Origin: an uncultured Nitrospira sp.
GTDB taxonomy: Bacteria > Nitrospirota > Nitrospiria > Nitrospirales > Nitrospiraceae
Direction of reading: 5' to 3'
Assembly: GCA_902500775.1 (NCBI GenBank)
Contig: CABVRZ010000012.1
Span: 1 to 64,000 of the forward strand
Length of the DNA: 64,000 nucleotides
Made by a program: the position numbers and the translations under genes. Of this stretch, positions 1-64,000 are shown piece by piece; position 1 is the stretch's first letter; each line of letters begins with the position of its first letter. The notes below the pieces were generated by a model that had not been told where the DNA came from, did no database searches, and saw only the letters and a list, made by a program, of their open reading frames with translations.

Positions 1-67
1 GAGGTTACTCCATCACGTCGTCGCTGAAATTATGCACTGGCTACTTGAATCCGCGTCTCCAAAAAAC

Positions 68-805
68 TCACAAACCTAATCGTTTAAAAACACTTGTCGG
101 CAAATGAATAATAACCAGCATGATTATCCGCCAGAACCACGGGGTGTAGATCGTGTCACACCTCCTGTCGACCGCGCGAAGAATGTCAGACGCGACCTTA
201 TCCGCAGTAGCCACGAGAACCTTGGGCAACAGCAGGCCCTGCGTCATTGGGGTGTCAACAAATCCTGGCTTGATAGTCAGGACGTGTACCCCCACTTTGA
301 ATAGTCTCGCCCGTAAACCGCTGCAGAATGCGCTTACAGCACTCTTGGCTGAACCATATAGATAATTTGACGGCCGCCCGCGGTCGCCAGCCACTGATGA
401 AATAACTGCGATGGTGCCCTGGCCTTGGGCCTGCATACGACGAGCTACCTCTGTCAACAAGGCAATGACGTTGAGGCCATTGTTGGTGAACTCTCGCACT
501 GCCAGTCCAGCATCTTCCGCGCACATCTTCTGGTCAGGCAGGCTTCCATGTGCGATCAGCACAATATCCACCTGCCCTAACGTCGCGTAACATACATCCA
601 GCATGGCGGAATGTTGTTCGAACTGGTTCAGGTCAAGGACATGGCGATTTACTCTCGCCCCCCTTACTGCAAGGTCGTCGGAGACTTGACTGAGTTTTTC
701 AGCACTTCGGGCTACTAAGAACAGGTGCGCACCCTGCTCCGCCCACAGTCTGGCGCACGCTGTTGCAATAGCAGATGTGGCACCTATGATCAGGATGTTT
801 TTCAT
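68..805 (-). CDS. SDR reductase, DprE2-like
   Basis: Short-chain dehydrogenase of 245 residues. It carries an N-terminal nucleotide-binding GATSAIA motif (residues 8-14), tandem Ser at 136-137 and the catalytic Y150-GSA-K154. Its partner upstream is a DprE1-like flavoprotein, so the likely reaction is NADH-dependent reduction of the 2-keto intermediate of polyprenyl-phosphoribose to polyprenyl-phospho-D-arabinofuranose (DprE2 role). The C-terminus is hydrophobic (about 225-240), which fits a membrane-bound lipid substrate. I chose the ATG at 805, which overlaps the TAA of the upstream gene by one base (TAATG); a TTG at 826 would add seven residues. Translational coupling supports one functional unit with the next two genes. 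The SDR fold is certain; the substrate is inferred from context. Confidence 0.85.
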   Translation of the reverse strand: MKNILIIGATSAIATACARLWAEQGAHLFLVARSAEKLSQVSDDLAVRGARVNRHVLDLNQFEQHSAMLDVCYATLGQVDIVLIAHGSLPDQKMCAEDAGLAVREFTNNGLNVIALLTEVARRMQAQGQGTIAVISSVAGDRGRPSNYLYGSAKSAVSAFCSGLRARLFKVGVHVLTIKPGFVDTPMTQGLLLPKVLVATADKVASDILRAVDRRCDTIYTPWFWRIIMLVIIHLPTSVFKRLGL

Positions 806-2124
806 TACGCTGTGACTCTTTGCCAAAAATGCGACGTCAATGCTGGATCACGCAGGACTTCCAATCGCTCCCAGGCTGGATAGGCAGTACGGAAGTCCAC
901 CCCGAGCATATGCGCATCTTTCGCCGGATATAATCGCCCCGCTACCGTGCGCACGATGGCATCTAGCTTTTCAAAAAGCTTCGCCGTAGTCTCGCCCTGC
1001 TCAGGAAAATCGAGTGCCAGCGTTACCCCTGGCAACGGGAAGGAAAGCAAGCCCGGTGATTCTTTATGGCCAAACCGCTTTAGCACAGCCAGGAATGAAC
1101 CCTGATGCTCCCTGGAAATCACCGTAAGCAACTCAGCTATTGCCCTCGCAGAATCGTTCTCCGGAATGGCGCACTGATACTGTTGAAATCCATGCGGGCC
1201 ATAGATACGATTCCAGTTGAGAATACGATCAAGCGGGTAGAAAAAGGGCTCATAACTGATACAGCTCCTGTTCCGCCCTGGCTTGTGTGCACGGTAATAC
1301 AGGGTATTGAATAACCGAAGGGAACCCCGGTTGATGAGTGACAATGGCGGAGTGACTGGCAGACTCCATCCGTGCTCATTGTAATACTCCAATCTTCCGT
1401 TGCCCGCATGGTCACCCACGATATACACCCCGCGACCGACCGAGTCCGCCTTGGCTAAACAGTCGATCCATGCGACTGCGTATTCATGCGCAGGGTCTAA
1501 CTCTGCTGACAGTGCGAAAAACTCATCGAGCGAGTTAAAGCGAATATGAATCGTCTCGATCAGACTTGAACGAATAGGCATTAATTGCAATTCAACCCAC
1601 TCAAGGATACCGGTAAGCCCAAGACCACCAATGGTCGCAGTATAGAGTTCAGCGTTCTGCTCCGGCGAGCAGATCAGCGCTGGAGTATCACTGCGCGCGA
1701 GACCAAATCGTCGAACATGGCCGCCAAACGTACCTCGCATGTGGTGATTCTTGCCATGCACATCATTGGCAACAGCTCCTCCCAGTGTGACATATTTTGT
1801 TCCTGGGGTTACCGGTAAAAACCACCCATTGGGAATCGCAACCCGAAGGACTTCATCCAGACTGACACCTGCTTCAGCGGTGATGACGCCAGTTGTCCAA
1901 TCGGCCTGGATGAATCGATCCAGCGAGCGCATGTACAGAACATGGTTCGACGCAGACAAACAGCTGTCACCATAACTTCGCCCATTGCCAAAAGGGAGCG
2001 TACAGCCGTGAGCTTTGGTCACCTGGATGAGCCTGGCGTGCAGATCACCCCGCCACGTGTTGCCATGAGGCGTTTGTGCGTAGCGAGGGTAGCGTCCCCA
2101 AGACGTAAGCAGGGCCGAAGTCAT
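805..2124 (-). CDS. FAD-linked oxidase, DprE1-like decaprenyl-phosphoribose 2'-epimerase subunit
   Basis: A 439-residue FAD-binding oxidoreductase of the vanillyl-alcohol-oxidase fold. The FAD segment PFGNGRSYGDS lies at residues 44-54, a PGTKYVTLGGA loop at 107-117 and GKNHH at 124-128, all typical of DprE1. K402 in LYPAKD aligns with the catalytic Lys418 of the mycobacterial enzyme. The position of mycobacterial Cys387, the benzothiazinone target, appears to be A370 (VTLALDFP). Expected role: oxidation of the ribosyl C2 hydroxyl of polyprenyl-phosphoribose, with DprE2 completing the epimerisation. The ATG at 2124 overlaps the stop of the upstream UbiA gene (ATGA). Confidence 0.88.
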   Translation of the reverse strand: MTSALLTSWGRYPRYAQTPHGNTWRGDLHARLIQVTKAHGCTLPFGNGRSYGDSCLSASNHVLYMRSLDRFIQADWTTGVITAEAGVSLDEVLRVAIPNGWFLPVTPGTKYVTLGGAVANDVHGKNHHMRGTFGGHVRRFGLARSDTPALICSPEQNAELYTATIGGLGLTGILEWVELQLMPIRSSLIETIHIRFNSLDEFFALSAELDPAHEYAVAWIDCLAKADSVGRGVYIVGDHAGNGRLEYYNEHGWSLPVTPPLSLINRGSLRLFNTLYYRAHKPGRNRSCISYEPFFYPLDRILNWNRIYGPHGFQQYQCAIPENDSARAIAELLTVISREHQGSFLAVLKRFGHKESPGLLSFPLPGVTLALDFPEQGETTAKLFEKLDAIVRTVAGRLYPAKDAHMLGVDFRTAYPAWERLEVLRDPALTSHFWQRVTA

Positions 2125-3548
2125 GTTGCAGCCCAGAAAATCGCACCAAACAGCATCCCCACCAGCAGGCTAACGCGATCCTTGATCGCAAACACCACGG
2201 GGTCGTCGTGCATGTGGCCTCGATGGGTAAGCAACCAAATACGGCTTACCCAAAAAAGGAGCAGCGGACATGCCAACCAAATCACTTGCGGGTGATGATA
2301 AAGCACAACAGTGTTTGGGTCCTGAATATAAAGCGCCAATACCATGATTGAGAGGTAACCAGCAGACCCGCCAAGCGAAGAAATCATTTCAAGGTCATCC
2401 GGGTAATAACCACGGCCGCCAGTTTTTTCCGTTTCACCCTTGTTTCTGGCCTCCTTAAGCTCAGCATACCTTTTAACCAGAGCCAGACTCAGGAATATGA
2501 ACATGGAGAAGGCCAGCATCCAGAACGTGAGCACCCCGCCAAACACGAACGTACCGGCAACGACCCTCAACGTATACAGCAGCGCTAAGACAACGACATC
2601 CACCATTATGAGGCGTTTAAGCCAAATAGAATAAACCAAGGTGAGCACGTAATAGACCGCCAGCGACGCCGTAAACTCCCAGGGAAGCAACCACAATGCC
2701 CCCACAAAGGCGGACAAGAATAAGACCGGAATCGCGAGTAACCCGGACTTGATTGACACATGCCCAGACGCAAAGGGTCGGTGGCGCTTACTTGGATGAC
2801 GGCGGTCATCTGGCAGGTCCAGCACGTCATTCAGCAAATACACGCTGGAGGCACACAACCCAAAGAAGAGGAAGGCCGCTAGCCCATTGAGTAGCAATTC
2901 TGGCCGGCCAACTTGATGGCTAGCCAACAGTGGCACAAAGATCAGTAGATTTTTGATCCACTGATGAAACCGCATCCCTTTAATCCATAGTCTCACTCTT
3001 TCGCGGGGCGCATCAAAAACACCCTCAACATTCCCCAACGCTTTGGCCTTCACTACAACCCCCGGCGCGGGATTAACCACATACGCCCTCCTGGCAGCAG
3101 CCCACACGACGAGATCATCATGAGAGTTACCAACGTAGTCGAAACCTTTTTCACCAAACTGTTCGATCAAACGATCTCGCTTGTTCCTACCTGAAAGATT
3201 CGTCTCCTTATTCGTCGCGATAACCCGATCAAAAATACCGAGATGTGTAGCGATCTGTTCTGCATAGAGTCGATGAGTGGCGGTTGCCAAAACAATTTCC
3301 CGACCTTTACGACGCTCCTCTTCTATAAATTCAACTAGCTGTGCATTATACGGCAAGGTGGTTACATCAACTTCAACCTTGAGAGCAAGCTGTTCTTTCA
3401 ATTGAGCCTTTCCACATGAGACCAGCCAGCCCAGCAGAGAGAACACCTTGAATGGTTCGGCTCGCGCAAAGGCAACACCCGACTCTATGAGCAGATCAGA
3501 ATTGAGCAAGGTGCCGTCAAGGTCAATAACCAGAGGACAGAGACTCAA
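2121..3548 (-). CDS. HAD phosphatase - UbiA prenyltransferase fusion (polyprenyl-phosphate phosphoribosyltransferase-like)
   Basis: A 475-residue fusion. Residues 1-180 are a HAD domain: DLDGT with D9 and D11, a motif-II Thr near 91, and GNSHDD at 140-145. Residues ~190-475 are a UbiA-type integral membrane prenyltransferase with about eight hydrophobic segments and the Asp-rich NDVLDLPDD at 240-248. UbiA enzymes of this kind (Rv3806c type) transfer phosphoribose from PRPP to polyprenyl phosphate. The fused phosphatase could then remove the 5-phosphate, giving the DprE1 substrate. That coupling is inferred. The start is TTG at 3548 with GGAGAAG upstream. It overlaps dprE1-like by 4 bp. Confidence 0.85.
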   Translation of the reverse strand: MSLCPLVIDLDGTLLNSDLLIESGVAFARAEPFKVFSLLGWLVSCGKAQLKEQLALKVEVDVTTLPYNAQLVEFIEEERRKGREIVLATATHRLYAEQIATHLGIFDRVIATNKETNLSGRNKRDRLIEQFGEKGFDYVGNSHDDLVVWAAARRAYVVNPAPGVVVKAKALGNVEGVFDAPRERVRLWIKGMRFHQWIKNLLIFVPLLASHQVGRPELLLNGLAAFLFFGLCASSVYLLNDVLDLPDDRRHPSKRHRPFASGHVSIKSGLLAIPVLFLSAFVGALWLLPWEFTASLAVYYVLTLVYSIWLKRLIMVDVVVLALLYTLRVVAGTFVFGGVLTFWMLAFSMFIFLSLALVKRYAELKEARNKGETEKTGGRGYYPDDLEMISSLGGSAGYLSIMVLALYIQDPNTVVLYHHPQVIWLACPLLLFWVSRIWLLTHRGHMHDDPVVFAIKDRVSLLVGMLFGAIFWAAT

Positions 3549-3612
3549 AACAACTTCTCCACTGTTATCGCAGTTCGCTCGGCAAGAAAATCATTCACAT
3601 CACTCCGCGCCA

Positions 3613-5262
3613 TCATTCCCGTCCATTGCTTGGAAGCAGAATCTGGCAATCACTCACCCGCTCTACACGCCAACCCGATTCTCGTGTAACACGTGCATCG
3701 ACATCAGCCTCATTGGGAAAACCGCCACTCGACGGACAAACCACAATCGCCCCTAGCGAGAGTGACCCCAAATAAGCCCCTGGGTGCTCCCAGGTATTTC
3801 TATACTCAAGAAACCACACAGGCGATGTCATGGTCCTCCGTTGTGACAGAAACGCGACCTCACTGCTCCAGTCCTGGCCAAAAATAACGAGCCCACTGTC
3901 AGCCGGAGTGTGTTCACGCAGATAACTTGCAATCGCATGAGCCTTAACTGAGCGTGGATCAGATTCGTGCAATGAACGCGCCATCCCAGTTCCATAGATC
4001 GCATTGAACTCGGTAATATTCGCCAACATAACCATCATCGTCACTGCAGGCACGAGCAGCGTCTTCCCTGAAATATTCACAAGCCATCCACCAATCACGA
4101 TCGATACCGCTGCACTCAGAAATGCGACGCAGGCGACCTGGTAATAGTCATGAATAAAATGCAAATTTGTGAAAATCCCAATAGGCAATAAAAACAAGGC
4201 TACGGCGGCAAAGGATAGCCATGCGAAGCGGCGATGCCGCCCCCCAACTATCCAAGGCAAAATCAATACCATCGAATTTATGATTCCACCGACATTCCGT
4301 CCCATCAATCGTTCCCAAACCACTAATCGCCACGTGTTGAAGTCCAACCGTTGCCCCAGCGTACCGAAATTCCACTGAACGAGCGCGTGGGAAGTAAGCC
4401 CTGCTCCAAGCGGATTCTCCATCTTGACCGTATCGGTATAATGAGCCCACACAGCTCCGATAGCTAACGGAATGCTCATGGTCGCAATTGGAAGCGCCAG
4501 CTGTTGCAAAGCTTGACAGCCAACCCCCTTTTCGCGGACAGTAATAGCAACGGCTGCTAGCAGAAGGAACAGCAACACCGGCCCGCATGTTGTTGCCTTT
4601 TGCAAAATGCCCAAAGAGGCAAAACCAACAAAGAGAGCTGGGCTTTGCCATCCACCGTCTCGCCTGATTAAATCCATTGCATAGGGTATGCAGGCTAAGG
4701 TGAAAAACACCGCCGTTGTCTCGATCATAAAAGTCCGTCCCCAAAACACACTTAGCGGGGAAGTCCACATCACTGCACAAAATACCCAAGGCACACTATC
4801 AGGCAACGTTAACCGCCGACTGATCGCAAAAACCGGCCACGCACAACCTACGAGAAACGCAAAACTGACCACACGCCCCACAGCCACAAGGTCCAAGCTG
4901 GTGACGGCAGACACTGCCGCAACTATCATTTGGTAGATTGGGAATTCAAAAGGAATGGACCAAGGGAAACCAGCGACAGGAGTCTGATACGCAAGCATCC
5001 ATCCTTCTTTCAAGATCCAATACGCTGTCAAAGCGGTTTGGGCTTGTCGAAAAGCATGGGGCTCTACGATAGGTTGCTGGATGTACCGGAATGTTATGAA
5101 GGCGGAGAAAACAAGCGCCGCAATTGCCAAGGAACGGAGTGAAGCGGTCCATACCATTGGACTACCAATTTTCTGGATATAATCGTTCTTTATAAATGCC
5201 GTGAAGATAGAACCCAAAGTGATTCTAGCTTCTATTTCCCTAAGATAGCTGCCTTGCCTCAT
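3613..5262 (-). CDS. GT-C fold integral membrane glycosyltransferase (family 39/PMT-like)
   Basis: A 549-residue polytopic protein with roughly ten or more hydrophobic segments and a C-terminal soluble part from about 430. After the first membrane helix comes EPHAFRQ (67-73), matching the acidic first-loop signature of GT-C enzymes that use polyprenyl-phosphate sugars (ArnT/PMT group). Its place directly upstream of the arabinofuranosyl-donor genes makes it a candidate periplasmic arabinofuranosyltransferase. The acceptor cannot be read from sequence. The ATG at 5262 is used; M36 is an alternative start. Family assignment is firm, sugar specificity is inferred. Confidence 0.75.
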   Translation of the reverse strand: MRQGSYLREIEARITLGSIFTAFIKNDYIQKIGSPMVWTASLRSLAIAALVFSAFITFRYIQQPIVEPHAFRQAQTALTAYWILKEGWMLAYQTPVAGFPWSIPFEFPIYQMIVAAVSAVTSLDLVAVGRVVSFAFLVGCAWPVFAISRRLTLPDSVPWVFCAVMWTSPLSVFWGRTFMIETTAVFFTLACIPYAMDLIRRDGGWQSPALFVGFASLGILQKATTCGPVLLFLLLAAVAITVREKGVGCQALQQLALPIATMSIPLAIGAVWAHYTDTVKMENPLGAGLTSHALVQWNFGTLGQRLDFNTWRLVVWERLMGRNVGGIINSMVLILPWIVGGRHRRFAWLSFAAVALFLLPIGIFTNLHFIHDYYQVACVAFLSAAVSIVIGGWLVNISGKTLLVPAVTMMVMLANITEFNAIYGTGMARSLHESDPRSVKAHAIASYLREHTPADSGLVIFGQDWSSEVAFLSQRRTMTSPVWFLEYRNTWEHPGAYLGSLSLGAIVVCPSSGGFPNEADVDARVTRESGWRVERVSDCQILLPSNGRE

Positions 5263-5273
5263 GACATCGCACT

Positions 5274-5819
5274 CTAACGCACTAGAATCCTACGATCATT
5301 GTCACAAACAAAGGCAGCATCCACGAATTTCATTATTAGGCTCAAGACATAATCACCAGCTGGAAGATCATTCAAGTTTACATTTGCCTCAAATCCTGAT
5401 GCAACCAAGGCTTCCGGGGCGCCGAAATAATCTCTAACATCGCTCCTGGCTAACCCGGTGCGGGAAAGGGCAAAATAGTTTGTATCGTCTTTTCCTGCAA
5501 ATCGCATTATGACGGAGTCTGGCAACCTTCTTTGTTCTAGATCCAACGCCCAGCCCACTAACAGCACAGTCGACTTTTTACTTAAGCTATACGCCGCAGC
5601 CGTGAGAGGCGTCCCGTTGATATACTCAATGTTGCATTTCCCACCGGGACTCCATTGATCACCCGACACCCCAAACGGCGTGGGATCTTCAACAGCCTTG
5701 GTGACTTCCAATTTGGGCTTCGACTGTGAATCAGAGGGGGTTACTTTGACCGGGCTATCTGCAAACCACGCAGCCAACACGAGGGCTAACGCGACCCAAT
5801 ACACTTGCCTAATATTCAA
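5274..5819 (-). CDS. Membrane-anchored hypothetical protein
   Basis: A 181-residue protein with one N-terminal hydrophobic segment (about residues 6-20), acting as signal or anchor, then a polar domain predicted to be exported. The domain contains a GWALD motif and a later stretch rich in beta-type sequence ending near L-P-A-G-D-Y, a pattern seen in small sandwich domains that accompany envelope glycosyltransferases. Two Cys lie in the exported part. I do not recognise a named family. The start is unsure: TTG at 5819 overlaps the upstream acyltransferase stop by 11 bp; GTG at 5804 is the alternative. It lies 11 bp before the GT-C gene, so the two may work together. Confidence 0.6.
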
Positions 5820-6921
5820 TAGCCAACCGCTTTCCGCATTTCATTCCAGGCAACTCAATCATTCGGAATGAAATAGTGGCCGCAAGACCAACGCACGCAA
5901 TAGTCACCGCAGTACATGCAAGGAAGTTCCCTAAACCTCCACCGAGGTGCTGTCCAATTTTTGAGTAAACATCGAGCAACAAAATGATGATTAGCGGATG
6001 GAGCAAATAGAAACTGAAGCTAACCCGCCCTATTCCCGTCGTGATACGATTAACAAATACTTTGGTTGGCCAAAAGCACATGGCAAGAATAAGTCCCATG
6101 AACATCATGCTCCAAATATAGAGATCCAATCGAACTCCTTTCGCAGAAACCAGCAGAGCATAAACAGATGGTTCATATACAACCGCCACAATTGCAGCAA
6201 ATGTTGTCACAAATAGTGCGAGACCTAACCTGACGTTTTGGGCAAACCCAGTTTGCCTCCAGATAAGATACGCCAATACTCCAGACAGAAAGGTTGGCAG
6301 ATGGGTAATAATGTTCAAATACGCATAGGAACCGACATTCATAGCGCTCGCAGCGGAAAAGAATGAAGATGACACCAGAATTGCGAGTGTCACTGCGAGT
6401 ATCCCTGCACGCACACTGTTTACGAGGGCTGCAATGACCGGGAACAGCAAATAAAAGAGCATCTCAACCCCAATCGACCAGCCAGCCCACACGATACTTT
6501 CATGCTTCCCCGGAACCAGCCCGAAAAGCAGAGAGACATTAATGACCACATCATGAAAGGATACTGGGACGCTGCCCCACTTCAGCCTGGATACGACGAG
6601 CCAGACCGCGATCATTGTGTAGAACAATGGTGCGATACGGAAATATCGTCTGATATAGAAGCGCATCATCTGCGACCGATCATTCAATTTATCGAGATAC
6701 CCGTAACCGAGCACAAATCCACTCAGAGCATAAAACAATGGCACACCATTACCAAAATGTAGCTTGATGACATTCAGATAGTCGGGAAGATGCATGTTCG
6801 GCAACATTACCATATGGTAAATGACTATCATGAATGCCGCCAGCGCGCGCAAAGCCTCGACGCTCTCTAAGCGCACCCCATCCCTCCGGGGCTTGTCGGC
6901 AGCCTCATTTGATTCCTGCAT
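5809..6921 (-). CDS. Acyltransferase family 3 membrane protein (O-antigen acetylase-like)
   Basis: About 370 residues with ten or so hydrophobic segments. The N-terminus has [14 protein letters not shown] with the conserved His of the Acyl_transf_3 family, and RRYFRIAP follows after the next loop. Such proteins move acetyl or other acyl groups across the membrane onto O-antigen sugars. The ATG at 6921 is preferred; an in-frame GTG at 6933 lies inside the target duplication of the adjacent MITE, so it only became an option after that insertion. The MITE has moved this gene away from its former upstream neighbour at 7129. The target sugar is unknown. Confidence 0.85.
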
Positions 6922-6924
6922 TAT

Positions 6925-6933
6925 TCTTTGCAC
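6925..6933. repeat. Target-site duplication, left copy
   Basis: TCTTTGCAC, nine bases, repeated exactly at 7107-7115. The two copies flank the inverted-repeat element at 6934-7106. Confidence 0.85.
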
Positions 6934-7106
6934 CAGTAGTGTCCGGAAACAAGGGAACCCCTATTGCTAAGAACCAATACCAGAGCGCCATTGGCGCAAT
7001 AACCAACGTGCCTCCGATTTGAACTTGGAGAGAAAACCGACCCCACCAAGAATCAATGAGTTACGGCCGAACAAATAACTTTTTCCGATTTAACCGGACG
7101 CTACTG
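6934..7106. mobile_element. MITE (173 bp) with 13-bp terminal inverted repeats
   Basis: The element begins CAGTAGTGTCCGG and ends CCGGACGCTACTG, inverted repeats matching at 12 of 13 positions, and is bounded by exact 9-bp direct repeats. It has no coding capacity, so it is a non-autonomous miniature element that must have been moved by a transposase encoded elsewhere. A 9-bp duplication is compatible with several DDE transposase families, including IS4-like ones; I cannot assign one. It sits between the stop of the methyltransferase gene and the acyltransferase start. Removing it and one duplication copy leaves about 25 bp between those two genes. Confidence 0.85.
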
Positions 7107-7115
7107 TCTTTGCAC
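7107..7115. repeat. Target-site duplication, right copy
   Basis: Second exact copy of TCTTTGCAC, directly next to the right terminal inverted repeat of the MITE. Confidence 0.85.
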
Positions 7116-7128
7116 ACAGAATCAGAGC

Positions 7129-8022
7129 TTATTTCTGCTCTTTGCTGATCTCTTTCTTTCGGAAAAACATAATCGGGTGGGTCTGTCTTGTGGGGTTAAA
7201 GAGAAATTTCTGTAATATAAATTGCTTCGCGTAGGCGGTGCGGGCATATCCCTCAGGGATGAATGTCTCACCATAAAACTCAGCGGTCATGGCTCCCCCG
7301 CCATTTACACCTTGCTTGTTCGAGTGGACAAACTCCTCCCGATCGTACCTGGCTCGAGCATCACCAAAATCATCAAACATCGTTGAGAGTGCCCGCAAGT
7401 ATCCAGAGTGGCCTTTGTCCCTGAGCGATTCACAGAAGTCAAAGAACGGCCGTCCGCGCGTTGTCAGCGCAATCATTCCGCCAGGTGCCAGAACGCGGTG
7501 AAACTCCCCCATCCAGCGGAAGCATGCCTCCTCGGACAAATGCGAAAATACGCTATACCCCACGATAAAATTAAACTTGCCGTCAGGAATAGTTGTCGGA
7601 GGAAACGGAGTCGTTACATGAAAATTGTTACTTCCAAAGGTTTCCCTACAAATTGCAACAAAATCCTCCATTACATCCAGTCCGTGGATGTTTTCCAACG
7701 GTAACTCCTTCAAGAAGAACCTCGCGATTCGTCCCCAGCCTATACCATAATCCAGCAATTGATGGTGTGGCTCAATCGCCGATCCTAAGACTTTGAAGTT
7801 TTCAACACAGTCCTGGTAAAAGATAAATGCTTCTCTAAGCGTAGCAACTCCTGCCTGACCTGTTGTATTGATCTGAATCTGGTCAGAGGGGAATTTAGGC
7901 AACGGCTTGCCATCCACAGTGACAGGTGGCTTCAAATAACTGCGACTTACGGCCTTGAACCATTCATCTTGCGTCAACTTCCGTTCTCTCAGGCTTTTAA
8001 TAAGCTTCTGCAATAGTTTCAT
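7129..8022 (-). CDS. Class I SAM-dependent methyltransferase
   Basis: A 297-residue protein. Motif I is seen as LLDYGIGWGRIARF, followed by an acidic GLDVM loop, a motif near the F-N-F-I-V-G-Y-S-V-F-S-H-L segment, and RVLAPGGMIALTTRG after it. These are the usual landmarks of class I methyltransferases. Like other such genes in O-antigen loci, it may methylate a sugar or cap the chain; the substrate cannot be told. The ATG at 8022 follows a 69-bp gap after the giant glycosyltransferase gene that holds an 8-bp stem-loop. It was probably followed closely by the acyltransferase gene before the MITE inserted. Confidence 0.82.
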   Translation of the reverse strand: MKLLQKLIKSLRERKLTQDEWFKAVSRSYLKPPVTVDGKPLPKFPSDQIQINTTGQAGVATLREAFIFYQDCVENFKVLGSAIEPHHQLLDYGIGWGRIARFFLKELPLENIHGLDVMEDFVAICRETFGSNNFHVTTPFPPTTIPDGKFNFIVGYSVFSHLSEEACFRWMGEFHRVLAPGGMIALTTRGRPFFDFCESLRDKGHSGYLRALSTMFDDFGDARARYDREEFVHSNKQGVNGGGAMTAEFYGETFIPEGYARTAYAKQFILQKFLFNPTRQTHPIMFFRKKEISKEQK

Positions 8023-8041
8023 CTTCGCCTTATCATGTCTT

Positions 8042-8076
8042 CTTGCGGAACAAAGAACAGTGGGACTCTCCGCAAG
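8042..8076 (-). other. Stem-loop in intergenic gap
   Basis: CTTGCGGA and TCCGCAAG form a perfect 8-bp stem with a 19-nt loop between the giant glycosyltransferase gene and the methyltransferase gene. No U-run follows on the transcribed strand, so this is not a standard terminator. It might be a processing or attenuation site. Confidence 0.35.
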
Positions 8077-8091
8077 GCATGCTAGTTCATG

Positions 8092-11000
8092 TCATGTTTT
8101 TAGCGGTTTGACCAAGCCCGATGAATGCTTTCCAAGCATCTCAGTTGCTGTGGAGGAAAACCCAAGACCAAATTGTCTAGAGAGGTGCTCGATATATTTT
8201 CTTGCTGCATCCACCTTTTCCTGAGGAACCTCAAACTCCTGGGCGACAAGTGCTTGCACTCGTTGAATCTCGTCAAGCTGGGTCTTATTACGATTTCCTA
8301 TAGTCACCCCGAGAGAGTGCCGCCGGTGTTGGTTTAGAGGCGCAGGCGAGAATGCGATTTTCCCCCTTTTCAACATCAATATGTAGACCAGCCAGTCACC
8401 CGCTACCCGATACGCGCGGATGAGGTCAATATTGTCGTCCAAGATAGAATTCAGGCGGCTCCTCTCAAATACAACGCCACTCACATTGGGTATGGTGTTT
8501 TTTATACTGAGCGCTTCAGCCACCTCCTCTCTCCCCCCGTTTATGAAAGGAGTAAGCCAGCGCTTTGCATCAATATCTGCAACATAGGGTAGATAATTGT
8601 TTGCCAGTACTTGTCCGTCTTCATCTATCTGTTTGCTTTCACAATAACTCAGAACAACCTCCGGATCCTCAAATCCATTCACAACTTCAGTCAAGAAGGC
8701 AGGACTACAGCTGTCATCAGCCTCTGCTATCCAAACATGAGTACCGCGGGCTTGTTCAACACCCCTTTTCCATTGACTAAAGACAGATCCCGAGTTCTCT
8801 TTATTTACAATTACCTTATAGTCTATGGATTGCGCTTCAAGAATATCTCTCGCAACTTTCACACTATGGTCATTTGAACAGTCATCGAGGAAAATGATCT
8901 CAAACACCGGGTAACGCTGAGCAGTAATGCTTGAAATCCGCTCCTGAAGGTAGTGTGCGTAATTAAAGCTAGGAACCACAACCGAGACACGCTTCATCTC
9001 TATCCCGACCAGATCAAGCAAATCATAAACATAGTGCCGGAATGAAAAGCGCTCATTGATAACTTTGGCACCATGCAGCCCCAACATTTCACGTTCATGT
9101 GATGTTGTGAGAATATGGCTGATCGCGTCGGCAAAGGCCGCCGCATCTTCTTTCGCAACCAATTGACCGCACCCCTCCTTCAATAGCCCGATAAAGCCGC
9201 CCGCCCCTTCAAACCCTACGACAGGCACCTCGGCATCGAGCGCTTCAAGGACCACAGATGGAAATGGATCTTCTCGCGAAGTGAGCGCGAAGACATCCGC
9301 ACCGCCATAGAAAAGGTCCGTATCCGACTGTAACCCGGGGAAAATGAACCGATCCTTCTTCTCAGGGAACTCGGACAGCTTTTCGCCAACCTCACGACTC
9401 ATTGTCTCTTCCCAATGGCCAATCCATACCCAGCGGGCGTGGGGTACGCGTTGCGCCATCTTCAGCCCGGCTTCGACAAACAAATCAATTCCCTTGCGAC
9501 GGTCCGCGTAGCCAACGCCCAGCACAATCTGGGTATCCTGTGGAAGCCCTAGTTTTTGGCGCAGATTTTTGCGATCAGCCGCACGATCCGATAATTTGCT
9601 TCTCCGCTTATAGAGTCCTTGCGGACGGATCACAAACTTCGATACGTCCGCGGATGCAACTTCCTTAAAAGACGTTGCGACTTCTTCAGCTGCAAATACA
9701 ATTCGTGTTGCGTGCGTGGCAATGGATTTTGCGTGCCCATGTAAGCTAAGCTGATCTAGAACACCTCGCAACTCGTGGATCAGTGCAATACATTTAATCC
9801 CATTGGTTGCTAGTGTTTCGAGGAAATAGCCGGAGGCGGTCGTATTGACCAAGGCTGCGCGATGCCCCTCTTCATAAAGCCTCCTGGCAAGTGCGATTGC
9901 CTCTGGCCCACGCACATCTACCCTGGCCAGATCATGCACGGTTGCCCATTTGGCATATTCCGTTTTCAGGGGACCGTCTCCCAAGCAAATCATGTCGACA
10001 TGGAACCCAAACCCGTGTCTCAGTGTCTTTGCCAGATTGAAGGAGAGAAGCTGCGCGCCATGAGGGTAGGCGTCGTGAGCAACCAAGACGATTTTTCTGC
10101 CTTCTTCATTCAGACCATCTTTATCGCCGCTCAACGCGTTCCTCGTAGCCTGTAAGTAGGCATAGCCGTAACGAGCGTCCGGCTCCAAATAAGCTCCTTC
10201 GGCCCATTCGTTCCAGGCGTTCACGAAGATCAATCGTTCATCCTGCGTGGCAAATCGTTTCTCGGTGTCCTGAATGGCGTTTTTCAGCCAACGCTTATAA
10301 AGCGACGGTGTGCTGTGTAGAAACACGGTGCTTCGGTTTTTTCGTCGCGCAGTGTTGTCCCAAGCTGGGCATACACCGCGAAAGAGCCTATATTGAGGGT
10401 GCTGATATTTCTCACTTCGCGCGGCAAGCACGCGCCAATCGTACGCTACACCGCGAAACCTCCTCTCAGGAGAGGTGACAGTATTAGTAATATTGGGCAG
10501 TACGGAATTGTTCGGGGGAAACTCAATGGCGGCATCAAACCCATATTGGCTGGGATCTAGGGTCTCGAAAGACTGAGTATAGGCTAGATAAATTTCCCCC
10601 ACACCATTGTCCCTACACCAGCCGCGCCAACGCTGAGCCGTTTCTTTTGCCGATGCCAGAAGGCTAGGGCGATACACAAGAAGGAGCGGTTTCCCACCGA
10701 TCCGGATATAGCGAGTATCGCACATATAGCGTGAAACGTACCGAATGAAAGCCACATCATCTTCAGGTGAGTGTTGCTGCGCAATGAGGATTTCGCTATC
10801 TAGGCCGTCCCACCGGCGGCTCCAATTCTCGTTTGCCCAACACAAGCAGAAGGGAAGATCCAGTCTCCTGTCATTCAGGTAATTTTCTATTGGCTTTTCC
10901 AGTAAACGCTTTCCGCCAAACCAATAAAAATAGAAGCAGAACCCCCCAATGCCATAAAGTTTTGCGAGTTCCACTTGCCGACGTTGCACAGCAGGGTTGA

Positions 11001-13038
11001 GCAAGTTGTAATAACCAAGTTCGCCGTGCACACGCGGTTGATAGTGTCCAGCAAACTGAGGCATTGCGGGCTGCACGTTTGTCCACTCCGTGAACCCCTC
11101 GCCCCACCAGGCATCATTCTCTGGAATGGGATGATACTGCGGAAGATAGAAACAGATGACTCTTGCCGGTTTGCTCTTCAGCGGCGTTGCTTGTAGGAGT
11201 GGTATATATGTGGCATTAGTGAAAAATGACTGTTCCAATTTAGACAGGTCAGTCCCTGAGCTGTCGTCATACGCTCCATTCCAAATTTTCCAGGTTTGAT
11301 ATGCATTAGACCAGCTAAACAAGAATGGAAGGCGGCTGAAGAGATAGCTTTTGAGCTTTTGCTTTCTGTAGACGGATAATGGAAGACTGCGCCATACGAT
11401 TCGCGATTGATCTGAAATGTTACGGCGAACTATGTTGGGTAAGCCCGCGCTAAAACTCCCACGAAAATCTCTTAACGGCTTGGTCCAGCGCCAGGATTTA
11501 CTGCTTAGAATCTGAGCGATCTGTTCCTCCCGTTCCGCCAGCGCCTGATTCAAACTCGCAATCTGCCCCTCCCGTTCCGCCAGCGCCTGATTCAAACTCG
11601 CAATCTGCCCCTCCCGTTCCGCCAGCGCCTGATTCAAACTCGCAATCTGCCCCTCCCGTGGAGCTGCAACTTCTTCTGCTATATACCTCTCTTGATCTAG
11701 ATATCTCTGCAACAAATTCGGTGTATATGCTCCAAGTGGTAACGGTGTCAGATCGACGGCCCCAGAAAGCGCCTTGTTGAGGTGATTGATGGAGTAGTAC
11801 TGTTCGTAGTGCCTCCTGGCGAGGAGTGCCTGTTGTGCCAGCTTGTCCGGAGTTAGCCTTTGTAAAAACTCATAGAGTTCCGACACAGTTTTCCATTTGA
11901 ATGCCTCAGGGTAGACTAAATCACTGCCACCATGAAACCTGGACAAATAGCTCTCATGCACTACCATAGGAGTAGCTGATCCCATCACCTCAACACCAGC
12001 TAGTCCGCCGCCCAAGGGGAATGAGCTTATATAGAGATCAACTCGTTGTTCGATGATCGTATGCCATAGACTCTGAACCCAAGGGATCAATACAAAGCGC
12101 TCTTTTGCAATCCCACGCTTTTCAAGCCCATCATGAATCACCTGCATAGCTCTTGAAGACAACGCTCCAACATGGATGTGCACACCTCCAGTCACTTTAA
12201 GGAGATTCGGCACTTCTTCAGGGTAGCTATATCGATAGTGTCGCTCGAATTTTCCACTATTGCCGGAACTACATGTTCTTAACATCCCCTCGCTGAGGAA
12301 TAAGAGACTTGATGGGCGAGGTCCGCTGTCTTTAAATGCCAGAGGCCAATAGATATTGTGGTCAATGCCTAGTTTGTTGCGGCAGTTGAAAAAGCCAAGA
12401 TTGTGTGGATCAACATGAACCACCGATGTCAAAAAGACACCAAGACATAACTGATGGTCGGCATGATGGTAGAAAATAACTTCTGAGTTTAGCTTCGGCT
12501 GAGTGACGGCAATTGCCACGGCGTCCTGGTGATGATTGAATAAGAACGTTCTTGATGGACCTAAAGATACAAGCCTTCCCCTTAGCCATTTCAGTTTATC
12601 CAATAGTGTTGTTTTTGGAGCACATTCTATAGAAACTCTTAAACCTGCAAATCTCTCACAAATAGACTGGTAATCAGCGCGTCTGAATATATCCGTTAAT
12701 AGAATCTTATGATTTCTTTCGGGCTGGGCGCCAATGATCTGCTCAATAACAGCGGTGTGCCCCCCCTCACGGTACAACTCTGTAGCGACGAAGACATCAA
12801 GATTCCTATCGACGCGCCCTTCCCCCTCCTGAACTTTCTGCTCGCTTCTCCACACTTCCAATCCAATGCGTTCACACAGGTTATCAAGGCACTTAGAACC
12901 AAATACGTTTGCAAGGGACAACTCACTTCTCAACACGTCTGTCACAAAATCACAGATCAAGTTTAATGCAACATCAAAGTCTTGTTCTTGTATTCGTTGC
13001 AAGACTTCGCTCTCGAGATCTGAAACAAACTTGTACAT
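8092..13038 (-). CDS. Giant multi-domain glycan enzyme (GT-B-like, coiled coil, WbsX/GH99-like, GT4, GT2)
   Basis: A 1648-residue protein, one of the longest in the locus. Reading from the N-terminus: residues ~85-445 resemble a GT-B glycosyltransferase half (HHADH near 191, GGGLAGVEVMGSATP later); ~450-510 is a coiled coil with three identical 14-residue repeats; ~625-965 is a WbsX-type domain (YLPQYHP, WWGEGFTEW, and NAWNEWAEG near its end); ~985-1345 is a GT4 domain (GVGYADRRKG; a C-terminal glycosyltransferase E-x7-E-like segment); ~1347-1575 is a GT2 domain (VVVPSFNYAHYL, EADDS). The chain probably builds several linkages of the O-repeat at the cytoplasmic membrane face. The ATG at 13038 with GGAAG upstream is preferred; a TTG at 13074 would overlap the previous stop by 4 bp and add 12 residues. 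Confidence 0.85.
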   Translation of the reverse strand: MYKFVSDLESEVLQRIQEQDFDVALNLICDFVTDVLRSELSLANVFGSKCLDNLCERIGLEVWRSEQKVQEGEGRVDRNLDVFVATELYREGGHTAVIEQIIGAQPERNHKILLTDIFRRADYQSICERFAGLRVSIECAPKTTLLDKLKWLRGRLVSLGPSRTFLFNHHQDAVAIAVTQPKLNSEVIFYHHADHQLCLGVFLTSVVHVDPHNLGFFNCRNKLGIDHNIYWPLAFKDSGPRPSSLLFLSEGMLRTCSSGNSGKFERHYRYSYPEEVPNLLKVTGGVHIHVGALSSRAMQVIHDGLEKRGIAKERFVLIPWVQSLWHTIIEQRVDLYISSFPLGGGLAGVEVMGSATPMVVHESYLSRFHGGSDLVYPEAFKWKTVSELYEFLQRLTPDKLAQQALLARRHYEQYYSINHLNKALSGAVDLTPLPLGAYTPNLLQRYLDQERYIAEEVAAPREGQIASLNQALAEREGQIASLNQALAEREGQIASLNQALAEREEQIAQILSSKSWRWTKPLRDFRGSFSAGLPNIVRRNISDQSRIVWRSLPLSVYRKQKLKSYLFSRLPFLFSWSNAYQTWKIWNGAYDDSSGTDLSKLEQSFFTNATYIPLLQATPLKSKPARVICFYLPQYHPIPENDAWWGEGFTEWTNVQPAMPQFAGHYQPRVHGELGYYNLLNPAVQRRQVELAKLYGIGGFCFYFYWFGGKRLLEKPIENYLNDRRLDLPFCLCWANENWSRRWDGLDSEILIAQQHSPEDDVAFIRYVSRYMCDTRYIRIGGKPLLLVYRPSLLASAKETAQRWRGWCRDNGVGEIYLAYTQSFETLDPSQYGFDAAIEFPPNNSVLPNITNTVTSPERRFRGVAYDWRVLAARSEKYQHPQYRLFRGVCPAWDNTARRKNRSTVFLHSTPSLYKRWLKNAIQDTEKRFATQDERLIFVNAWNEWAEGAYLEPDARYGYAYLQATRNALSGDKDGLNEEGRKIVLVAHDAYPHGAQLLSFNLAKTLRHGFGFHVDMICLGDGPLKTEYAKWATVHDLARVDVRGPEAIALARRLYEEGHRAALVNTTASGYFLETLATNGIKCIALIHELRGVLDQLSLHGHAKSIATHATRIVFAAEEVATSFKEVASADVSKFVIRPQGLYKRRSKLSDRAADRKNLRQKLGLPQDTQIVLGVGYADRRKGIDLFVEAGLKMAQRVPHARWVWIGHWEETMSREVGEKLSEFPEKKDRFIFPGLQSDTDLFYGGADVFALTSREDPFPSVVLEALDAEVPVVGFEGAGGFIGLLKEGCGQLVAKEDAAAFADAISHILTTSHEREMLGLHGAKVINERFSFRHYVYDLLDLVGIEMKRVSVVVPSFNYAHYLQERISSITAQRYPVFEIIFLDDCSNDHSVKVARDILEAQSIDYKVIVNKENSGSVFSQWKRGVEQARGTHVWIAEADDSCSPAFLTEVVNGFEDPEVVLSYCESKQIDEDGQVLANNYLPYVADIDAKRWLTPFINGGREEVAEALSIKNTIPNVSGVVFERSRLNSILDDNIDLIRAYRVAGDWLVYILMLKRGKIAFSPAPLNQHRRHSLGVTIGNRNKTQLDEIQRVQALVAQEFEVPQEKVDAARKYIEHLSRQFGLGFSSTATEMLGKHSSGLVKPLKT
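11531..11656 (-). repeat. Three perfect 42-bp tandem repeats coding a coiled coil
   Basis: Units start at 11531, 11573 and 11615, each 42 bp and identical in DNA, encoding the 14-residue unit EREGQIASLNQALA three times. A degenerate fourth unit follows on the coding strand (EEQIAQI). The period is two heptads, so changing the copy number keeps both reading frame and coiled-coil register. Exact DNA identity suggests recent slippage or homogenisation. Confidence 0.95.
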
Positions 13039-13070
13039 CTTAAGTTCTTCCGCGAGTACGGACCGATTAA

Positions 13071-14180
13071 TCAAACATATTCGGTGGCATCCCTTAAAGC
13101 TCTAACAACCCAATTAACCTGGCTCTCACTCAGGTGTGGCCCCATCGGCAAACTTACTACTTCCCGAGCAAGTCTCTCAGTAATTGCCAGATGGCCATAA
13201 GATTGATTGTGAGCAACATATGCCTGTGATAAGTGGGGTGGGACTGGGTAGTGGATCAACGTTTCGACACCCGCCCGAAACAACGCTTCCATTAACTTCT
13301 CTCGCTTAGCATGGCGTACAACGTACAAATGCCAGACCGGCTCCGAAACACTATCGGCCAGAGATATCTCCAGAAGTCTTTCCATCGAGAGAGACTTATA
13401 GTATTGATTAGCAATTCTTCTTCTGCGCGAATTCCATTCATCAAGTTTTGAAAGCTTGACTCTGAGCAGCGCAGCTTGGAGTTCATCCAACCTTGAATTG
13501 AACCCTATGCGCTCATTGATGTATTTCTCGCGTGAGCCGTAATTTCTCAATAACCGTATCCTATCGGCTAGCGTGGTGTCATTAGTTGTGACCGCGCCAC
13601 CATCCCCTACAGCTCCCAGATTCTTAGTGGGATAAAAACTAAACGCGGCTGCATCGCCAAGCGAGCCTACTCGGCGCCCCTTGTATCGTGCTCCATGAGC
13701 CTGGGCAGCATCCTCGATAAGTAAGAGATGATGCTTGCGAGCTACTTGCGCAAGCGCATCCATATCGGCAGGTCTGCCATATAAATGGACAGCAAGAATG
13801 GCCTTAGTGTTCGGCGCAACGGCAGCTTCGACGCAGCATGGATCAATATTGTAACTTAGTTCATCAGGCTCTACTGGTATGATCTCAGCACCGACATGCG
13901 TAACCGCAAGCCAAGTTGCTATATAGGTATTCGCGGGAACAATAACGCTGTCCCCCGGACCAATCCCATAGGCTCGAAGTGTCAGAGCGATAGCATCGAG
14001 ACCATTCCCAACACCGATACAATGCTTGACACTGCAATAGGCGGAAAATTCTGCTTCAAAAGATTCCAGTTCCGGCCCAAGAATATAGCAACCTGAATCC
14101 AGAACTCTCCGATATGCTTCCACCATCTCGTCTTTGAGTTCTTGGTGGGCAGCCGTTAGGTCTACAAATGGAACTCTCAC
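13071..14180 (-). CDS. DegT/DnrJ/EryC1/StrS aminotransferase, FdtB/QdtB-like
   Basis: A 369-residue PLP-dependent sugar aminotransferase. It has [14 protein letters not shown] at the N-terminus, GNGLDAI in the PLP-phosphate region, the EDAAQAHGA segment, and [15 protein letters not shown] carrying the PLP lysine. With the FdtA/QdtA-like isomerase just upstream, it probably aminates C3 of a dTDP-3-keto-6-deoxyhexose to give dTDP-Fuc3N or dTDP-Qui3N. The GTG start at 14180 overlaps the isomerase stop (GTGA). The usual FdtC/QdtC acetyltransferase is not next to it. Fuc versus Qui configuration cannot be told. Confidence 0.9.
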
Positions 14181-14602
14181 GTCGACTTTCTGATGAAACT
14201 TAAAAACGCTTCATGTGTCCGGAGATAGTCTGATTCATCGTAGCAGTCGGAAGCAAGGGCCATACACACTGCACCCGAAGAGAAGTTGTCAATCTCACGC
14301 CATAACAGGTTCGGGATATAGAGACCGATATAGGATCTATTCAAGTGATATTTTTGGCGAACAGTTCCATTGTCGAGGGTAACATCAAAGCTTCCTGACA
14401 TGGCAATCAATAACTGCTCGAGCGTTTTATGGGCGTGTCCTGCTCGAGACTCTCCCCCTGGAACGTCGTACAGGTAATACACTCGCTTAATATCAAATGG
14501 GATGTGACGTCCCCCCTCGACAAATGTTAAATTTCCGCGAGGATCATGAATCTTTGGCAGCTCGATAATTCGGCACCCCTGAATTGACGATGGTGGGCTC
14601 AT
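14177..14602 (-). CDS. fdtA: FdtA/QdtA-like dTDP-4-keto-6-deoxyglucose 3,4-ketoisomerase
   Basis: A 141-residue single cupin domain of the WxcM/FdtA family, full length for the family. [24 protein letters not shown] and GHAHK (active-site His pair) are all present. The enzyme converts dTDP-4-keto-6-deoxyglucose, made by RfbA and RfbB of this same locus, to a 3-keto isomer for the downstream aminotransferase. Whether the C4 product is the Fuc (FdtA) or Qui (QdtA) form depends on few residues and I cannot decide; the symbol is a family label. The ATG is at 14602, 30 bp after the HAD gene. Confidence 0.85.
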
Positions 14603-14632
14603 GGAGATTTTCTCGTAACAGTTGCCGGTTTG

Positions 14633-15277
14633 TTAAGTATGCGGCAATACAATAGAGTCTATCGACGGGACTACCAGTGCGCCCTTCAACGTTCCAAGAT
14701 AATCCTCGCAACGTAATCCATTTGCAACCAGGACGATATTGCAACTCAAAGCCTGGGCAGCCTCCCAATCAGCCTCGGTATCGCCAATCCACAAAGAATG
14801 CTCCCCCAGCCTTTCATCATGATATATCTTTAAAACCTCACCAGCTTTACTTCCGTTGATAGGATCGCAAACCACTACGGTATTGAAGATGGGATATAAC
14901 CCCAGCAGTTTTAATTGGTCTTCAAGGGCTTGCTTGCTTCTCCGCATCGTTACCAGAACCAGTTCTAGCCGCTGTTCCTTCCAACCATGCAAGCATTCGG
15001 CTGCGCCATCCTGCACTTCATCCAATACTAGCGCTCCTGGAGACTCAATCAATAGCAACCACGCCGCAAGAAAGTCAGCATAAATCCCTTCCGCACCCGA
15101 CAAACGCAATAAAGCTTTGCGATCGATCTGGGCCCTTTTCTTTCCCCAATATTCGTCGATTCCGATAGGTACATAGCCAGATCTTTCAAGAATGCTTCGA
15201 TAACAAAAATAGTGCCTTTTCTTGCCATCCAGCACCGGGCCATCCAAATCCACAAAAATACGTTCGATGCCATTCAT
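14633..15277 (-). CDS. HAD-family phosphatase
   Basis: A 214-residue HAD hydrolase. Motif I is DLDGPVLD near residue 9, motif II is the Thr of LVTMRR, and motif IV is GDTEAD near 170; the cap between motifs I and II is of the small alpha-helical type. Proline replaces Thr in the DxDGT signature, which is tolerated in the family. Its position inside a sugar-modification cassette suggests removal of phosphate from a sugar-phosphate or activated intermediate. The ATG at 15277 overlaps the upstream methyltransferase stop by 4 bp; a GTG at 15286 is also possible. Substrate unknown. Confidence 0.8.
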   Translation of the reverse strand: MNGIERIFVDLDGPVLDGKKRHYFCYRSILERSGYVPIGIDEYWGKKRAQIDRKALLRLSGAEGIYADFLAAWLLLIESPGALVLDEVQDGAAECLHGWKEQRLELVLVTMRRSKQALEDQLKLLGLYPIFNTVVVCDPINGSKAGEVLKIYHDERLGEHSLWIGDTEADWEAAQALSCNIVLVANGLRCEDYLGTLKGALVVPSIDSIVLPHT

Positions 15278-15984
15278 GTAGCGCACACGGCATATATTTC
15301 CGCCGCATACCCGGGGAAATCCTTACCCAACTCGTAAAATCCTTGGATCATTTCTTCAGACCAATGTTCCTGTATTTGTCTGTTGGACAACGGCTTAAAA
15401 TACACTCCACCCATTTCAAGAACTCTAAGCCCGCACTTTTCGATATCAGCCCGGAATGTATCGAGCGTATAAACCCGACGATGCCCTAAAGAATGGTCTC
15501 GCGCGTTTAATTGGCAGGCATGATCGAGCAACCCCATCTTCACGGCAACCAATCGATGAATCGAATTTCCATTGGGCACCCCCAAAAACAATTTTCCACC
15601 CGGGGCCAGCCATTTTTTGACGCGGTTCAGCAAGCCGATTGGATCACCGACATGCTCCAAAATGTGTTCCAACACGATCGAGTCAAACAAGGATTGCGGC
15701 TGAAAATCTTCAAACAGCGAATGCACCTTCACCAAATTCACGCGATCAGGAATCTGAGCCAGCAAATCCGCAGCCCCCTCAACTATCGTTAACTGGTCGA
15801 AATCATCAATCAGGAATTGGGTCATCTCCCCTTCCGCAGGCCCCAATTCAAGCCCCCGAGATCCGACCAGTTTAGGTTTGATGGTTTCATACCGGAACCG
15901 GATCAACCGCTTATCAAAATCTAGCTGCTCTTTCAAATACCAATCGGACACAGACTCAACCCTTTTCTGCTCATTGCCACTCAT
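15274..15984 (-). CDS. Class I SAM-dependent methyltransferase
   Basis: A 236-residue methyltransferase. Motif I is GLELGPAEGEMTQF, followed by SIVLEHILEHVGDP and WLAPGGKLFLGVPN. It belongs to the UbiG/Methyltransf_23-like group common in O-antigen clusters. It abuts the epimerase gene (stop at 15985, ATG at 15984) and overlaps the HAD gene by 4 bp, so the four genes from the ATP-grasp gene to the HAD gene are translationally coupled. A sugar or a carboxyl/amino substituent of the modified sugar could be its substrate; this is inference. Confidence 0.82.
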   Translation of the reverse strand: MSGNEQKRVESVSDWYLKEQLDFDKRLIRFRYETIKPKLVGSRGLELGPAEGEMTQFLIDDFDQLTIVEGAADLLAQIPDRVNLVKVHSLFEDFQPQSLFDSIVLEHILEHVGDPIGLLNRVKKWLAPGGKLFLGVPNGNSIHRLVAVKMGLLDHACQLNARDHSLGHRRVYTLDTFRADIEKCGLRVLEMGGVYFKPLSNRQIQEHWSEEMIQGFYELGKDFPGYAAEIYAVCAT

Positions 15985-16914
15985 TTACTGAACCCTGAAT
16001 GCAGCGACTTCTGCGGCAAGGCCTTCGTCCAAACTCGTCATCGTCCAACTTCCAAGCGATCTTGTCATCAGCTGATTATCAAATCGCATCGAACTACCAT
16101 TTGGCTTATCAAGCAACAATTCGATTTCTTTGTCACTCCCAACCAAGCGAATTAGATGACGTGCGATCATTTTGACCGTAGTCGATTTCCCATGGACAAT
16201 ATTGGTGGGCTCAAGATTACCTTGAACGAGCGCCGCTCTGATTGTCGCCTCAACTACATCGCCAACATAAAGGTAATCGCGCAACGCACTTCCGTCCCCA
16301 TAAATAATGGGGGCCTTGCCTGCCAGCAGATTACGAATGATCATCGGGATAAGCTTTCCATACCGTTCCTCACCCGGCCCAAAAATATGGCCATAGCGAA
16401 GGATTGCATAGTTGTTGCCGGTATCTTCCGCCCACGCAGAAATCAAGTGCTCACAAAATAGTTTGGATGAACCATAGAGAGTGCTTGGTCTTACTGGCGA
16501 GCGCTCAGTTAAGACTTCTTCATTTTGTAACTGAGCATAAACGTCAATCGTGCTTGAAAAAATAAGCTTTTGGATCTTTCCTGGTAAACTCTGAAGCAGC
16601 GCATGCGTTCCCAGTACATTGTCCTCAATGGCGTTGCTGATTCGGTTGGCTTCGGCAGCTAGTCTTGGAATGAACGCACCCAGATGAAAAACATAGTCTA
16701 TATGGCCAATGTCTCGGGATTGCCAGTAATCCGGTGTCAGCCGCGCTAATTCACCTTTCAGCCAAATCACATCTTGCCGCGTCGATTGCCGAGGTTGGGT
16801 TGAAAACAACAACAGCTTTACTCGGGCGACTTCGGAAAGTCTCGTCACCAGATGTGCGCCAATAAACCCATTTGCACCCGTTACCAGAATAACCTTTCCC
16901 GCTAGCTCGTTCAT
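15985..16914 (-). CDS. NAD-dependent sugar epimerase/dehydratase (extended SDR)
   Basis: A 309-residue extended SDR. TGANGFIGAHL is at residues 13-23, SSTIDVYAQ carries the catalytic Ser, and YGSSK supplies the Tyr and Lys. YGDGSALRDYLYVGDVV near 210-226 is the usual sugar-nucleotide loop. It acts on a nucleotide sugar (epimerase, dehydratase or reductase) which I cannot specify. The ATG at 16914 overlaps the upstream ATP-grasp stop by 4 bp, tying it to that gene. Confidence 0.85.
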   Translation of the reverse strand: MNELAGKVILVTGANGFIGAHLVTRLSEVARVKLLLFSTQPRQSTRQDVIWLKGELARLTPDYWQSRDIGHIDYVFHLGAFIPRLAAEANRISNAIEDNVLGTHALLQSLPGKIQKLIFSSTIDVYAQLQNEEVLTERSPVRPSTLYGSSKLFCEHLISAWAEDTGNNYAILRYGHIFGPGEERYGKLIPMIIRNLLAGKAPIIYGDGSALRDYLYVGDVVEATIRAALVQGNLEPTNIVHGKSTTVKMIARHLIRLVGSDKEIELLLDKPNGSSMRFDNQLMTRSLGSWTMTSLDEGLAAEVAAFRVQ

Positions 16915-17969
16915 GGCCCCATTAGTGCCATTGCTTCAAGCTGATCGCGCGTCGTCAACACTGGTTCTACATCCATTCCACGAATCCAGACCAATCCATC
17001 GGGCAGGGGATTGGTACGCTTATCCAGGCTTACGAAGTTTCCATCAAGCGCGATATTACAATAGATTTTCGGCAGGTTAAGTCCCGCCCTGGTAAAAAAA
17101 TAATGTGTGGTGAAGAAGCGGCCAATATTGATTTCGGTTAGATTAGGAATACCGGACTTGTCATAAGTCATATCAACCCCAAAAATGCCGTGCGGCTTGG
17201 AGTCAATAGCAAAAATGGCATCCTGTGCAATACGATCTACCCTATCATTTGAATACGTTTCACTCACACCGGTAATTCCCGTCACGCCAGACACCGTTCG
17301 ATTGCCAAAATTCCAACTGAGGCGCCTGCGAGATTGAGCAACCACAAGTTCACCGTCGTGCCAAATAGAAAGCCAGGTTACGGAATCTTTGGTTAGCAGC
17401 TCAGACGCGGTAAACTCCCCCCACCCAGCAAAGCGATCGATCCAGACTTTGGCAAAGTCATAATTATTTGCCGGAAGAGCACCACACCCACCAGCACCCT
17501 CAATCGCCCGTACCCAAATGGTATCGCCATACCGGTCAAAGGCTTTTTTCAAATCATCTGGTCCGTGCAGCAACATTGTTTTGGGAACGGGCAAGCCGAC
17601 ACGCTCCCAAATTGCGTAAGACTTTTCCTTATTGACACAATTTTCAATTGTCTCGGCTGCCGGCAAATAGTATTTCACACCTGAAGATACAACCTGTTCG
17701 CGTAGCCGCGAAACTGCCCTGACTTCAAAATCATTTTGTACATGAATAAAATCTGGCCTGACCTTCAGCAACATCCGCAACAGCGCGTCAGGATACGCAA
17801 GGTCTACAGCCGCCGGAACCGGATACCTTTCGTCGACATCAGCAAGAAATAGATCAGAAACTTCAGAGGATGTTCCGATCAGATAGTCCCCTCTGCCAGA
17901 CTCCCTGAGCGATCTGATAAAACCATTTGAAGGTGCGCCTCCCGCACCACCAATTTGAATTTTTGCCAT
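16911..17969 (-). CDS. ATP-grasp ligase (carbamoyl-phosphate synthase large-subunit-like)
   Basis: A 352-residue protein with an N-terminal pre-ATP-grasp Rossmann part (KIQIGGAGGAPSNGF) and an ATP-grasp domain from about 115: WVRAIEGAGGCGA is the ATP loop, and FGVDMTYDKSGIPNLTEINIGRF carries the metal-binding Glu/Asn pair. ATP-grasp enzymes in glycan loci join a carboxylate to an amine through an acyl phosphate. With a sugar aminotransferase in the same cassette, it is a candidate for acylating an amino sugar with an amino or hydroxy acid. The ATG at 17969 was chosen because homology begins there; the ORF extends 24 codons further upstream. A good promoter lies 70-100 bp upstream. Confidence 0.78.
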   Translation of the reverse strand: MAKIQIGGAGGAPSNGFIRSLRESGRGDYLIGTSSEVSDLFLADVDERYPVPAAVDLAYPDALLRMLLKVRPDFIHVQNDFEVRAVSRLREQVVSSGVKYYLPAAETIENCVNKEKSYAIWERVGLPVPKTMLLHGPDDLKKAFDRYGDTIWVRAIEGAGGCGALPANNYDFAKVWIDRFAGWGEFTASELLTKDSVTWLSIWHDGELVVAQSRRRLSWNFGNRTVSGVTGITGVSETYSNDRVDRIAQDAIFAIDSKPHGIFGVDMTYDKSGIPNLTEINIGRFFTTHYFFTRAGLNLPKIYCNIALDGNFVSLDKRTNPLPDGLVWIRGMDVEPVLTTRDQLEAMALMGP

Positions 17970-18039
17970 CGCTGTCTTTCTATATCCGCAGGCTTTCTTT
18001 CCAGTAAGTGGCACGCATGTGGGTTTTCTGGCAGGATCC

Positions 18040-18066
18040 ATTATAGAATGCCGATGACAAAGTCAA
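18040..18066 (-). promoter_or_regulatory. Candidate sigma70 promoter before the ATP-grasp gene
   Basis: On the minus strand TTGACT (18061-18066) is followed after 15 bp by a perfect TATAAT (18040-18045). The expected start near 18033 gives a ~64-nt leader to the ATG at 17969. The spacer is short, so activity may be moderate. It would provide an internal start for the 13-18 kb cassette and genes beyond it. Confidence 0.55.
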
Positions 18067-18178
18067 GATACAGAGGATGGCCGATTATGGCGATCATAGA
18101 GGAAGGGAAAGCAGGTCGTTGCGCACTAGCAAAAGCCGCTGGACCCGATCCCACGAACTTTCTAGCGGCGGCCTCGGT

Positions 18179-19669
18179 TCATGTGCCTATCCTTGCAGAC
18201 TGTCCTTCGTCCGCGACAGAAAGCACGTCAAACTGGACGGGAGTCTTGACGAACGCAGGGAACAAATGAAGTGCATCGGCTGGCCAAACGCTCCTGAAAA
18301 CCAGGGCGTTCTCCACTACTTCCAGGAATATGTGTTGCTTGTTCCTCACCACAGGCAATTCGATAGCGGCAACTAGCGTGTAGCCGTCGGCACGCAAAGC
18401 ATTCTTCCCTCTGATACTGAATATGAGCGTGTCCCCTGCTTTTGCCGGCTGAGGTGCTACTGCTGGGTCAGACGTCGACATCGTGCCAACCAGCATTTGC
18501 CCCTTCAGATCACGCATTGAATACCCCCAGGCAACTTGAGGGAGATCTGCGTTGACGCGTACGGCGATTTGGACCTGAAAGGGCTCATCCACTTCCAGTT
18601 GATCTGTGGGACTTCCCTTCCTACCCAAAAGCTTCACATCGAGAATGGTAACACGCCCATCCCCATAACGATTTGCTAGAGGGCCAAAGTCTACTGGCGC
18701 ATCAGTCTTCACAACAACATCAGATTTGTTAGGTTGTTTCTCTGTGCACGATGACTGACCATCATCTGCAATAGAAAGGTTTTCACCTACGGCAGGATTT
18801 TCAGAATTAAGGGCAGCATTGATTTCCATGTGACTCCGTAAAACATATAAGCCTGTCACATCCGCCACCTTACCATAGCTAATAGACCGTCCTGCCTCAA
18901 GATACAGACATCTATTACACAAGGCTTTTACAGCGCTCACATCATGGCTTACGAATATGACCGTTGTCCCAACCTCCATCAGCCTACGAATGCGGCCCAT
19001 ACATTTTGCCTGAAATGCGATGTCGCCAACCGCCAGTGCCTCATCGACTATTAAAATATCAGGGAATGTACTGACAGCCGCGGCAAACGCCAGCCGAACA
19101 TACATCCCACTCGAATACATTTTCACTGGCTGTTCAATAAATTCTCCGATATCGGCAAACGCTGCAATGGCATCGAAGCGAGCGTTGAGTTCTTGCCTAC
19201 TCAACCCCAGCAACGCGCCATTCATGTAGACATTTTCCCGACCAGTAAATTCAGGGTTGAAACCTGCGCCAAGTTCTAAGAGCGCAGCAACGCGGCCGTT
19301 GGTTTCTACCGTACCGTATGTTGGAGCTAATATCCCGCAGATAAGCTGCAGAAGCGTCGATTTGCCTGATCCGTTGCGCCCGATAATCCCGACCGTTTCA
19401 CCCTTTTTCACCTCGAAGGACACATCCCGCAGGGCCCAGAATTCTCTGGCGTAGGTCTTGGGTTCCATGCCCATCAATCGCTGCAGGCGTGGATAGATCG
19501 CGTGCTTCAACCGATCTTCTGGTCGGTCGTAGAGCTGGTAACACTTGCTTAAGTTCTGAACGCGAATGGCCATATCACCAGCTGTTCGTTGGATCTGGAC
19601 TCCTCCATCCCCGGTATCCATTTCATGCGAGGAAATTGAGGATTCTTTCATGAGACTCTCAGAGGACAT
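18179..19669 (-). CDS. wzt: O-antigen ABC exporter ATPase Wzt with carbohydrate-binding C-terminus
   Basis: A 496-residue protein. The N-terminal ABC domain has Walker A GRNGSGKST, signature YSSGMYVRLAF, Walker B ILIVDEALAVGD and the SHD switch. After a linker (~270-325) comes a Wzt-type C-terminal beta-sandwich (~335-485). In E. coli O9a-type systems this domain recognises the end group of the finished O-chain and licenses export. It pairs with the permease gene directly upstream, overlapping it by 11 bp; the ATG at 19669 (MSSESL) was chosen over the longer ORF start at 19720. The C-domain makes export of a capped or terminally modified chain likely. Confidence 0.93.
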   Translation of the reverse strand: MSSESLMKESSISSHEMDTGDGGVQIQRTAGDMAIRVQNLSKCYQLYDRPEDRLKHAIYPRLQRLMGMEPKTYAREFWALRDVSFEVKKGETVGIIGRNGSGKSTLLQLICGILAPTYGTVETNGRVAALLELGAGFNPEFTGRENVYMNGALLGLSRQELNARFDAIAAFADIGEFIEQPVKMYSSGMYVRLAFAAAVSTFPDILIVDEALAVGDIAFQAKCMGRIRRLMEVGTTVIFVSHDVSAVKALCNRCLYLEAGRSISYGKVADVTGLYVLRSHMEINAALNSENPAVGENLSIADDGQSSCTEKQPNKSDVVVKTDAPVDFGPLANRYGDGRVTILDVKLLGRKGSPTDQLEVDEPFQVQIAVRVNADLPQVAWGYSMRDLKGQMLVGTMSTSDPAVAPQPAKAGDTLIFSIRGKNALRADGYTLVAAIELPVVRNKQHIFLEVVENALVFRSVWPADALHLFPAFVKTPVQFDVLSVADEGQSARIGT

Positions 19670-20480
19670 CAGCAAACCCTTTTCTAGTCTTCTGAAACCA
19701 CCAGAACCCCGCCCAGGCAATCGTTATACTGGCTATGAAAGAGAGTCCCCAGCCTACCCAATCCAACATTCTTCCCCATATAAGGACGTTCCGTGCTTCC
19801 TCGATGACAAAGGTAAGTGGATTGAGCAACAGCCATCCCTGGTACTCCTTCGGGAGGATGGACACGGGATAGAACACCGGTGATAGAAACAGCAGGACCG
19901 TGGTGATGATCCCCGTGGTCTGAGCAATGTCGCGAACAAACACTCCCGTGGCAGACAGAATCCAGGCAAACCCCATCGTGGCAATCAGTAGCGGTAGGAC
20001 AACCAGCGGAAAAAGGACCGCAGTCCAGGGCAACGAGAAGTTCAACATAAGTTGCGCGATCAGCAGCACCACCAAGCTGATCGTAGCATGAAACAAAGCT
20101 GAGCCCATGGCAACCCACGGCAGAATCTCCAGCGGGAACAGCACCTTCTTGACGTAATTCACGTTGGAGAGAATAAGGCCTGGGGCGCGATTGACACATT
20201 CGGCGAACAAACCGTGCACGATCATGCCCACAAAGAGAATGATGGCGAAACTGGCCTTACTTTCCTCGCCCGCGCCCCCCCAGCGAGCCTTGAACACGAC
20301 GGAAAAGACGAATGTATAGACCACCAGCATGAGCACGGGATTGAAGAAAGACCAGGCGATCCCCATGACTGAACCGCGGTACCGCCCAATGACTTCCCGC
20401 TTGCTCATTTGCACAATAAGGAAACGATTGCGCCAAAGGCTGGCGACAATTTCTTTGGGCGACGTAGAGAAATGTTGCAT
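19659..20480 (-). CDS. wzm: O-antigen ABC exporter permease Wzm
   Basis: A 273-residue ABC-2 type membrane protein with six predicted helices and the N-terminal amphipathic stretch KREVIGRYRGSVMG typical of Wzm/TagG permeases. Together with Wzt it flips undecaprenyl-pyrophosphate-linked O-chain across the inner membrane. The ATG at 20480 shares a base with the rfbC stop (TGATG). The presence of this pair means chain polymerisation is cytoplasmic, in keeping with the giant multi-domain transferase in the same locus. Confidence 0.95.
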   Translation of the reverse strand: MQHFSTSPKEIVASLWRNRFLIVQMSKREVIGRYRGSVMGIAWSFFNPVLMLVVYTFVFSVVFKARWGGAGEESKASFAIILFVGMIVHGLFAECVNRAPGLILSNVNYVKKVLFPLEILPWVAMGSALFHATISLVVLLIAQLMLNFSLPWTAVLFPLVVLPLLIATMGFAWILSATGVFVRDIAQTTGIITTVLLFLSPVFYPVSILPKEYQGWLLLNPLTFVIEEARNVLIWGRMLDWVGWGLSFIASITIAWAGFWWFQKTRKGFADVL

Positions 20481-21028
20481 CAGGGAAAGAGTGAGGCTGC
20501 GGCAAACATGTGACCTTGTTGATCTTTAGCCGAAAGAATAGGTTCGCCCTCAATCGGCCACGTGATAGCCAAATCGGGATCATCCCATCGGATACACCGC
20601 TCAAGCTCCGGCGCATAGTACTCCGTCGTCTTGTACAGCACGTCGGCTTGCTCTGACAAAACGACGAACCCGTGAGCAAAGCCGGAAGGAACCCAGAGTT
20701 GTCTCTTATTTTCGGCGGAGAGTCTTTCCCCTATCCAATGTCCGAACGTCGGCGAGTGCTTTCGGATATCGACGGCGACGTCGTAGATTTCTCCAGCCAA
20801 GACCCGCACCAACTTTCCCTGTGCCTTTGGGGGAAGCTGGTAATGCAGTCCTCTCAGAACCCCTCTGACGGAGCTGGTTTGATTATCTTGCACAAACACT
20901 GCTTGCTGATCAGTCGCTTCTTCAAAGAGCTGCTGACGGAATGACTCATAGAACATGCCTCGTTCATCTAAAAAAATCTTTGGCTCAAACAAGACCAGAT
21001 CTGGAATCACTAATTTCGTCACTCTCAT
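20480..21028 (-). CDS. rfbC: dTDP-4-dehydrorhamnose 3,5-epimerase
   Basis: A 182-residue RmlC cupin of normal length. It has [31 protein letters not shown] with the active-site His, [13 protein letters not shown], and [13 protein letters not shown]. It epimerises C3 and C5 of dTDP-4-keto-6-deoxyglucose in dTDP-L-rhamnose synthesis. The start overlaps the rfbA stop by 4 bp (ATGA), so the four rfb genes form one coupled string BDAC. Confidence 0.97.
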
Positions 21029-21912
21029 GAACTCTGTCCATCTTTGACAACCTGCAGGAGGTACGCTCCATAGCCGCTTGTTCTGAATTTTGAGGCAAGA
21101 CGCTCCAATTGCACTACATCAATCCACTGTTGTTTAAACGCCACTTCCTCCGGACAGGCGACTTTTAACCCCTGACGGTTTTCCAGCGTGGCAATAAACT
21201 GGCTCGCTTCAAGCAGTGACTCATGAGTACCGGTATCCAGCCATGCATATCCACGCCCCATAAGTTCAACGTTCAAGGAGCCCTGCTCCAGATACAAGCG
21301 ATTCAGATCAGTGATTTCCAATTCACCTCGAGCTGACGGTTTCAGTCTCTTTGCAAACTCAACCACTTGCTGGTCGTAGAAATAGAGCCCTGTCACAGCA
21401 TAGCTGGATTTTGGTTGTTTAGGTTTTTCCTCCAGCGCTAAGACCTTGCCGTGCGCATCAAACTCAACGACTCCATACCGTTCAGGATCGTGCACATGAT
21501 AGGCAAAGATACTGGCCCCGTCAGAGCGAGCCATAGCATTGCCCAACAAGCGGTCAAAGTCATGACCATAAAAGATATTATCTCCTAAAACCAGGGCAGT
21601 AAGATCTTGGCCGATGAACGACTCACCAATAAGAAAGGCTTGAGCTAACCCATCGGGTGCGGGTTGCACCGCATAGCGAAGACTCACTCCCCATTGATTG
21701 CCGTCTCCAAGCAGTTGCTCAAATCGTGGTGTGTCCTGGGGCGTCGAGATGATGAGAATGTCCCGAATACCAGCCAGCATCAAAGTACTGAGCGGGTAAT
21801 AGATCATCGGCTTATCGAATACCGGCAACAGCTGCTTGCTGATAGTCAGTGTCGCCGGGTACAGTCGTGTTCCAGATCCGCCGGCGAGGATCATTCCTTT
21901 CCGTGTGCTCAT
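21025..21912 (-). CDS. rfbA: Glucose-1-phosphate thymidylyltransferase
   Basis: A 295-residue Rml[37 protein letters not shown] and GDNIFYG mark the nucleotide and sugar-phosphate site, and the length is that of the family. It makes dTDP-glucose, the common precursor for dTDP-rhamnose and for the FdtA/aminotransferase branch in this locus. The ATG at 21912 overlaps the rfbD stop (ATGA), which decides the start against the longer ORF. Confidence 0.97.
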
Positions 21913-22805
21913 GATTTCCTCAGAATTTGTTGCAGGATATGTCGGATCCCGCTCTGCCAATCGGGCAACTCCAGGTCAAATGTCTCACGAAGCTTGCTGG
22001 TGTCCAGCCGTGAATTTGTGGGGCGTGCCGCGGCCGTTGGATATTCTGACGAGGGAATCCCCAGAATGCCATCTGGTGCGAGCTTGAGCACTCTACCAGC
22101 CGCACGAGCTTCCGACACAACCAACCGCGCATACTCACACCACGTTGTCTCGCCGCCTGCGACCAAATGGTATAAACCAAACGGGAAACGATCGTCCCCT
22201 TCACGCTGCCGTTGCCGGGCTAACTGAGCCGTCACATCAGCCAACAACGCTGCCGACGTCGGAGCGCCATGCTGATCGGCTACCACATTTAATTGTTCCC
22301 GTTCGAGAGCCAAGCGCAAGATCGTTTTCGCAAAATTATTTCCATGGGCTCCGACTACCCAGCTCGTACGAAAGATCAGGTACCGCGCTCCGCTTTGCTG
22401 CAGCGCCATCTCACCATCTCGTTTGGTACGGCCATACACGCTCAGTGGGTTGGTGGGATCTTCTTCTGTATAGAAACCCGCTTTTCGGCCATCAAATACA
22501 TAGTCAGTGGAATAATGCACAACCCATGCCCCTAGCTTCACAGATTCTTCTCCAAGAACTCTAGGCGCAACTGCATTTACCGCTTGCGCTAACTCGGGCT
22601 CAGATTCCGCTTTGTCTACTGCAGTGTAGGCTGCGGCATTCACAATCAGACCAGGGTGGTATGATCGAACGAGGGCACGGATAGCGGACGCATCAACCAA
22701 ATCACACTCAGCGTAGTCCACAGCACAAATCGTACCCAATGGAGCAAGCGCACGTTGTAGCTCGAAACCAACTTGGCCGTGCTTTCCCAGTAGGAGTATT
22801 CTCAT
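21909..22805 (-). CDS. rfbD: dTDP-4-dehydrorhamnose reductase
   Basis: A 298-residue RmlD reductase. The N-terminus [20 protein letters not shown] binds the cofactor; STDYVFDG and YGRTKRDGE carry the SDR catalytic residues. It completes dTDP-L-rhamnose. The ATG at 22805 matches the family start; a TTG at 22814 overlapping the rfbB stop is the alternative and adds three residues. Confidence 0.96.
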
Positions 22806-22810
22806 CGTGC

Positions 22811-23872
22811 TCAAGCGCCGTACTGCCTACTCATCCAGGTCCGATAGGCACCGGTAGTCACATTGGCCAACCAACGCTGGTTATTGAGATACCACGTAAT
22901 CGATTTGCGAAGACCTGTTTCAAAAGTTTCTTGAGGTTTCCAGCCCAGCTCACGTTCCAGTTTTCTGGCGTCGATGGCGTATCGACGATCATGACCTGGG
23001 CGATCTTTGACAAACGTGACTTGTGATGTGTAGGAACGTCCATCAGCCAGAGGCCGCAGGTCGTCCAGAAGGGCACAGAGCGTCTGCACCACCTTCACGT
23101 TGGCTTGTTCGCTCGAACCGCCGATGTTATAGGTTTCCCCCACCATGCCACCTTGAAGCACAAGACAAATGGCTCGGCAGTGATCCTTGACGTACAACCA
23201 GTCGCGTACTTGCAATCCATCTCCATACATAGGAAGCGGTTTCCCTCCCAGCGCGTTTACGATGCAGAGCGGGATGAGCTTTTCAGGAAATTGATACGGA
23301 CCATAGTTATTGGAACAATTGGTCGTCAGAACCGGAAGGCCGTAGGTATGGTGATAGGCTCGTACGAGATGATCGCTGGCTGCCTTGCTGGCCGAATAGG
23401 GACTGTTGGGTTCATAGCGATGCGCTTCACTAAAGGCGGGTGCACCGTTCATTAATGAACCATACACTTCATCGGTGGAGACGTGCAAAAACCGAAAGCG
23501 TCCTTTGGCAGCTCCGTCCAACCCCTCCCAATACGCGCGCACCGATTCCAACAAGTGAAAGGTTCCGACAACATTGGTCTGGATGAATTCACTCGGCCCA
23601 TGAATGGATCGATCAACATGGCTTTCTGCGGCAAAATTAATGACCGCGCGCGGATGATGCTCCGTCAATAATTTACCGACGAGCGCGGCATCACCGATAT
23701 CACCCCGCACAAAGATATGCCGCACATCATGTTCGAGGCTGACAAGATTCTCGAGATTGCCCGCGTACGTGAGCTTATCAAGATTGATGACGGGCTCGTC
23801 GTGCTGCAGCAACCAATCGAGCACAAAATTGGCTCCAATAAATCCCGCCCCACCGGTGACTAGAATACTCAT
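22811..23872 (-). CDS. rfbB: dTDP-glucose 4,6-dehydratase
   Basis: A 353-residue RmlB. TGGAGFIGANFVLDWL binds NAD; STDEVYG and YSASKAASDHLVRAY are the dehydratase signatures with the Thr-Asp-Glu triad. It forms dTDP-4-keto-6-deoxyglucose, the branch point between rhamnose (RfbC, RfbD) and the 3-amino sugar (FdtA-like plus aminotransferase). A 60-bp gap separates it from the CapD-type dehydratase upstream. Confidence 0.97.
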   Translation of the reverse strand: MSILVTGGAGFIGANFVLDWLLQHDEPVINLDKLTYAGNLENLVSLEHDVRHIFVRGDIGDAALVGKLLTEHHPRAVINFAAESHVDRSIHGPSEFIQTNVVGTFHLLESVRAYWEGLDGAAKGRFRFLHVSTDEVYGSLMNGAPAFSEAHRYEPNSPYSASKAASDHLVRAYHHTYGLPVLTTNCSNNYGPYQFPEKLIPLCIVNALGGKPLPMYGDGLQVRDWLYVKDHCRAICLVLQGGMVGETYNIGGSSEQANVKVVQTLCALLDDLRPLADGRSYTSQVTFVKDRPGHDRRYAIDARKLERELGWKPQETFETGLRKSITWYLNNQRWLANVTTGAYRTWMSRQYGA

Positions 23873-23932
23873 CTCACTATTGAGACCCTTCTGTACCGCA
23901 CCCGATCAAGCCATCAGGAGGCCGAACAGGGC

Positions 23933-25831
23933 CTATGACGATACATGTTGAGGGAAGATAGGTTGGAAACTCGGCACCAGTCGTTTGAGGTCCTGAAGCA
24001 GCTCGTCCTCATCACATTGAGGGAGATTCGTCTGCAACATCTCCAGCCACTGATCCAGCTCGCCGACAGAAATCGGGGCCCCACTCGCTCGATAGATTTT
24101 CGCATGGGCCGTGGGTGCAGCTTGTTCCTGTTCCTCAAAGAGCTCTTCGTACATCTTTTCTCCTGGCCGCAGACCGGTATAGACAATCTCAACATCTTTC
24201 CCGGGAACGAGACCCGCCAAGACGATCATGTTCCTGGCCAAATCAGCGACCTTGATTTGCTCTCCCATATCGAGGACAAAGACTTCCCCGCCACGCCCCA
24301 TCGCAGTGGCTTGGAGAACCAGCTGCACCGCTTCGGGGATCGTCATAAAAAACCGTTTGATCTCCGGATGGGTGACGGTCACCGGACCGCCTTTGCGAAT
24401 CTGTTCGGTGAACAGAGGAACCACACTCCCGTTGCTGCCCAGCACATTCCCGAACCGCACCACCGTAAACTTCGTGAGGCCGGGACTATTGAACTCCTGC
24501 ATCATATGCTCGGCAATGCGCTTGGTCACTCCCATCACGCTCGATGGATTAACTGCCTTATCCGTGGAAATCAGGACAAAACGACCAACGCCGGTCTTTA
24601 CAGCAGCTTCAGCAACCACACGAGTACCCATGATATTGTTGCGGATCGCTTCTTTCGGGTTCAATTCCATCAGCGGGACATGCTTGTGTGCGGCAGCATG
24701 AAACACAACATCAGGCGCAGTCTGGCGAAACACTTCCGCAACGCGATCTGGTACAGTCACATCCCCAATGATGGGGACGATCTTTACCATCGGAAAGGCC
24801 GTGCATAACTCCAGCAGAAGAGAATGCAGCGCATTCTCGTAACGCTCAAACAGGACCAGTGCCTGAGGCTTGTGCTGGGCAATCTGCCGGCAGAGCTCCG
24901 ATCCGATCGAACCACCTGCCCCAGTCACCAGGAGCGTTTTCCCACTGATATGGGGGGATAACGCTTGAGAATCCGTCCGAATCGGTTCACGTTGAAGAAG
25001 ATCATCGACACTCATGGCCCGTACCTGTTGCAGAGAGACAGGATCACCGAGCAATTGTTTCACATCGGGTAATGTCTTGATCGGCACTGAGCAGCCTTCT
25101 GACGCCACGAGAATCTTTTGCTTCACCGTCGTGGAACCCGAAGGAATGGCCACGACGATCTCGTCGACCTTCAACCGCTCAGCAGCCTTTTTGATATCCG
25201 TAATGGCTCCTACGACAGGAATCCCATGAATGCGCATCTTGCGCTTGATCGGATCATCATCGACAAACCCCACCGGGCAGCAGTGATAATTGGCGTCGTA
25301 CAGCATGTCTCTTACTAACAGCTCGCCCGCATGTCCTGCGCCCACGATCAACACACGTCGTGCGCTCGGATCGAATACCTGAATCCACTCCCGGAACCCC
25401 CGCACCGCCAGTCGGATACCTGCTAAATACAGCGCCGTCAACAGACCGGTTAGAATGATGACCGATCGAGGATACTGCGTCACACCGCCAAGTTGATGGA
25501 CCACCCCATAAAACACCGCGGCGCTGCTCAGGGTGGCGAGCAAGATTCTCCAGAGATCGCGAAGATCGACATACCTCCAGAGTCCTCGCTGAATTCCGAA
25601 CAGCCACAAGCCAATACCGTACAACAGCAGCACAGCAGGCATAAAATCCCACATGATCTTCCGATATTCCGGAGGAAGATCCGCGTCGAATCGCAGCGCA
25701 AAGGCGGTCAAGTTCGCCGCACAAATCAGAAGGAGTTGTGTGCCGATGACGAGAATCGACCGGCAACCGAGTACCCGCGATCCAAACCGTCTCGTGAGAA
25801 AATGGAACAGCTGTACAGCTGACTGTTTCAT
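23933..25831 (-). CDS. CapD/WbpM-type membrane nucleotide-sugar 4,6-dehydratase
   Basis: A 632-residue protein with four N-terminal membrane helices (~15-135), a first Rossmann part (~135-270, VLIVGAGHAGELLVRD) and a second catalytic extended-SDR domain (GKTLLVTGAGGSIGSEL from ~285). The active site reads STDKAVNPSSVMGVTKR: Met stands in the place of the usual Tyr, as in large WbpM/CapD enzymes. It likely converts UDP-GlcNAc to the 4-keto-6-deoxy form, a route to QuiNAc, FucNAc or diamino sugars. The ATG at 25831 overlaps the upstream GT9 stop by 4 bp. Confidence 0.92.
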   Translation of the reverse strand: MKQSAVQLFHFLTRRFGSRVLGCRSILVIGTQLLLICAANLTAFALRFDADLPPEYRKIMWDFMPAVLLLYGIGLWLFGIQRGLWRYVDLRDLWRILLATLSSAAVFYGVVHQLGGVTQYPRSVIILTGLLTALYLAGIRLAVRGFREWIQVFDPSARRVLIVGAGHAGELLVRDMLYDANYHCCPVGFVDDDPIKRKMRIHGIPVVGAITDIKKAAERLKVDEIVVAIPSGSTTVKQKILVASEGCSVPIKTLPDVKQLLGDPVSLQQVRAMSVDDLLQREPIRTDSQALSPHISGKTLLVTGAGGSIGSELCRQIAQHKPQALVLFERYENALHSLLLELCTAFPMVKIVPIIGDVTVPDRVAEVFRQTAPDVVFHAAAHKHVPLMELNPKEAIRNNIMGTRVVAEAAVKTGVGRFVLISTDKAVNPSSVMGVTKRIAEHMMQEFNSPGLTKFTVVRFGNVLGSNGSVVPLFTEQIRKGGPVTVTHPEIKRFFMTIPEAVQLVLQATAMGRGGEVFVLDMGEQIKVADLARNMIVLAGLVPGKDVEIVYTGLRPGEKMYEELFEEQEQAAPTAHAKIYRASGAPISVGELDQWLEMLQTNLPQCDEDELLQDLKRLVPSFQPIFPQHVSS

Positions 25832-26940
25832 ACGTTGATCGGCACTGCGACGTTGATTCCCCGTTCTCGGAGCATGGCATTGGCAGCCTGGATGACCCGA
25901 TGCACAGGCAGTCGTTGAAGGCACTCACTGAGGCTCTTCACGTGATGATCACATCCTTCGGCAAGGCACGGCACACAGTCCCCTTCGCCCTGCAGCAAAA
26001 ACACATTTCCCTGCCGCTGCGATCCTTGCTTGTCCCATGGGCTCTGTGTGGTTGAAGAAAAGTTCTTCGGCCATGGCCCCCACTTGACTGGATTTGAAGG
26101 ACCAAACAGCACAACGGACGGCACGCCGACGGCGGCGGCCATGTGGCTGACGGCCGTATCCGTTCCAACATACAGCGCTGCACGACTTAAGAGATAGCCA
26201 AGCCCCGGTAACGTCACCCGGCCAATCAAATTGACGGCCTTGGGTAACCCATGGATGATCTGGTCACAATACGGCTGCTCGGTCGATTCTATTCCGGTCA
26301 CAACAACGGTCATCCCACGATCACTCAACCACCGTCCAAGCTCGAGCCACCCATCAACCGTCCAGGTCTTGTAGGCAAACTTTGGTGAGACATGCAACAC
26401 GGCATAGGGCTGCGCACGCTGGATATCAGGGAACAAAGTACGAACAGATTGCGCCTCCTCGTCCCTCCAGCTCACTACAGGAGTAGCAAATGGCGTGATG
26501 CCCAATGGGGCAAGCAGTCGGAGATTCATGGCAACCGTATGGGTATGAAGATTGTCAAATGGGACCCAGTGATTCAGCAACCTCCGCTTCCACCAGGATT
26601 TTTGGTCAGGCAACAGTGTCCCAACACAATACCGTCCTGCTACCCAGGCATGAAACGTTGGACGATCCCCCGCAAGAACCGACACCGCGACATCGTAGCG
26701 CCGCCATAGCGAACGCAGCAAGGCGAGATGGGGACGGATCGCCGGACGTTCGGCGATCGTCCAGGTACGACGGATATCAGGATTTGCGACGATAGCCTCC
26801 TGCGTTCCCTCGAACACCAACATGTCGATTGACAGATTCGGAATGGCAGCTTTGAGCGAGCGTACGACCGGCGTGGCTAAGAGTACATCTCCGATTCGGC
26901 GCGTGCACACGACCAAGACACTGTGCAAGTCTCGGTTCAT
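25828..26940 (-). CDS. Glycosyltransferase family 9 (heptosyltransferase-like)
   Basis: About 370 residues with the two GT-B halves of family 9: VLVVCTRRIGDVLLATPVV at the N-terminus and YVGTDTAVSHMAAAVGVPSVVLFGPS in the donor-binding half. A Cys cluster (CVPC...C...C) follows near the C-terminus, as in the other GT9 genes of this window. It may add heptose or a related sugar to core or O-chain. The start is unsure: ATG 26940 fits homology; ATG 26997 would overlap the previous gene by 14 bp. Neither has a clear Shine-Dalgarno. Confidence 0.85.
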   Translation of the reverse strand: MNRDLHSVLVVCTRRIGDVLLATPVVRSLKAAIPNLSIDMLVFEGTQEAIVANPDIRRTWTIAERPAIRPHLALLRSLWRRYDVAVSVLAGDRPTFHAWVAGRYCVGTLLPDQKSWWKRRLLNHWVPFDNLHTHTVAMNLRLLAPLGITPFATPVVSWRDEEAQSVRTLFPDIQRAQPYAVLHVSPKFAYKTWTVDGWLELGRWLSDRGMTVVVTGIESTEQPYCDQIIHGLPKAVNLIGRVTLPGLGYLLSRAALYVGTDTAVSHMAAAVGVPSVVLFGPSNPVKWGPWPKNFSSTTQSPWDKQGSQRQGNVFLLQGEGDCVPCLAEGCDHHVKSLSECLQRLPVHRVIQAANAMLRERGINVAVPINV

Positions 26941-26983
26941 TTCGCGATCTTGTGCGATGTGACAGGAAGACTGCCCGTCGGCA

Positions 26984-27799
26984 TCATGAAGTGCCATGCT
27001 GATCAAGTCCGACAGCGGACCGGATGGTCGTCGACCGCAACAGATCGTCAAGACGTTGCTGATTTTCCTGAAGATCCCGACGATCTCGCTCCGGGTGCCA
27101 CAAGTGAAAGACCGGCGCAGCAAATCGCGCATTCTTGTGTTTGATCCCGGCATGCAACAGACGAATCACGAGATCCGAATCTTCGAGCGCCCACCCTTGG
27201 TTTGACTCATCAAGCCCATTCACACGAATCAGATCCGTTCGCCACACAGAAAGATTACAGGTCTTGATTCCCTTCCAGCGGTGGGGTGCCCATTTGCGAA
27301 ACGGTCCATTCGGCAGCGCGAGCAGCGGTGCGAGACGGTTCACATCGCGCCGCGCCCAGGACTGCACCCACTGAAACAGTGTCCAATTATGAATCGGAAT
27401 CTGCTCCCTTAGTACGCGGTTCGTAAAGTCCGCGGTAAGCAGCAGACGGTTGGCCCCTAGGAAAAACCCTGGTTCGGCAAGCTCTTTATGAATCCTGACA
27501 AAATGACGAGATGGAACGCAGTCTCCATCGGTAAAGATAATGTAATCAGCGTGTGTTGAAGCAATCGCACGATTACGGATGGCAGCAGGTCGGCATCCCC
27601 GATCCTCCTGCCACACGTGCAAGAGCGGAAACCTTCCGCGCTCTGCAAAGTCCCGGACTACGGCCGCGGTCTCCTCCGTCGACCCATCATCGGCGACGAG
27701 GAGTTCAAAGTGACGGTCAAGTTGTGCATCATACCCTTCCAACACAGCGGCCAGTGCATCGGGCCGATTGTATGTCGTCACGATAACGGCGGTTTTCAT
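26984..27799 (-). CDS. Glycosyltransferase family 2
   Basis: A 271-residue GT-A enzyme. AVIVTTYNRPDALAAVLEGYDAQ opens the fold, ADDGSTEETAAVV follows, FTDGDCVPS gives the metal-binding DxD-like triad, and NLSVWRTDLIRVNGLDE with WALEDSDLVIRL forms the acceptor half with the catalytic ED. This is the galactosyl/rhamnosyl-type subgroup with an ED(S/D) motif. The start overlaps the next upstream gene by 4 bp. Sugar and acceptor are not deducible. Confidence 0.9.
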   Translation of the reverse strand: MKTAVIVTTYNRPDALAAVLEGYDAQLDRHFELLVADDGSTEETAAVVRDFAERGRFPLLHVWQEDRGCRPAAIRNRAIASTHADYIIFTDGDCVPSRHFVRIHKELAEPGFFLGANRLLLTADFTNRVLREQIPIHNWTLFQWVQSWARRDVNRLAPLLALPNGPFRKWAPHRWKGIKTCNLSVWRTDLIRVNGLDESNQGWALEDSDLVIRLLHAGIKHKNARFAAPVFHLWHPERDRRDLQENQQRLDDLLRSTTIRSAVGLDQHGTS

Positions 27800-28593
27800 T
27801 GTTGTGGAGCATCAGGTCTGCGAAGCACAGGCTGTGTCGGAATCGGCCAACCCTCCTGAGTTTCGTACCGTTTCGCATACCGATAAAACGTGCCTTCAAA
27901 ATTTCCGAAGGCAATGACAAACCCAGCCCAGCCATCGAACATCCCTCGCTTGGCTACATAATGTTTAAGGAATGCCCAGAGACCGTGCCACAACGCCGAT
28001 CCCATCGACACACGTCGATCAACAAGTTTGAGCGCCCCAAGCGATGAATAACGATTGGCTTTTCTCACAACCTCTTCAAAGTCCCTGAACGGGATCTGCC
28101 ATATCGCCTGCTCCAGGCGGCCGATCGGCTTGTCGGTCAACAATTCATAACCTTCGTGAACAGGGGATTCCGCATACTTCATGGCCCCTTTTCGAAACAA
28201 TTGCGGTTGGCGATAATTCGGATACCAGCCGGAATGTCTGATCCAACGCCCCATGAAGTAATTCCGCCTGGGGACAAGGTATGCGTCGTGTGCTGGGGAG
28301 CCAGCGAGGGTCCGGAGAATTTCATCGCGGACTTCTGGCGTGCACTGTTCATCAGTATCGAGGCTAAAAATCCATTCATGCGTACAGGCTTGGATCGCCT
28401 GATTTCGCAAATAACCGAATCCCTGAAACGGGATCTGGACGATGCGGGCTCCTAAATCTTGTGCGATTCGATCGGTTCCGTCCGTACTCGCTGAATCAGC
28501 CACGATGATTTCGTCTGCCCAGAGTACACTATTGATGGCCGTGGCAATCTTTTTGGCCTCGTTATAGGCAATGATATATACCGAAAGACTCAT
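27796..28593 (-). CDS. Glycosyltransferase family 2, WaaE/KdtX-like
   Basis: A 265-residue GT2 protein. LSVYIIAYNEAKKIATAI, ADEIIVADSASTDGT, LRNQAIQACTHEWIFSLDTDE and PRRNYFMGRWIRHSGWYPN are the landmarks of the WaaE-like LPS-core beta-1,4-glucosyltransferase subgroup. It probably adds a hexose to the inner core. The ATG at 28593 overlaps the ligase gene stop by 4 bp, which fixes the start against the longer ORF. Confidence 0.88.
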   Translation of the reverse strand: MSLSVYIIAYNEAKKIATAINSVLWADEIIVADSASTDGTDRIAQDLGARIVQIPFQGFGYLRNQAIQACTHEWIFSLDTDEQCTPEVRDEILRTLAGSPAHDAYLVPRRNYFMGRWIRHSGWYPNYRQPQLFRKGAMKYAESPVHEGYELLTDKPIGRLEQAIWQIPFRDFEEVVRKANRYSSLGALKLVDRRVSMGSALWHGLWAFLKHYVAKRGMFDGWAGFVIAFGNFEGTFYRYAKRYETQEGWPIPTQPVLRRPDAPQQ

Positions 28594-29843
28594 GTCTTGG
28601 TCCCAAGCTCTGCTTCGTTCCCGAAATACAGCAATCCGGAGAGCCAGCAATACAGCAGCTTTTCAGTATGATCAACGAGAAAGGGGTTAAAAAGGCATCC
28701 AAGCGCAATCGTCACCACCACCCCTCGAGCAAGCAACCCATAGAGCGCGTCACCCGCAAGAGATGCCGATCGCCACTGTTGGACAAACAACCAGAGTAGT
28801 AAGCCAAGTCCAACAATACCAACTTGTACCAGAATAAACAGATATTGATTGTGTGGATGGGGAGGGACGTCAAGACCAGCCTGTTCGGCACGCGCCCGAT
28901 AGGTTTGAACAAACCCTCCGGTTCCAACTCCCATCAGCGGATGGTCCTGAATGATCTCGACCGTATGATAGAAGTATTCCAGACGCCAGCCTATCGGATC
29001 ACCCACGACCGCCACCTTGGGATTCCATTGGGTAACGCTAGAGGTGGCAAGACTCACACGTTCGTGGAATCTAGGCGATACTTGGTACGCGATCGAAAAG
29101 GACACACTTAATGCCACAACCCCTGCGAGGATTCCTCTCCAGCCCAGGGCCATGTAAAAACCGAGGATGGCGAGTCCGGCAAGCACCACATACCCTGTTC
29201 GGCCTTGCACCATCAAAAGGACATTGCTCGCGGCCAAAACTGAGGCAGTCCCCCATCCCCATCGCACCCACCGATCTGATGATTTCCAAGCCAACACGGC
29301 AAAGAGCAATGCACCGAATGCCATTAACACGTTGTGCGTCGTATGTTTCTTGAATACACAGGAGTCTAATGAATCACAACCAAGCGACGCACTGAATGGG
29401 AGCGAGCCTCCGGCAAGCACCCCGAGGGATAAGAACAACGTCAGAACGAGAGAGGCTGCCAGCGCTACCAGTGCTCGATTTCGAGCCTGTACGGTAATCG
29501 CCATCGAAATCAATACAGGAATGAGCAGGAGATCTGCATACTTCTTTATCGCCAGCGCTCGCTCCTGCACTGATCCTCCCCCCCACAGAGTTCCTAGCAA
29601 AAGCCATCCAAACAACAATAGGACGCTCATTGCTACAGGACTCGTGGTGATTCGGCGAAGCCGCTCCTTCCACTCTCCACTCGCAAGCCAACACACGACC
29701 AGTAGCACGACAAGAATACTATCCGCCACAACCCAAATCGGTATTGTGAAGCCAAGCGCGATTGTGGCCCAACCTGCCACACGCCTTGCCTCGACCTGTA
29801 GTCTCTCCCTTGAACAGAAAGACGATTCAAGACTCATCTCCAT
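28590..29843 (-). CDS. O-antigen ligase / polymerase-like membrane protein
   Basis: A 417-residue membrane protein with about ten to twelve helices. A large periplasmic loop (~250-345) holds GRTG before it, and GWRLEYFYHTVEIIQDHPLMGVG with HPHNQYLFILVQVGIVG, the Wzy_C/WaaL signature with the important His. It most likely ligates O-chain to lipid A-core. Because the exporter is ABC type, a Wzy polymerase role is less likely here. Start ATG 29843; the upstream 360 bp hold no gene but a palindromic element. Confidence 0.88.
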   Translation of the reverse strand: MEMSLESSFCSRERLQVEARRVAGWATIALGFTIPIWVVADSILVVLLVVCWLASGEWKERLRRITTSPVAMSVLLLFGWLLLGTLWGGGSVQERALAIKKYADLLLIPVLISMAITVQARNRALVALAASLVLTLFLSLGVLAGGSLPFSASLGCDSLDSCVFKKHTTHNVLMAFGALLFAVLAWKSSDRWVRWGWGTASVLAASNVLLMVQGRTGYVVLAGLAILGFYMALGWRGILAGVVALSVSFSIAYQVSPRFHERVSLATSSVTQWNPKVAVVGDPIGWRLEYFYHTVEIIQDHPLMGVGTGGFVQTYRARAEQAGLDVPPHPHNQYLFILVQVGIVGLGLLLWLFVQQWRSASLAGDALYGLLARGVVVTIALGCLFNPFLVDHTEKLLYCWLSGLLYFGNEAELGTKT

Positions 29844-30204
29844 CCCCTAACGCTCTTCCTGTCTGGTTGTGGCGGATTTGTTTTACTCACCAGCCTCTCA
29901 CGCAACGGGATACGGGCCGACTGCTAAGACACAATTTTGCCAGTGTAAGGAACGACGCAATTACTGAGCAGGTCGTCAAATAGTGCATGTTCTATCCGCT
30001 GATTCATCATGAAATAGACTATTTCTGAGTCTCTGATCCAAATAGGTACGCACTATTTAGTGGTCAGCTCAGTAACCGATCACGCTCGTCATTTCAAGCC
30101 CCACAAGATACTCAGTCGGCTCTCTAACAAACGAAGAAGGGAATCGCAGGTCTCACCGCTGAGGAAAACGAGAACCAAGTTGAAAGAATTTTCACCACAT
30201 CCTG
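29844..30204. other. 361-bp gene-free gap
   Basis: Between the WecA/WbpL-like gene and the ligase gene. No credible ORF, tRNA or clear promoter was found; its main content is the symmetric palindromic element at 29961-30075. Confidence 0.6.
29961..30075. repeat. 115-bp imperfect palindrome with three matched arm pairs
   Basis: Three perfect inverted-repeat pairs share one centre at 30018: TTACTGAGC (29961-29969) with GCTCAGTAA (30067-30075), AAATAGTGC (29978-29986) with GCACTATTT (30050-30058), and GAAATAG/CTATTTC (30011-30025) around a single base. Sequence between the pairs is only weakly matched. No flanking direct repeat is visible. It could be a degenerate MITE or a structured RNA/cruciform element. 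Confidence 0.75.
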
Positions 30205-31353
30205 CTAGACTTTGACTGTCTCCTGCACGGAATCTTGCATAGGCGCAGTTGGCACATCTTGATTCATGACTAGAGGAGAATGAATCAGGGGAATGGGTTT
30301 TGCTCTCCGCTCTACGACCCGCACAAGTTGCCCCAGTGCGAAAAACATAACCACCCACGTCACAAGAATGATCAGTCGCCATGTTTCGTTTGCGTGATGG
30401 TAGAGGACAGCTAAACCTCCACAGAAGATCATCACGGCGTATTCCGCCAATACGGTTCGACGATGACTCCAACCGCTTAACACCACCCGCTGATAATAGT
30501 GCTCTCGATGTGCTTCCCAGATCTTCTGTCTGCGGAATGCCCGATGGGTCAAGGTCACTGTCGCATCCAGAATGAATGGGGAAAAGATCATGATCGGGAC
30601 CCATATCTCAAACACTCTTTCGCGAACCCCAAGGATCATTAAGGTCCCGGCCAAAAACCCGATCGTAATGCTCCCCGCATCCCCCATAAAGATGCGCGCA
30701 GGTGGAAAATTATGTAGAAGAAATCCTAGCGCACCCATCGCCACAAATATCGTGATAATGAGCATGACCGGGAATTGGGCCTGCCAGCCAAAATAGGCCA
30801 GGAAACTGAACCCAATAAACGTCATTCCGCCTGCAAAGCCATCCATGCCGTCCATAAAGTTATAGAGATTGGCCATCCAGATCAGCAGTAAGACGCTTAC
30901 AGGGATTGCCGCCAACCCAAGCTGAATCGTTGGCCCTCCAGGGATTGGAATGGATGACAATGTCAGCCCAACACCGCCAATAATGATACACGCCGCGGCG
31001 GCTTGCACGCCTAAGCGGAGACTGGCGGGAAGCCCCATACAGTCGTCGACAAAGGACACCACAAAAATGAGGAGCATCGATGCCACAATCCAGACACTTC
31101 CCGAGGCTATACCTTTCGGAAACACAGGTTTTGAGGATTGGATAATTGCCAACAGACTGGCAGCCAGGATGAGACTGATCATCACGCTGCCAACGACAGC
31201 TAACCCTCCGGTCTGGGGAGTCGGCCTTGCATGTAATGTCCGTTCGTTTGGATGTGCGAGAATAGAGAGGAATGACTTTGGCGAACACAAGCTCTTTGTG
31301 AGCCACCAGGAAGACACGAAGGCCAAGACTGCAGGGAGAACAAGCATCATCAT
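30205..31353 (-). CDS. WecA/WbpL-type undecaprenyl-phosphate glycosylphosphotransferase
   Basis: A 382-residue MraY/WecA-family enzyme with about eleven helices. VVSFVDDCMGLPASLRLGVQ carries the catalytic Asp pair, NLYNFMDGMDGFAGG the second Asp motif, and HNFPPARIFMGDAGS the nucleotide loop. It transfers a HexNAc-1-phosphate (GlcNAc, QuiNAc or FucNAc) to undecaprenyl phosphate and so starts the O-chain. Starts are clustered: ATG at 31353, 31350 and 31347. A decayed SDR gene directly upstream probably once supplied its donor sugar. Confidence 0.9.
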   Translation of the reverse strand: MMMLVLPAVLAFVSSWWLTKSLCSPKSFLSILAHPNERTLHARPTPQTGGLAVVGSVMISLILAASLLAIIQSSKPVFPKGIASGSVWIVASMLLIFVVSFVDDCMGLPASLRLGVQAAAACIIIGGVGLTLSSIPIPGGPTIQLGLAAIPVSVLLLIWMANLYNFMDGMDGFAGGMTFIGFSFLAYFGWQAQFPVMLIITIFVAMGALGFLLHNFPPARIFMGDAGSITIGFLAGTLMILGVRERVFEIWVPIMIFSPFILDATVTLTHRAFRRQKIWEAHREHYYQRVVLSGWSHRRTVLAEYAVMIFCGGLAVLYHHANETWRLIILVTWVVMFFALGQLVRVVERRAKPIPLIHSPLVMNQDVPTAPMQDSVQETVKV

Positions 31354-31554
31354 GTGTATTGTTGCACGGCTACCCAATCAGACGGTCATCGGCAAAGAGG
31401 GACGGCATGACCGCTGCCGTCTCATCACAACTCCATTGAGCTGGATCAATTAGCATTACGTAGAAACCCAATATACCATTACTCGCCATCTTGAGGAAAT
31501 GGCAAAAGAAACTCCCCTCTACCTCTGGGGACAAGAGAGTCACTCCACAAGATG

Positions 31555-32551
31555 CTAGCACGAACCTGCACCAATCGAATGGCGATAAAACGTGATCAAC
31601 TCGGGAACTGTCTTCTCAAATGAATACAGAGGTTGATAGCCTAAATCCTGCGTGATAGCACGCGGGATTGTACCAAGCAGTACCAATCAACTTCGTTAAT
31701 TGATCGGTCGAAAAGGGGGCATATTTCTTGGTGATAACTTGGAACAGATCACCGCACCGTGCACCCACCTTGAGAACCCAGAGAGGGATCCGCCATCGGG
31801 GAGGTGTTTTCCTAAATCCAGCTCGCAAACCGTCATAGAGGTCGGTCATGTAATACGGGTTGCAATCGGCGACACTGTATGCCGCTCGGTGAAAACATGG
31901 CGCACCAAGACATAGCAGCACCGCCTGTACGGAGTTTTCGACTTGCTAGAGACTTCGCATTGCCGAGAGACAAGGCAAGACAGGAAACCGTTCGCGGTTG
32001 ATCGCATCCATCATCCTCTTGAGATCACCGTTCCGGGTCAGGCTATAGACTATGGGGAGCCGAAGCGAGACCACTGTAAACCCATGCTGCCTAGCCTACT
32101 CTGCCACAAGTTGCTCAGCTCGTAATATTGACCAACCATAGCGAGTCTGTGGGTCGAGGGGCTGTGTCTCATCGACACAACCCTTCGTCTCTTCTCCGAG
32201 GACCTTAACGGAACTCACGAATATGACCTGACTGACACCGGATTCCGCATCGGCATCAAGAACATGTTCTGTGCTTTTGACATTGACGGTTTCACAGTCC
32301 TGGTCCACATGGTGACGACCGATCGCATGAACCCCGGCTGCAAGATGCACAATGACCTGACATCCGTTTATGACCTCTCGAAACCTCCTAGGGTCACAGA
32401 TGCCTGCCACGGCAGTTTCGAGTTCCGGTATACGTGGCTCGTATGGTTTTGTGTCATGAAGGACAACCCGAATGTTGTGTTCTAATGCACTGAGTTTTCT
32501 GACAAGGGCTACCCCCAAGAATCCGGCAGCTCCTGTGACCAGGATTCACAT
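31555..32551 (-). pseudogene. NAD-dependent sugar epimerase/reductase (WbpV/WreQ-like), inactivated
   Basis: One reading frame, read through, gives an extended SDR: ILVTGAAGFLGVALVRKL at the start, FVSSVKVLGEE with the Ser, a YGWS..RAEQLVAE segment, and LRLPIVY. It is broken by TGA as codon 2 after the ATG at 32551, TAG after LVAE near 32094, a second TAG near 31935, and a frameshift near 31680; the last part (IPRAITQDLGYQPLYSFEKT) continues in another frame to TAG at 31555. The order SDR-then-WbpL-type transferase is that of QuiNAc/FucNAc O-antigen loci, where the SDR is a UDP-4-keto-6-deoxy-HexNAc reductase. Confidence 0.85.
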
Positions 32552-32569
32552 GTTTCCAAAACCAGGCCC

Positions 32570-33754
32570 CTATAGGCTTGCCCCGTGCACGAATGTCTTC
32601 CTTGACAGAGAATCCTTAGCAGTTCCCTGAAGCAACTCACGATATAAGGCCAACGTTTGCTCGTTCACAACTGCAGCAGAAAACTCTTTGACCGCGATGT
32701 TCCTCCCGCTGCGACCAAGCTCCTCTCTGAGCCCTTCATTTTTCAGCAGTGTAGTGATCGAGTCGGCTATTGCGCTAGCGTCCTTGGGAGGAACCAACAT
32801 CCCATTAACACCATGGCGCACAACATCTCGGCAACCCGGGACATCCGTGGCGACGATGGCCTTCCCACAGGCCGCTGCCTCCAAAAGCACTTTTGGTAGG
32901 CCTTCCCGATAGGAAGGCAAAACCACAAGCGCCGCCTCGGCATAGACAGCCGACATGTCGTCCCGATGTCCCCACCACTCGACAGCTCCTTCAGCCATCC
33001 ATCGAGCTAATTGTTCCCGCCCTATGTCGGCTGGATTATCTTCATCACAACGACCGACGAGCACAAACCGGGCATCCACTCCTCTTCCCTTGAGCATGCG
33101 TGCCGCCTGCACAAACTCTCCAACACCCTTGTCCCACAGCATCCGGGCCGGTAACACGACCAGCGGAATCCCTGGAGGAGACGGCTTGACCGAGAATGCA
33201 TTGATATCGATCCCTGACCCGGCGATGACACGTGTGTGCGACGTTCGGACGGTACCTGCCTGAACCAACTCATCGCGATCCGCCTCGTTTTGGAACAGAA
33301 CAGTCGAGCCACTCCTTCCAATGGCCGACCGTAACGCTGCTGTCAGGACCCTATGCAGCCCCCCTTGTTGGCGTTCGGAATTCGCAAACAGATACCCAAG
33401 GCCAGCAAATGCATTGAGGATAGCCGGCACCCGGACCACCCAGGCCGCCAGGGATCCGTAGAGGATTGGTTTCATCGCCACATGATGAACCAAATGCGGA
33501 CGAACACGTCCATAGACGCTGATCAATTCCGTGACGGCGCCCAACTCTCGAATGGGGTTCCGACTCCTCCGGAACAGCGAGATCGGGACCAAGTGAAACC
33601 CTTCTCCCTGAATCTGTTTCCCATGATCCGTCACGCGGGTGGCGATCGTCACGTCGAACCCCGCATCTCGCGCAGCACGAGCCAGATCCAGACGGTGAGA
33701 CCAGAAATACCAGTCTTCAGTGATAAGGTACAGCAGTCGCGGGCGACCGGTCAT
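32570..33754 (-). CDS. Glycosyltransferase family 4
   Basis: A 394-residue GT-B enzyme. The N-terminal half starts [22 protein letters not shown]; the C-terminal half has [69 protein letters not shown], the classic E-x7-E donor site. It resembles WbpJ/PglA-type GlcNAc or GalNAc transferases that act early in chain assembly. Its start overlaps the asparagine synthetase gene by 38 bp, and it ends 19 bp before the decayed SDR gene. Confidence 0.92.
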
Positions 33755-35681
33755 GATTCCTTAACCAGGCTTGAAACATCAGCACATTCCACAACCAGTG
33801 TTGCCAGTTCCGTTGGCCCGACAAGTGCTCCTCCCATTTTCGCCGAACCAGCGCCGGAGAGACGTACCCTTCCTGATGAAGACGGTGTTCGCTCAGCAAC
33901 TCTTCAGCCCAATCGCGCAAGGCACCTCGTAGCCATGCATCGAGCGGGATCCCAAACCCCATCTTCGGACGCTCGATCAACGCAGGCGGCACATACCGCT
34001 CAAGCACCTGCCGCACAAGCCATTTCCCTTGTCCATTGCGGATTTTCAAATGCAGGGGTAGCCTCCAGGCAAACTCTACGACACGATGGTCGAGAAACGG
34101 GATTCGCGTTTCCAAGCTCACTGCCATCGCCGCACGATCCACCTTGGTCAGAATATCGTCCATGAGATAGCCAACAAGATCATGAAACATCATGCTCTCG
34201 CTGAAATCTTGTCGCTCCAACCTGGCAGCCTGCTCATCCGCCCAGATCGGACATTCCTCCGCACCGATGACCAATGATCCAGAGTCTCGATGTTGAGACA
34301 CCAGTCGTCGATAGAGATCATCGGGGCTGGCGACATCAATCACCTGGGCCAGCTTGTGGATTTTATCGCCCAGCGCGGACATCTGGAAACGGTTCGGCAA
34401 CACTGTCCGCATCGCCAGTCCTACTCGATTCCACCACTCAGGTGGGTAGAGGGTCAGCACACGTCCTATCAACCGGCGCATCCCCACCGGCAGCGTCCCG
34501 ATCCGATCCCAGATGGATCGCGCCCAAAAATAACGGTTGTAGCCGCCGAACAATTCATCGCCGCCATCGCCGGACAGCGACACGGTGACCTGCCGGCGCG
34601 CCAATTTCGCCACCAGATGCGTGGGAATTCCGGACGAATCGCCGAACGGTTCATCATAGATGGTCGGTAACTGCGGAATGACGGCCAGCGCATCGTCCGG
34701 TGTGACATACAATTCGGTATGATCGGTGCCGAGATGCGCTGCAACCTCCCTCGCATGTTTCGCCTCATCGTAGTCACCTTCGGCAAAACCAATAGAAAAA
34801 GTTTTTACCGGCCTGGTTGACTGCGCCTGCATCAGTGCCACGATCGTGGACGAATCGATACCGCCCGAGAGGAACGCGCCAAGCGGCACATCCGCAACCA
34901 TTTGCCCCTTGATTGCTGTACTCAACAGCCGGTTCAGCTCCTCGACAGCCATCCCATCATCCCAGTCAGCCCGGCGCTCCTGTGCGGCAACCGCTAGTGC
35001 AGACCAATACGATTGAGGTTGTGGCCAATGTCCGGCTGAATCGGCAGGCGAGATGCCGAGGTAGGTGCCAGGAAGAAGTTTCCGTATACCGAGATAGATC
35101 GAGTGCGGTGCAGGCACATAGGCATAACGCATGTAACAGGCCAACGCGCTTCGATCGATCTCAAAACTCGAATTCGAGTGAACCTCCAACGATTTCAGTT
35201 CCGAGCCAAACAGAAAAGATCCTTGCCACCATCCGTAATACAGCGGTTTCTCTCCGACCCGGTCGCGAGCCAGTACCAACCGTTGCTCAACCCTATCCCA
35301 CAAGGCCAAGGCGAACATGCCGACGCTCGCCTGAAGAGTTTTTTCGACCCCCCAGATCTCGAAAGCCGCCAGAAGTGTCTCCGTGTCGGAGTGACCACGC
35401 CAGGATCTGTGTGGGAGCTGCACACGCATGTCTAGGTGGTTGTAGATTTCACCATTGAACGCAAGAACATATCGACCAGAAGTCGAGGTCATCGGCTGAT
35501 GACCGGCAGGCGACAGATCAAGAATCGACAAGCGGGTATGCCCGATACCCAGGCCAACAGATGGTTCACACCACACATCTGAATCGTCCGGTCCTCGATA
35601 ACGAATCGCCCCGATCATCTCGGACACGACCCGGCTGAGATCCGATTCCTTATACTTTAAGATACCGGCAAGCCCACACAT
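33717..35681 (-). CDS. asnB: Asparagine synthetase (glutamine-hydrolysing)
   Basis: A 654-residue AsnB. Cys2 of [10 protein letters not shown] is the glutaminase nucleophile; the class II amidotransferase domain covers ~1-210; the synthetase domain has the PP-loop FLSGGIDSS near 265 and [17 protein letters not shown] near 360. Full length for the family. In polysaccharide loci such paralogues are thought to amidate uronic acids or other sugar carboxylates, but this has to be inferred. It lies between a GT2 and a GT4 gene and overlaps the latter. No exosortase gene is present in the window. Confidence 0.93.
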
Positions 35682-35720
35682 CGTGTTGTACGGGTACCAA
35701 ATGAAAGGCGGTTGACTACG

Positions 35721-36596
35721 TCACGAATCGGCTTGTTCGGATACTGAGCGGCTCCAGATTGCTTCCCACTCAACCCGAACTGACTGATCTGCAGAAAGAT
35801 ACGACCTGCGTGATTTTTCCCCGACTGTTCCGGCCAGGTCAAACAGGAAATCTCGCGCGAGCGCAATACTATGGATCCCGATGCCCCTCACCGCATGAAC
35901 CAACGAACCGAGATCGTCCATATCGGCCAGAAGCCGACGGCAGTACGCAACACGTCCCCTCGCCGATTTCTGCACAGATATGTGTTCTATCCGATATCCA
36001 AGCAAGCATTCCGGAAGAGAAGCAAAGCGACTCTTCCGATAGGTCCGAAGGAGTAACTCCTGATCTTGTCCCTTCGTCAATCGTTCATCGTATCGCTCAT
36101 TCATAAACCAAGACCGTTTCCCCATCCAGGTCGGATGGGCAAGTGGAAACCCCCACCACGGCCGCCGACAAATGTCTTCGTGGTTGATCGCCCTCGGATA
36201 GAGCCCGACGACCTCCCCTTTCCGTTTGAACAAGACGGCTCCATGCCCCACCAGGTCGACGATGGGGTGAGATTCAAGATAATCGACCTGTCGGGTAAAC
36301 CGCTCAGGATAGGCAATATCGTCGGCATCCATACGAGCGATATACTTTCCTCGTGCGGAACTGACCGCCTGGTTGAGTCTCACGGCCAGGCCTCCTTGTT
36401 CTGTTTCTTCAATGACACGAATGCGTGAATCTTGGAAGCGACGGCAAATGCTACCGGTTTTGTCCGTTGATGCATCATTCACGAGAATCAGTTCCCAGTC
36501 AGGAAACGTCTGCCAGAGAATCGAGCGAATCGCCGCAGAGACCGTGCTGGCTCCGTCATGCACCGACATGGCCACTGAAACCAAGGGTTCCGGCAC
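35721..36596 (-). CDS. Glycosyltransferase family 2
   Basis: A 291-residue GT2. VSVAMSVHDGASTVSAAIRSILWQT opens the fold, VNDASTDKTG follows, and YIARMDADDIAYPERF contains the metal-binding DxDD. The C-terminal 80 residues are helical and unassigned. I chose GTG at 36596, three bases after the upstream stop, with AGAAAG before it; the longer ORF would overlap the upstream gene by 73 bp, and ATG at 36569 would remove part of the first strand. The sugar is unknown. Confidence 0.88.
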   Translation of the reverse strand: MPEPLVSVAMSVHDGASTVSAAIRSILWQTFPDWELILVNDASTDKTGSICRRFQDSRIRVIEETEQGGLAVRLNQAVSSARGKYIARMDADDIAYPERFTRQVDYLESHPIVDLVGHGAVLFKRKGEVVGLYPRAINHEDICRRPWWGFPLAHPTWMGKRSWFMNERYDERLTKGQDQELLLRTYRKSRFASLPECLLGYRIEHISVQKSARGRVAYCRRLLADMDDLGSLVHAVRGIGIHSIALARDFLFDLAGTVGEKSRRSYLSADQSVRVEWEAIWSRSVSEQADS

Positions 36597-36598
36597 AG

Positions 36599-37804
36599 TC
36601 AGCTTTCTCGATAAAAGAGTCGCCCTGGCCACCCGGCAGCACGATAGGTCCAGGCTCCTCGAAGACGCCAAGATAGCTCGAAAGCCAACCGACGCGCTGC
36701 TCGCGGGCCCCGCTGTCTTCCCCAGATAATGGATCCCACATTAATCAACAACGATCGAACCATCTTGAGCATTGGACTCAAACGGTGGCCATCGGCTACG
36801 ACCTCAAACAGAGACCACCCAATCGGCACGCGAGATCGATTCTTGACCCGTTCGGTAAGCTCTTTGAGCATGTCATCAAAACGGCGATCGTAGGTGTGCT
36901 CACGTCGCACTCGTGCAAACCCCTTTTGCGCGACCTGGTCCCGATGATCGGGACTGGCAAGAAGGGTCTTGACCTCTCGAACCAGTTCGTCTTCCCCCTC
37001 GAACGACCGGATTTCTTCTCCGAGACGAAAATATCGCTCCAGATTTGGAGCCCTCTCTGTCAAGAGACACCCTCCGTAACCTGGCACTTCGAATACACGG
37101 GCCTTGATCTGTCGACCGGACACGCCTTGAGTATTCCCATGCGCCCCTTCACTGAAATTCAAACTCACCTGTGATGCTCGGACAATCTCGCCGACCCGCT
37201 TGGCCTCAACCGTCCCTTCGGGCCAACCATGGCCGAAACAGGCAACATCGATCCCTTCCTGACGGAGCTTTTCGATCATGGCGGGGCGCTTCCCATATGC
37301 CGCGCCGACGAAGCTCACCTCATACCGGCATAACGCTGCAGCAACCGGTGGCGCCAGCGTTTCGGCATTAGCAGCCCACTGTGATACATACACGGTCCCG
37401 ATCCCATCGCGATGATACCGGTCCACCAGCTCTGGATATGTAGTCACATAGCGATCAAACTCTCTACCGATCAACCTAGAGAACATTGAGTACTTCCATG
37501 AATCGTCGGTTGACCAGTTGATGATGGAGATCCCGCTGCTCCGGATCAGCCGGATAGTTTCAATCCACACCTCGTATTGCATCAGTACACAGAAGACGAC
37601 GTCGGGTGCTGTTTCTTCTACCCGTTTCAGCAACGCACGATTAAGCTCGGCGAAACTTGCGTACGGCTCGCGTGAAAACGATTCAAAGAACGTCACGTGA
37701 TGTCCGAGTCGCCTCAACGCCGGCAGAAAATTCGCGTGCTCGACTCCTTCCCCACGCGAAGGATCGCCGTAGGCATGTTCCCCCATCACGCACAGAATCT
37801 TCAT
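36599..37804 (-). CDS. CgeB-like glycosyltransferase (GT-B fold)
   Basis: A 401-residue protein like the CgeB group of putative GT-B transferases. It starts MKILCVMGEHAYGDPSRGEGVEH, has INWSTDDSWKY after the first half, and SLNFSEGAHGNTQGVSGRQIKARVFEVPGYGGCLLTE in the donor half, where the E of FEVPG is the usual catalytic-site Glu. The last 80 residues are basic and may be membrane-associated. It overlaps nothing upstream and ends 3 bp before the GT2 start, so the two are likely coupled. Confidence 0.8.
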   Translation of the reverse strand: MKILCVMGEHAYGDPSRGEGVEHANFLPALRRLGHHVTFFESFSREPYASFAELNRALLKRVEETAPDVVFCVLMQYEVWIETIRLIRSSGISIINWSTDDSWKYSMFSRLIGREFDRYVTTYPELVDRYHRDGIGTVYVSQWAANAETLAPPVAAALCRYEVSFVGAAYGKRPAMIEKLRQEGIDVACFGHGWPEGTVEAKRVGEIVRASQVSLNFSEGAHGNTQGVSGRQIKARVFEVPGYGGCLLTERAPNLERYFRLGEEIRSFEGEDELVREVKTLLASPDHRDQVAQKGFARVRREHTYDRRFDDMLKELTERVKNRSRVPIGWSLFEVVADGHRLSPMLKMVRSLLINVGSIIWGRQRGPRAARRLAFELSWRLRGAWTYRAAGWPGRLFYRES

Positions 37805-37807
37805 GGG

Positions 37808-38554
37808 TTACGTCGACCGAGTACGCCGCGCAGTGACATGGTAGCCGACGGTAAAGCGCCGCTCGCGATCGAATTGATCCAACCAGGCGCATAAGAGCGG
37901 CACAACCAGGCCAAGGAGAGGTGCCAGGACAACCCACAAGGGCAACCAGAAAAGCCAAGTTTTTGCTGGGAGCATGGTACTCCACGGGCTCGTCGTCCGA
38001 ATGAACCGCAACGACTCCTGGCCAAAAAATCGAACCGAGCCTTCATTTGGCTCAATCGTGATTTCCTCAAATCCCGCAGCTGTCAGAAACCGCTCGTACC
38101 ACCAGGGCGTGTATCCGCCATAGAAATGGTACGGCTCTTGATGAATCCCCGACCCTAATGGTGCAGTCAAAATCAATGTCCCACCGGGCTGTAGAATCCT
38201 GGCCAACTCTTGTACGACCTTAATCGGTTCGGGATGATGTTCCAGCGCTTCGGTACACAGGACCGCGTCAAAGCTGCTCTCAGGAACAGGGATGGAAGCC
38301 AGGTCCGACACATAGTCGATGTGCCCATAGCCGCCGTGGCGCAATTGCCCGGCTTGCAACGGCTGCAAATCTTGAGAGCGGTATTCACAGTGAGAAAAGA
38401 GATTGCGATAGGGGCAAGATCCCGCTCCCACATCGAGCAGCTTCGTCCCAGTCTTCAACCTCGAAGCCTGTTGTGCAATCCAACGGTCACGCAACACGAC
38501 GTTGTAGGAGAATAGGTCGCTCTTAGCAAACCAGGTACGAAGCCCGCTATTCAC
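37808..38554 (-). CDS. Class I SAM-dependent methyltransferase with C-terminal membrane segment
   Basis: A 248-residue methyltransferase. LLDVGAGSCPYRNLF is motif I, DAVLCTEALEHHPEP motif II/III, and LARILQPGGTLILTAPL motif IV. Residues ~190-222 are strongly hydrophobic, enough for one or two helices, suggesting membrane attachment near the lipid-linked glycan. The GTG start at 38554 overlaps the DUF268 gene stop by 8 bp. The substrate is not known. Confidence 0.82.
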   Translation of the reverse strand: MNSGLRTWFAKSDLFSYNVVLRDRWIAQQASRLKTGTKLLDVGAGSCPYRNLFSHCEYRSQDLQPLQAGQLRHGGYGHIDYVSDLASIPVPESSFDAVLCTEALEHHPEPIKVVQELARILQPGGTLILTAPLGSGIHQEPYHFYGGYTPWWYERFLTAAGFEEITIEPNEGSVRFFGQESLRFIRTTSPWSTMLPAKTWLFWLPLWVVLAPLLGLVVPLLCAWLDQFDRERRFTVGYHVTARRTRST

Positions 38555-39308
38555 GTGTCTTCACGAATTCAAAGCAACCGCATCCATAATCGAGAGGATC
38601 CGCCGCATCGGGCGAGACCTCCTCGTGAAACTGTCCGGCATCGTCGACGAGAGAAAACGACTTAAGCTCCAACCCCTGAAAGAGCCCCCGAACCGTATCT
38701 ACCCCGAACACCCGATGGGCATTGAAACAAACCCGCTCTCGGCCGACCGGCGCCGATAGAAATAGCCAACCGCCAGGCTGTAAGACTCTCACCAATTCAG
38801 CGGCAGCACGCCGGCTCCCCTGCGGGTCCAGCGGATCGCCATACCGACCCAATCCGATGTGCTCGATCACATGGAGGCAGGACAATGACGGGACAACACC
38901 GCTGGCGAAGGGAAGCTGGGTTGCGGTCCCTCCGATACACTGGAGCCCCGGCAGATGCACCGGAAGCGGACGATAATCCAAGAATGCAATGGGCACCGTT
39001 GCAGACAGTACGCTAACCATTGCGACACTCGATCCGACGTCTACGTGAAGCGAAGGCTTCCTCGCAGACAGACGTCGGGCCAACCAGGCGCCCTGGTAAA
39101 AGTAATGCGGATCGAACGGCGTTTTGGTCACTCGATCCAGCAAACACGGAAATGTGTCGCGCCAGTGGACCGATTGGCCCTGCGCTGACCTCCGAAAGTG
39201 TTTGAGATCGCACACAAATTGCGGAAGGAGCGCAAGAGCGGCAATGGGACGAGGGTCGACGAATGGGAGAACCCACTGACGGATAAATTGTCTCAAACTG
39301 AGGGCCAT
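38547..39308 (-). CDS. DUF268-type methyltransferase-like protein
   Basis: A 253-residue protein of the DUF268 group, which has a methyltransferase-like Rossmann fold. HVDVGSSVAMVSVLSA stands in for motif I; DYRPLPVHLPGLQCIGG, LHVIEHIGLGRYGDPLDPQG and LVRVLQPGGWLFLSAPVGRERVCFNAHRVF are characteristic of the group. Members occur in O-antigen and capsule clusters; the reaction has not been settled as far as I know. It is followed by a second methyltransferase overlapping by 8 bp. Confidence 0.8.
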   Translation of the reverse strand: MALSLRQFIRQWVLPFVDPRPIAALALLPQFVCDLKHFRRSAQGQSVHWRDTFPCLLDRVTKTPFDPHYFYQGAWLARRLSARKPSLHVDVGSSVAMVSVLSATVPIAFLDYRPLPVHLPGLQCIGGTATQLPFASGVVPSLSCLHVIEHIGLGRYGDPLDPQGSRRAAAELVRVLQPGGWLFLSAPVGRERVCFNAHRVFGVDTVRGLFQGLELKSFSLVDDAGQFHEEVSPDAADPLDYGCGCFEFVKTRE

Positions 39309-39425
39309 GCTATCCGAACGAAGATTGGTTGCTCTAGGTGGTCATCGTTATTCAGCGGAAAAGAGATTCGAGGTCCAACTTGTTGACAAAACCAGCTATG
39401 GCAGTAACCACCTAACACCTTCCTC

Positions 39426-40295
39426 TCAACTGGCCAGATATTGACCTTCCCCTCGTTCCACAAATATGAAGCTGTGCGTTGTTGTGATTGTAGTGTCTCC
39501 TCTTGCCAAAATATCCTCGATATCGTTCTTTGCGACGGGCAGCCTCCTAGCATCTGCAGTCCACGATTCATATCCATGATCCCAAAACATCTGAAACGTA
39601 TCCGTGAGGGTAGGATTAATCCCTTTCCCGCCAGGCACATGCTCGGTGGCAGAGATTTCTACCATCCATCTCGGCTTCGGCGTTTGCCGCAATAGTTTGT
39701 GAGCCCCCTTAAGCACACCATATTCAGCGCCTTCCACGTCGATAATGACTAAACATTGCTTTCCAGAGAGCCGTTCACCAAGAATTGTATCGAGGGTCGA
39801 CACTGGAATCACTCTCTTATACATCTCAACCGTATTGGCCCAACCCTTAATCAATGATGCTCCGGTGCCACCTCCGAATATTTCGATGAGTCCTGTTTTA
39901 TCACTGATAGCCAGCGGAAACACTTCGGCATTGTTGGTCCAGCCATTCGACCACAGATTCTTATACAGGTAGGCCAGGTTGAGATCGATAGGTTCGAACG
40001 CAATAACGTGCCTGCCATGTTTCAGAGCGATGCAGCAGTAATACCCGATATTGGCCCCGACATTGATGCACACGTCGGTATCTCGAAGAAGATGCCTTAC
40101 CAGCTCCACTTCTTCTATTTCAAATTCACCTCGTTCCATCTCCTCGTTACCCAGAAAAAAGAATCCCATTGGATGTTTTCTCGGTACCTCACCGAGCAGA
40201 CGTGCGTCACGCAGAGATCGATAGGTAAGCGCAAGTCGTGGGAATCGCTCCACAACCGGTTTGACAGCTTCGAGGATGGCTCGGCTGAGCGGCAT
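39426..40295 (-). CDS. FkbM-family methyltransferase
   Basis: About 289 residues of the FkbM group. VCINVGANIGYYCCIALKHG is motif I, VIAFEPIDLNLAYLYKNL motif II, and VPVSTLDTILG with LVIIDVEGAEYGVLKGA the family signature. These enzymes O-methylate sugars. The ORF reaches to 40490, but the extra N-terminal 65 residues derive from the decayed methyltransferase upstream (LPPAMLCLAYGG), so the ATG at 40295 is taken as start; no strong Shine-Dalgarno is seen, and a somewhat longer form is possible. Confidence 0.82.
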   Translation of the reverse strand: MPLSRAILEAVKPVVERFPRLALTYRSLRDARLLGEVPRKHPMGFFFLGNEEMERGEFEIEEVELVRHLLRDTDVCINVGANIGYYCCIALKHGRHVIAFEPIDLNLAYLYKNLWSNGWTNNAEVFPLAISDKTGLIEIFGGGTGASLIKGWANTVEMYKRVIPVSTLDTILGERLSGKQCLVIIDVEGAEYGVLKGAHKLLRQTPKPRWMVEISATEHVPGGKGINPTLTDTFQMFWDHGYESWTADARRLPVAKNDIEDILARGDTTITTTHSFIFVERGEGQYLAS

Positions 40296-40429
40296 ACGAG
40301 GCACCAGATCAGACACGAATGGACCCTTGAAGTTCAGATGGGGAGCAGCCTCTTTCGGGCAATACAGTGCATATACGAAGGCAACAGCTGACTGCAAGAA
40401 ACTGGTCTGAGCAAACCCTTGACACCCTA

Positions 40430-40950
40430 GACGCCCATCAACACTCTGCTCGGCGCCGCCATAGGCCAGACACAACATGGCCGGCGGCAACGGGACGTGA
40501 AGGTCAAAGATCGATCGGTTGATGAACTCCTACACTCTCCCAGTGATGCCGCGCATGCTTGGAATGTTCGCGAAGAGGACATCTTCCGATTTAACAAACC
40601 TGGCCAGAGCCCCAGGACTTCGCTGATATCCGTAATAAGCTCAACCAGCCCGAACGATACGAGGACATCGAACCTCTCCAGCAATGCGCCGGTGGGGTGA
40701 AACAAGTCTCCACAATATGCTTCCCCCTCGCTGCTCACGGTCCAAGATACGACGCACTTGGTCACACCCATCGGGGAGTACTCGATTCCCCAGTCTCAAA
40801 CCCGAACACCTTGTTGAACATCGGCAAGATCGTCGAGCACCCGCAACCCACCTCAACCAGACTGAGCCATTCGAACTTTTTGAACGTCTGCACACACAAG
40901 GCGCTATGGGGCGGATCCGATACGCTGGCTCGACGATAAGTTGGAGTGAA
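40430..40950 (-). pseudogene. Decayed class I SAM methyltransferase
   Basis: Pieces of one methyltransferase appear in different frames of the minus strand: LVEVGCGCSTILPMF (motif I), then GCDQVRRILDREQRG, FHPTGALLERFDVLVSFGL (motif II), and NIPSMRGITG followed by INRSIFDLHVPL. The order is that of an intact UbiG-like enzyme with the N-P-N-M-R-G style loop. Several frameshifts and a stop after ITGRV interrupt it. Remnants may reach into the FkbM ORF's 5' extension. It is not expected to be functional. Confidence 0.75.
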
Positions 40951-41004
40951 GACGCAACCGTATACTGAGCATCAGGACCCCCTGCACATACATGTGGGAC
41001 GCAA

Positions 41005-42354
41005 TCATGCGCGGATGAGACTCACACCATACCCATACTTCATCGTCATACCGATAAAGGTGCTCATGAGTACAAGATACATGAGACCATAGGCTAGAGG
41101 AATCCCATGAATACCCCACTGACCAGGCAACACAGCCAACGCCAAGATGAGCGTCACAACAGCCAAGCCGTAGCCGATTGAGACTTGCAGAATTTTCCCA
41201 CGAGTTTGGAGAATATTTTCAAAGACCGAAGCCACTAGATAGAACAGCGAGCTCGGGAGCAACCATTGAACTAAAGAAAACGAATTCGCCGCAAAGGCCG
41301 GTGAAATCCACCAACTGATCAGATCCTCAGCAAAAATGGTGAGAGGGACGTAGTACAATGTGAATACAACCAGTACGGCCCCCAAAGAAACATGGATAAG
41401 CGAGCCGGTCTTGATGCCACGAACCTCACGACGAAGCAAAACCGTATACAGGCTTCCATTCACCGCCCACACGAGAAAGAAGGCCCTGACATGTAAATCC
41501 GACGCAACTGAATATTCCGCCAGCGCATCCAAGGAGAGAAAACGGCTGATATATATCTTGTCCGCGCTTCCGATCATCATGCCAGAAACGAGCGCTAGCA
41601 TCCCTGGTAGCCCAAAACTGACATTGAAGGCCAACTCTTTTCGCACAAATCTTGGGGTTATCCAACGAAATCCCCCGAACAGCTTTGCTGCTAAGAACAG
41701 ATCTATAACTAATTTGCTGGCCGATCCAGCCACAGTGATAAATACAAGACATTCCAGCCTTCCACCGGCCATCACTGTGATGACCATTGCACCAGATCTA
41801 ACTACGTCCAAGAACATACGTGAGAAATTAACCCACGCCACTCGATTGTGGGCCTGCATGATCGCAATACAGGGCGTACTCAATACAGAGAACGCCATTC
41901 CTACTCCGATCCATTGGAATAACTCCGAGTATTGACGTGTATTGAGGAGCATGGCTGAGATATAGCTTCCTCCGAAAAACATCCCAAATCCAATCAGCAA
42001 GGCAAGGGCACAATAGTAAGGCACCGAACACTGTACCAACGAGTGAGCTCGACGACTTCCACGAGCGATCGCACGGCCAAGACGGAAATTCAACGAGTAG
42101 CCCATTCCAAGATCCAGTACATGAGGATAGGCATATAGCAGAAACAACATCATCACCACGCCGTACGCCTGCTCTCCAACACGATTAAGGAAGTAGGGCA
42201 GCGCCATGGCAAAGAGCGCAAGGGAAATCCCCCTGGACACGAAGAACGATGTGAAATTTAAAACATGCTCTCGCTTGTCGACCACGAGGCTGAGAAGATG
42301 TCTCGACCACTGTTTCATAAGGTGTGGTCTCACGGCGATTTCAGAAAGAGGCAT
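41005..42354 (-). CDS. Polysaccharide flippase-like membrane protein (Wzx/MOP family)
   Basis: A 449-residue protein with about 12 to 14 hydrophobic segments in the MOP/Wzx pattern. VLNFTSFFVSRGISLALFAMALPYFLNRVGEQAYGVVMM forms the first helices, and LDLGMGYSLNFRLGRAIARG follows helix 2, a common Wzx feature. It probably flips a lipid-linked oligosaccharide. The ATG at 42354 has GGAG seven bases upstream, which decides it over the longer ORF and over ATG 42318. Its presence beside an ABC exporter suggests a second glycan or a past cluster exchange. Confidence 0.85.
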   Translation of the reverse strand: MPLSEIAVRPHLMKQWSRHLLSLVVDKREHVLNFTSFFVSRGISLALFAMALPYFLNRVGEQAYGVVMMLFLLYAYPHVLDLGMGYSLNFRLGRAIARGSRRAHSLVQCSVPYYCALALLIGFGMFFGGSYISAMLLNTRQYSELFQWIGVGMAFSVLSTPCIAIMQAHNRVAWVNFSRMFLDVVRSGAMVITVMAGGRLECLVFITVAGSASKLVIDLFLAAKLFGGFRWITPRFVRKELAFNVSFGLPGMLALVSGMMIGSADKIYISRFLSLDALAEYSVASDLHVRAFFLVWAVNGSLYTVLLRREVRGIKTGSLIHVSLGAVLVVFTLYYVPLTIFAEDLISWWISPAFAANSFSLVQWLLPSSLFYLVASVFENILQTRGKILQVSIGYGLAVVTLILALAVLPGQWGIHGIPLAYGLMYLVLMSTFIGMTMKYGYGVSLIRA

Positions 42355-42559
42355 TTCAAGACTCCGACTGACCGTCACCCGCAGAGCAAGCCGGTCAATA
42401 CAGCGGGAATGTCTCGATATCCTGCCTAACGCTATCCCACGTGTTATCGCTACTCGCAACAAACAGGCAGATTCCTTCGCTCTTCACACAGAGACGGCTT
42501 CCTTCACAGTCCCGATCAATCCGTATCACTTCTGCCTTATGTTCACTGATTATCCGCTT

Positions 42560-43445
42560 CTCCACTGTCTCGGTGATTGCACAAAACCGTCCACTGCACA
42601 GGCCGTCTCTGCAACTAATCGATCAATACTTTACTGGCGATGATTCTGACACGCGCGTGGTTTCCCATTATCAGCTCTCTTTTATGGGTGTCCAAGCTCA
42701 GAAGCTGGAGCCTCTCTCCTAAATTTCTTTTGCTTCCCTCGGTTCGACGATCAATCCCGCGTTACCGATAAGTTCTTTCGCATCTCCGACACCGGACACG
42801 ACATCGAGCGTTTCACATGCCGTCGCTTTGCCAATGACGTTCGAGAATTCTTCGCCGAACCTTGACAAAGAAGTCAGGATATCCAATGCGTTATAGATGA
42901 CTTCATATCGTCCCTACCGAGGACCCATAGTATCCATTGCTCCGAACAAAGTTGCTTGCTCAGACGGACAAATGATTGTCGATAATCGGATAGCTCATCC
43001 CCTACGCACACGAACCGCACATCCGACCGTTTCTTTTTCGGCAATGCAGCAGCCTGAAGAAACACCCTTAGCCCGTCATGGAATCGAGCTGTCCAACCAA
43101 GGCGGCCACATACTCCTATGCGGCGATCCCCCACTCGGTGCAACGCCACGCGCAAGCTGCCACGTAGTCCCGGCCGATATGGGAATTGCCAATGATTAAA
43201 ATCAGCGACGTACGAGAGTCGGCATTCGAGTCAATACAGAAACTGGTGAAACCACTCGTAAGGCCCCAACTCCATGTTCGATGTACGCACCTCCAGGCCA
43301 CCTTCATACCAGGGCAACGCCACCTCATCTCCACGGCAAGGAATAGCCCGCATCTAGATAGCCATGCAGGATAGCCAGCCGACTTTCCCAAACGAAACTG
43401 GGCAACCGTGGAACGCAACACACGGACGGTCTCAACTTATACAAA
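42560..43445 (-). pseudogene. Decayed GT4 glycosyltransferase
   Basis: Minus-strand fragments in two or three frames spell a GT-B enzyme: LEVRTSNMELGPYEWFHQFLY, then GVCGRLGWTARFHDGLRVFLQAAAL and KKKRSDVRFVCVGDEL, YNALDILTSLSRFGEEFSNVIGKATACETLDVVSGVGDAKELIG, and a tail RLVAETACAV. The E-x7-E region is recognisable but altered (FSNVIGKATAC). In-frame stops (e.g. near 42720) and frameshifts make it non-functional. It lies between the antiterminator gene and the flippase gene. Confidence 0.75.
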
Positions 43446-43453
43446 GGGTTTGC

Positions 43454-44008
43454 TTACACGCCCACCACATCGCTGACACTGATTTCGACCGCTGCCGCTT
43501 GTTGAATGAGATGTACGCCGATGACCAGCCGATGTCGTTTTTCTTTCCGTAGGAGGATCCCTTGCACTCCCTGGAGGGGGCCACGAACAACTTCTACCCT
43601 CATCCCTTCATGGAGATACGGATGCGGGTCATAGGGAAGAACGCTGATCATCAGACGCCGCAATGCCTCAATCTCTGAATCTGGAATCGGTTCAGGCTGA
43701 CTTCCATGACCGACGATCTCGACCACACCGTTGGTCTTTTGTACGGGAACCTTTTCTCGCTGAGAAAACCGCGCAAAACAATAGCCGGAAAACAGCGGCA
43801 CCTCGATTTCTTTTTTCCGGTCTTTCCACTGGCTCAGCCGTTTGACGGTCGGAAGCAACGGCTCGATTCCCTGCTTCCCCAACTGATCTCGCACCACTTT
43901 CTCATGACGAGATTTCGTTCGTACTGCATACCAATGGGAATTGTCAGACGGAACCGTCTGGTCTTTTTGATCTATCTGACTTGACTGGTTTGCTTGATCA
44001 GGTTTCAT
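43454..44008 (-). CDS. NusG-family transcription antiterminator (RfaH/UpxY-like)
   Basis: A 184-residue NusG paralogue. WYAVRTKSRHEKVVRDQL begins the NGN domain (~27-120) with PLFSGYCFARF near 75; the KOW domain follows (~130-184) with HEGMRVEVVRGPLQGVQGILL. Specialised NusG proteins of this kind (RfaH, UpxY, LoaP) load on RNA polymerase near the start of long polysaccharide operons and prevent early termination. It stands at the head of the 43-kb variable part, so that role fits well. No ops-like element could be pinned down. A Gln/Asp-rich tail (1-26) precedes the NGN domain. Confidence 0.9.
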   Translation of the reverse strand: MKPDQANQSSQIDQKDQTVPSDNSHWYAVRTKSRHEKVVRDQLGKQGIEPLLPTVKRLSQWKDRKKEIEVPLFSGYCFARFSQREKVPVQKTNGVVEIVGHGSQPEPIPDSEIEALRRLMISVLPYDPHPYLHEGMRVEVVRGPLQGVQGILLRKEKRHRLVIGVHLIQQAAAVEISVSDVVGV

Positions 44009-44085
44009 AGGACAACCAGAAGATCGTTTTCGACACAGCTTCGCCCTCTCACTTACAGTGAATAAAAATTCGTCGTGTTGCGCAC

Positions 44086-44673
44086 TTACACCGAGGACGT
44101 CAGCGCGATAATTTTGCTGTCTGGAACCTGCTGATGTTCCAGTTTCGTTCGCAGTCCAGCGCTCTGATCAGCGTTTGCCAGCAACACCGCGTCAAACTCC
44201 CACTCCTGCAATATGTCCGACGACCAGACTGGATAAGACAGAAACGATTCCTGCGGGCGATCATCCACAAATCCAACCAAGGTCATCCGCATCTCACGGA
44301 GTGACAGATAGACCATCTCCGCAAGGTCATTGGTGCCGTAAATGACGACTCGTTTCATTCCATTTTCAGCCATGTGAGACAGCGATTCTCGTAGCCGCGC
44401 ACGCATATCGCGGTAATGAGACAGTGAGTACTCCATGTGTAGAGCGGCCAGCCTCGATTTTTCGGCAACCCCTTGTGGCGTCAACATGTATCGAATACGG
44501 TGGGAAGGGGTCGTGGTCACTGTGATGTATCCGTTCCGCACCAATCGTTTCAAGTACAGATTCGTAAGCCCCAAGGCGACTCCAAGTTTTGCCGCAAGGG
44601 ATCGCTGCGTGACCCCGCCATCTCGCTCCACCTCAGAGAGTAAGAGCAGATCTCGTTGGCCTTGAAGATTCAT
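44086..44673 (-). CDS. Winged-helix regulator with Rossmann-like C-terminal domain
   Basis: A 195-residue protein. Residues ~1-75 form a winged helix-turn-helix (VTQRSLAAKLGVALGLTNLYLKRL is the helix-turn-helix, with a wing at ITVTTTPSHRIRYMLT); ~75-105 is a helical linker; ~108-195 is a Rossmann-like half (RVVIYGTNDLAEMVYLSL, LVGFVDDRP) like the sugar-nucleotide sensing part of PglD/CapD N-terminal domains. The combination suggests a DNA-binding protein that senses a nucleotide or nucleotide sugar and sets expression of the antiterminator and glycan genes. Its upstream region has two palindromes. The function is inferred. Confidence 0.8.
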   Translation of the reverse strand: MNLQGQRDLLLLSEVERDGGVTQRSLAAKLGVALGLTNLYLKRLVRNGYITVTTTPSHRIRYMLTPQGVAEKSRLAALHMEYSLSHYRDMRARLRESLSHMAENGMKRVVIYGTNDLAEMVYLSLREMRMTLVGFVDDRPQESFLSYPVWSSDILQEWEFDAVLLANADQSAGLRTKLEHQQVPDSKIIALTSSV

Positions 44674-44675
44674 AG

Positions 44676-44722
44676 AGTTATAACTAGTTAGCTATTCGTT
44701 CAGGATATGAACATATACGAAC
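44676..44722. promoter_or_regulatory. Palindromes upstream of the winged-helix regulator
   Basis: Just 5' of the regulator's ATG (44673) lie AGTTATAACT (44676-44685) and TAACTAGTTA (44681-44690), two overlapping perfect 10-bp palindromes. Further on, GTTCA-GGATA-TGAAC (44698-44712) sits inside TTCGT...ACGAA. Such spacing fits operators for a dimeric winged-helix protein, perhaps for autoregulation. Confidence 0.45.
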
Positions 44723-44777
44723 AAGGGAGTCAAGGCCACGACTGTGAACCAATCGCGCCCTCACCCGATACTCGCCC

Positions 44778-45806
44778 TCAAATGTGGTGGACGACGAGAG
44801 TAGATGCTCTAGCTGTCACCTGCCGAATAACAGTCATGACCTTGTCAACCGTCAACCGATCAAGACAATCCCAATACGAACAGGCTTCACCGATACATTT
44901 GTCACAGGTCGGCACATCCGGACGTAACAGGACTCCTGTTCCAAGCGGCTTCCATCTCACAGGCAAATTGTTTCGTCGAGGATCAAACAGACTGACCGTG
45001 GGAATGCCCAACGCAGCCGCCATGTGGGCTGGTCCTGTAGCTCCAGAAACGACCACATGGGCATTGGCAATCACGGCCATGAGTTGGCGGAGTGACAGCC
45101 GGCCCATGCCGTTCTTGATCATCATGGTGGAACTCTGCGGAGCGGATAGGATGTATGGCTCGAACTGTCTCCTTTCCGACTCGTTGCCGGTCAACATGAC
45201 GCCATAACCGGCTTGCACCAACTGCACAGCCAAATCCAGGTAATACTCTGGCCGCCAGCGGCGTGCTGAGAAGCCCCCAGGATGAACCACGACTCGTGGG
45301 CTCGGCAGATTCGCCCAGCAGGATACTCCACTGCTTCGCTCCTGTTCCGTCATGGACAGCATTGGAGGTTGAACCTTTCGTGGATTCAAGCCCAGTCCTC
45401 TCAGCATCTCGACGTTATACTCTGATTCATGCTTAGAAAACTCACTGCGATGTTCGTAGATCCGTCGATTCGCCAAGAGACTATACCAACGATAGCCCGT
45501 CGCGACTCGAATCGGTACCCGTGCCAGCCAAGCCGCCCACATCAAACGGCGAAACGGTTTGAGAAACACGGCCACCTCGATCCCCTTCGAAAAAGCACGA
45601 CGCAGTTCCCCCAGTGAATCTGTTAACCGAATGGTTCGAACCTCAGCCACGTCAGGATGCTGATCGAGCAGCGGCGCTACTGTGGGACTGGTCAAGAAGC
45701 TGACTCTGACGCCCGGCACAAGTTGCCGGAGCTGTGTCGCCACCGGAAGCGAGAGAAGCACATCGCCAATACCGTCAGGACGAACGATCAAGACGTTCAG
45801 TGACAT
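44778..45806 (-). CDS. Glycosyltransferase family 9 (heptosyltransferase-like)
   Basis: A 342-residue GT9. VLIVRPDGIGDVLLSLPVATQL at the N-terminus, VVVHPGGFSARRWRPEYYLDLA after the hinge and VVSGATGPAHMAAALGIPTVSLFDP in the donor half are typical. A Cys cluster CDKCIGEACSYWDCL ends the protein and recurs in the other GT9 enzymes here. It overlaps the preceding GT9 gene by 10 bp. It most likely adds a core heptose or a related sugar after WaaC/WaaF action. Confidence 0.9.
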   Translation of the reverse strand: MSLNVLIVRPDGIGDVLLSLPVATQLRQLVPGVRVSFLTSPTVAPLLDQHPDVAEVRTIRLTDSLGELRRAFSKGIEVAVFLKPFRRLMWAAWLARVPIRVATGYRWYSLLANRRIYEHRSEFSKHESEYNVEMLRGLGLNPRKVQPPMLSMTEQERSSGVSCWANLPSPRVVVHPGGFSARRWRPEYYLDLAVQLVQAGYGVMLTGNESERRQFEPYILSAPQSSTMMIKNGMGRLSLRQLMAVIANAHVVVSGATGPAHMAAALGIPTVSLFDPRRNNLPVRWKPLGTGVLLRPDVPTCDKCIGEACSYWDCLDRLTVDKVMTVIRQVTARASTLVVHHI

Positions 45807-46870
45807 GGGGCGTGAGCCGTCAACCTGGGCCGAAGGGCATCAACCACGTGGGCCGGTGTAATGAGATGGAGACATTCCAATTCAGGAACGTGTCGACAGA
45901 CGCGACTGAAACAGGGACTGCATGGGACCCGACCGTTCAAGACCTGATGCCCATCGCCATACGGTCCGGTCCGAATCGCGCTCGTCGGTCCAAACATCGC
46001 GACGACTGGAACCCCCAATGCCGCCGCAATATGCATCGGCCCGGAGTCGTTGGTCACCATGGCAGATGCTGATGAAAGCAGTGTCGGCAAACATCCCAAT
46101 GGGATTTCCCCACATAGATCGATAAATGGACTCGCCGTCAGAGCCCTGAGCTGATTCGTGTCACGACGCTCATCCGAACTTCCTATGATCACGATCGGAT
46201 CAAGCTGCGACTCATGCAGTTGATCTACGACCGCCGCAAACGCCGTCAACGGCCATCGTTTCGTCGGCCACCGTGCCCCGATACTCATCGCAATCCACGG
46301 CCGATCGACCGCAAACCCGTGACGATGGCAGATCGCACGCACCGTTGCGACATCCTCGTCCAAGAGCTTGAATTGAAATCGAGGTTTTTTAGGAGGCCCT
46401 ACTCCTAAAGCACCCATGATGGAGAGATATCGATCGACCGCATGAACGTTAGGGTCTTGGATCTGAACACGGTTGGTATAGAACCAGGGGCTTCCTTCTC
46501 GTCCGTTCGCAAACCCAACTCGTGTCGGTGCCCCACTGAGCCACGCTAAGACACCACTTCGAAACAGCCCTTGCACATCGAGCGCGAGGTCAAACTGCTC
46601 AGCCCTGAGCGCCGCCCCCTCCCGCACCCAACTCCGCACCGTCATGTCGACCGGCCAGACACGATCAACTCCCTCCGCTCGCTTGACGAGCTCCGCCCAT
46701 TGGCGCTTTACCAACCACGTCAGGTGAACCCCGGGCCACTGCGCTTTGATCGCCGACACCAAGGGAAATGTATGAACGATATCTCCCAGAGAACTCGGTT
46801 TGATCAGAAGAATACGGACGGTATCCCATAGGACAACGGGTGAGACCTCGAACGATTTCACAGGTGACAC
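45797..46870 (-). CDS. Glycosyltransferase family 9, heptosyltransferase (WaaC-like)
   Basis: A 357-residue GT9. ILLIKPSSLGDIVHTFPLVSAIKAQWP near the N-terminus matches the heptosyltransferase I group (K-x-S-S-x-G-D), and SIGARWPTKRWPLTAFAAVVDQL with VTNDSGPMHIAAALGVPVVAMFGPT form the donor half; a Cys-rich CSPC...C...C segment follows. It probably adds the first heptose to Kdo. The GTG start at 46870 has GGAAGG seven bases upstream. Assignment of I versus II subclass is moderate. Confidence 0.87.
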   Translation of the reverse strand: MSPVKSFEVSPVVLWDTVRILLIKPSSLGDIVHTFPLVSAIKAQWPGVHLTWLVKRQWAELVKRAEGVDRVWPVDMTVRSWVREGAALRAEQFDLALDVQGLFRSGVLAWLSGAPTRVGFANGREGSPWFYTNRVQIQDPNVHAVDRYLSIMGALGVGPPKKPRFQFKLLDEDVATVRAICHRHGFAVDRPWIAMSIGARWPTKRWPLTAFAAVVDQLHESQLDPIVIIGSSDERRDTNQLRALTASPFIDLCGEIPLGCLPTLLSSASAMVTNDSGPMHIAAALGVPVVAMFGPTSAIRTGPYGDGHQVLNGRVPCSPCFSRVCRHVPELECLHLITPAHVVDALRPRLTAHAPCH

Positions 46871-46961
46871 TGGACAACCTTCCGCCTACTCAGCCAGGGC
46901 AGCCTCTGGACATTGAGTCAACATGGAGGGCCCTCATCCGCGCAGAGACTTCCTCCTTGTT

Positions 46962-47969
46962 TCATGAACATCGTAGAGAATGGGTCTGCACAGAGGGAGC
47001 ATAGAGCGCATCGAGTATCGCCCTCCCGCTTCCCAGAGCTGCCGTTTCGCGCTGCTCCTTGAGTGAGCGACAGAGGCGTTGCCAGGCACGCACGTAGGGA
47101 GATGGGCTGAGGTGATGCCGCAGAACCGTGTGTTGACGCACAATTCTCGAGATCCACTCACAATTTCCAGGAATCATGGCGGAGAAATGATCGGCTATTG
47201 GAGGCTCCTTTTGAGTGAAAAACATCGTGATGTTCCCACCATCCTGTGAGATGAGATGGGAAGTCTCGTATAACCCCTGCTTTGTAGCCAATCTGCGCAA
47301 TGACACAACATTGAAATTGTAGAGATGAGCTTCGTGAAACGTGCTGCCAGGGGCCTGACAGATTGCCTCTACATTCGGAACCTCGACAACAAGGACCCCC
47401 TCGGGTTTTAACCAGGAACGAAGGCGTGCCAGAATGAAACCAGGATCTTCCGTATGCTCAAGCACATGCCAAATGGTTATGAGATCGAATAAGGCCGGAG
47501 CAAATGTCGCGTCTTGCACGAACCCAACTTGAACCGTCAACCCATACTGTTGGATCGAATGGTCAGCATACCCTCGATTCGGCTCAATCCCATTCACAGC
47601 ATGCCCCAGCGATTGGAGCAAATAGGCGAACTCTCCTCCTCCTGTGCCAACATCCAGTATGGTGTTCCGACTCGACAACAACGGCTCGATCTTTGTAAAC
47701 CGTGACAGAGCGACCTTACCCGCACGCAACACATGTTTGGGCTTTGGACTGTAGGTATTCTTATACGCGAGACGATACTGTTCTTCATAAAACTGTCTGG
47801 CGTTATGGGGGCGCGGATCTGACCAGACAAGCCCACAGGCGTGACAAATGACGGTCCGTAACGGGTTCCCGTTTCGACTCCTGCTTGATAGAATCGAAAT
47901 CTCGGTTCCACCACAGAGATTACAAGGGATGGAACTTCCATTCGCATCCAGGCTCACTGCCATCACCAT
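46962..47969 (-). CDS. SAM-dependent methyltransferase with N-terminal zinc-finger
   Basis: A 335-residue protein. An N-terminal CNLC...CHAC motif (about 16-45) is a four-Cys zinc site as in the Methyltransf_13/14-associated group. The methyltransferase core has ILDVGTGGGEFAYLLQSLG, WHVLEHTEDPGF and WLKPEGVLVVEVPN. Residues after ~240 form an extra helical domain. It lies between core heptosyltransferase genes, so it may methylate a core sugar, but this is unproven. Start ATG 47969 or 47963. Confidence 0.85.
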   Translation of the reverse strand: MVMAVSLDANGSSIPCNLCGGTEISILSSRSRNGNPLRTVICHACGLVWSDPRPHNARQFYEEQYRLAYKNTYSPKPKHVLRAGKVALSRFTKIEPLLSSRNTILDVGTGGGEFAYLLQSLGHAVNGIEPNRGYADHSIQQYGLTVQVGFVQDATFAPALFDLITIWHVLEHTEDPGFILARLRSWLKPEGVLVVEVPNVEAICQAPGSTFHEAHLYNFNVVSLRRLATKQGLYETSHLISQDGGNITMFFTQKEPPIADHFSAMIPGNCEWISRIVRQHTVLRHHLSPSPYVRAWQRLCRSLKEQRETAALGSGRAILDALYAPSVQTHSLRCS

Positions 47970-48083
47970 TTCTTCATAAGCGGCACAACCCCGAGAACAT
48001 TGTCTGCTGCCCGATCACCTTACTCCCGCTCATGAGCCAACACAAGACCGGTCCAGACGAAACGCACTGCCCTCATGAGACAT

Positions 48084-49808
48084 TCATGGACGCAGGACCT
48101 GGCGCTCGTGCATCGGTACAGATCCCCTCCTCACATCGGACAGCACCCAGTCCACAGCTTCGGGAAGGGAGGCGGCAATCTGATCTGGAACCCGATGAGA
48201 TTCCGTCAAACCCTCCACGTCTTGCTGTCGAGTTACCCCGGTGGTCACCAAGACACTTCGTACCCCCACTCGTTTGGCTAATTCGATATCACGCAGATGA
48301 TCACCGATCATATACGCCCGCTCCAGATCCACCCCCTGTTCTTGGACCGCCTGATCAATCATCCCACGGTTTGGCTTTCGACACCCGCACCCGTCATCCG
48401 GATGATGTGGACAAAAGTAGATGCCGTCAAGCGTCACACCAACCCGATCGAGCAAACGCGCGAGCTTTTTATGGATGGCCTCAAGAGTATGGCGCGAGAG
48501 AATTCCTCGTGCGATACCCGATTGATTCGTTACGAGGATCAATCGGGCACCGGCCAGTTTCAAGCGTGCGAGCGCCTGCGCCACTCCAGGGAACAACTCG
48601 AACTGGTCTGGGGACTTGATGTACCCAGGGTCAGGATTGAGCGTGCCATCGCGATCAAGAAAGATGGTGTAGCCTTCCAAGACCCTGCCGGACCTGAGGC
48701 CTGAGGTCTGAGGCACAGATGAGTTATTCTCCCCCGGCCTCTCACCCCTTACCCTTAACCCGCTCACTTGTTGTACCGCCACATCGTACACTCGGTCGGC
48801 TGAGATGCGGGTCATGCACCGATGATCGATCGGGCATTCCCGAAGCAGACACGGGGCACAATCAACGGGCTCTCGAACCACCGACCGCTCCTGACCATAG
48901 GGAGCCGTAGTACTCGAATCCGTCGGACCGAATACCGCAACAACCGGCACACCGCATGCAGCTGCCACATGCATCGGCCCCGTATCATTGGTAATGAGTA
49001 GGCGACATCGCATCACCACCGCCATCAATTCTCGAATGGTTGTAGCACCTGACAACACCACGGAGCGCCCATTGATTCGTGATGCGATATCCTTGCCCAG
49101 GGACTCTTCACCCTTCGCTCCAAGAATGACCACAACCACTGGTCGACCCTCGTCATGACCTATTTGTTCCGCAAGTCGGCTGGCGACTTCGGCAAACCGC
49201 TCAGGCAGCCATCGCTTTGCACGACCATAGGTCGACCCCGGATTAATACCGATCAGGATCTCCGACCGACTGCTCCCAAGGATATTAAGCCTCACCTCCA
49301 ACTCGTGACTCTCCTCCGCCGTCACGTGGAGCGTCGGGAGTGGCGCACTCCCAGACAAGCCTAAGGGCTTCAACAAATTCCAGTAGTACTCGACTTGATG
49401 AAGCGATTGGCGACGCTCAGGCACGATAACAGGCTTGGTCAAGAAAAAGTCTCGCCCATCGGTTGCATAGCCATACCGCTGCGGGATCCCCGCAAGCCAT
49501 GCAATAAAGGCCGCCTCAAACGCGTTCTGAAACAGCACGGCGAGGTCAAAGCCATGGCGCCGTAATAGACCGGCAAGAGCCCACTTCCCTGAGATCCCGG
49601 CATGAACCCCCTTGTCTTCATAGATCAGTACCCGATTCAGCTCTGGAGCGGCGCGGAACAGCTCGGCAACGACCGATTTAGCCAGCATCGTGACTTCGGC
49701 GCCCGGGAATAGAGACCTCAGGCCTCGAAGGGCAGGCTCGCACATCACGGCATCACCGATCCAATTTGGCGCTCGCACTAGGATGTTTTTTGGTGGTTCC
49801 CTACGCAC
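48084..49808 (-). CDS. Heptosyltransferase II - GmhB phosphatase fusion
   Basis: A 574-residue fusion. Residues 1-345 are a GT9 enzyme of the WaaF group (NILVRAPNWIGDAVMCEPALRGL, TNDTGPMHVAAACGVPVVAVFGPT, Cys cluster CAPCLLRECPIDHRCM). Residues ~380-560 are a HAD phosphatase of the GmhB group: FLDRDGTLNPDPGYI, LVTNQSGIARG, zinc-binding CPHHPDDGCGCRKP and MIGDHLRDIELA. GmhB removes phosphate from heptose-1,7-bisphosphate in ADP-heptose synthesis; WaaF uses ADP-heptose. The fusion joins donor synthesis and transfer. GTG start at 49808 overlaps lpxK by 8 bp. Confidence 0.92.
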   Translation of the reverse strand: MRREPPKNILVRAPNWIGDAVMCEPALRGLRSLFPGAEVTMLAKSVVAELFRAAPELNRVLIYEDKGVHAGISGKWALAGLLRRHGFDLAVLFQNAFEAAFIAWLAGIPQRYGYATDGRDFFLTKPVIVPERRQSLHQVEYYWNLLKPLGLSGSAPLPTLHVTAEESHELEVRLNILGSSRSEILIGINPGSTYGRAKRWLPERFAEVASRLAEQIGHDEGRPVVVVILGAKGEESLGKDIASRINGRSVVLSGATTIRELMAVVMRCRLLITNDTGPMHVAAACGVPVVAVFGPTDSSTTAPYGQERSVVREPVDCAPCLLRECPIDHRCMTRISADRVYDVAVQQVSGLRVRGERPGENNSSVPQTSGLRSGRVLEGYTIFLDRDGTLNPDPGYIKSPDQFELFPGVAQALARLKLAGARLILVTNQSGIARGILSRHTLEAIHKKLARLLDRVGVTLDGIYFCPHHPDDGCGCRKPNRGMIDQAVQEQGVDLERAYMIGDHLRDIELAKRVGVRSVLVTTGVTRQQDVEGLTESHRVPDQIAASLPEAVDWVLSDVRRGSVPMHERQVLRP

Positions 49809-50889
49809 GTGCCCCCAACGCCGCTTGATCTGGTAGCGGTGAATCGATCAGCCGTCGAAGCGACGCTTCTCCGCGGGTAATTTTTGCCTGGAGGCGAAGT
49901 GCCCACCAGGGATCATTGGGCCCAAGGAGGGAAGAGAGCTTTCCAGCATCCTTTTCAGTCGTCAGGATGAAATCGACTCCGTTGGCCTTCGCATTGGCAT
50001 GGATATGCTGGACATCGTGATGGCTATAGCCATGATGATCAGCAAACGCTGTCTCGCCGACGACCTCAACCCCGATGGACTCAGCCGACAGGCGGAACGA
50101 TGGACTGTTTCCGATGCCGCTCACAAGCCACGCCCTTTTCGTCCGACCCCACTCCAGCGACTGTCGTTCCTGCGAAACTACAGCCACAACACACTCCGGT
50201 GTAAATACCACTTCAATCACATCACCTGATGGATAACCGACCGCCTGTAAACGGTCGTACACCGCCTTGAGATCCGATTGAGAATCAGCCCGTGTAATCG
50301 CAACTGCGCTGGCGCGCGCCAACTCGCTGAGCGGTTCCCGCAATCGTCCCGCCGGCAGCAACGCATCGAGACCCGTCGCGTCGGTGGCATCCAGTAACAC
50401 GAGATCGACATCCCGTTGAAGCGCACGATGCTGAAAACCATCATCGAGGACGATGCAGTCGGCCGGGTACTGGCCCAACACCCATCGACCGAGCAAGACC
50501 CGATCGGCCCCCACCGCCACGATAGCCTTCGGGCAACGCTGCGCGATAAAATGGGGCTCATCACCAGCCTCAGATGGACCAACCAACACCCGTGATCCGT
50601 CAGAGACGAGAAGATGCGGGGCGGTGCTTGTCCGTCTGTATCCTCGGCTCAATACAGCGACTCGGAGCCCCTTGGCGAGCAGCCATTCCGTCACGAGAAT
50701 GACCATCGGAGTTTTGCCCGTCCCTCCGACGGTCAAATTCCCCACGCTGATCACCCGACATGGTAACCGTGTGGATGCCCACCACCCTCTACGATAACAC
50801 CAGAGACGGAAACGGATGATCAGGCCATAGAACCATGCGACCCAGCCCAGCTCTGTCCGAACCGGCTGTCCTGGGTTCAACCATGCCAT
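49801..50889 (-). CDS. lpxK: Tetraacyldisaccharide 4'-kinase
   Basis: A 362-residue LpxK. GNLTVGGTGKTPMVI is the P-loop, VLSRGYRRT, and VLDDGFQHRALQRDVDLVLLDA the second half of the site, followed by LLPAGRLREPL. It phosphorylates the 4' position of lipid A disaccharide at the inner membrane. It follows waaA with a 1-bp gap and overlaps the WaaF-GmhB gene start by 8 bp, giving a coupled set for late lipid A and core steps. Confidence 0.96.
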   Translation of the reverse strand: MAWLNPGQPVRTELGWVAWFYGLIIRFRLWCYRRGWWASTRLPCRVISVGNLTVGGTGKTPMVILVTEWLLAKGLRVAVLSRGYRRTSTAPHLLVSDGSRVLVGPSEAGDEPHFIAQRCPKAIVAVGADRVLLGRWVLGQYPADCIVLDDGFQHRALQRDVDLVLLDATDATGLDALLPAGRLREPLSELARASAVAITRADSQSDLKAVYDRLQAVGYPSGDVIEVVFTPECVVAVVSQERQSLEWGRTKRAWLVSGIGNSPSFRLSAESIGVEVVGETAFADHHGYSHHDVQHIHANAKANGVDFILTTEKDAGKLSSLLGPNDPWWALRLQAKITRGEASLRRLIDSPLPDQAALGARA

Positions 50890-50890
50890 C

Positions 50891-52228
50891 TTAAGGTCTT
50901 GCCATGGCCGGCCCTGGCCCCGCCGCGATCGTCTGCTTCGAACGCGACGGCTCAGTTGTTAGATATGATTCAATAAACTCGAGACTGCGCCTCAAAGCAC
51001 CCTGATTGTCCGACACAACTCGCTTTGCAGACTGTCCCACCCGTTCACGAACGTCAGGCCGACTCAACCATTCCTGCAAGGAGTGGACGAGGTCATCCAC
51101 TCCCATTACTCGATGCCCCCCTCCGGCCTCCTGGAGAAGAACCGCAACTTCGGCACAATGGTCCGTATAGGGGCCAAAGAGGACCGGGGTCCCCCAGACG
51201 GCCGGTTCCAACAAGTTGTGTCCTCCTATGGGCACCAATGTCCCCCCCACGAAGGCCACAACGGCTTCTCGATACGCACAAGCAAGCTCGCCTCTTGTAT
51301 CCAGAATGATCACGCGAGGGCCTTCTTGCTTTTCTCGAATCATGCTCCTTCGTTGGACAGTAAACCCCGCCTCTCGAAACATCGCTTCGACTTTCTCCGC
51401 CCGTTCGATATGGCGCGGGGCCACCATCAGCACCGTCGCGGGATGCGCCTTGATAATCTGTGCATAGGCCGAAGCCAGGAGTTCTTCTTCACCAGCATGA
51501 GTGCTGCCGGCAAGAATCAATTGTTCGTTCCCACCGAGTCCAAAACTCCCGCGCAAATCTTCCTCGGGACGCACCTCCGGAAGTGGTTGATCAAATTTGA
51601 TATTACCGGTCACATGCGCGCGAGACGACTCTGCGCCCAACGTCACAATGCGCTGTCGGTCTCGGTCTGATTGCATCAAACAGAGCGTCAGTGTTCGAAG
51701 AACCGTTCTATAAAATGAGCGAAGGATGGGTACATCCTGACGCCCAAATGAGCGAGAAGACAGCCGGCCGTTCACAAGGATAGAGGGCGCACCGTGATCA
51801 TGCAACGCCCACAAGAGGTTGGGCCACAACTCGGTCTCGACAAACAGGTACAGGATCGGCTGCAGATGACGGATCATCCGCCCCACCGCCCATGGGAAAT
51901 CAAGAGGTGCATACCGGTGTTCGGCAACACCTTTTAGCCGCTGTTCGACCGCCTCACGGCCGGTTTCGGTCACCGTCGTGACGATATAGCGAAACTCCGG
52001 ATGGCGATCGTGCAATGCCTTGACCAACGGCGAAGCAGCAACTACTTCACCGAGTGACACGGCATGAATCCACACCAGCGGTCGAGACAGTTGGGTCCCG
52101 TCAGAAACAGGCATCTGCCAACCCATGCGCTGTAGAAAACCAGGACGGCAGCGTGGCTTGGCAAGGAGAACACCCAGGATTACGGGCGATGCGAGAAGAA
52201 GACCAATGTTATAGAGAAGCTTCCACAT
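50891..52228 (-). CDS. waaA: 3-deoxy-D-manno-octulosonic acid transferase
   Basis: A 445-residue WaaA/KdtA, normal length. An N-terminal membrane anchor (1-20) is followed by IHAVSLGEVVAASPLVKAL with the catalytic Glu, LVNGRLSSRSF, and PIGGHNLLEPAVWGTPVLFGPYTDHCAEV in the donor half. It adds Kdo to lipid IVA from CMP-Kdo. Whether it is mono- or bifunctional cannot be told. Short 3' tail (PGPAMARP). Confidence 0.96.
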   Translation of the reverse strand: MWKLLYNIGLLLASPVILGVLLAKPRCRPGFLQRMGWQMPVSDGTQLSRPLVWIHAVSLGEVVAASPLVKALHDRHPEFRYIVTTVTETGREAVEQRLKGVAEHRYAPLDFPWAVGRMIRHLQPILYLFVETELWPNLLWALHDHGAPSILVNGRLSSRSFGRQDVPILRSFYRTVLRTLTLCLMQSDRDRQRIVTLGAESSRAHVTGNIKFDQPLPEVRPEEDLRGSFGLGGNEQLILAGSTHAGEEELLASAYAQIIKAHPATVLMVAPRHIERAEKVEAMFREAGFTVQRRSMIREKQEGPRVIILDTRGELACAYREAVVAFVGGTLVPIGGHNLLEPAVWGTPVLFGPYTDHCAEVAVLLQEAGGGHRVMGVDDLVHSLQEWLSRPDVRERVGQSAKRVVSDNQGALRRSLEFIESYLTTEPSRSKQTIAAGPGPAMARP

Positions 52229-52302
52229 GGGAACGAAGTTAGACGCAAGAGGTCAAAGATGAAACGCCCTGCTAAATTCCTGAGCCTCCTATGCTTCACA
52301 TC

Positions 52303-52973
52303 TCACTGTTCACGCTTCACATCTTCTTCTGCCTGATCCGTCAACTGATTGAGGGCTGTCTCAAGCTCCATCCGAAGCGTTTCAAGCATGCCAGCATCAG
52401 CCTCGCGCGTGACCCAGAGCGGTCTTCCATAGAGGAAGAGGCCTCTGGAGAATGGGTACGGGACCATGAAGCGGTCCCAGCTCGCAAAGAGTTTTTTTTT
52501 GAGCACGCAAAGATCATCGGCACGATGGGAAGCCCGCTGGCCTTGGCCAATTGGATCACCCCGAGCTTGGCCACCTGCCGAGGTCCCTTCGGACCATCAG
52601 GGGTCACGGCGATATCCTGACCCGATCGGCCGAGTTTGATCAACGCGCGCAACGCTCCAGCCCCTCCTCGCGTGCTGGAGCCACGCACCGCCTGGTGACC
52701 GAATCGAGCCACGATGCGTGCGATAATTTCACCGTCACCATGCTGGCTGATGAGCGCATGCGTACCCGCTCCTCGGTAGCCGAACAGCATCAGCAACTGC
52801 TGTCCATGCCAAAATGCCAGAATCGCGTGGTGCCCAGTTTGGTGCAAAGCATCCAGCGCTTCGTGGCCACGCGTTTCATACCGCATCGACCAGGCGACTC
52901 CACGCATGAGCGTAGCTGCGACCGGAGGCAACACCGAAAGCTTCAACCATTTCACCAAGGGCGAATGTTTCAT
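52303..52973 (-). CDS. DUF374 lysophospholipid acyltransferase-family protein, frameshifted at A9
   Basis: About 222 residues once the frame is restored. The family landmarks are HAILAFWHGQQLLMLFGYRG (the H-x4-5-W/H region), STRGGAGALRAL, TPDGPKGPRQVAKLGVIQLA and the tail KKLFASWDRFMVPYPFSRGLFLYGRP. The zero frame from ATG 52973 runs off into a different sequence and stops at 52341, while the tail is in the -1 frame ending at 52303. The switch falls at nine consecutive A on the minus strand (52492-52500). One extra A, or slippage, restores the protein. It lies between msbA and waaA. Confidence 0.8.
52492..52500 (-). other. A9 homopolymer at the frame switch (slippery site)
   Basis: Nine A on the coding strand in codons for Ser-Lys-Lys. 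Homopolymers of this length support transcriptional slippage or -1 ribosomal frameshifting, and are also a common source of sequencing errors. The two readings cannot be separated here. Confidence 0.7.
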
Positions 52974-52977
52974 CAGT

Positions 52978-54726
52978 TCAGCGCGTCAACTCTTCGGATT
53001 GGAACTGCAACGCATGTAAACGGCGATACACACCGCCCAGCCTAAGCAATTCGTCATGGGAGCCGACTTCCACAATTGTGCCTCGCTCCAAGACGACGAT
53101 ACGATCCGCATTCTGAATCGTCGACAGCCGATGGGCAATCACCACGGTCGTTCGATTCTTCATTAAATTGGCCAACGCCAACTGCACAATTCGTTCAGAC
53201 TCGGTGTCCAGTGCGGAGGTCGCTTCGTCCAAAATAAGCAGTGGAGGGTCCCGCAAAAGGGCTCTGGCAATCGCCAACCGTTGCCGTTCACCACCCGATA
53301 GCTTGAGCCCTCGTTCCCCAATGACCGTATCGTACCCATTCGGCAGCCGAAGAATAAAGTCATGGGCATAGGCCAGCTTTGACACCTGTTCGATCTCAGC
53401 GTGGCCGGCGCCGGACCTGCCGAATGCGATGTTGCTTCGGACGGTCTCATCGAATAAGAACACGTCTTGCGAAACGATTCCGATATGTGCACGCAGCGAG
53501 CGTAGCTCGTACGACGTGATGGGAACGCCATCCAAGAGAATGCGCCCCGCCGTCGGCTCATAAAAACGGGGCAACAAACTGACCAGGCTCGTCTTCCCAC
53601 TTCCGCTGCTTCCGACCAGCGCAATCACTTCGCCCGGTCGAATCACGAGATCGATATCGGTCAGCGCAGGGATCGTGTGATTCTCATACCGCAGAGAGAC
53701 GTTCTGAAATTCAATGGCCCGATTGATCCCGACCAGCGGCGCGGTGCCGCTATTTTGCGCGTACTCGGACTTGAGGTCCAACACATCAAAGACTCGTTCG
53801 GCGGCCGCCAGTGCTTGCTGAACCAAGTTATTCGACCCCGATAATTTCCGAATCGGGGTATAGGCCATGAACAGCGCCGCCATGAACGAGAAAAAAGCGC
53901 CAGGGGTCATCGTATCGTGAATGACCAAATAGCCGCCGTACCAAATAATGGCTGCGACGCCGATCACCCCGATGATTTCCATCTGAGAATGACCCAGCGA
54001 CCAAACCTGATTACTTTTCAACGTGGTCGACAGCACCTTACGGTTTCGCTCCTCGAATCGCTCTGCCTCGGCTTCTTCCCGCCCGAACGCTTTCACCATT
54101 CTGATACCGGACAGCATCTCCTGAAGTGCGGAAGACAGATCACCCAGTTGCTCTTGTCCACTGGTGGCCAGTCGCTTCAATCGCTTACCGACCCGCACCA
54201 TACTCAACGCCGAGAGCGGGATCACGATCAGCGAGAGCCCCGCCAACCGCCAATTCTGATACAGGATGACGCCGATCATGGCGACAAACGTGAGCCCATT
54301 CTGGAAAATGTCCTTGATGACGCTCGACGCGGCGTTGGCCATCATCCCCACATCGTTGACGACTCGAGAAACCAAGCGACCGGATGTGTTCGTATCGTGA
54401 AAGCCGACCGAGAGTCGCATGAGTTGTTGAAACAATTCCTGTCGGATATCGGCCACAACTCGATTGCCGACATAGGCCATGAGATAGCCCACCCCATAAC
54501 TGAACAACGCCTTCAATGTGGCCACGCCAAAGAGGACTAATGGCAGGACCAGCAACATCTGCTCGTCTTTTTGGATAAAGATATCGTCCAATACCGGCCG
54601 AGCGAGCCATGCATAGGCCCCACTCAGGAGTGCCACCATACCTGAACAGACAAAGGCCGCCAGAAACCGCGTCCGATACGGTTTCACATACCCCATCAGC
54701 CGTTTAAATCGCTCTACGCCCGACAT
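52978..54726 (-). CDS. msbA: Lipid A export ABC transporter MsbA
   Basis: A 582-residue half-transporter. Six membrane helices in ~15-310, then the ATPase domain: Walker A GSSGSGKTSLVS near 378, signature LSGGERQRLAIARAL near 483, Walker B LLILDEATSALD, and the IAHRLSTI His switch. It flips core-lipid A across the inner membrane. It overlaps lpxB by 13 bp and is followed by the acyltransferase gene with 4 bp. Confidence 0.95.
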   Translation of the reverse strand: MSGVERFKRLMGYVKPYRTRFLAAFVCSGMVALLSGAYAWLARPVLDDIFIQKDEQMLLVLPLVLFGVATLKALFSYGVGYLMAYVGNRVVADIRQELFQQLMRLSVGFHDTNTSGRLVSRVVNDVGMMANAASSVIKDIFQNGLTFVAMIGVILYQNWRLAGLSLIVIPLSALSMVRVGKRLKRLATSGQEQLGDLSSALQEMLSGIRMVKAFGREEAEAERFEERNRKVLSTTLKSNQVWSLGHSQMEIIGVIGVAAIIWYGGYLVIHDTMTPGAFFSFMAALFMAYTPIRKLSGSNNLVQQALAAAERVFDVLDLKSEYAQNSGTAPLVGINRAIEFQNVSLRYENHTIPALTDIDLVIRPGEVIALVGSSGSGKTSLVSLLPRFYEPTAGRILLDGVPITSYELRSLRAHIGIVSQDVFLFDETVRSNIAFGRSGAGHAEIEQVSKLAYAHDFILRLPNGYDTVIGERGLKLSGGERQRLAIARALLRDPPLLILDEATSALDTESERIVQLALANLMKNRTTVVIAHRLSTIQNADRIVVLERGTIVEVGSHDELLRLGGVYRRLHALQFQSEELTR

Positions 54727-55844
54727 GCTGTCAACACCACCTCTGCCGCTCTACCTGATGCGCCAGGTTCACCGAGTGCTTCTCGTACCTGTGCCAAGTT
54801 TCGCTTCATTTCCGCATAGACTCCTGGATCTTCCAAAATCCGCAGCGTCTCTTCGTAGATCCGCTGACCGTTGGCCTCACCCTGTAACAACTCCGGAACA
54901 ACGGATCGACCGGCCACCAGATTCACAAGCCCGATCCATTTGACTCGCTTAAAGAAGCTTGCGATCCACCACTCCAGTGCACTAATTTGATAGAGTAGCA
55001 CCATAGGGGTCCCTACCACCGCAGCTTGCAATATTGCCGTACCCGACTTGACCAATGCAAAATCGGAAACCGCCAGCACTTCGCTGGTCTGCTCCTTTAT
55101 AATAGTGACCGGCACCCGATTCTGTTGGAGGAACGGCTGCAGCAGATTATCCCGAATTGTGGAGGCTTGTGCCAGGAGAAACTTCGTTCCCGGTCTCTGC
55201 CTGGCCAATTTCTCTGCTGCTGCGAGTAGGATCGGCAGCAGAACCTGCACTTCGTGCGTTCGACTTCCTGGTAATAAGGCAATGACACGCTCATCTTCAG
55301 AGAAGCTGAACCTCCTGCGTAGCGTCGCCCGATCGTAGGTCCCACCGACTGCGTCCAGTATGGGATGGCCGACAAACGTGCATCGCATACCCGCTTTCTC
55401 AAAGAGAGGTGTTTCAAAAGGCAGGATCACCAACAGCTGATCGACTCGTTTCTTAATCCAGTACATCCGCCAAGGGCCCCAGGCCCAGATCTGCGGCGCA
55501 ATATAATAGAACACGCGTAACCCAGCATCTTTGGCAAAATAGGCGTACCGTAGATTTAATCCGGGGTTATCGACAAAGATGACCGCATCCCATGGCTCCG
55601 ACCTGAACAGTCGCCGCATGAAGAAAAATCGCCGAACGATTGCCACCAACGCCAAAGGTCCGACCATGCCCATCACGTCGAATTGCCCCATCGTACAAAC
55701 TAATTGCACGCCAGCTGCCTCCATTGCTGCCCCGCCGATCCCAGCTAGCGAGACCTGAGGATCTTTGGCCTTGAGGGCCTTGGCAAGATTCGCCCCATGG
55801 AGATCACCCGAGGCTTCGCCCGTTACAATTAGAATGCGTGCCAT
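54714..55844 (-). CDS. lpxB: Lipid-A-disaccharide synthase
   Basis: A 376-residue LpxB (GT19). ILIVTGEASGDLHGANLAKAL opens the protein; FVGHPILDAV, LLPGSRTHEVQVLLPIL, and LVKSGTAILQAAVVGTPMVLLYQ are family signatures. It joins UDP-2,3-diacylglucosamine and lipid X. The 104-bp stretch upstream separates it from the Gfo/Idh gene; no feature was seen there. Confidence 0.97.
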   Translation of the reverse strand: MARILIVTGEASGDLHGANLAKALKAKDPQVSLAGIGGAAMEAAGVQLVCTMGQFDVMGMVGPLALVAIVRRFFFMRRLFRSEPWDAVIFVDNPGLNLRYAYFAKDAGLRVFYYIAPQIWAWGPWRMYWIKKRVDQLLVILPFETPLFEKAGMRCTFVGHPILDAVGGTYDRATLRRRFSFSEDERVIALLPGSRTHEVQVLLPILLAAAEKLARQRPGTKFLLAQASTIRDNLLQPFLQQNRVPVTIIKEQTSEVLAVSDFALVKSGTAILQAAVVGTPMVLLYQISALEWWIASFFKRVKWIGLVNLVAGRSVVPELLQGEANGQRIYEETLRILEDPGVYAEMKRNLAQVREALGEPGASGRAAEVVLTACRA

Positions 55845-55947
55845 GATGGCCTATCAAGCATGGTCAATACGATTCAAATGGTTGGATGAGTCCAGCCGAC
55901 AGAACCTGATCTCACTGATTCCGCTAAGGATACCCAAGCCGTTTCTG

Positions 55948-56883
55948 TTACCCCGCCACCTTCATCGCAGCCATCACGCGATGAGCCAGCTCCACTGCGG
56001 CTGCTCCATCTTCGCCGGACACGACAGGACGGGATTGCTCACGAATGGCACTGAGAAACGACTCAAGCTGCAATTTGAGAGGCTCTGCATCGCCGGCTTG
56101 AATCTCCTCCATGACCATCGTCGCTTTTCCGCCAGACGCAACCGATTTGCGCGCGACCACTCCGCGCCGGGACTGAAAATCGATCGTGATACACCCCTCT
56201 GGTTGGAACACGCGCCATTGGCGCATCGCCTTTGGTGAGATTCGACTGGCGGTCAACTGTGCCACACACCCTTCCTTAAACTGAATGCGCACATTCGCAA
56301 CATCGTTGGTCGAAGAAAGCAGAACCCCACCCGTAGCCCAGACCGTCTCGACGGGACCAGGGTTGTACGAAAGCACGAGATCAATGTCATGAATCATAAG
56401 ATCGAGCACGACGTCGACATCGGTGCCCCGCTCACCATACGTGCTCAATCGATGACATTCGAAGAAGATTGGAGCGTGCACATGAGGCCGCATCAACGGC
56501 ATGATGGGATTGAACCGCTCACTATGCCCCACTTGCAATGTACAACCCTGCCGGCTGGCCAATCCCACAAGTTCCTGTGCCTCACTTGACAACACCGAGA
56601 TCGGCTTTTCGACAAGGACATGTTTTCCCGCTTTGAGACAGCCCTTCGCGACAGAATAATGACCGGAGGTAGGCACGGCAATACTGACGACATCAACCTG
56701 CTGCAGAAAATCCGGCAGGCTACGGAAGACTTGTGCATGGTATTTCTGAGCGATCACCGAGGCCCGTTCGCTGTCTTGATCCAAGACACCAACTAGCGTC
56801 GCATCCGGAGATGAGGCATAAAGACGTGCGTGATGTTGTCCGAGATGTCCGACCCCGATTACACCGGCACGAAGTTTGGTCAT
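55948..56883 (-). CDS. Gfo/Idh/MocA oxidoreductase (GnnA-like candidate)
   Basis: A 311-residue oxidoreductase. AGVIGVGHLGQHHARLYASSP is the NAD(P) site, HVLVEKPISVLSSEAQELV carries the EKP motif, and VDVVLDLMIHDIDLVLS the His-Asp segment of the active site. Its place between lpxI and lpxB suggests a lipid A-related role. In organisms such as Acidithiobacillus ferrooxidans a homologue (GnnA) oxidises UDP-GlcNAc C3 for amide-linked lipid A; a partner GnnB aminotransferase is not in this block. The ATG at 56883 was chosen; the ORF extends to a TTG at 56946. Confidence 0.82.
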   Translation of the reverse strand: MTKLRAGVIGVGHLGQHHARLYASSPDATLVGVLDQDSERASVIAQKYHAQVFRSLPDFLQQVDVVSIAVPTSGHYSVAKGCLKAGKHVLVEKPISVLSSEAQELVGLASRQGCTLQVGHSERFNPIMPLMRPHVHAPIFFECHRLSTYGERGTDVDVVLDLMIHDIDLVLSYNPGPVETVWATGGVLLSSTNDVANVRIQFKEGCVAQLTASRISPKAMRQWRVFQPEGCITIDFQSRRGVVARKSVASGGKATMVMEEIQAGDAEPLKLQLESFLSAIREQSRPVVSGEDGAAAVELAHRVMAAMKVAG

Positions 56884-56976
56884 ATCTTGTATTGGATCGT
56901 CTTGGAGAGACCGCAACCCAACGAAGGATTGCCTTTCTGAACTCAACCGATCAACGTGATCGTCACATGCTGACGA

Positions 56977-57843
56977 TCAGACGGACGCTGTCGGCGTCGC
57001 AGTCGACTCTACCTCGCGCGCCACGCCAACAACGGCGATTCCTGCATCCTCTGCATCACGAAGGAGCACCTCTCGATCCAGCATCACCGACCGACCTGCC
57101 TCAACTGCAAGCACGGACGCCTTAACGGAGCGCATCACCTCAATAGTTCGAGGCCCGACAGCCGGCAAATCAAATCGGAGATCTTGTTGCGGCTTGCACC
57201 GTTTCACGACCACCACGCCATCCTTGGCGAGTGTGCCTCCACGCTTGATCGCCTCATCGGTCCCTTCAACCGCTTCGACAGCCACGATTGTGCGATCCTT
57301 GACGACCACGCATTGACCGATATCGAGACGCCCGGTCTCTCTCGCGATATCCCACCCATACCGGATATCGCCCCATTCTTTTTTTGTCGGCTGGCGAGAG
57401 GTTAATGAGCCTTCCGTGACCAAAATTCCGTCAAGGCCGAACGTCGACTCACAGATCGTAATACCATCTTTTTCGAGTTCTGCCGCCAACGCGCGAAGAA
57501 TGTCATCATCCTTCCAGAGAACCAATTTCGCCGCCAAGGCCAACACGCGAAAATCAGGACGGGCCTTGCTATAGATGTGTGTCTTCTTCACGCCTCCCAA
57601 CATCACCACATTGCGCACACCATCGTCCTTAAAGGCGTGAACCAGTTTATTGAGTTGACCGATCTTGACCCAATGAATCCGGTCGACGTGCTGTTCGAGC
57701 TCAGACTCCGTTTCGCCTTCGTGAGCCACGGCAAATACCTGTAGCCCCATCTTGCGAGCGTTATCGGCAAAGATGATCGGAAATCGCCCGTTCCCGGCAA
57801 TAATCCCGATTCGACCGTCTGGTATCGAGAGAGACGATGTCAT
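56977..57843 (-). CDS. lpxI: UDP-2,3-diacylglucosamine pyrophosphatase LpxI
   Basis: A 288-residue LpxI (DUF1009). RIGIIAGNGRFPIIFADNARK at the N-terminus, GVKKTHIYSKARPDFR, DDDILRALAAELEKDGI and CESTFGLDGILVTEGSLT in the middle, and GPRTIEVMRSVKASVLAVEAGRSVMLDRE at the C-terminus identify the family. It makes lipid X in place of LpxH. It follows lpxA with 11 bp spacing. Confidence 0.95.
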   Translation of the reverse strand: MTSSLSIPDGRIGIIAGNGRFPIIFADNARKMGLQVFAVAHEGETESELEQHVDRIHWVKIGQLNKLVHAFKDDGVRNVVMLGGVKKTHIYSKARPDFRVLALAAKLVLWKDDDILRALAAELEKDGITICESTFGLDGILVTEGSLTSRQPTKKEWGDIRYGWDIARETGRLDIGQCVVVKDRTIVAVEAVEGTDEAIKRGGTLAKDGVVVVKRCKPQQDLRFDLPAVGPRTIEVMRSVKASVLAVEAGRSVMLDREVLLRDAEDAGIAVVGVAREVESTATPTASV

Positions 57844-57854
57844 AGCCGTTCGCG

Positions 57855-58667
57855 TTACACTTCCGGATTGAACTCGGTATCGGGGCTTGCCGCCCGCGAC
57901 ATGCCGCGTTTGGTCCCCCCCATAAACGTGAGAATCTTCGCCACATCCTCTTGTCCCTTGAACTCCTTCTTCGCCAACTTGATCGCCTCTGCCGTTCGAT
58001 GGCCCGCTCGAAAGAGCAGATCAAACGCTTTCCTCAACACAACAATGCGGTCCGCAGAGAAACCATGTCGCTGCAAACCGACCGTATTGAGACCGTACAG
58101 ATGCGCACGATATCCACCGGCTGCGAACGTAAAGGGAGGAATATCCTGACCGATCGCACAACACCCTCCAACCATGACGTAGTCTCCGATGCGGACAAAC
58201 TGAAGTACCCCGGTTAAACCACCAATGACGGAGTGATCCCCGATAGTAATGTGTCCGGCCAAGGTTGCCGCATTGGCCATAATAATATGGTTGCCGAGCC
58301 GGCAATCATGTGCCACATGGACATAGGCCATCAGAATGCCCTTGGACCCAAGAGAGGTCACTCCACCCCCTTGGACGGTTCCCCGGTTGATCGTGACATA
58401 CTCACGGATCACGTTGTCATGGCCAATGATAACCTTCGTCGGCTCCCCCTTATACGCCAGGTGCTGAGGAGGCCCTCCGATGGAGGCGAAGGGGTGCACT
58501 TCGTTCCGCGCCCCAATCTCTGTCCAGCCATCAATGATCACGTGAGAGAAAAGACGACTCCCCTTTCCAATAGTCACGTGTTCGCCAACGACACAGAACG
58601 GCCCGATTTCGACATCCGTATCGAGCGTGGCCTTGGGATGGACGACAGCTGTTGGATGTATATTCAC
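57855..58667 (-). CDS. lpxA: UDP-GlcNAc acyltransferase LpxA
   Basis: A 270-residue left-handed beta-helix protein. IHPTAVVHPKATLD starts the hexapeptide coils; HVAHDCRLGN carries the catalytic His (E. coli His125) and TLAGH the His144 match. The GVLQF segment has Leu where E. coli has His160, and VMVGGC keeps the Gly173 that goes with C14 acyl chains. GTG start at 58667 with a purine-rich GGGGGAAGG just before it. It forms UDP-3-O-acyl-GlcNAc, or the amide version if a GlcNAc3N donor is made. Confidence 0.95.
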   Translation of the reverse strand: MNIHPTAVVHPKATLDTDVEIGPFCVVGEHVTIGKGSRLFSHVIIDGWTEIGARNEVHPFASIGGPPQHLAYKGEPTKVIIGHDNVIREYVTINRGTVQGGGVTSLGSKGILMAYVHVAHDCRLGNHIIMANAATLAGHITIGDHSVIGGLTGVLQFVRIGDYVMVGGCCAIGQDIPPFTFAAGGYRAHLYGLNTVGLQRHGFSADRIVVLRKAFDLLFRAGHRTAEAIKLAKKEFKGQEDVAKILTFMGGTKRGMSRAASPDTEFNPEV

Positions 58668-58775
58668 ACCTTCCCCCTTTAAGATACGTCAGTCGTCACC
58701 GGCGGCGCTTCAATCACGAGTCTACCCTGTGCCGCTATCCGCCCTTGCGGCGTGGAGGTGACACGTGACGAAGAG

Positions 58776-59231
58776 TTATGACTGCGTTTCGGTCTTTTCT
58801 TCCATCACCATCGCTGTCATCACGGCCTCGCACACGACCTCATTGTCCACAAATGCCTTCCCCTCCATCTTCCAGAATGGTGGACGCTTCTTGAGTACGG
58901 CGATCTCCAACCGAAGCTGATCACCCGGAACGACCGGTTTCCGAAACTTAGCTTCCTCCACCCCCGTCAAATACAGGAGGGTTTTGCCGACCGTCCCTCC
59001 CGACTTGAAGACCAGCACGCCACCCACCTGCGCCATGGCCTCGATAATCAACACCCCTGGCATGACTGGGCGCCCCGGAAAATGCCCCTGAAAGAACGGT
59101 TCATTGACCGTCACATTCTTGATCCCGATGATCCGTTTCTGTGGTTCAAACTCCTTCACCCGATCTACCAACAGGAAGGGGTACCGGTGGGGAAGTAACG
59201 CTTGAATTTCAGCCTGCTCGACCGATTCCAT
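58776..59231 (-). CDS. fabZ: 3-hydroxyacyl-ACP dehydratase FabZ
   Basis: A 151-residue hotdog-fold protein. LLPHRYPFLLVDRV carries the catalytic His; NVTVNEPFFQGHFPGRPVMPGVLIIEAMAQVGG the Glu-bearing helix. ATG at 59231 has GGAGG upstream, which decides the start over the longer ORF. It dehydrates 3-hydroxyacyl-ACP and competes with LpxA for it. No lpxD lies between it and the skp-like genes, unlike in many Gram-negatives. Confidence 0.96.
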   Translation of the reverse strand: MESVEQAEIQALLPHRYPFLLVDRVKEFEPQKRIIGIKNVTVNEPFFQGHFPGRPVMPGVLIIEAMAQVGGVLVFKSGGTVGKTLLYLTGVEEAKFRKPVVPGDQLRLEIAVLKKRPPFWKMEGKAFVDNEVVCEAVMTAMVMEEKTETQS

Positions 59232-59256
59232 GGACCTGCCTCCTCTCTGCCCTGAG

Positions 59257-59799
59257 CTAAGGGTTTTGCCGATCAAATTCCTTGACGACCGACTCCGTCA
59301 CATCCAACGCCGCCTGATGATAGAGCACGATACGGAGCACCGAGTCATTGCCCTTGTCGAGAATGGCCGCGTAACCCTCTTTTTGAGCGACGGCTTGCGC
59401 GGCTACCGAGATCTTTCGTGAGTATTCCGCGACCATTTCACCGCGCTTCTGTTGAACCTCACGATTGAACTCTTGTACTCGATGCTGATAGGCCTCCACC
59501 TTTCCCCGCAGCTGTTCCTCTTTCTCTTGCCGGACCGAGTCGGCGAGCTTCGTATTGGGATCTTCCAAGGATTGCTGCAACTCCTTGAGCTCCTTCTCAT
59601 CAGAATCGATAATATTCTGTCTGGTCTTGGTGTAGCGATCCATCTCCTCCAATGCGGCCTTCCCCGTCTTACTTCGTTCAAAGACACGCTGTTGATCCAT
59701 CACCCCTACCCGAGCCGAGTCGCCCGCATACAACGGCGCCGCCCATTGAGTCGCGCACCACAGAACGCCCAGCATAATCATTGTCGTACGATTCATCAT
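59257..59799 (-). CDS. OmpH/Skp-family periplasmic chaperone
   Basis: A 180-residue protein with a signal peptide (~1-25, ending near PLYAG) and a mature domain of strand-helix-helix form: ARVGVMDQQRVFERSKTGK and long charged coiled-coil arms to ~130, then GYAAILDKGNDSVLRIVLY. Skp-type chaperones hold unfolded outer-membrane proteins for BamA. The ATG at 59799 is preceded by GGGAGG at good distance. It is the second of two neighbouring Skp-like genes. Confidence 0.92.
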   Translation of the reverse strand: MMNRTTMIMLGVLWCATQWAAPLYAGDSARVGVMDQQRVFERSKTGKAALEEMDRYTKTRQNIIDSDEKELKELQQSLEDPNTKLADSVRQEKEEQLRGKVEAYQHRVQEFNREVQQKRGEMVAEYSRKISVAAQAVAQKEGYAAILDKGNDSVLRIVLYHQAALDVTESVVKEFDRQNP

Positions 59800-59819
59800 G
59801 ATCTACCTCCCGCAGACAC

Positions 59820-60380
59820 TCATGGATATTCGCGGTTGAACTCTTCGATCACTTGGTTTGAAATATCCAACCCATCTTCATGGTAGATGGTTGGACCACC
59901 CTTACTCCTATCCACCACCACCTGCAACCCCAAACGTTTCGCCACTTTGCCAACCACCGCTTCGACCTTATCGCGAAACCCTTCCAGAACATCCTTTTGT
60001 TTTTCTTGAACCTCACGATTCAATTCCGCAGCCTTCTGTTGATACTCCTGCATGCGTCGACGAAATTGTTCCTCACGCTCCCGTTTCGCCGTAGGGCTTA
60101 GGATGGACGCCTGTCGTGCGAAGTCCTCCTCCATCCGCCGCAGCTCACGCTCCTCTGACTCCATCAAGGCTTGTCGATTCTTGGAGAACGAAGCCAGATT
60201 GTCCTTCGCCCGCTTCCCGACATTCGTTTCGTTCAACAGGCGCTGCGCATTGATCACCGCAATCTTCCCCTCGATCTTGACAGCCGTCCCCGCGCAACCG
60301 CCGACCAGCCACGTTAATCCCATTAGCAGAAACATCCACCTGATCCGTGAAACTCCATCCCAAGACCACTTCCCGTTCAT
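59820..60380 (-). CDS. OmpH/Skp-like lipoprotein
   Basis: A 186-residue protein. A signal peptide with a lipobox-like LVGGC puts Cys29 as the lipidated residue, unlike its soluble neighbour. The mature part has KIAVINAQRLLNETNVGKRA, coiled-coil arms (~65-140) and a C-terminal half GLQVVVDRSKGGPTIYHEDGLDIS. It likely serves as a membrane-tethered holdase next to the BAM complex. ATG at 60380 has AGGTGG upstream, so the longer ORF start was rejected. Confidence 0.88.
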   Translation of the reverse strand: MNGKWSWDGVSRIRWMFLLMGLTWLVGGCAGTAVKIEGKIAVINAQRLLNETNVGKRAKDNLASFSKNRQALMESEERELRRMEEDFARQASILSPTAKREREEQFRRRMQEYQQKAAELNREVQEKQKDVLEGFRDKVEAVVGKVAKRLGLQVVVDRSKGGPTIYHEDGLDISNQVIEEFNREYP

Positions 60381-60408
60381 CAGTCCACCTACCACCAGAA
60401 TACTCCGT

Positions 60409-62733
60409 TTAGAACAAGGTCCCGATCGTAAACTCGAACACACCGAACCGCTCGCCGGTTTTTTTATCAAGATTGATGCCATACGCAACACGTAGTGGGC
60501 CAAACGGGGATATCCACCGTCCTTCCAGACCGGCCGCAGGCCGTAGATTGATCGACAGCGGTTCGTCGTCATCAAACCCTTTGCCGTAATCGAAGAAGAG
60601 CACGCCGTTCAATTTTGCTTCAGCAGAGATCGTAAAGATCAACTCACTGCTGAAGATCACCTGTTTGGCGGCACCAAATGGAGCATGGGTGGTTGGGACC
60701 GTGGGACCAGCCCGGCCGAAGGAAAACCCGCGCATGGTATTAATGCCACCCACAAAGAATCGCTCGCTCAACGGAATCTGCGTCCCCCCGAGTGCTCGAA
60801 CTTCGCCAAAACGCGCACGCAATGATATCCGCAGGTCGTACGGAAGCGGCGTCACCTTGATGACGTCTGCATAATACTTAATGAAGTTGTTGGTGCCTCC
60901 CATCAATGGCGTGCCGACATCAAACCCACCGCCGATTCGCCACCCGGTTCTGGGATCGATGTAGTAGTCTCTGGTATCGCGATAGAGTGCGAATCGAAAT
61001 CCCGTTGACGACCGTGTGCCTAACTGACGACAGACAATGGGTACCAAATCAGGACAAATACCGAATTGCGGATCTTTGTACGTAATTTCCTCTCCAAAGA
61101 TACTGACACTCCCCGTCACATACTCCGACAGCCAACGACCGAGTGTGATATTTCCACCGGTGCGATTCTCAAAATAGGCAAGGTAATTCGTCTGACTGCG
61201 ATATCCGTCAATCTGAAGCGACGTCAACGAATCATAGAGATACGGATTCCGGAAGGTGATGGACCCGAGACTGCGGCGCTGCCCCAGCTGTCCACGGATG
61301 CGACCGAGATACCCGTACCCGCCCAAATTCCCTTGCGTGATGTCGGCAATCGCTACAAGTCGGTCTAAGGTACTAAAGCCCCCTCCGAGACTGAACATAC
61401 CGGTCGGCTTCTCCTTGACTCGCACGTTCAGATCTACTTTATCTGGCGCCACCTGGTTCGGCAGAATCTCCACCGTCTCGAAGAAATTCAGGTTGTTCAA
61501 CCGCTGGAAACTGCGTTTCAGTGAGGCGGTATCGATCACATCTTGTTCATCAACCCGAATCTCGCGCCGGATGACGTTGTCCCGAGTCTTGTCATTCCCA
61601 TAGATATTGATTTGCCGGATGCGCATCATCTCACCTTCTTTGACGTTCAGGATGATGCTGACCGTCCGTTCGTCATTGTTCGGATTGACGCCCGGCACCA
61701 CCTCGGCAAAGGAATACCCCTTGCTTCCATACAAATCCGTCAACCGCGTTATCTCATCCCTGATTTTCGCCCGTTGAAAGATTTCACCTTCTTTGATCTT
61801 CAACCCGGCGCGAAGTTCGGGGTCCTCGAACAGCGTATGGCCACGGAACCCGATTTCCCCGACCGTGAATGGTTCCCCTTCGGAAATCGAGTACGTAACA
61901 GTGAACCACTTCTTGTCTTCGGTCAATTCGACTGACGGTTGGCCGACTCGAGCGTTGAAATACCCCTTGTTCAATAAGACCTCTCGAATCCGCTCAATAT
62001 CATTCCCCATCTCTTCACGTTTGAGCACCCCTGCGTCAGAGAAAAAGGAGGGAAGCTTCAACTGCGTCATCATCCCATACCATGGAATCCATTCCCTGGT
62101 TGCCATGACATTGAGCAACTCCGCCTTGCTCGCTCCGGTCAACCCTTCAAATATGACCGCCTTGACTCTCGCCTTGTCCCCCTCGGTCACATGAAAGATA
62201 AGGCGCATCCGATCTTCATCGATAGCCTGAATCACCGGGACGACTTGCGCGCTGTAGTATCCGTCCTGCTGGTAGGCGAGACGCAACCGCTCGGCACTTT
62301 CTTTCACTTGTTGTTGATCCAGAAATGTCTGACTCTTAATGGTCGTTTTTTCCTTCAGCTTCTCGTCACTCAGATGCTCGTTCCCGTCAAAGGCAACCTC
62401 GCTGATGAAGGGTTTTTCGCGCACGACAAACGTGACCGCCACCCCAGCTGCCACTGACTCGGTTTCCACCTGCACATCCTCAAAAAATCCCGTGTCGTAC
62501 AGAATCCGAATTTGGCCACGCACATGTTCGGATGTATAAGGATCATCCGGCTTGAGGGTGAGGCGACCAACAATAGCCGAGACCTCAATCCGCTTGACTC
62601 CCCGGATGTCGATCGAAGCCACCTTGGACTCACCCCCCTGCTGCCCATAGACATCGAGCCCCCCCCAGAAGACAGAAACCACCAGTGCCACGACCACAAG
62701 TGATCGGGATCTATAAACAGCATGCCCGGTCAC
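60409..62733 (-). CDS. bamA: Outer membrane protein assembly factor BamA
   Basis: A 774-residue Omp85 protein. After a signal peptide (to about GLDVYG) come five POTRA domains (~35-420), then the beta-barrel with MRGFSFG, the conserved RGF motif, near 660, and the final Phe of the chain. Two Cys in an extracellular loop (CPDLVPIVC) could pair. Start is GTG at 62733 with GAGGA upstream; the ORF extends further but the added segment looks non-coding. A strong promoter lies ~200 bp upstream. It inserts outer-membrane proteins. Confidence 0.95.
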   Translation of the reverse strand: MTGHAVYRSRSLVVVALVVSVFWGGLDVYGQQGGESKVASIDIRGVKRIEVSAIVGRLTLKPDDPYTSEHVRGQIRILYDTGFFEDVQVETESVAAGVAVTFVVREKPFISEVAFDGNEHLSDEKLKEKTTIKSQTFLDQQQVKESAERLRLAYQQDGYYSAQVVPVIQAIDEDRMRLIFHVTEGDKARVKAVIFEGLTGASKAELLNVMATREWIPWYGMMTQLKLPSFFSDAGVLKREEMGNDIERIREVLLNKGYFNARVGQPSVELTEDKKWFTVTYSISEGEPFTVGEIGFRGHTLFEDPELRAGLKIKEGEIFQRAKIRDEITRLTDLYGSKGYSFAEVVPGVNPNNDERTVSIILNVKEGEMMRIRQINIYGNDKTRDNVIRREIRVDEQDVIDTASLKRSFQRLNNLNFFETVEILPNQVAPDKVDLNVRVKEKPTGMFSLGGGFSTLDRLVAIADITQGNLGGYGYLGRIRGQLGQRRSLGSITFRNPYLYDSLTSLQIDGYRSQTNYLAYFENRTGGNITLGRWLSEYVTGSVSIFGEEITYKDPQFGICPDLVPIVCRQLGTRSSTGFRFALYRDTRDYYIDPRTGWRIGGGFDVGTPLMGGTNNFIKYYADVIKVTPLPYDLRISLRARFGEVRALGGTQIPLSERFFVGGINTMRGFSFGRAGPTVPTTHAPFGAAKQVIFSSELIFTISAEAKLNGVLFFDYGKGFDDDEPLSINLRPAAGLEGRWISPFGPLRVAYGINLDKKTGERFGVFEFTIGTLF

Positions 62734-62942
62734 CAATGAGGATTCCTCTGATGCACGATAGAGGTGGACGGTAGGGACAACATCATCACAATGCGTTTTG
62801 TACGATACGCAAAAACCTAGAATTCTTGATCGCGCACAGACCCCAGACACATCCCCGCTTGGCCCCGTTCCTACGGAAAACCCAGCGTGAGACCGCTCTC
62901 AGGTGTGCCCGTTCGCATGACACAGACTTGCAAAACTCCCGG

Positions 62943-62971
62943 ATTATATTGAGGTTGCCACACATTGTAAA
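62943..62971 (-). promoter_or_regulatory. Sigma70 promoter for the bamA-lpx operon
   Basis: On the minus strand TTTACA (62966-62971) and a perfect TATAAT (62943-62948) are 17 bp apart. Expected start near 62936, giving a ~200-nt leader before the bamA GTG. Confidence 0.65.
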
Positions 62972-63282
62972 GCAGCGATCGTGGCCCTACTTAAGAGCTT
63001 CACCACCTCCCGACACGGCGGATTGATCGAACCCATACACCAATATTACCCACCGCCCCTGCAACCTGATTCCGATCGATTCCCCCGCGACCACACAACC
63101 GATGCGCACGTGCTTTATGGGGAGTGCTGGCCGAATACAGACGACCCATTACGGAATGCTGCAGGCCATGGCCCAAACCGAAACAAGAACTCGACCATCC
63201 CCGCAGAACAACAAATCCTGACGAATCGTCCGCGATCATCCGATGCTTCAAGTACACCTCGTGCAATCACTTCGTCTGTTTC

Positions 63283-63311
63283 TTGACTTCGTTCATTCCA
63301 TCACATACTAT
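63283..63311 (+). promoter_or_regulatory. Sigma70 promoter for galU
   Basis: TTGACT (63283-63288) and TACTAT (63306-63311) with a 17-bp spacer. The expected start, seven bases past the -10, falls at about 63318, the A of the galU ATG. Confidence 0.6.
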
Positions 63312-63317
63312 CCTCAC

Positions 63318-64000
63318 ATGTCTCGCCTCGCAGTCAGAAAAGCCGTCATCCCTGCAGCCGGTCTAGGAACTCGATTCCTTCCCGCGACTAAAGCCTCTCC
63401 TAAGGAGATGTTGCCGCTGGTCGACAAGCCGCTCATTCAATATACCGTCGAAGAAGCAGTGGCCTCAGGCATCGAAGACATTATTGTGATTACGGGGCGT
63501 GGAAAGCGTGCTATTGAAGACCACTTTGATCGTTCCGTGGAGTTAGAAGAAAATTTAAAGGGAACCGGAAAAAGCCAAGTCCTTCATCAGATTCGACAGA
63601 TTTCCAACCTCGCGAACTTCTGTTATGTCCGCCAGTCAGAGGCACTGGGTTTGGGGCATGCCGTCCTGTGTGCCCAACACCTGATCGGAGACGAACCATT
63701 CGCCGTGATTCTGGGGGACGAAATTATCGACGCGGATGTGCCGGGACTCGCTCAATTAATCCACGTCTATAAAAAACGGCACGGGGCAGTCCTTGGAGTA
63801 CAGGATGTTCCGAAGGCGGATGTCAGCCGATACGGCATCGTCACTCCGAAACGCCTCTCGCACGGGTTGCATCGAGTCGAGGATTTGGTTGAAAAACCAT
63901 CGCCTACTGATGCGCCTTCTACGCTCGCGGTGATCGGTCGCTATGTCCTTCCTCCGGAAATCTTTCCTATCCTGAGAAAAACAGCCCCAGGAAAGAATGG
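63318..64000 (+). CDS. galU: UTP-glucose-1-phosphate uridylyltransferase, 3'-truncated by the window
   Basis: The first 227 residues of Gal[31 protein letters not shown] is the nucleotide loop, [19 protein letters not shown] and FAVILGDEI follow, and the sequence runs intact off the right edge. It makes UDP-glucose for core and O-chain glycans. No Shine-Dalgarno is seen before the ATG; with the promoter so close the transcript may be leaderless. It is the only rightward gene in the window. Confidence 0.95.

Follow-up and report, generated by a model that had tools for sequence, protein, structure and literature searches.

A probable horizontally acquired cassette for polyprenyl-phospho-pentofuranose synthesis and transfer, cut by a contig end, in a Nitrospira lipopolysaccharide locus

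Decoration of O-antigens with D-arabinofuranose (D-Araf) or another pentofuranose, by the same logic as is considered here, was proposed in 2024 (Kelly et al. 2024, PMC11127046). The Citrobacter youngae O1/O2 system described there comprises a HAD-UbiA PPPRS (ORF15), a flippase (ORF14), a GT136 transferase (ORF12) and an epimerase (ORF13). Before that, noeCHOP had been described as the system for D-arabinofuranosylation of rhizobial Nod factors (PMC5080398). A preliminary description of the present locus had presented D-Araf decoration of the O-chain or core as a new case, a claim of novelty that these two precedents remove.

We analyzed the window, by which we mean the whole stretch of 64,000 nucleotides; it forms the left end of contig C12, and its first 55 bp, at a contig break, belong to an IS30-like element. 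Neither the 16S rRNA probe site nor an RF00177 search gave a match in the assembly. An ORF check placed a GT-C-like, a HAD-UbiA, a DprE1-like and a DprE2-like gene, in that order of transcription, on the minus strand from 5262 to 68. The features relevant to the argument are as follows.

1–55, minus strand: IS30-like insertion sequence, left end (CGCGGATTCAAGTAGCC...), at the contig break; contig C40 closes with the right end of this element
68–805, minus strand: DprE2-like SDR reductase (245 aa counted from ATG; NF005489; YGSAK active-site motif)
805–2124, minus strand: DprE1-like FAD oxidase (439 aa; PDB DprE1 match)
2121–3548, minus strand: HAD phosphatase-UbiA fusion, polyprenyl-phosphate 5-phosphoribosyltransferase plus 5-phosphatase (475 aa; NF006088)
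3613–5262, minus strand: GT-C-type polytopic glycosyltransferase, a proposed periplasmic pentofuranosyltransferase (549 aa; homologues in sister cassettes)
5274–5819, minus strand: membrane-anchored accessory domain (one predicted TM helix; profile match to sister GT-C C-termini)
5809–6933, minus strand: membrane O-acyltransferase (PF01757 Acyl_transf_3, E 3e-32; same strand)
18179–20480, minus strand: O-antigen ABC transporter, Wzt with a C-terminal carbohydrate-binding domain (PF00005 and PF14524) and Wzm (PF01061)

The gene spacing agrees with the 1–4 bp overlaps reported previously: HAD-UbiA and DprE1 share 4 bp (ATGA), DprE1 and DprE2 share 1 bp (TAATG), and the GT-C gene lies directly upstream of the trio, 64 bp from HAD-UbiA. 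Of 80 related loci, nearly all keep the order of the trio, far above chance. Families and motifs likewise bear out a polyprenyl-phospho-pentofuranose module with ribose-to-arabinose enzymes. HAD-UbiA reached 675 bits against NCBIfam NF006088 (cut-off 351), and its UbiA half matches the Mycobacterium tuberculosis phosphoribosyltransferase 8j8j (E 5e-26). It carries the HAD motif DLDGT at residue 9 and the UbiA motifs NDVLDLPDD at 240 and KRYAE at 359, and it combines HAD (PRP) and UbiA domains with the ND..D...D motif, as does the polyprenyl phosphoribose synthase (PPPRS) of the system in PMC11127046. For the FAD oxidase, the top PDB match is DprE1 (E 1e-63), and equivalents of Y60, H132, K134, Q334, Q336, K367 and K418 are kept, alongside the substitutions Cys387 to Ala, Tyr314 to Phe, Asn385 to Thr and Ser228 to Val. 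We call it DprE1-like because its 325 bits against the DprE1 equivalog NF053785 fall below the cut-off of 500, even though the catalytic and FAD-site residues are retained. The reductase lies above the cut-off of NF005489 (343 against 267 bits) and below that of the DprE2 equivalog NF053786 (181 against 250 bits). The catalytic motifs are intact.

The GT-C protein had no sequence match in Pfam, NCBIfam or PDB. It is 34–37% identical to the GT-Cs of three cassettes (L002, L035 and L046), with E67, F71, R72 and Q73 invariant across the comparison; E67 is the candidate catalytic acid. Homologues were found only within sister cassettes; 98 relative genomes gave none, and the reading of the GT-C as a native protein of the genus was rejected on this ground. 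Its topology is GT-C-like; the structure model is poor (pLDDT 50), and a Foldseek search with it returned GT-C enzymes as the best fold matches. In the previously suggested comparison with arabinofuranosyltransferases, AftA ranks first, at a best E of 0.01 for this low-confidence model, and we do not take the fold as proof of arabinosyltransferase specificity. The neighboring accessory domain resembles the GT-C C-termini of L069, L035, L046 and L113 in a one-sequence profile search (E 1e-10), with L069 the strongest match and L035 weak in pairwise comparison. Judged from these alignments, it corresponds to the C-terminal domain of sister GT-Cs, here encoded on its own, and is possibly an acceptor-binding module.

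The module had also been called complete. The window holds no flippase; C40, past the IS30-like insertion, carries genes for an SDR, an FAD oxidoreductase and GtrA. The left-end form of the IS30-like element also occurs at C35 and C53, and C40 and C71 both show the right-end form; exactly 55 IS bases stand at three contig ends, and in C53 the IS end runs on into RRITYEDRCQLYALRTAGKTQ, read as IS30-like. A 3-bp target duplication, AGA, matches only for the C12-C40 pair, and the duplications do not match in the pairings C12-C71, C35-C40, C35-C71, C53-C40 and C53-C71. The ends of C40 and C12 have no common sequence by which they would overlap directly, which is explained if they are two different ends of one IS. 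We infer that C40 joins C12 across the element, bearing in mind that a 3-bp match would arise by chance one time in 64. Beyond the IS, C40 encodes the SDR (starting ~80 bp from the contig end), the adjacent FAD amine-oxidase-like enzyme and then GtrA, an order shared with Zoogloea, Gallionellaceae and Pseudomonas cassettes; the SDR and FAD enzyme are 64% and 75% identical to their sister-cassette counterparts. Since the window starts in the IS, and SDR, FAD enzyme and GtrA continue on C40, the true unit is probably a seven-gene cassette. A "complete module" read at the edge of a window can thus result from the assembly: a contig break caused by the IS leaves half of this cassette on the far side.

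We define the type-B cassette as HAD-UbiA, DprE1, DprE2, a variable GT-C, SDR, FAD oxidoreductase and GtrA. The six genes other than the GT-C all occur in this genome, and their order is that of the cassette provided that C40 joins C12. The trio itself occurs commonly in Pseudomonas, Burkholderia and other bacteria, and SDR, FAD enzyme and GtrA follow it in about 23 of the 80 related loci, including the nearest (Zoogloea L002/L003 and Gallionellaceae). Two genomes, G142 and G109, have SDR-FAD-GtrA apart from the DprE genes. Among 58 congeners there was no match at E 1e-60, and the DprE1-like protein clusters with betaproteobacterial ones (tree support 92/82), so that the cassette was apparently acquired horizontally. 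Its mobility is plausible; a phage and plasmid search gave no near copy (one weak phage match; 103 plasmid records, identity <60%).

Together, these data make it probable, in our judgment, that the contig end has cut a seven-gene cassette, acquired horizontally, which makes a polyprenyl-phospho-pentofuranose donor and transfers the sugar in the periplasm. In the proposed route, UbiA would transfer ribose-5-phosphate from PRPP to polyprenyl phosphate and the fused HAD domain would strip the 5-phosphate. The DprE1-like enzyme would then oxidize C2 of polyprenyl-phospho-ribofuranose, and the DprE2-like enzyme reduce the 2-keto group, giving polyprenyl-phospho-D-arabinofuranose. Gene content, motifs and gene order are observations. 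The synthesis of the lipid-linked ribose and its conversion to the arabino form are drawn from families with tested relatives, and the remaining three steps from context: the C40-encoded SDR and FAD enzyme would further modify the intermediate or its carrier, GtrA would flip the lipid-linked sugar, and GT-C with the split-off accessory domain would attach it to O-polysaccharide that Wzm/Wzt export. The IS30-like element between DprE2 and SDR-FAD-GtrA could weaken flippase expression in this genome and may silence the distal genes.

The preliminary description named D-Araf as the end product. The ribo-to-arabino enzymes are indeed present, but the extra SDR and FAD enzyme mean that the end sugar may differ. 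That the module stops at D-Araf, with GT-C adding the plain sugar to O-chain or core and the C40 enzymes serving another step, is a serious contender that we place somewhat short of even. The trio and GT-C are contiguous, cassettes of the P. syringae type do without SDR and FAD enzyme (they have a PF03706 flippase-like protein and a different GT-C), and DprE1/E2 homologues, as found here, accompany Araf-containing glycans in the systems of PMC11127046. Against this, SDR-FAD-GtrA stands in tight order in all nearest cassettes and in the genome itself, and in a sample of 119 Pseudomonas genomes the FAD enzyme occurs only alongside DprE1: all 10 carriers of a close orthologue also have DprE1, with 13 DprE1 carriers among the remainder (Fisher p ~1e-8, kinship uncorrected). 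Further modification of the sugar, or of its carrier, by the pair may take place, and the final residue therefore need not be plain D-Araf. More tentatively still, SDR and FAD enzyme could carry out a second round of redox chemistry on polyprenyl-phospho-arabinofuranose, the cassette product then being a pentofuranose other than Rib, Xyl and Ara and seen in no solved glycan. Examples of such sugars are D-lyxofuranose, via an added C3 inversion, and an oxidized or deoxy form.

That the pair acts on the isoprenoid carrier, for instance by saturating or isomerizing it, and not on the sugar, appears unlikely. The FAD enzyme model (pLDDT 85) has as nearest folds phytoene desaturase and protoporphyrinogen oxidase, enzymes for large hydrophobic substrates, with HpnE and phytoene desaturase as secondary family matches; but the substrate cannot be read from fold alone, and the SDR, of the extended, epimerase type (PF01370) and with YxxxK invariant, resembles sugar epimerases. 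A UDP-galactopyranose-mutase type was rejected for the FAD enzyme, no UGM being among the best 50 fold matches.

The linkage to LPS genes noted earlier holds: the locus contains the lipid A/core genes LpxA/B/K and WaaA, heptosyltransferases, and Wzm/Wzt, the likely export route of the backbone as judged from their domains. The O-acyltransferase would possibly add a further decoration to the O-polysaccharide. We doubt that the LPS linkage is incidental and the donor meant for another acceptor, such as a pilin, an exopolysaccharide, a lipid or a secreted glycolipid. A related PPPRS has been proposed for pilin arabinosylation in Pseudomonas (PMC11127046), noeCHOP works on Nod factors (PMC5080398), and the surroundings of sister cassettes vary; because some type-B cassettes are not in LPS loci, that of Pseudomonas L035 for example lying near gyrA, the acceptor may vary. 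In the present locus, however, the O-antigen genes are closely spaced on the same strand, there is no pilin gene among the window ORFs scanned, and the accessory domain is laid out like the GT136 CBM, which binds O-polysaccharide.

It is likewise improbable that the cassette is decaying, with SDR-FAD-GtrA cut off by the IS and the pentofuranose never reaching the surface: the IS does sit between DprE2 and the SDR, and the window shows no further flippase candidate of the size of SMR or GtrA proteins, but every reading frame is intact, elements of the IS30 type can leave promoters or create them, and other flippases could substitute.

What the seven-gene cassette adds is a recurrent, horizontally moving unit that links the pentofuranose route to GtrA and a conserved SDR and FAD pair. 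Should the pair change the sugar, an unrecognized pentofuranose would be present on many surface glycans of proteobacteria.

Compared with the C. youngae system, the locus has a HAD-UbiA with the same motif set, a GT-C-like partner, epimerizing enzymes between donor synthesis and transfer, and an ABC-transporter O-antigen setting. An accessory domain is linked to GT-C in both, here as a separate ORF. DprE1/E2 replace ORF13, GtrA would take the place of the EmrE/ArnE-like ORF14, and the SDR, the FAD enzyme and the IS insertion are additional here. With the mycobacterial decaprenyl-phospho-D-arabinofuranose pathway (Rv3806c, Rv3807c, DprE1, DprE2, Rv3789, Emb/Aft) it shares a UbiA phosphoribosyltransferase, DprE1/DprE2 chemistry and GT-C transferases. 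It differs in the fused HAD (Rv3807c there), GtrA, Ala in place of Cys387 and DprE1/DprE2 scores below curated cut-offs, and no arabinan polymer machinery was seen here. noeC/H/O match steps of polyprenyl-phospho-Araf synthesis, also in a Gram-negative host, whereas the acceptor there is the Nod factor and the transferase (NoeP) a different one. The type-B cassettes of Zoogloea, Gallionellaceae, Pseudomonas and Burkholderia have the same gene content in largely the same order, with 63–74% identity to the nearest in the three core proteins, and four of them also have the GT-C subfamily of the window; differences are that GT-C precedes HAD-UbiA here, an arrangement shared with Zoogloea L002, that the accessory domain is split off, and that an IS30-like element is inserted.

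All four open reading frames that the preliminary description had placed at the left end of the window were confirmed as real:

5262-3613, minus strand, GT-C-like gene
3548-2121, minus strand, HAD-UbiA fusion gene
2124-805, minus strand, DprE1-like oxidase gene
805-68, minus strand, DprE2-like SDR gene

The GT-C-like gene stops 64 bp ahead of the HAD-UbiA gene, which overlaps the DprE1-like gene by 4 bp, and the latter overlaps the DprE2-like gene by 1 bp. The HAD-UbiA protein scored 675 bits against NF006088 in a family search (cut-off 351); its UbiA half resembles a solved mycobacterial phosphoribosyltransferase (E = 5e-26, structure-database search), and both the HAD motif DLDGT and the UbiA motif NDVLDLPDD are intact. 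The DprE1-like oxidase matches DprE1 in the PDB (E = 1e-63), and the DprE2-like SDR passes NF005489. Since both proteins score below the curated equivalog cut-offs (325 bits versus 500 and 181 versus 250, respectively), we refer to them as "like". Equivalents of His132, Lys134, Gln334, Gln336, Lys367, Tyr415 and Lys418 of the mycobacterial enzyme are conserved in the DprE1-like protein (805-2124). Cys387, the residue bound by benzothiazinones, is replaced by Ala, so natural insensitivity to covalent benzothiazinones would be expected.

Searching named genomes for the DprE1-like protein yielded 255 relatives, and the order HAD-UbiA, DprE1, DprE2 is kept almost without exception in the 80 retained loci. 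Two layouts follow this trio. In the P. syringae type a GT-C accompanies a flippase-like protein of PF03706; in "type B" the GT-C varies and is joined by an SDR of epimerase type, a FAD amine-oxidase-like enzyme (NF005560, 575 bits) and GtrA, an order also annotated in a Burkholderia plasmid record. The nearest relatives of the window cassette, from Zoogloea and Gallionellaceae, are both type B, and the window DprE1 clusters with their proteins (support 92/82).

The module, previously described as complete, probably extends beyond the window. The SDR and FAD enzyme (64% and 75% identical, respectively, to their sister-cassette counterparts) lie side by side on C40, another contig of the same assembly, followed by GtrA and then more glycan genes, with the SDR start ~80 bp from the contig end. 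The window starts at the left end of contig C12, and the C12 start and C40 end each hold exactly 55 bp from opposite ends of a single repeated element, judged IS30-like from the transposase start in contig C53. At least three copies are present, interrupting the assembly, with ends at:

window 1-55
C40:41551-41605
the terminus of contig C35 (same 55-bp end)
C53:955
contig C71:8581

Among six possible pairings of element ends, C12-C40 is the only one whose 3-bp duplication matches (AGA; such a match has a chance of 1 in 64), and gene order predicts this same pairing. We infer a join that is not itself assembled, in which the IS30-like element probably lies between DprE2 and SDR; the insertion may impair expression of the distal genes. 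A second transposase, ISL3-like by eye, sits amid the C40 glycan genes (L094 8708-10165).

We also asked whether the SDR/FAD pair belongs to the system. Among 119 Pseudomonas genomes chosen without regard to DprE1, 10 carry a close FAD orthologue (E below 1e-200); DprE1 occurs in all 10 of these and in 23 overall (Fisher p ~1e-8, not kinship-corrected). Cassette linkage to DprE1 is known or shown here for nine of the ten. In genome G142 (locus L112), SDR-FAD-GtrA stands with a GT-C, separated by ~550 kb from a more distantly related DprE1, and apart from the HAD-UbiA/DprE genes at L118 (G109); the two cassette halves are thus separable. One further genome has a FAD enzyme of 30% identity and lacks DprE1. 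At L116 (G170), a distant FAD relative (30% identity) adjoins GT-C-like, PF03706-like, GT2 and CDP-glucose-type genes, a neighbourhood that gives a hint of a broader function in lipid-phosphosugar systems. The FAD enzyme was found in 21 of 31 genomes picked for their DprE1, and was absent from the searched P. syringae-layout genomes among them. YxxxK is invariant in the SDR. The closest folds to the FAD enzyme model (pLDDT 85) are phytoene desaturase and protoporphyrinogen oxidase, compatible with a sugar or a lipid substrate, a choice that fold does not settle.

The reported linkage of the cassette to LPS genes is sound, since the window looks like an LPS locus in its gene content: it encodes RmlABCD-type enzymes, FdtA, DegT, an O-antigen ligase, several glycosyltransferases, Wzm/Wzt with a carbohydrate-binding domain, heptosyltransferases, LpxK, WaaA, MsbA, LpxB, LpxA and BamA. 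Also present are a 1660-aa fusion of a WbsX domain with GT4-type and GT2-type glycosyltransferases (8092-13074), a heptosyltransferase (GT9)-HAD hydrolase fusion whose HAD part is possibly GmhB-like (48084-49808), and, within the glycan locus, a glutamine-dependent asparagine synthase-like gene (33717-35681). The product of 41005-42462 (485 aa, ~10 predicted TM helices, no Pfam match) could be a further polymerase, flippase or GT-C.

DprE1 had no match at E 1e-60 in 58 further genomes from the same genus. Other families of the order do have matches, but these share 42-52% identity and fall in different branches of the tree; identity to Zoogloea is 67%. The cassette is most simply explained by horizontal acquisition.

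Homologues of the window GT-C were found only in four sister cassettes (L002 of Zoogloea, L035 of Pseudomonas, L046 and L113), and none in 98 relative genomes. Its predicted structure was poor, but the best fold matches are all GT-C enzymes, AftA first. The ORF at 5274-5819, with one predicted membrane helix, is similar to the domain at the C-terminus of the GT-Cs from L069 (strongest), L113, L046 and L035 (pairwise weak), and looks like a split-off form of that domain; its likeness to the CBM of ORF12, the Citrobacter youngae GT136 transferase (PMC11127046), is one of arrangement only.

In the proposed route, ribose-5-P would likely be moved from PRPP and then dephosphorylated, with C2 epimerisation likely yielding D-Araf; SDR/FAD might carry out a further step on sugar or carrier, after which GtrA would probably flip the product and the GT-C probably transfer the sugar to O-polysaccharide. 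The finding holds, and the general idea was already known. O-antigens receive alpha-pentofuranoses post-polymerisation through the joint action of a flippase, a HAD-UbiA enzyme and a GT-C of family GT136, with sugar identity set by an epimerase and DprE1/E2 homologues present in Araf-containing examples (Kelly et al. 2024, PMC11127046), and noeCHOP D-arabinofuranosylation of Nod factors is an older precedent (PMC5080398). These systems mostly pre-empt the suggestion that D-Araf decoration here is a new case, and the interest of the finding now lies in the SDR/FAD pair.
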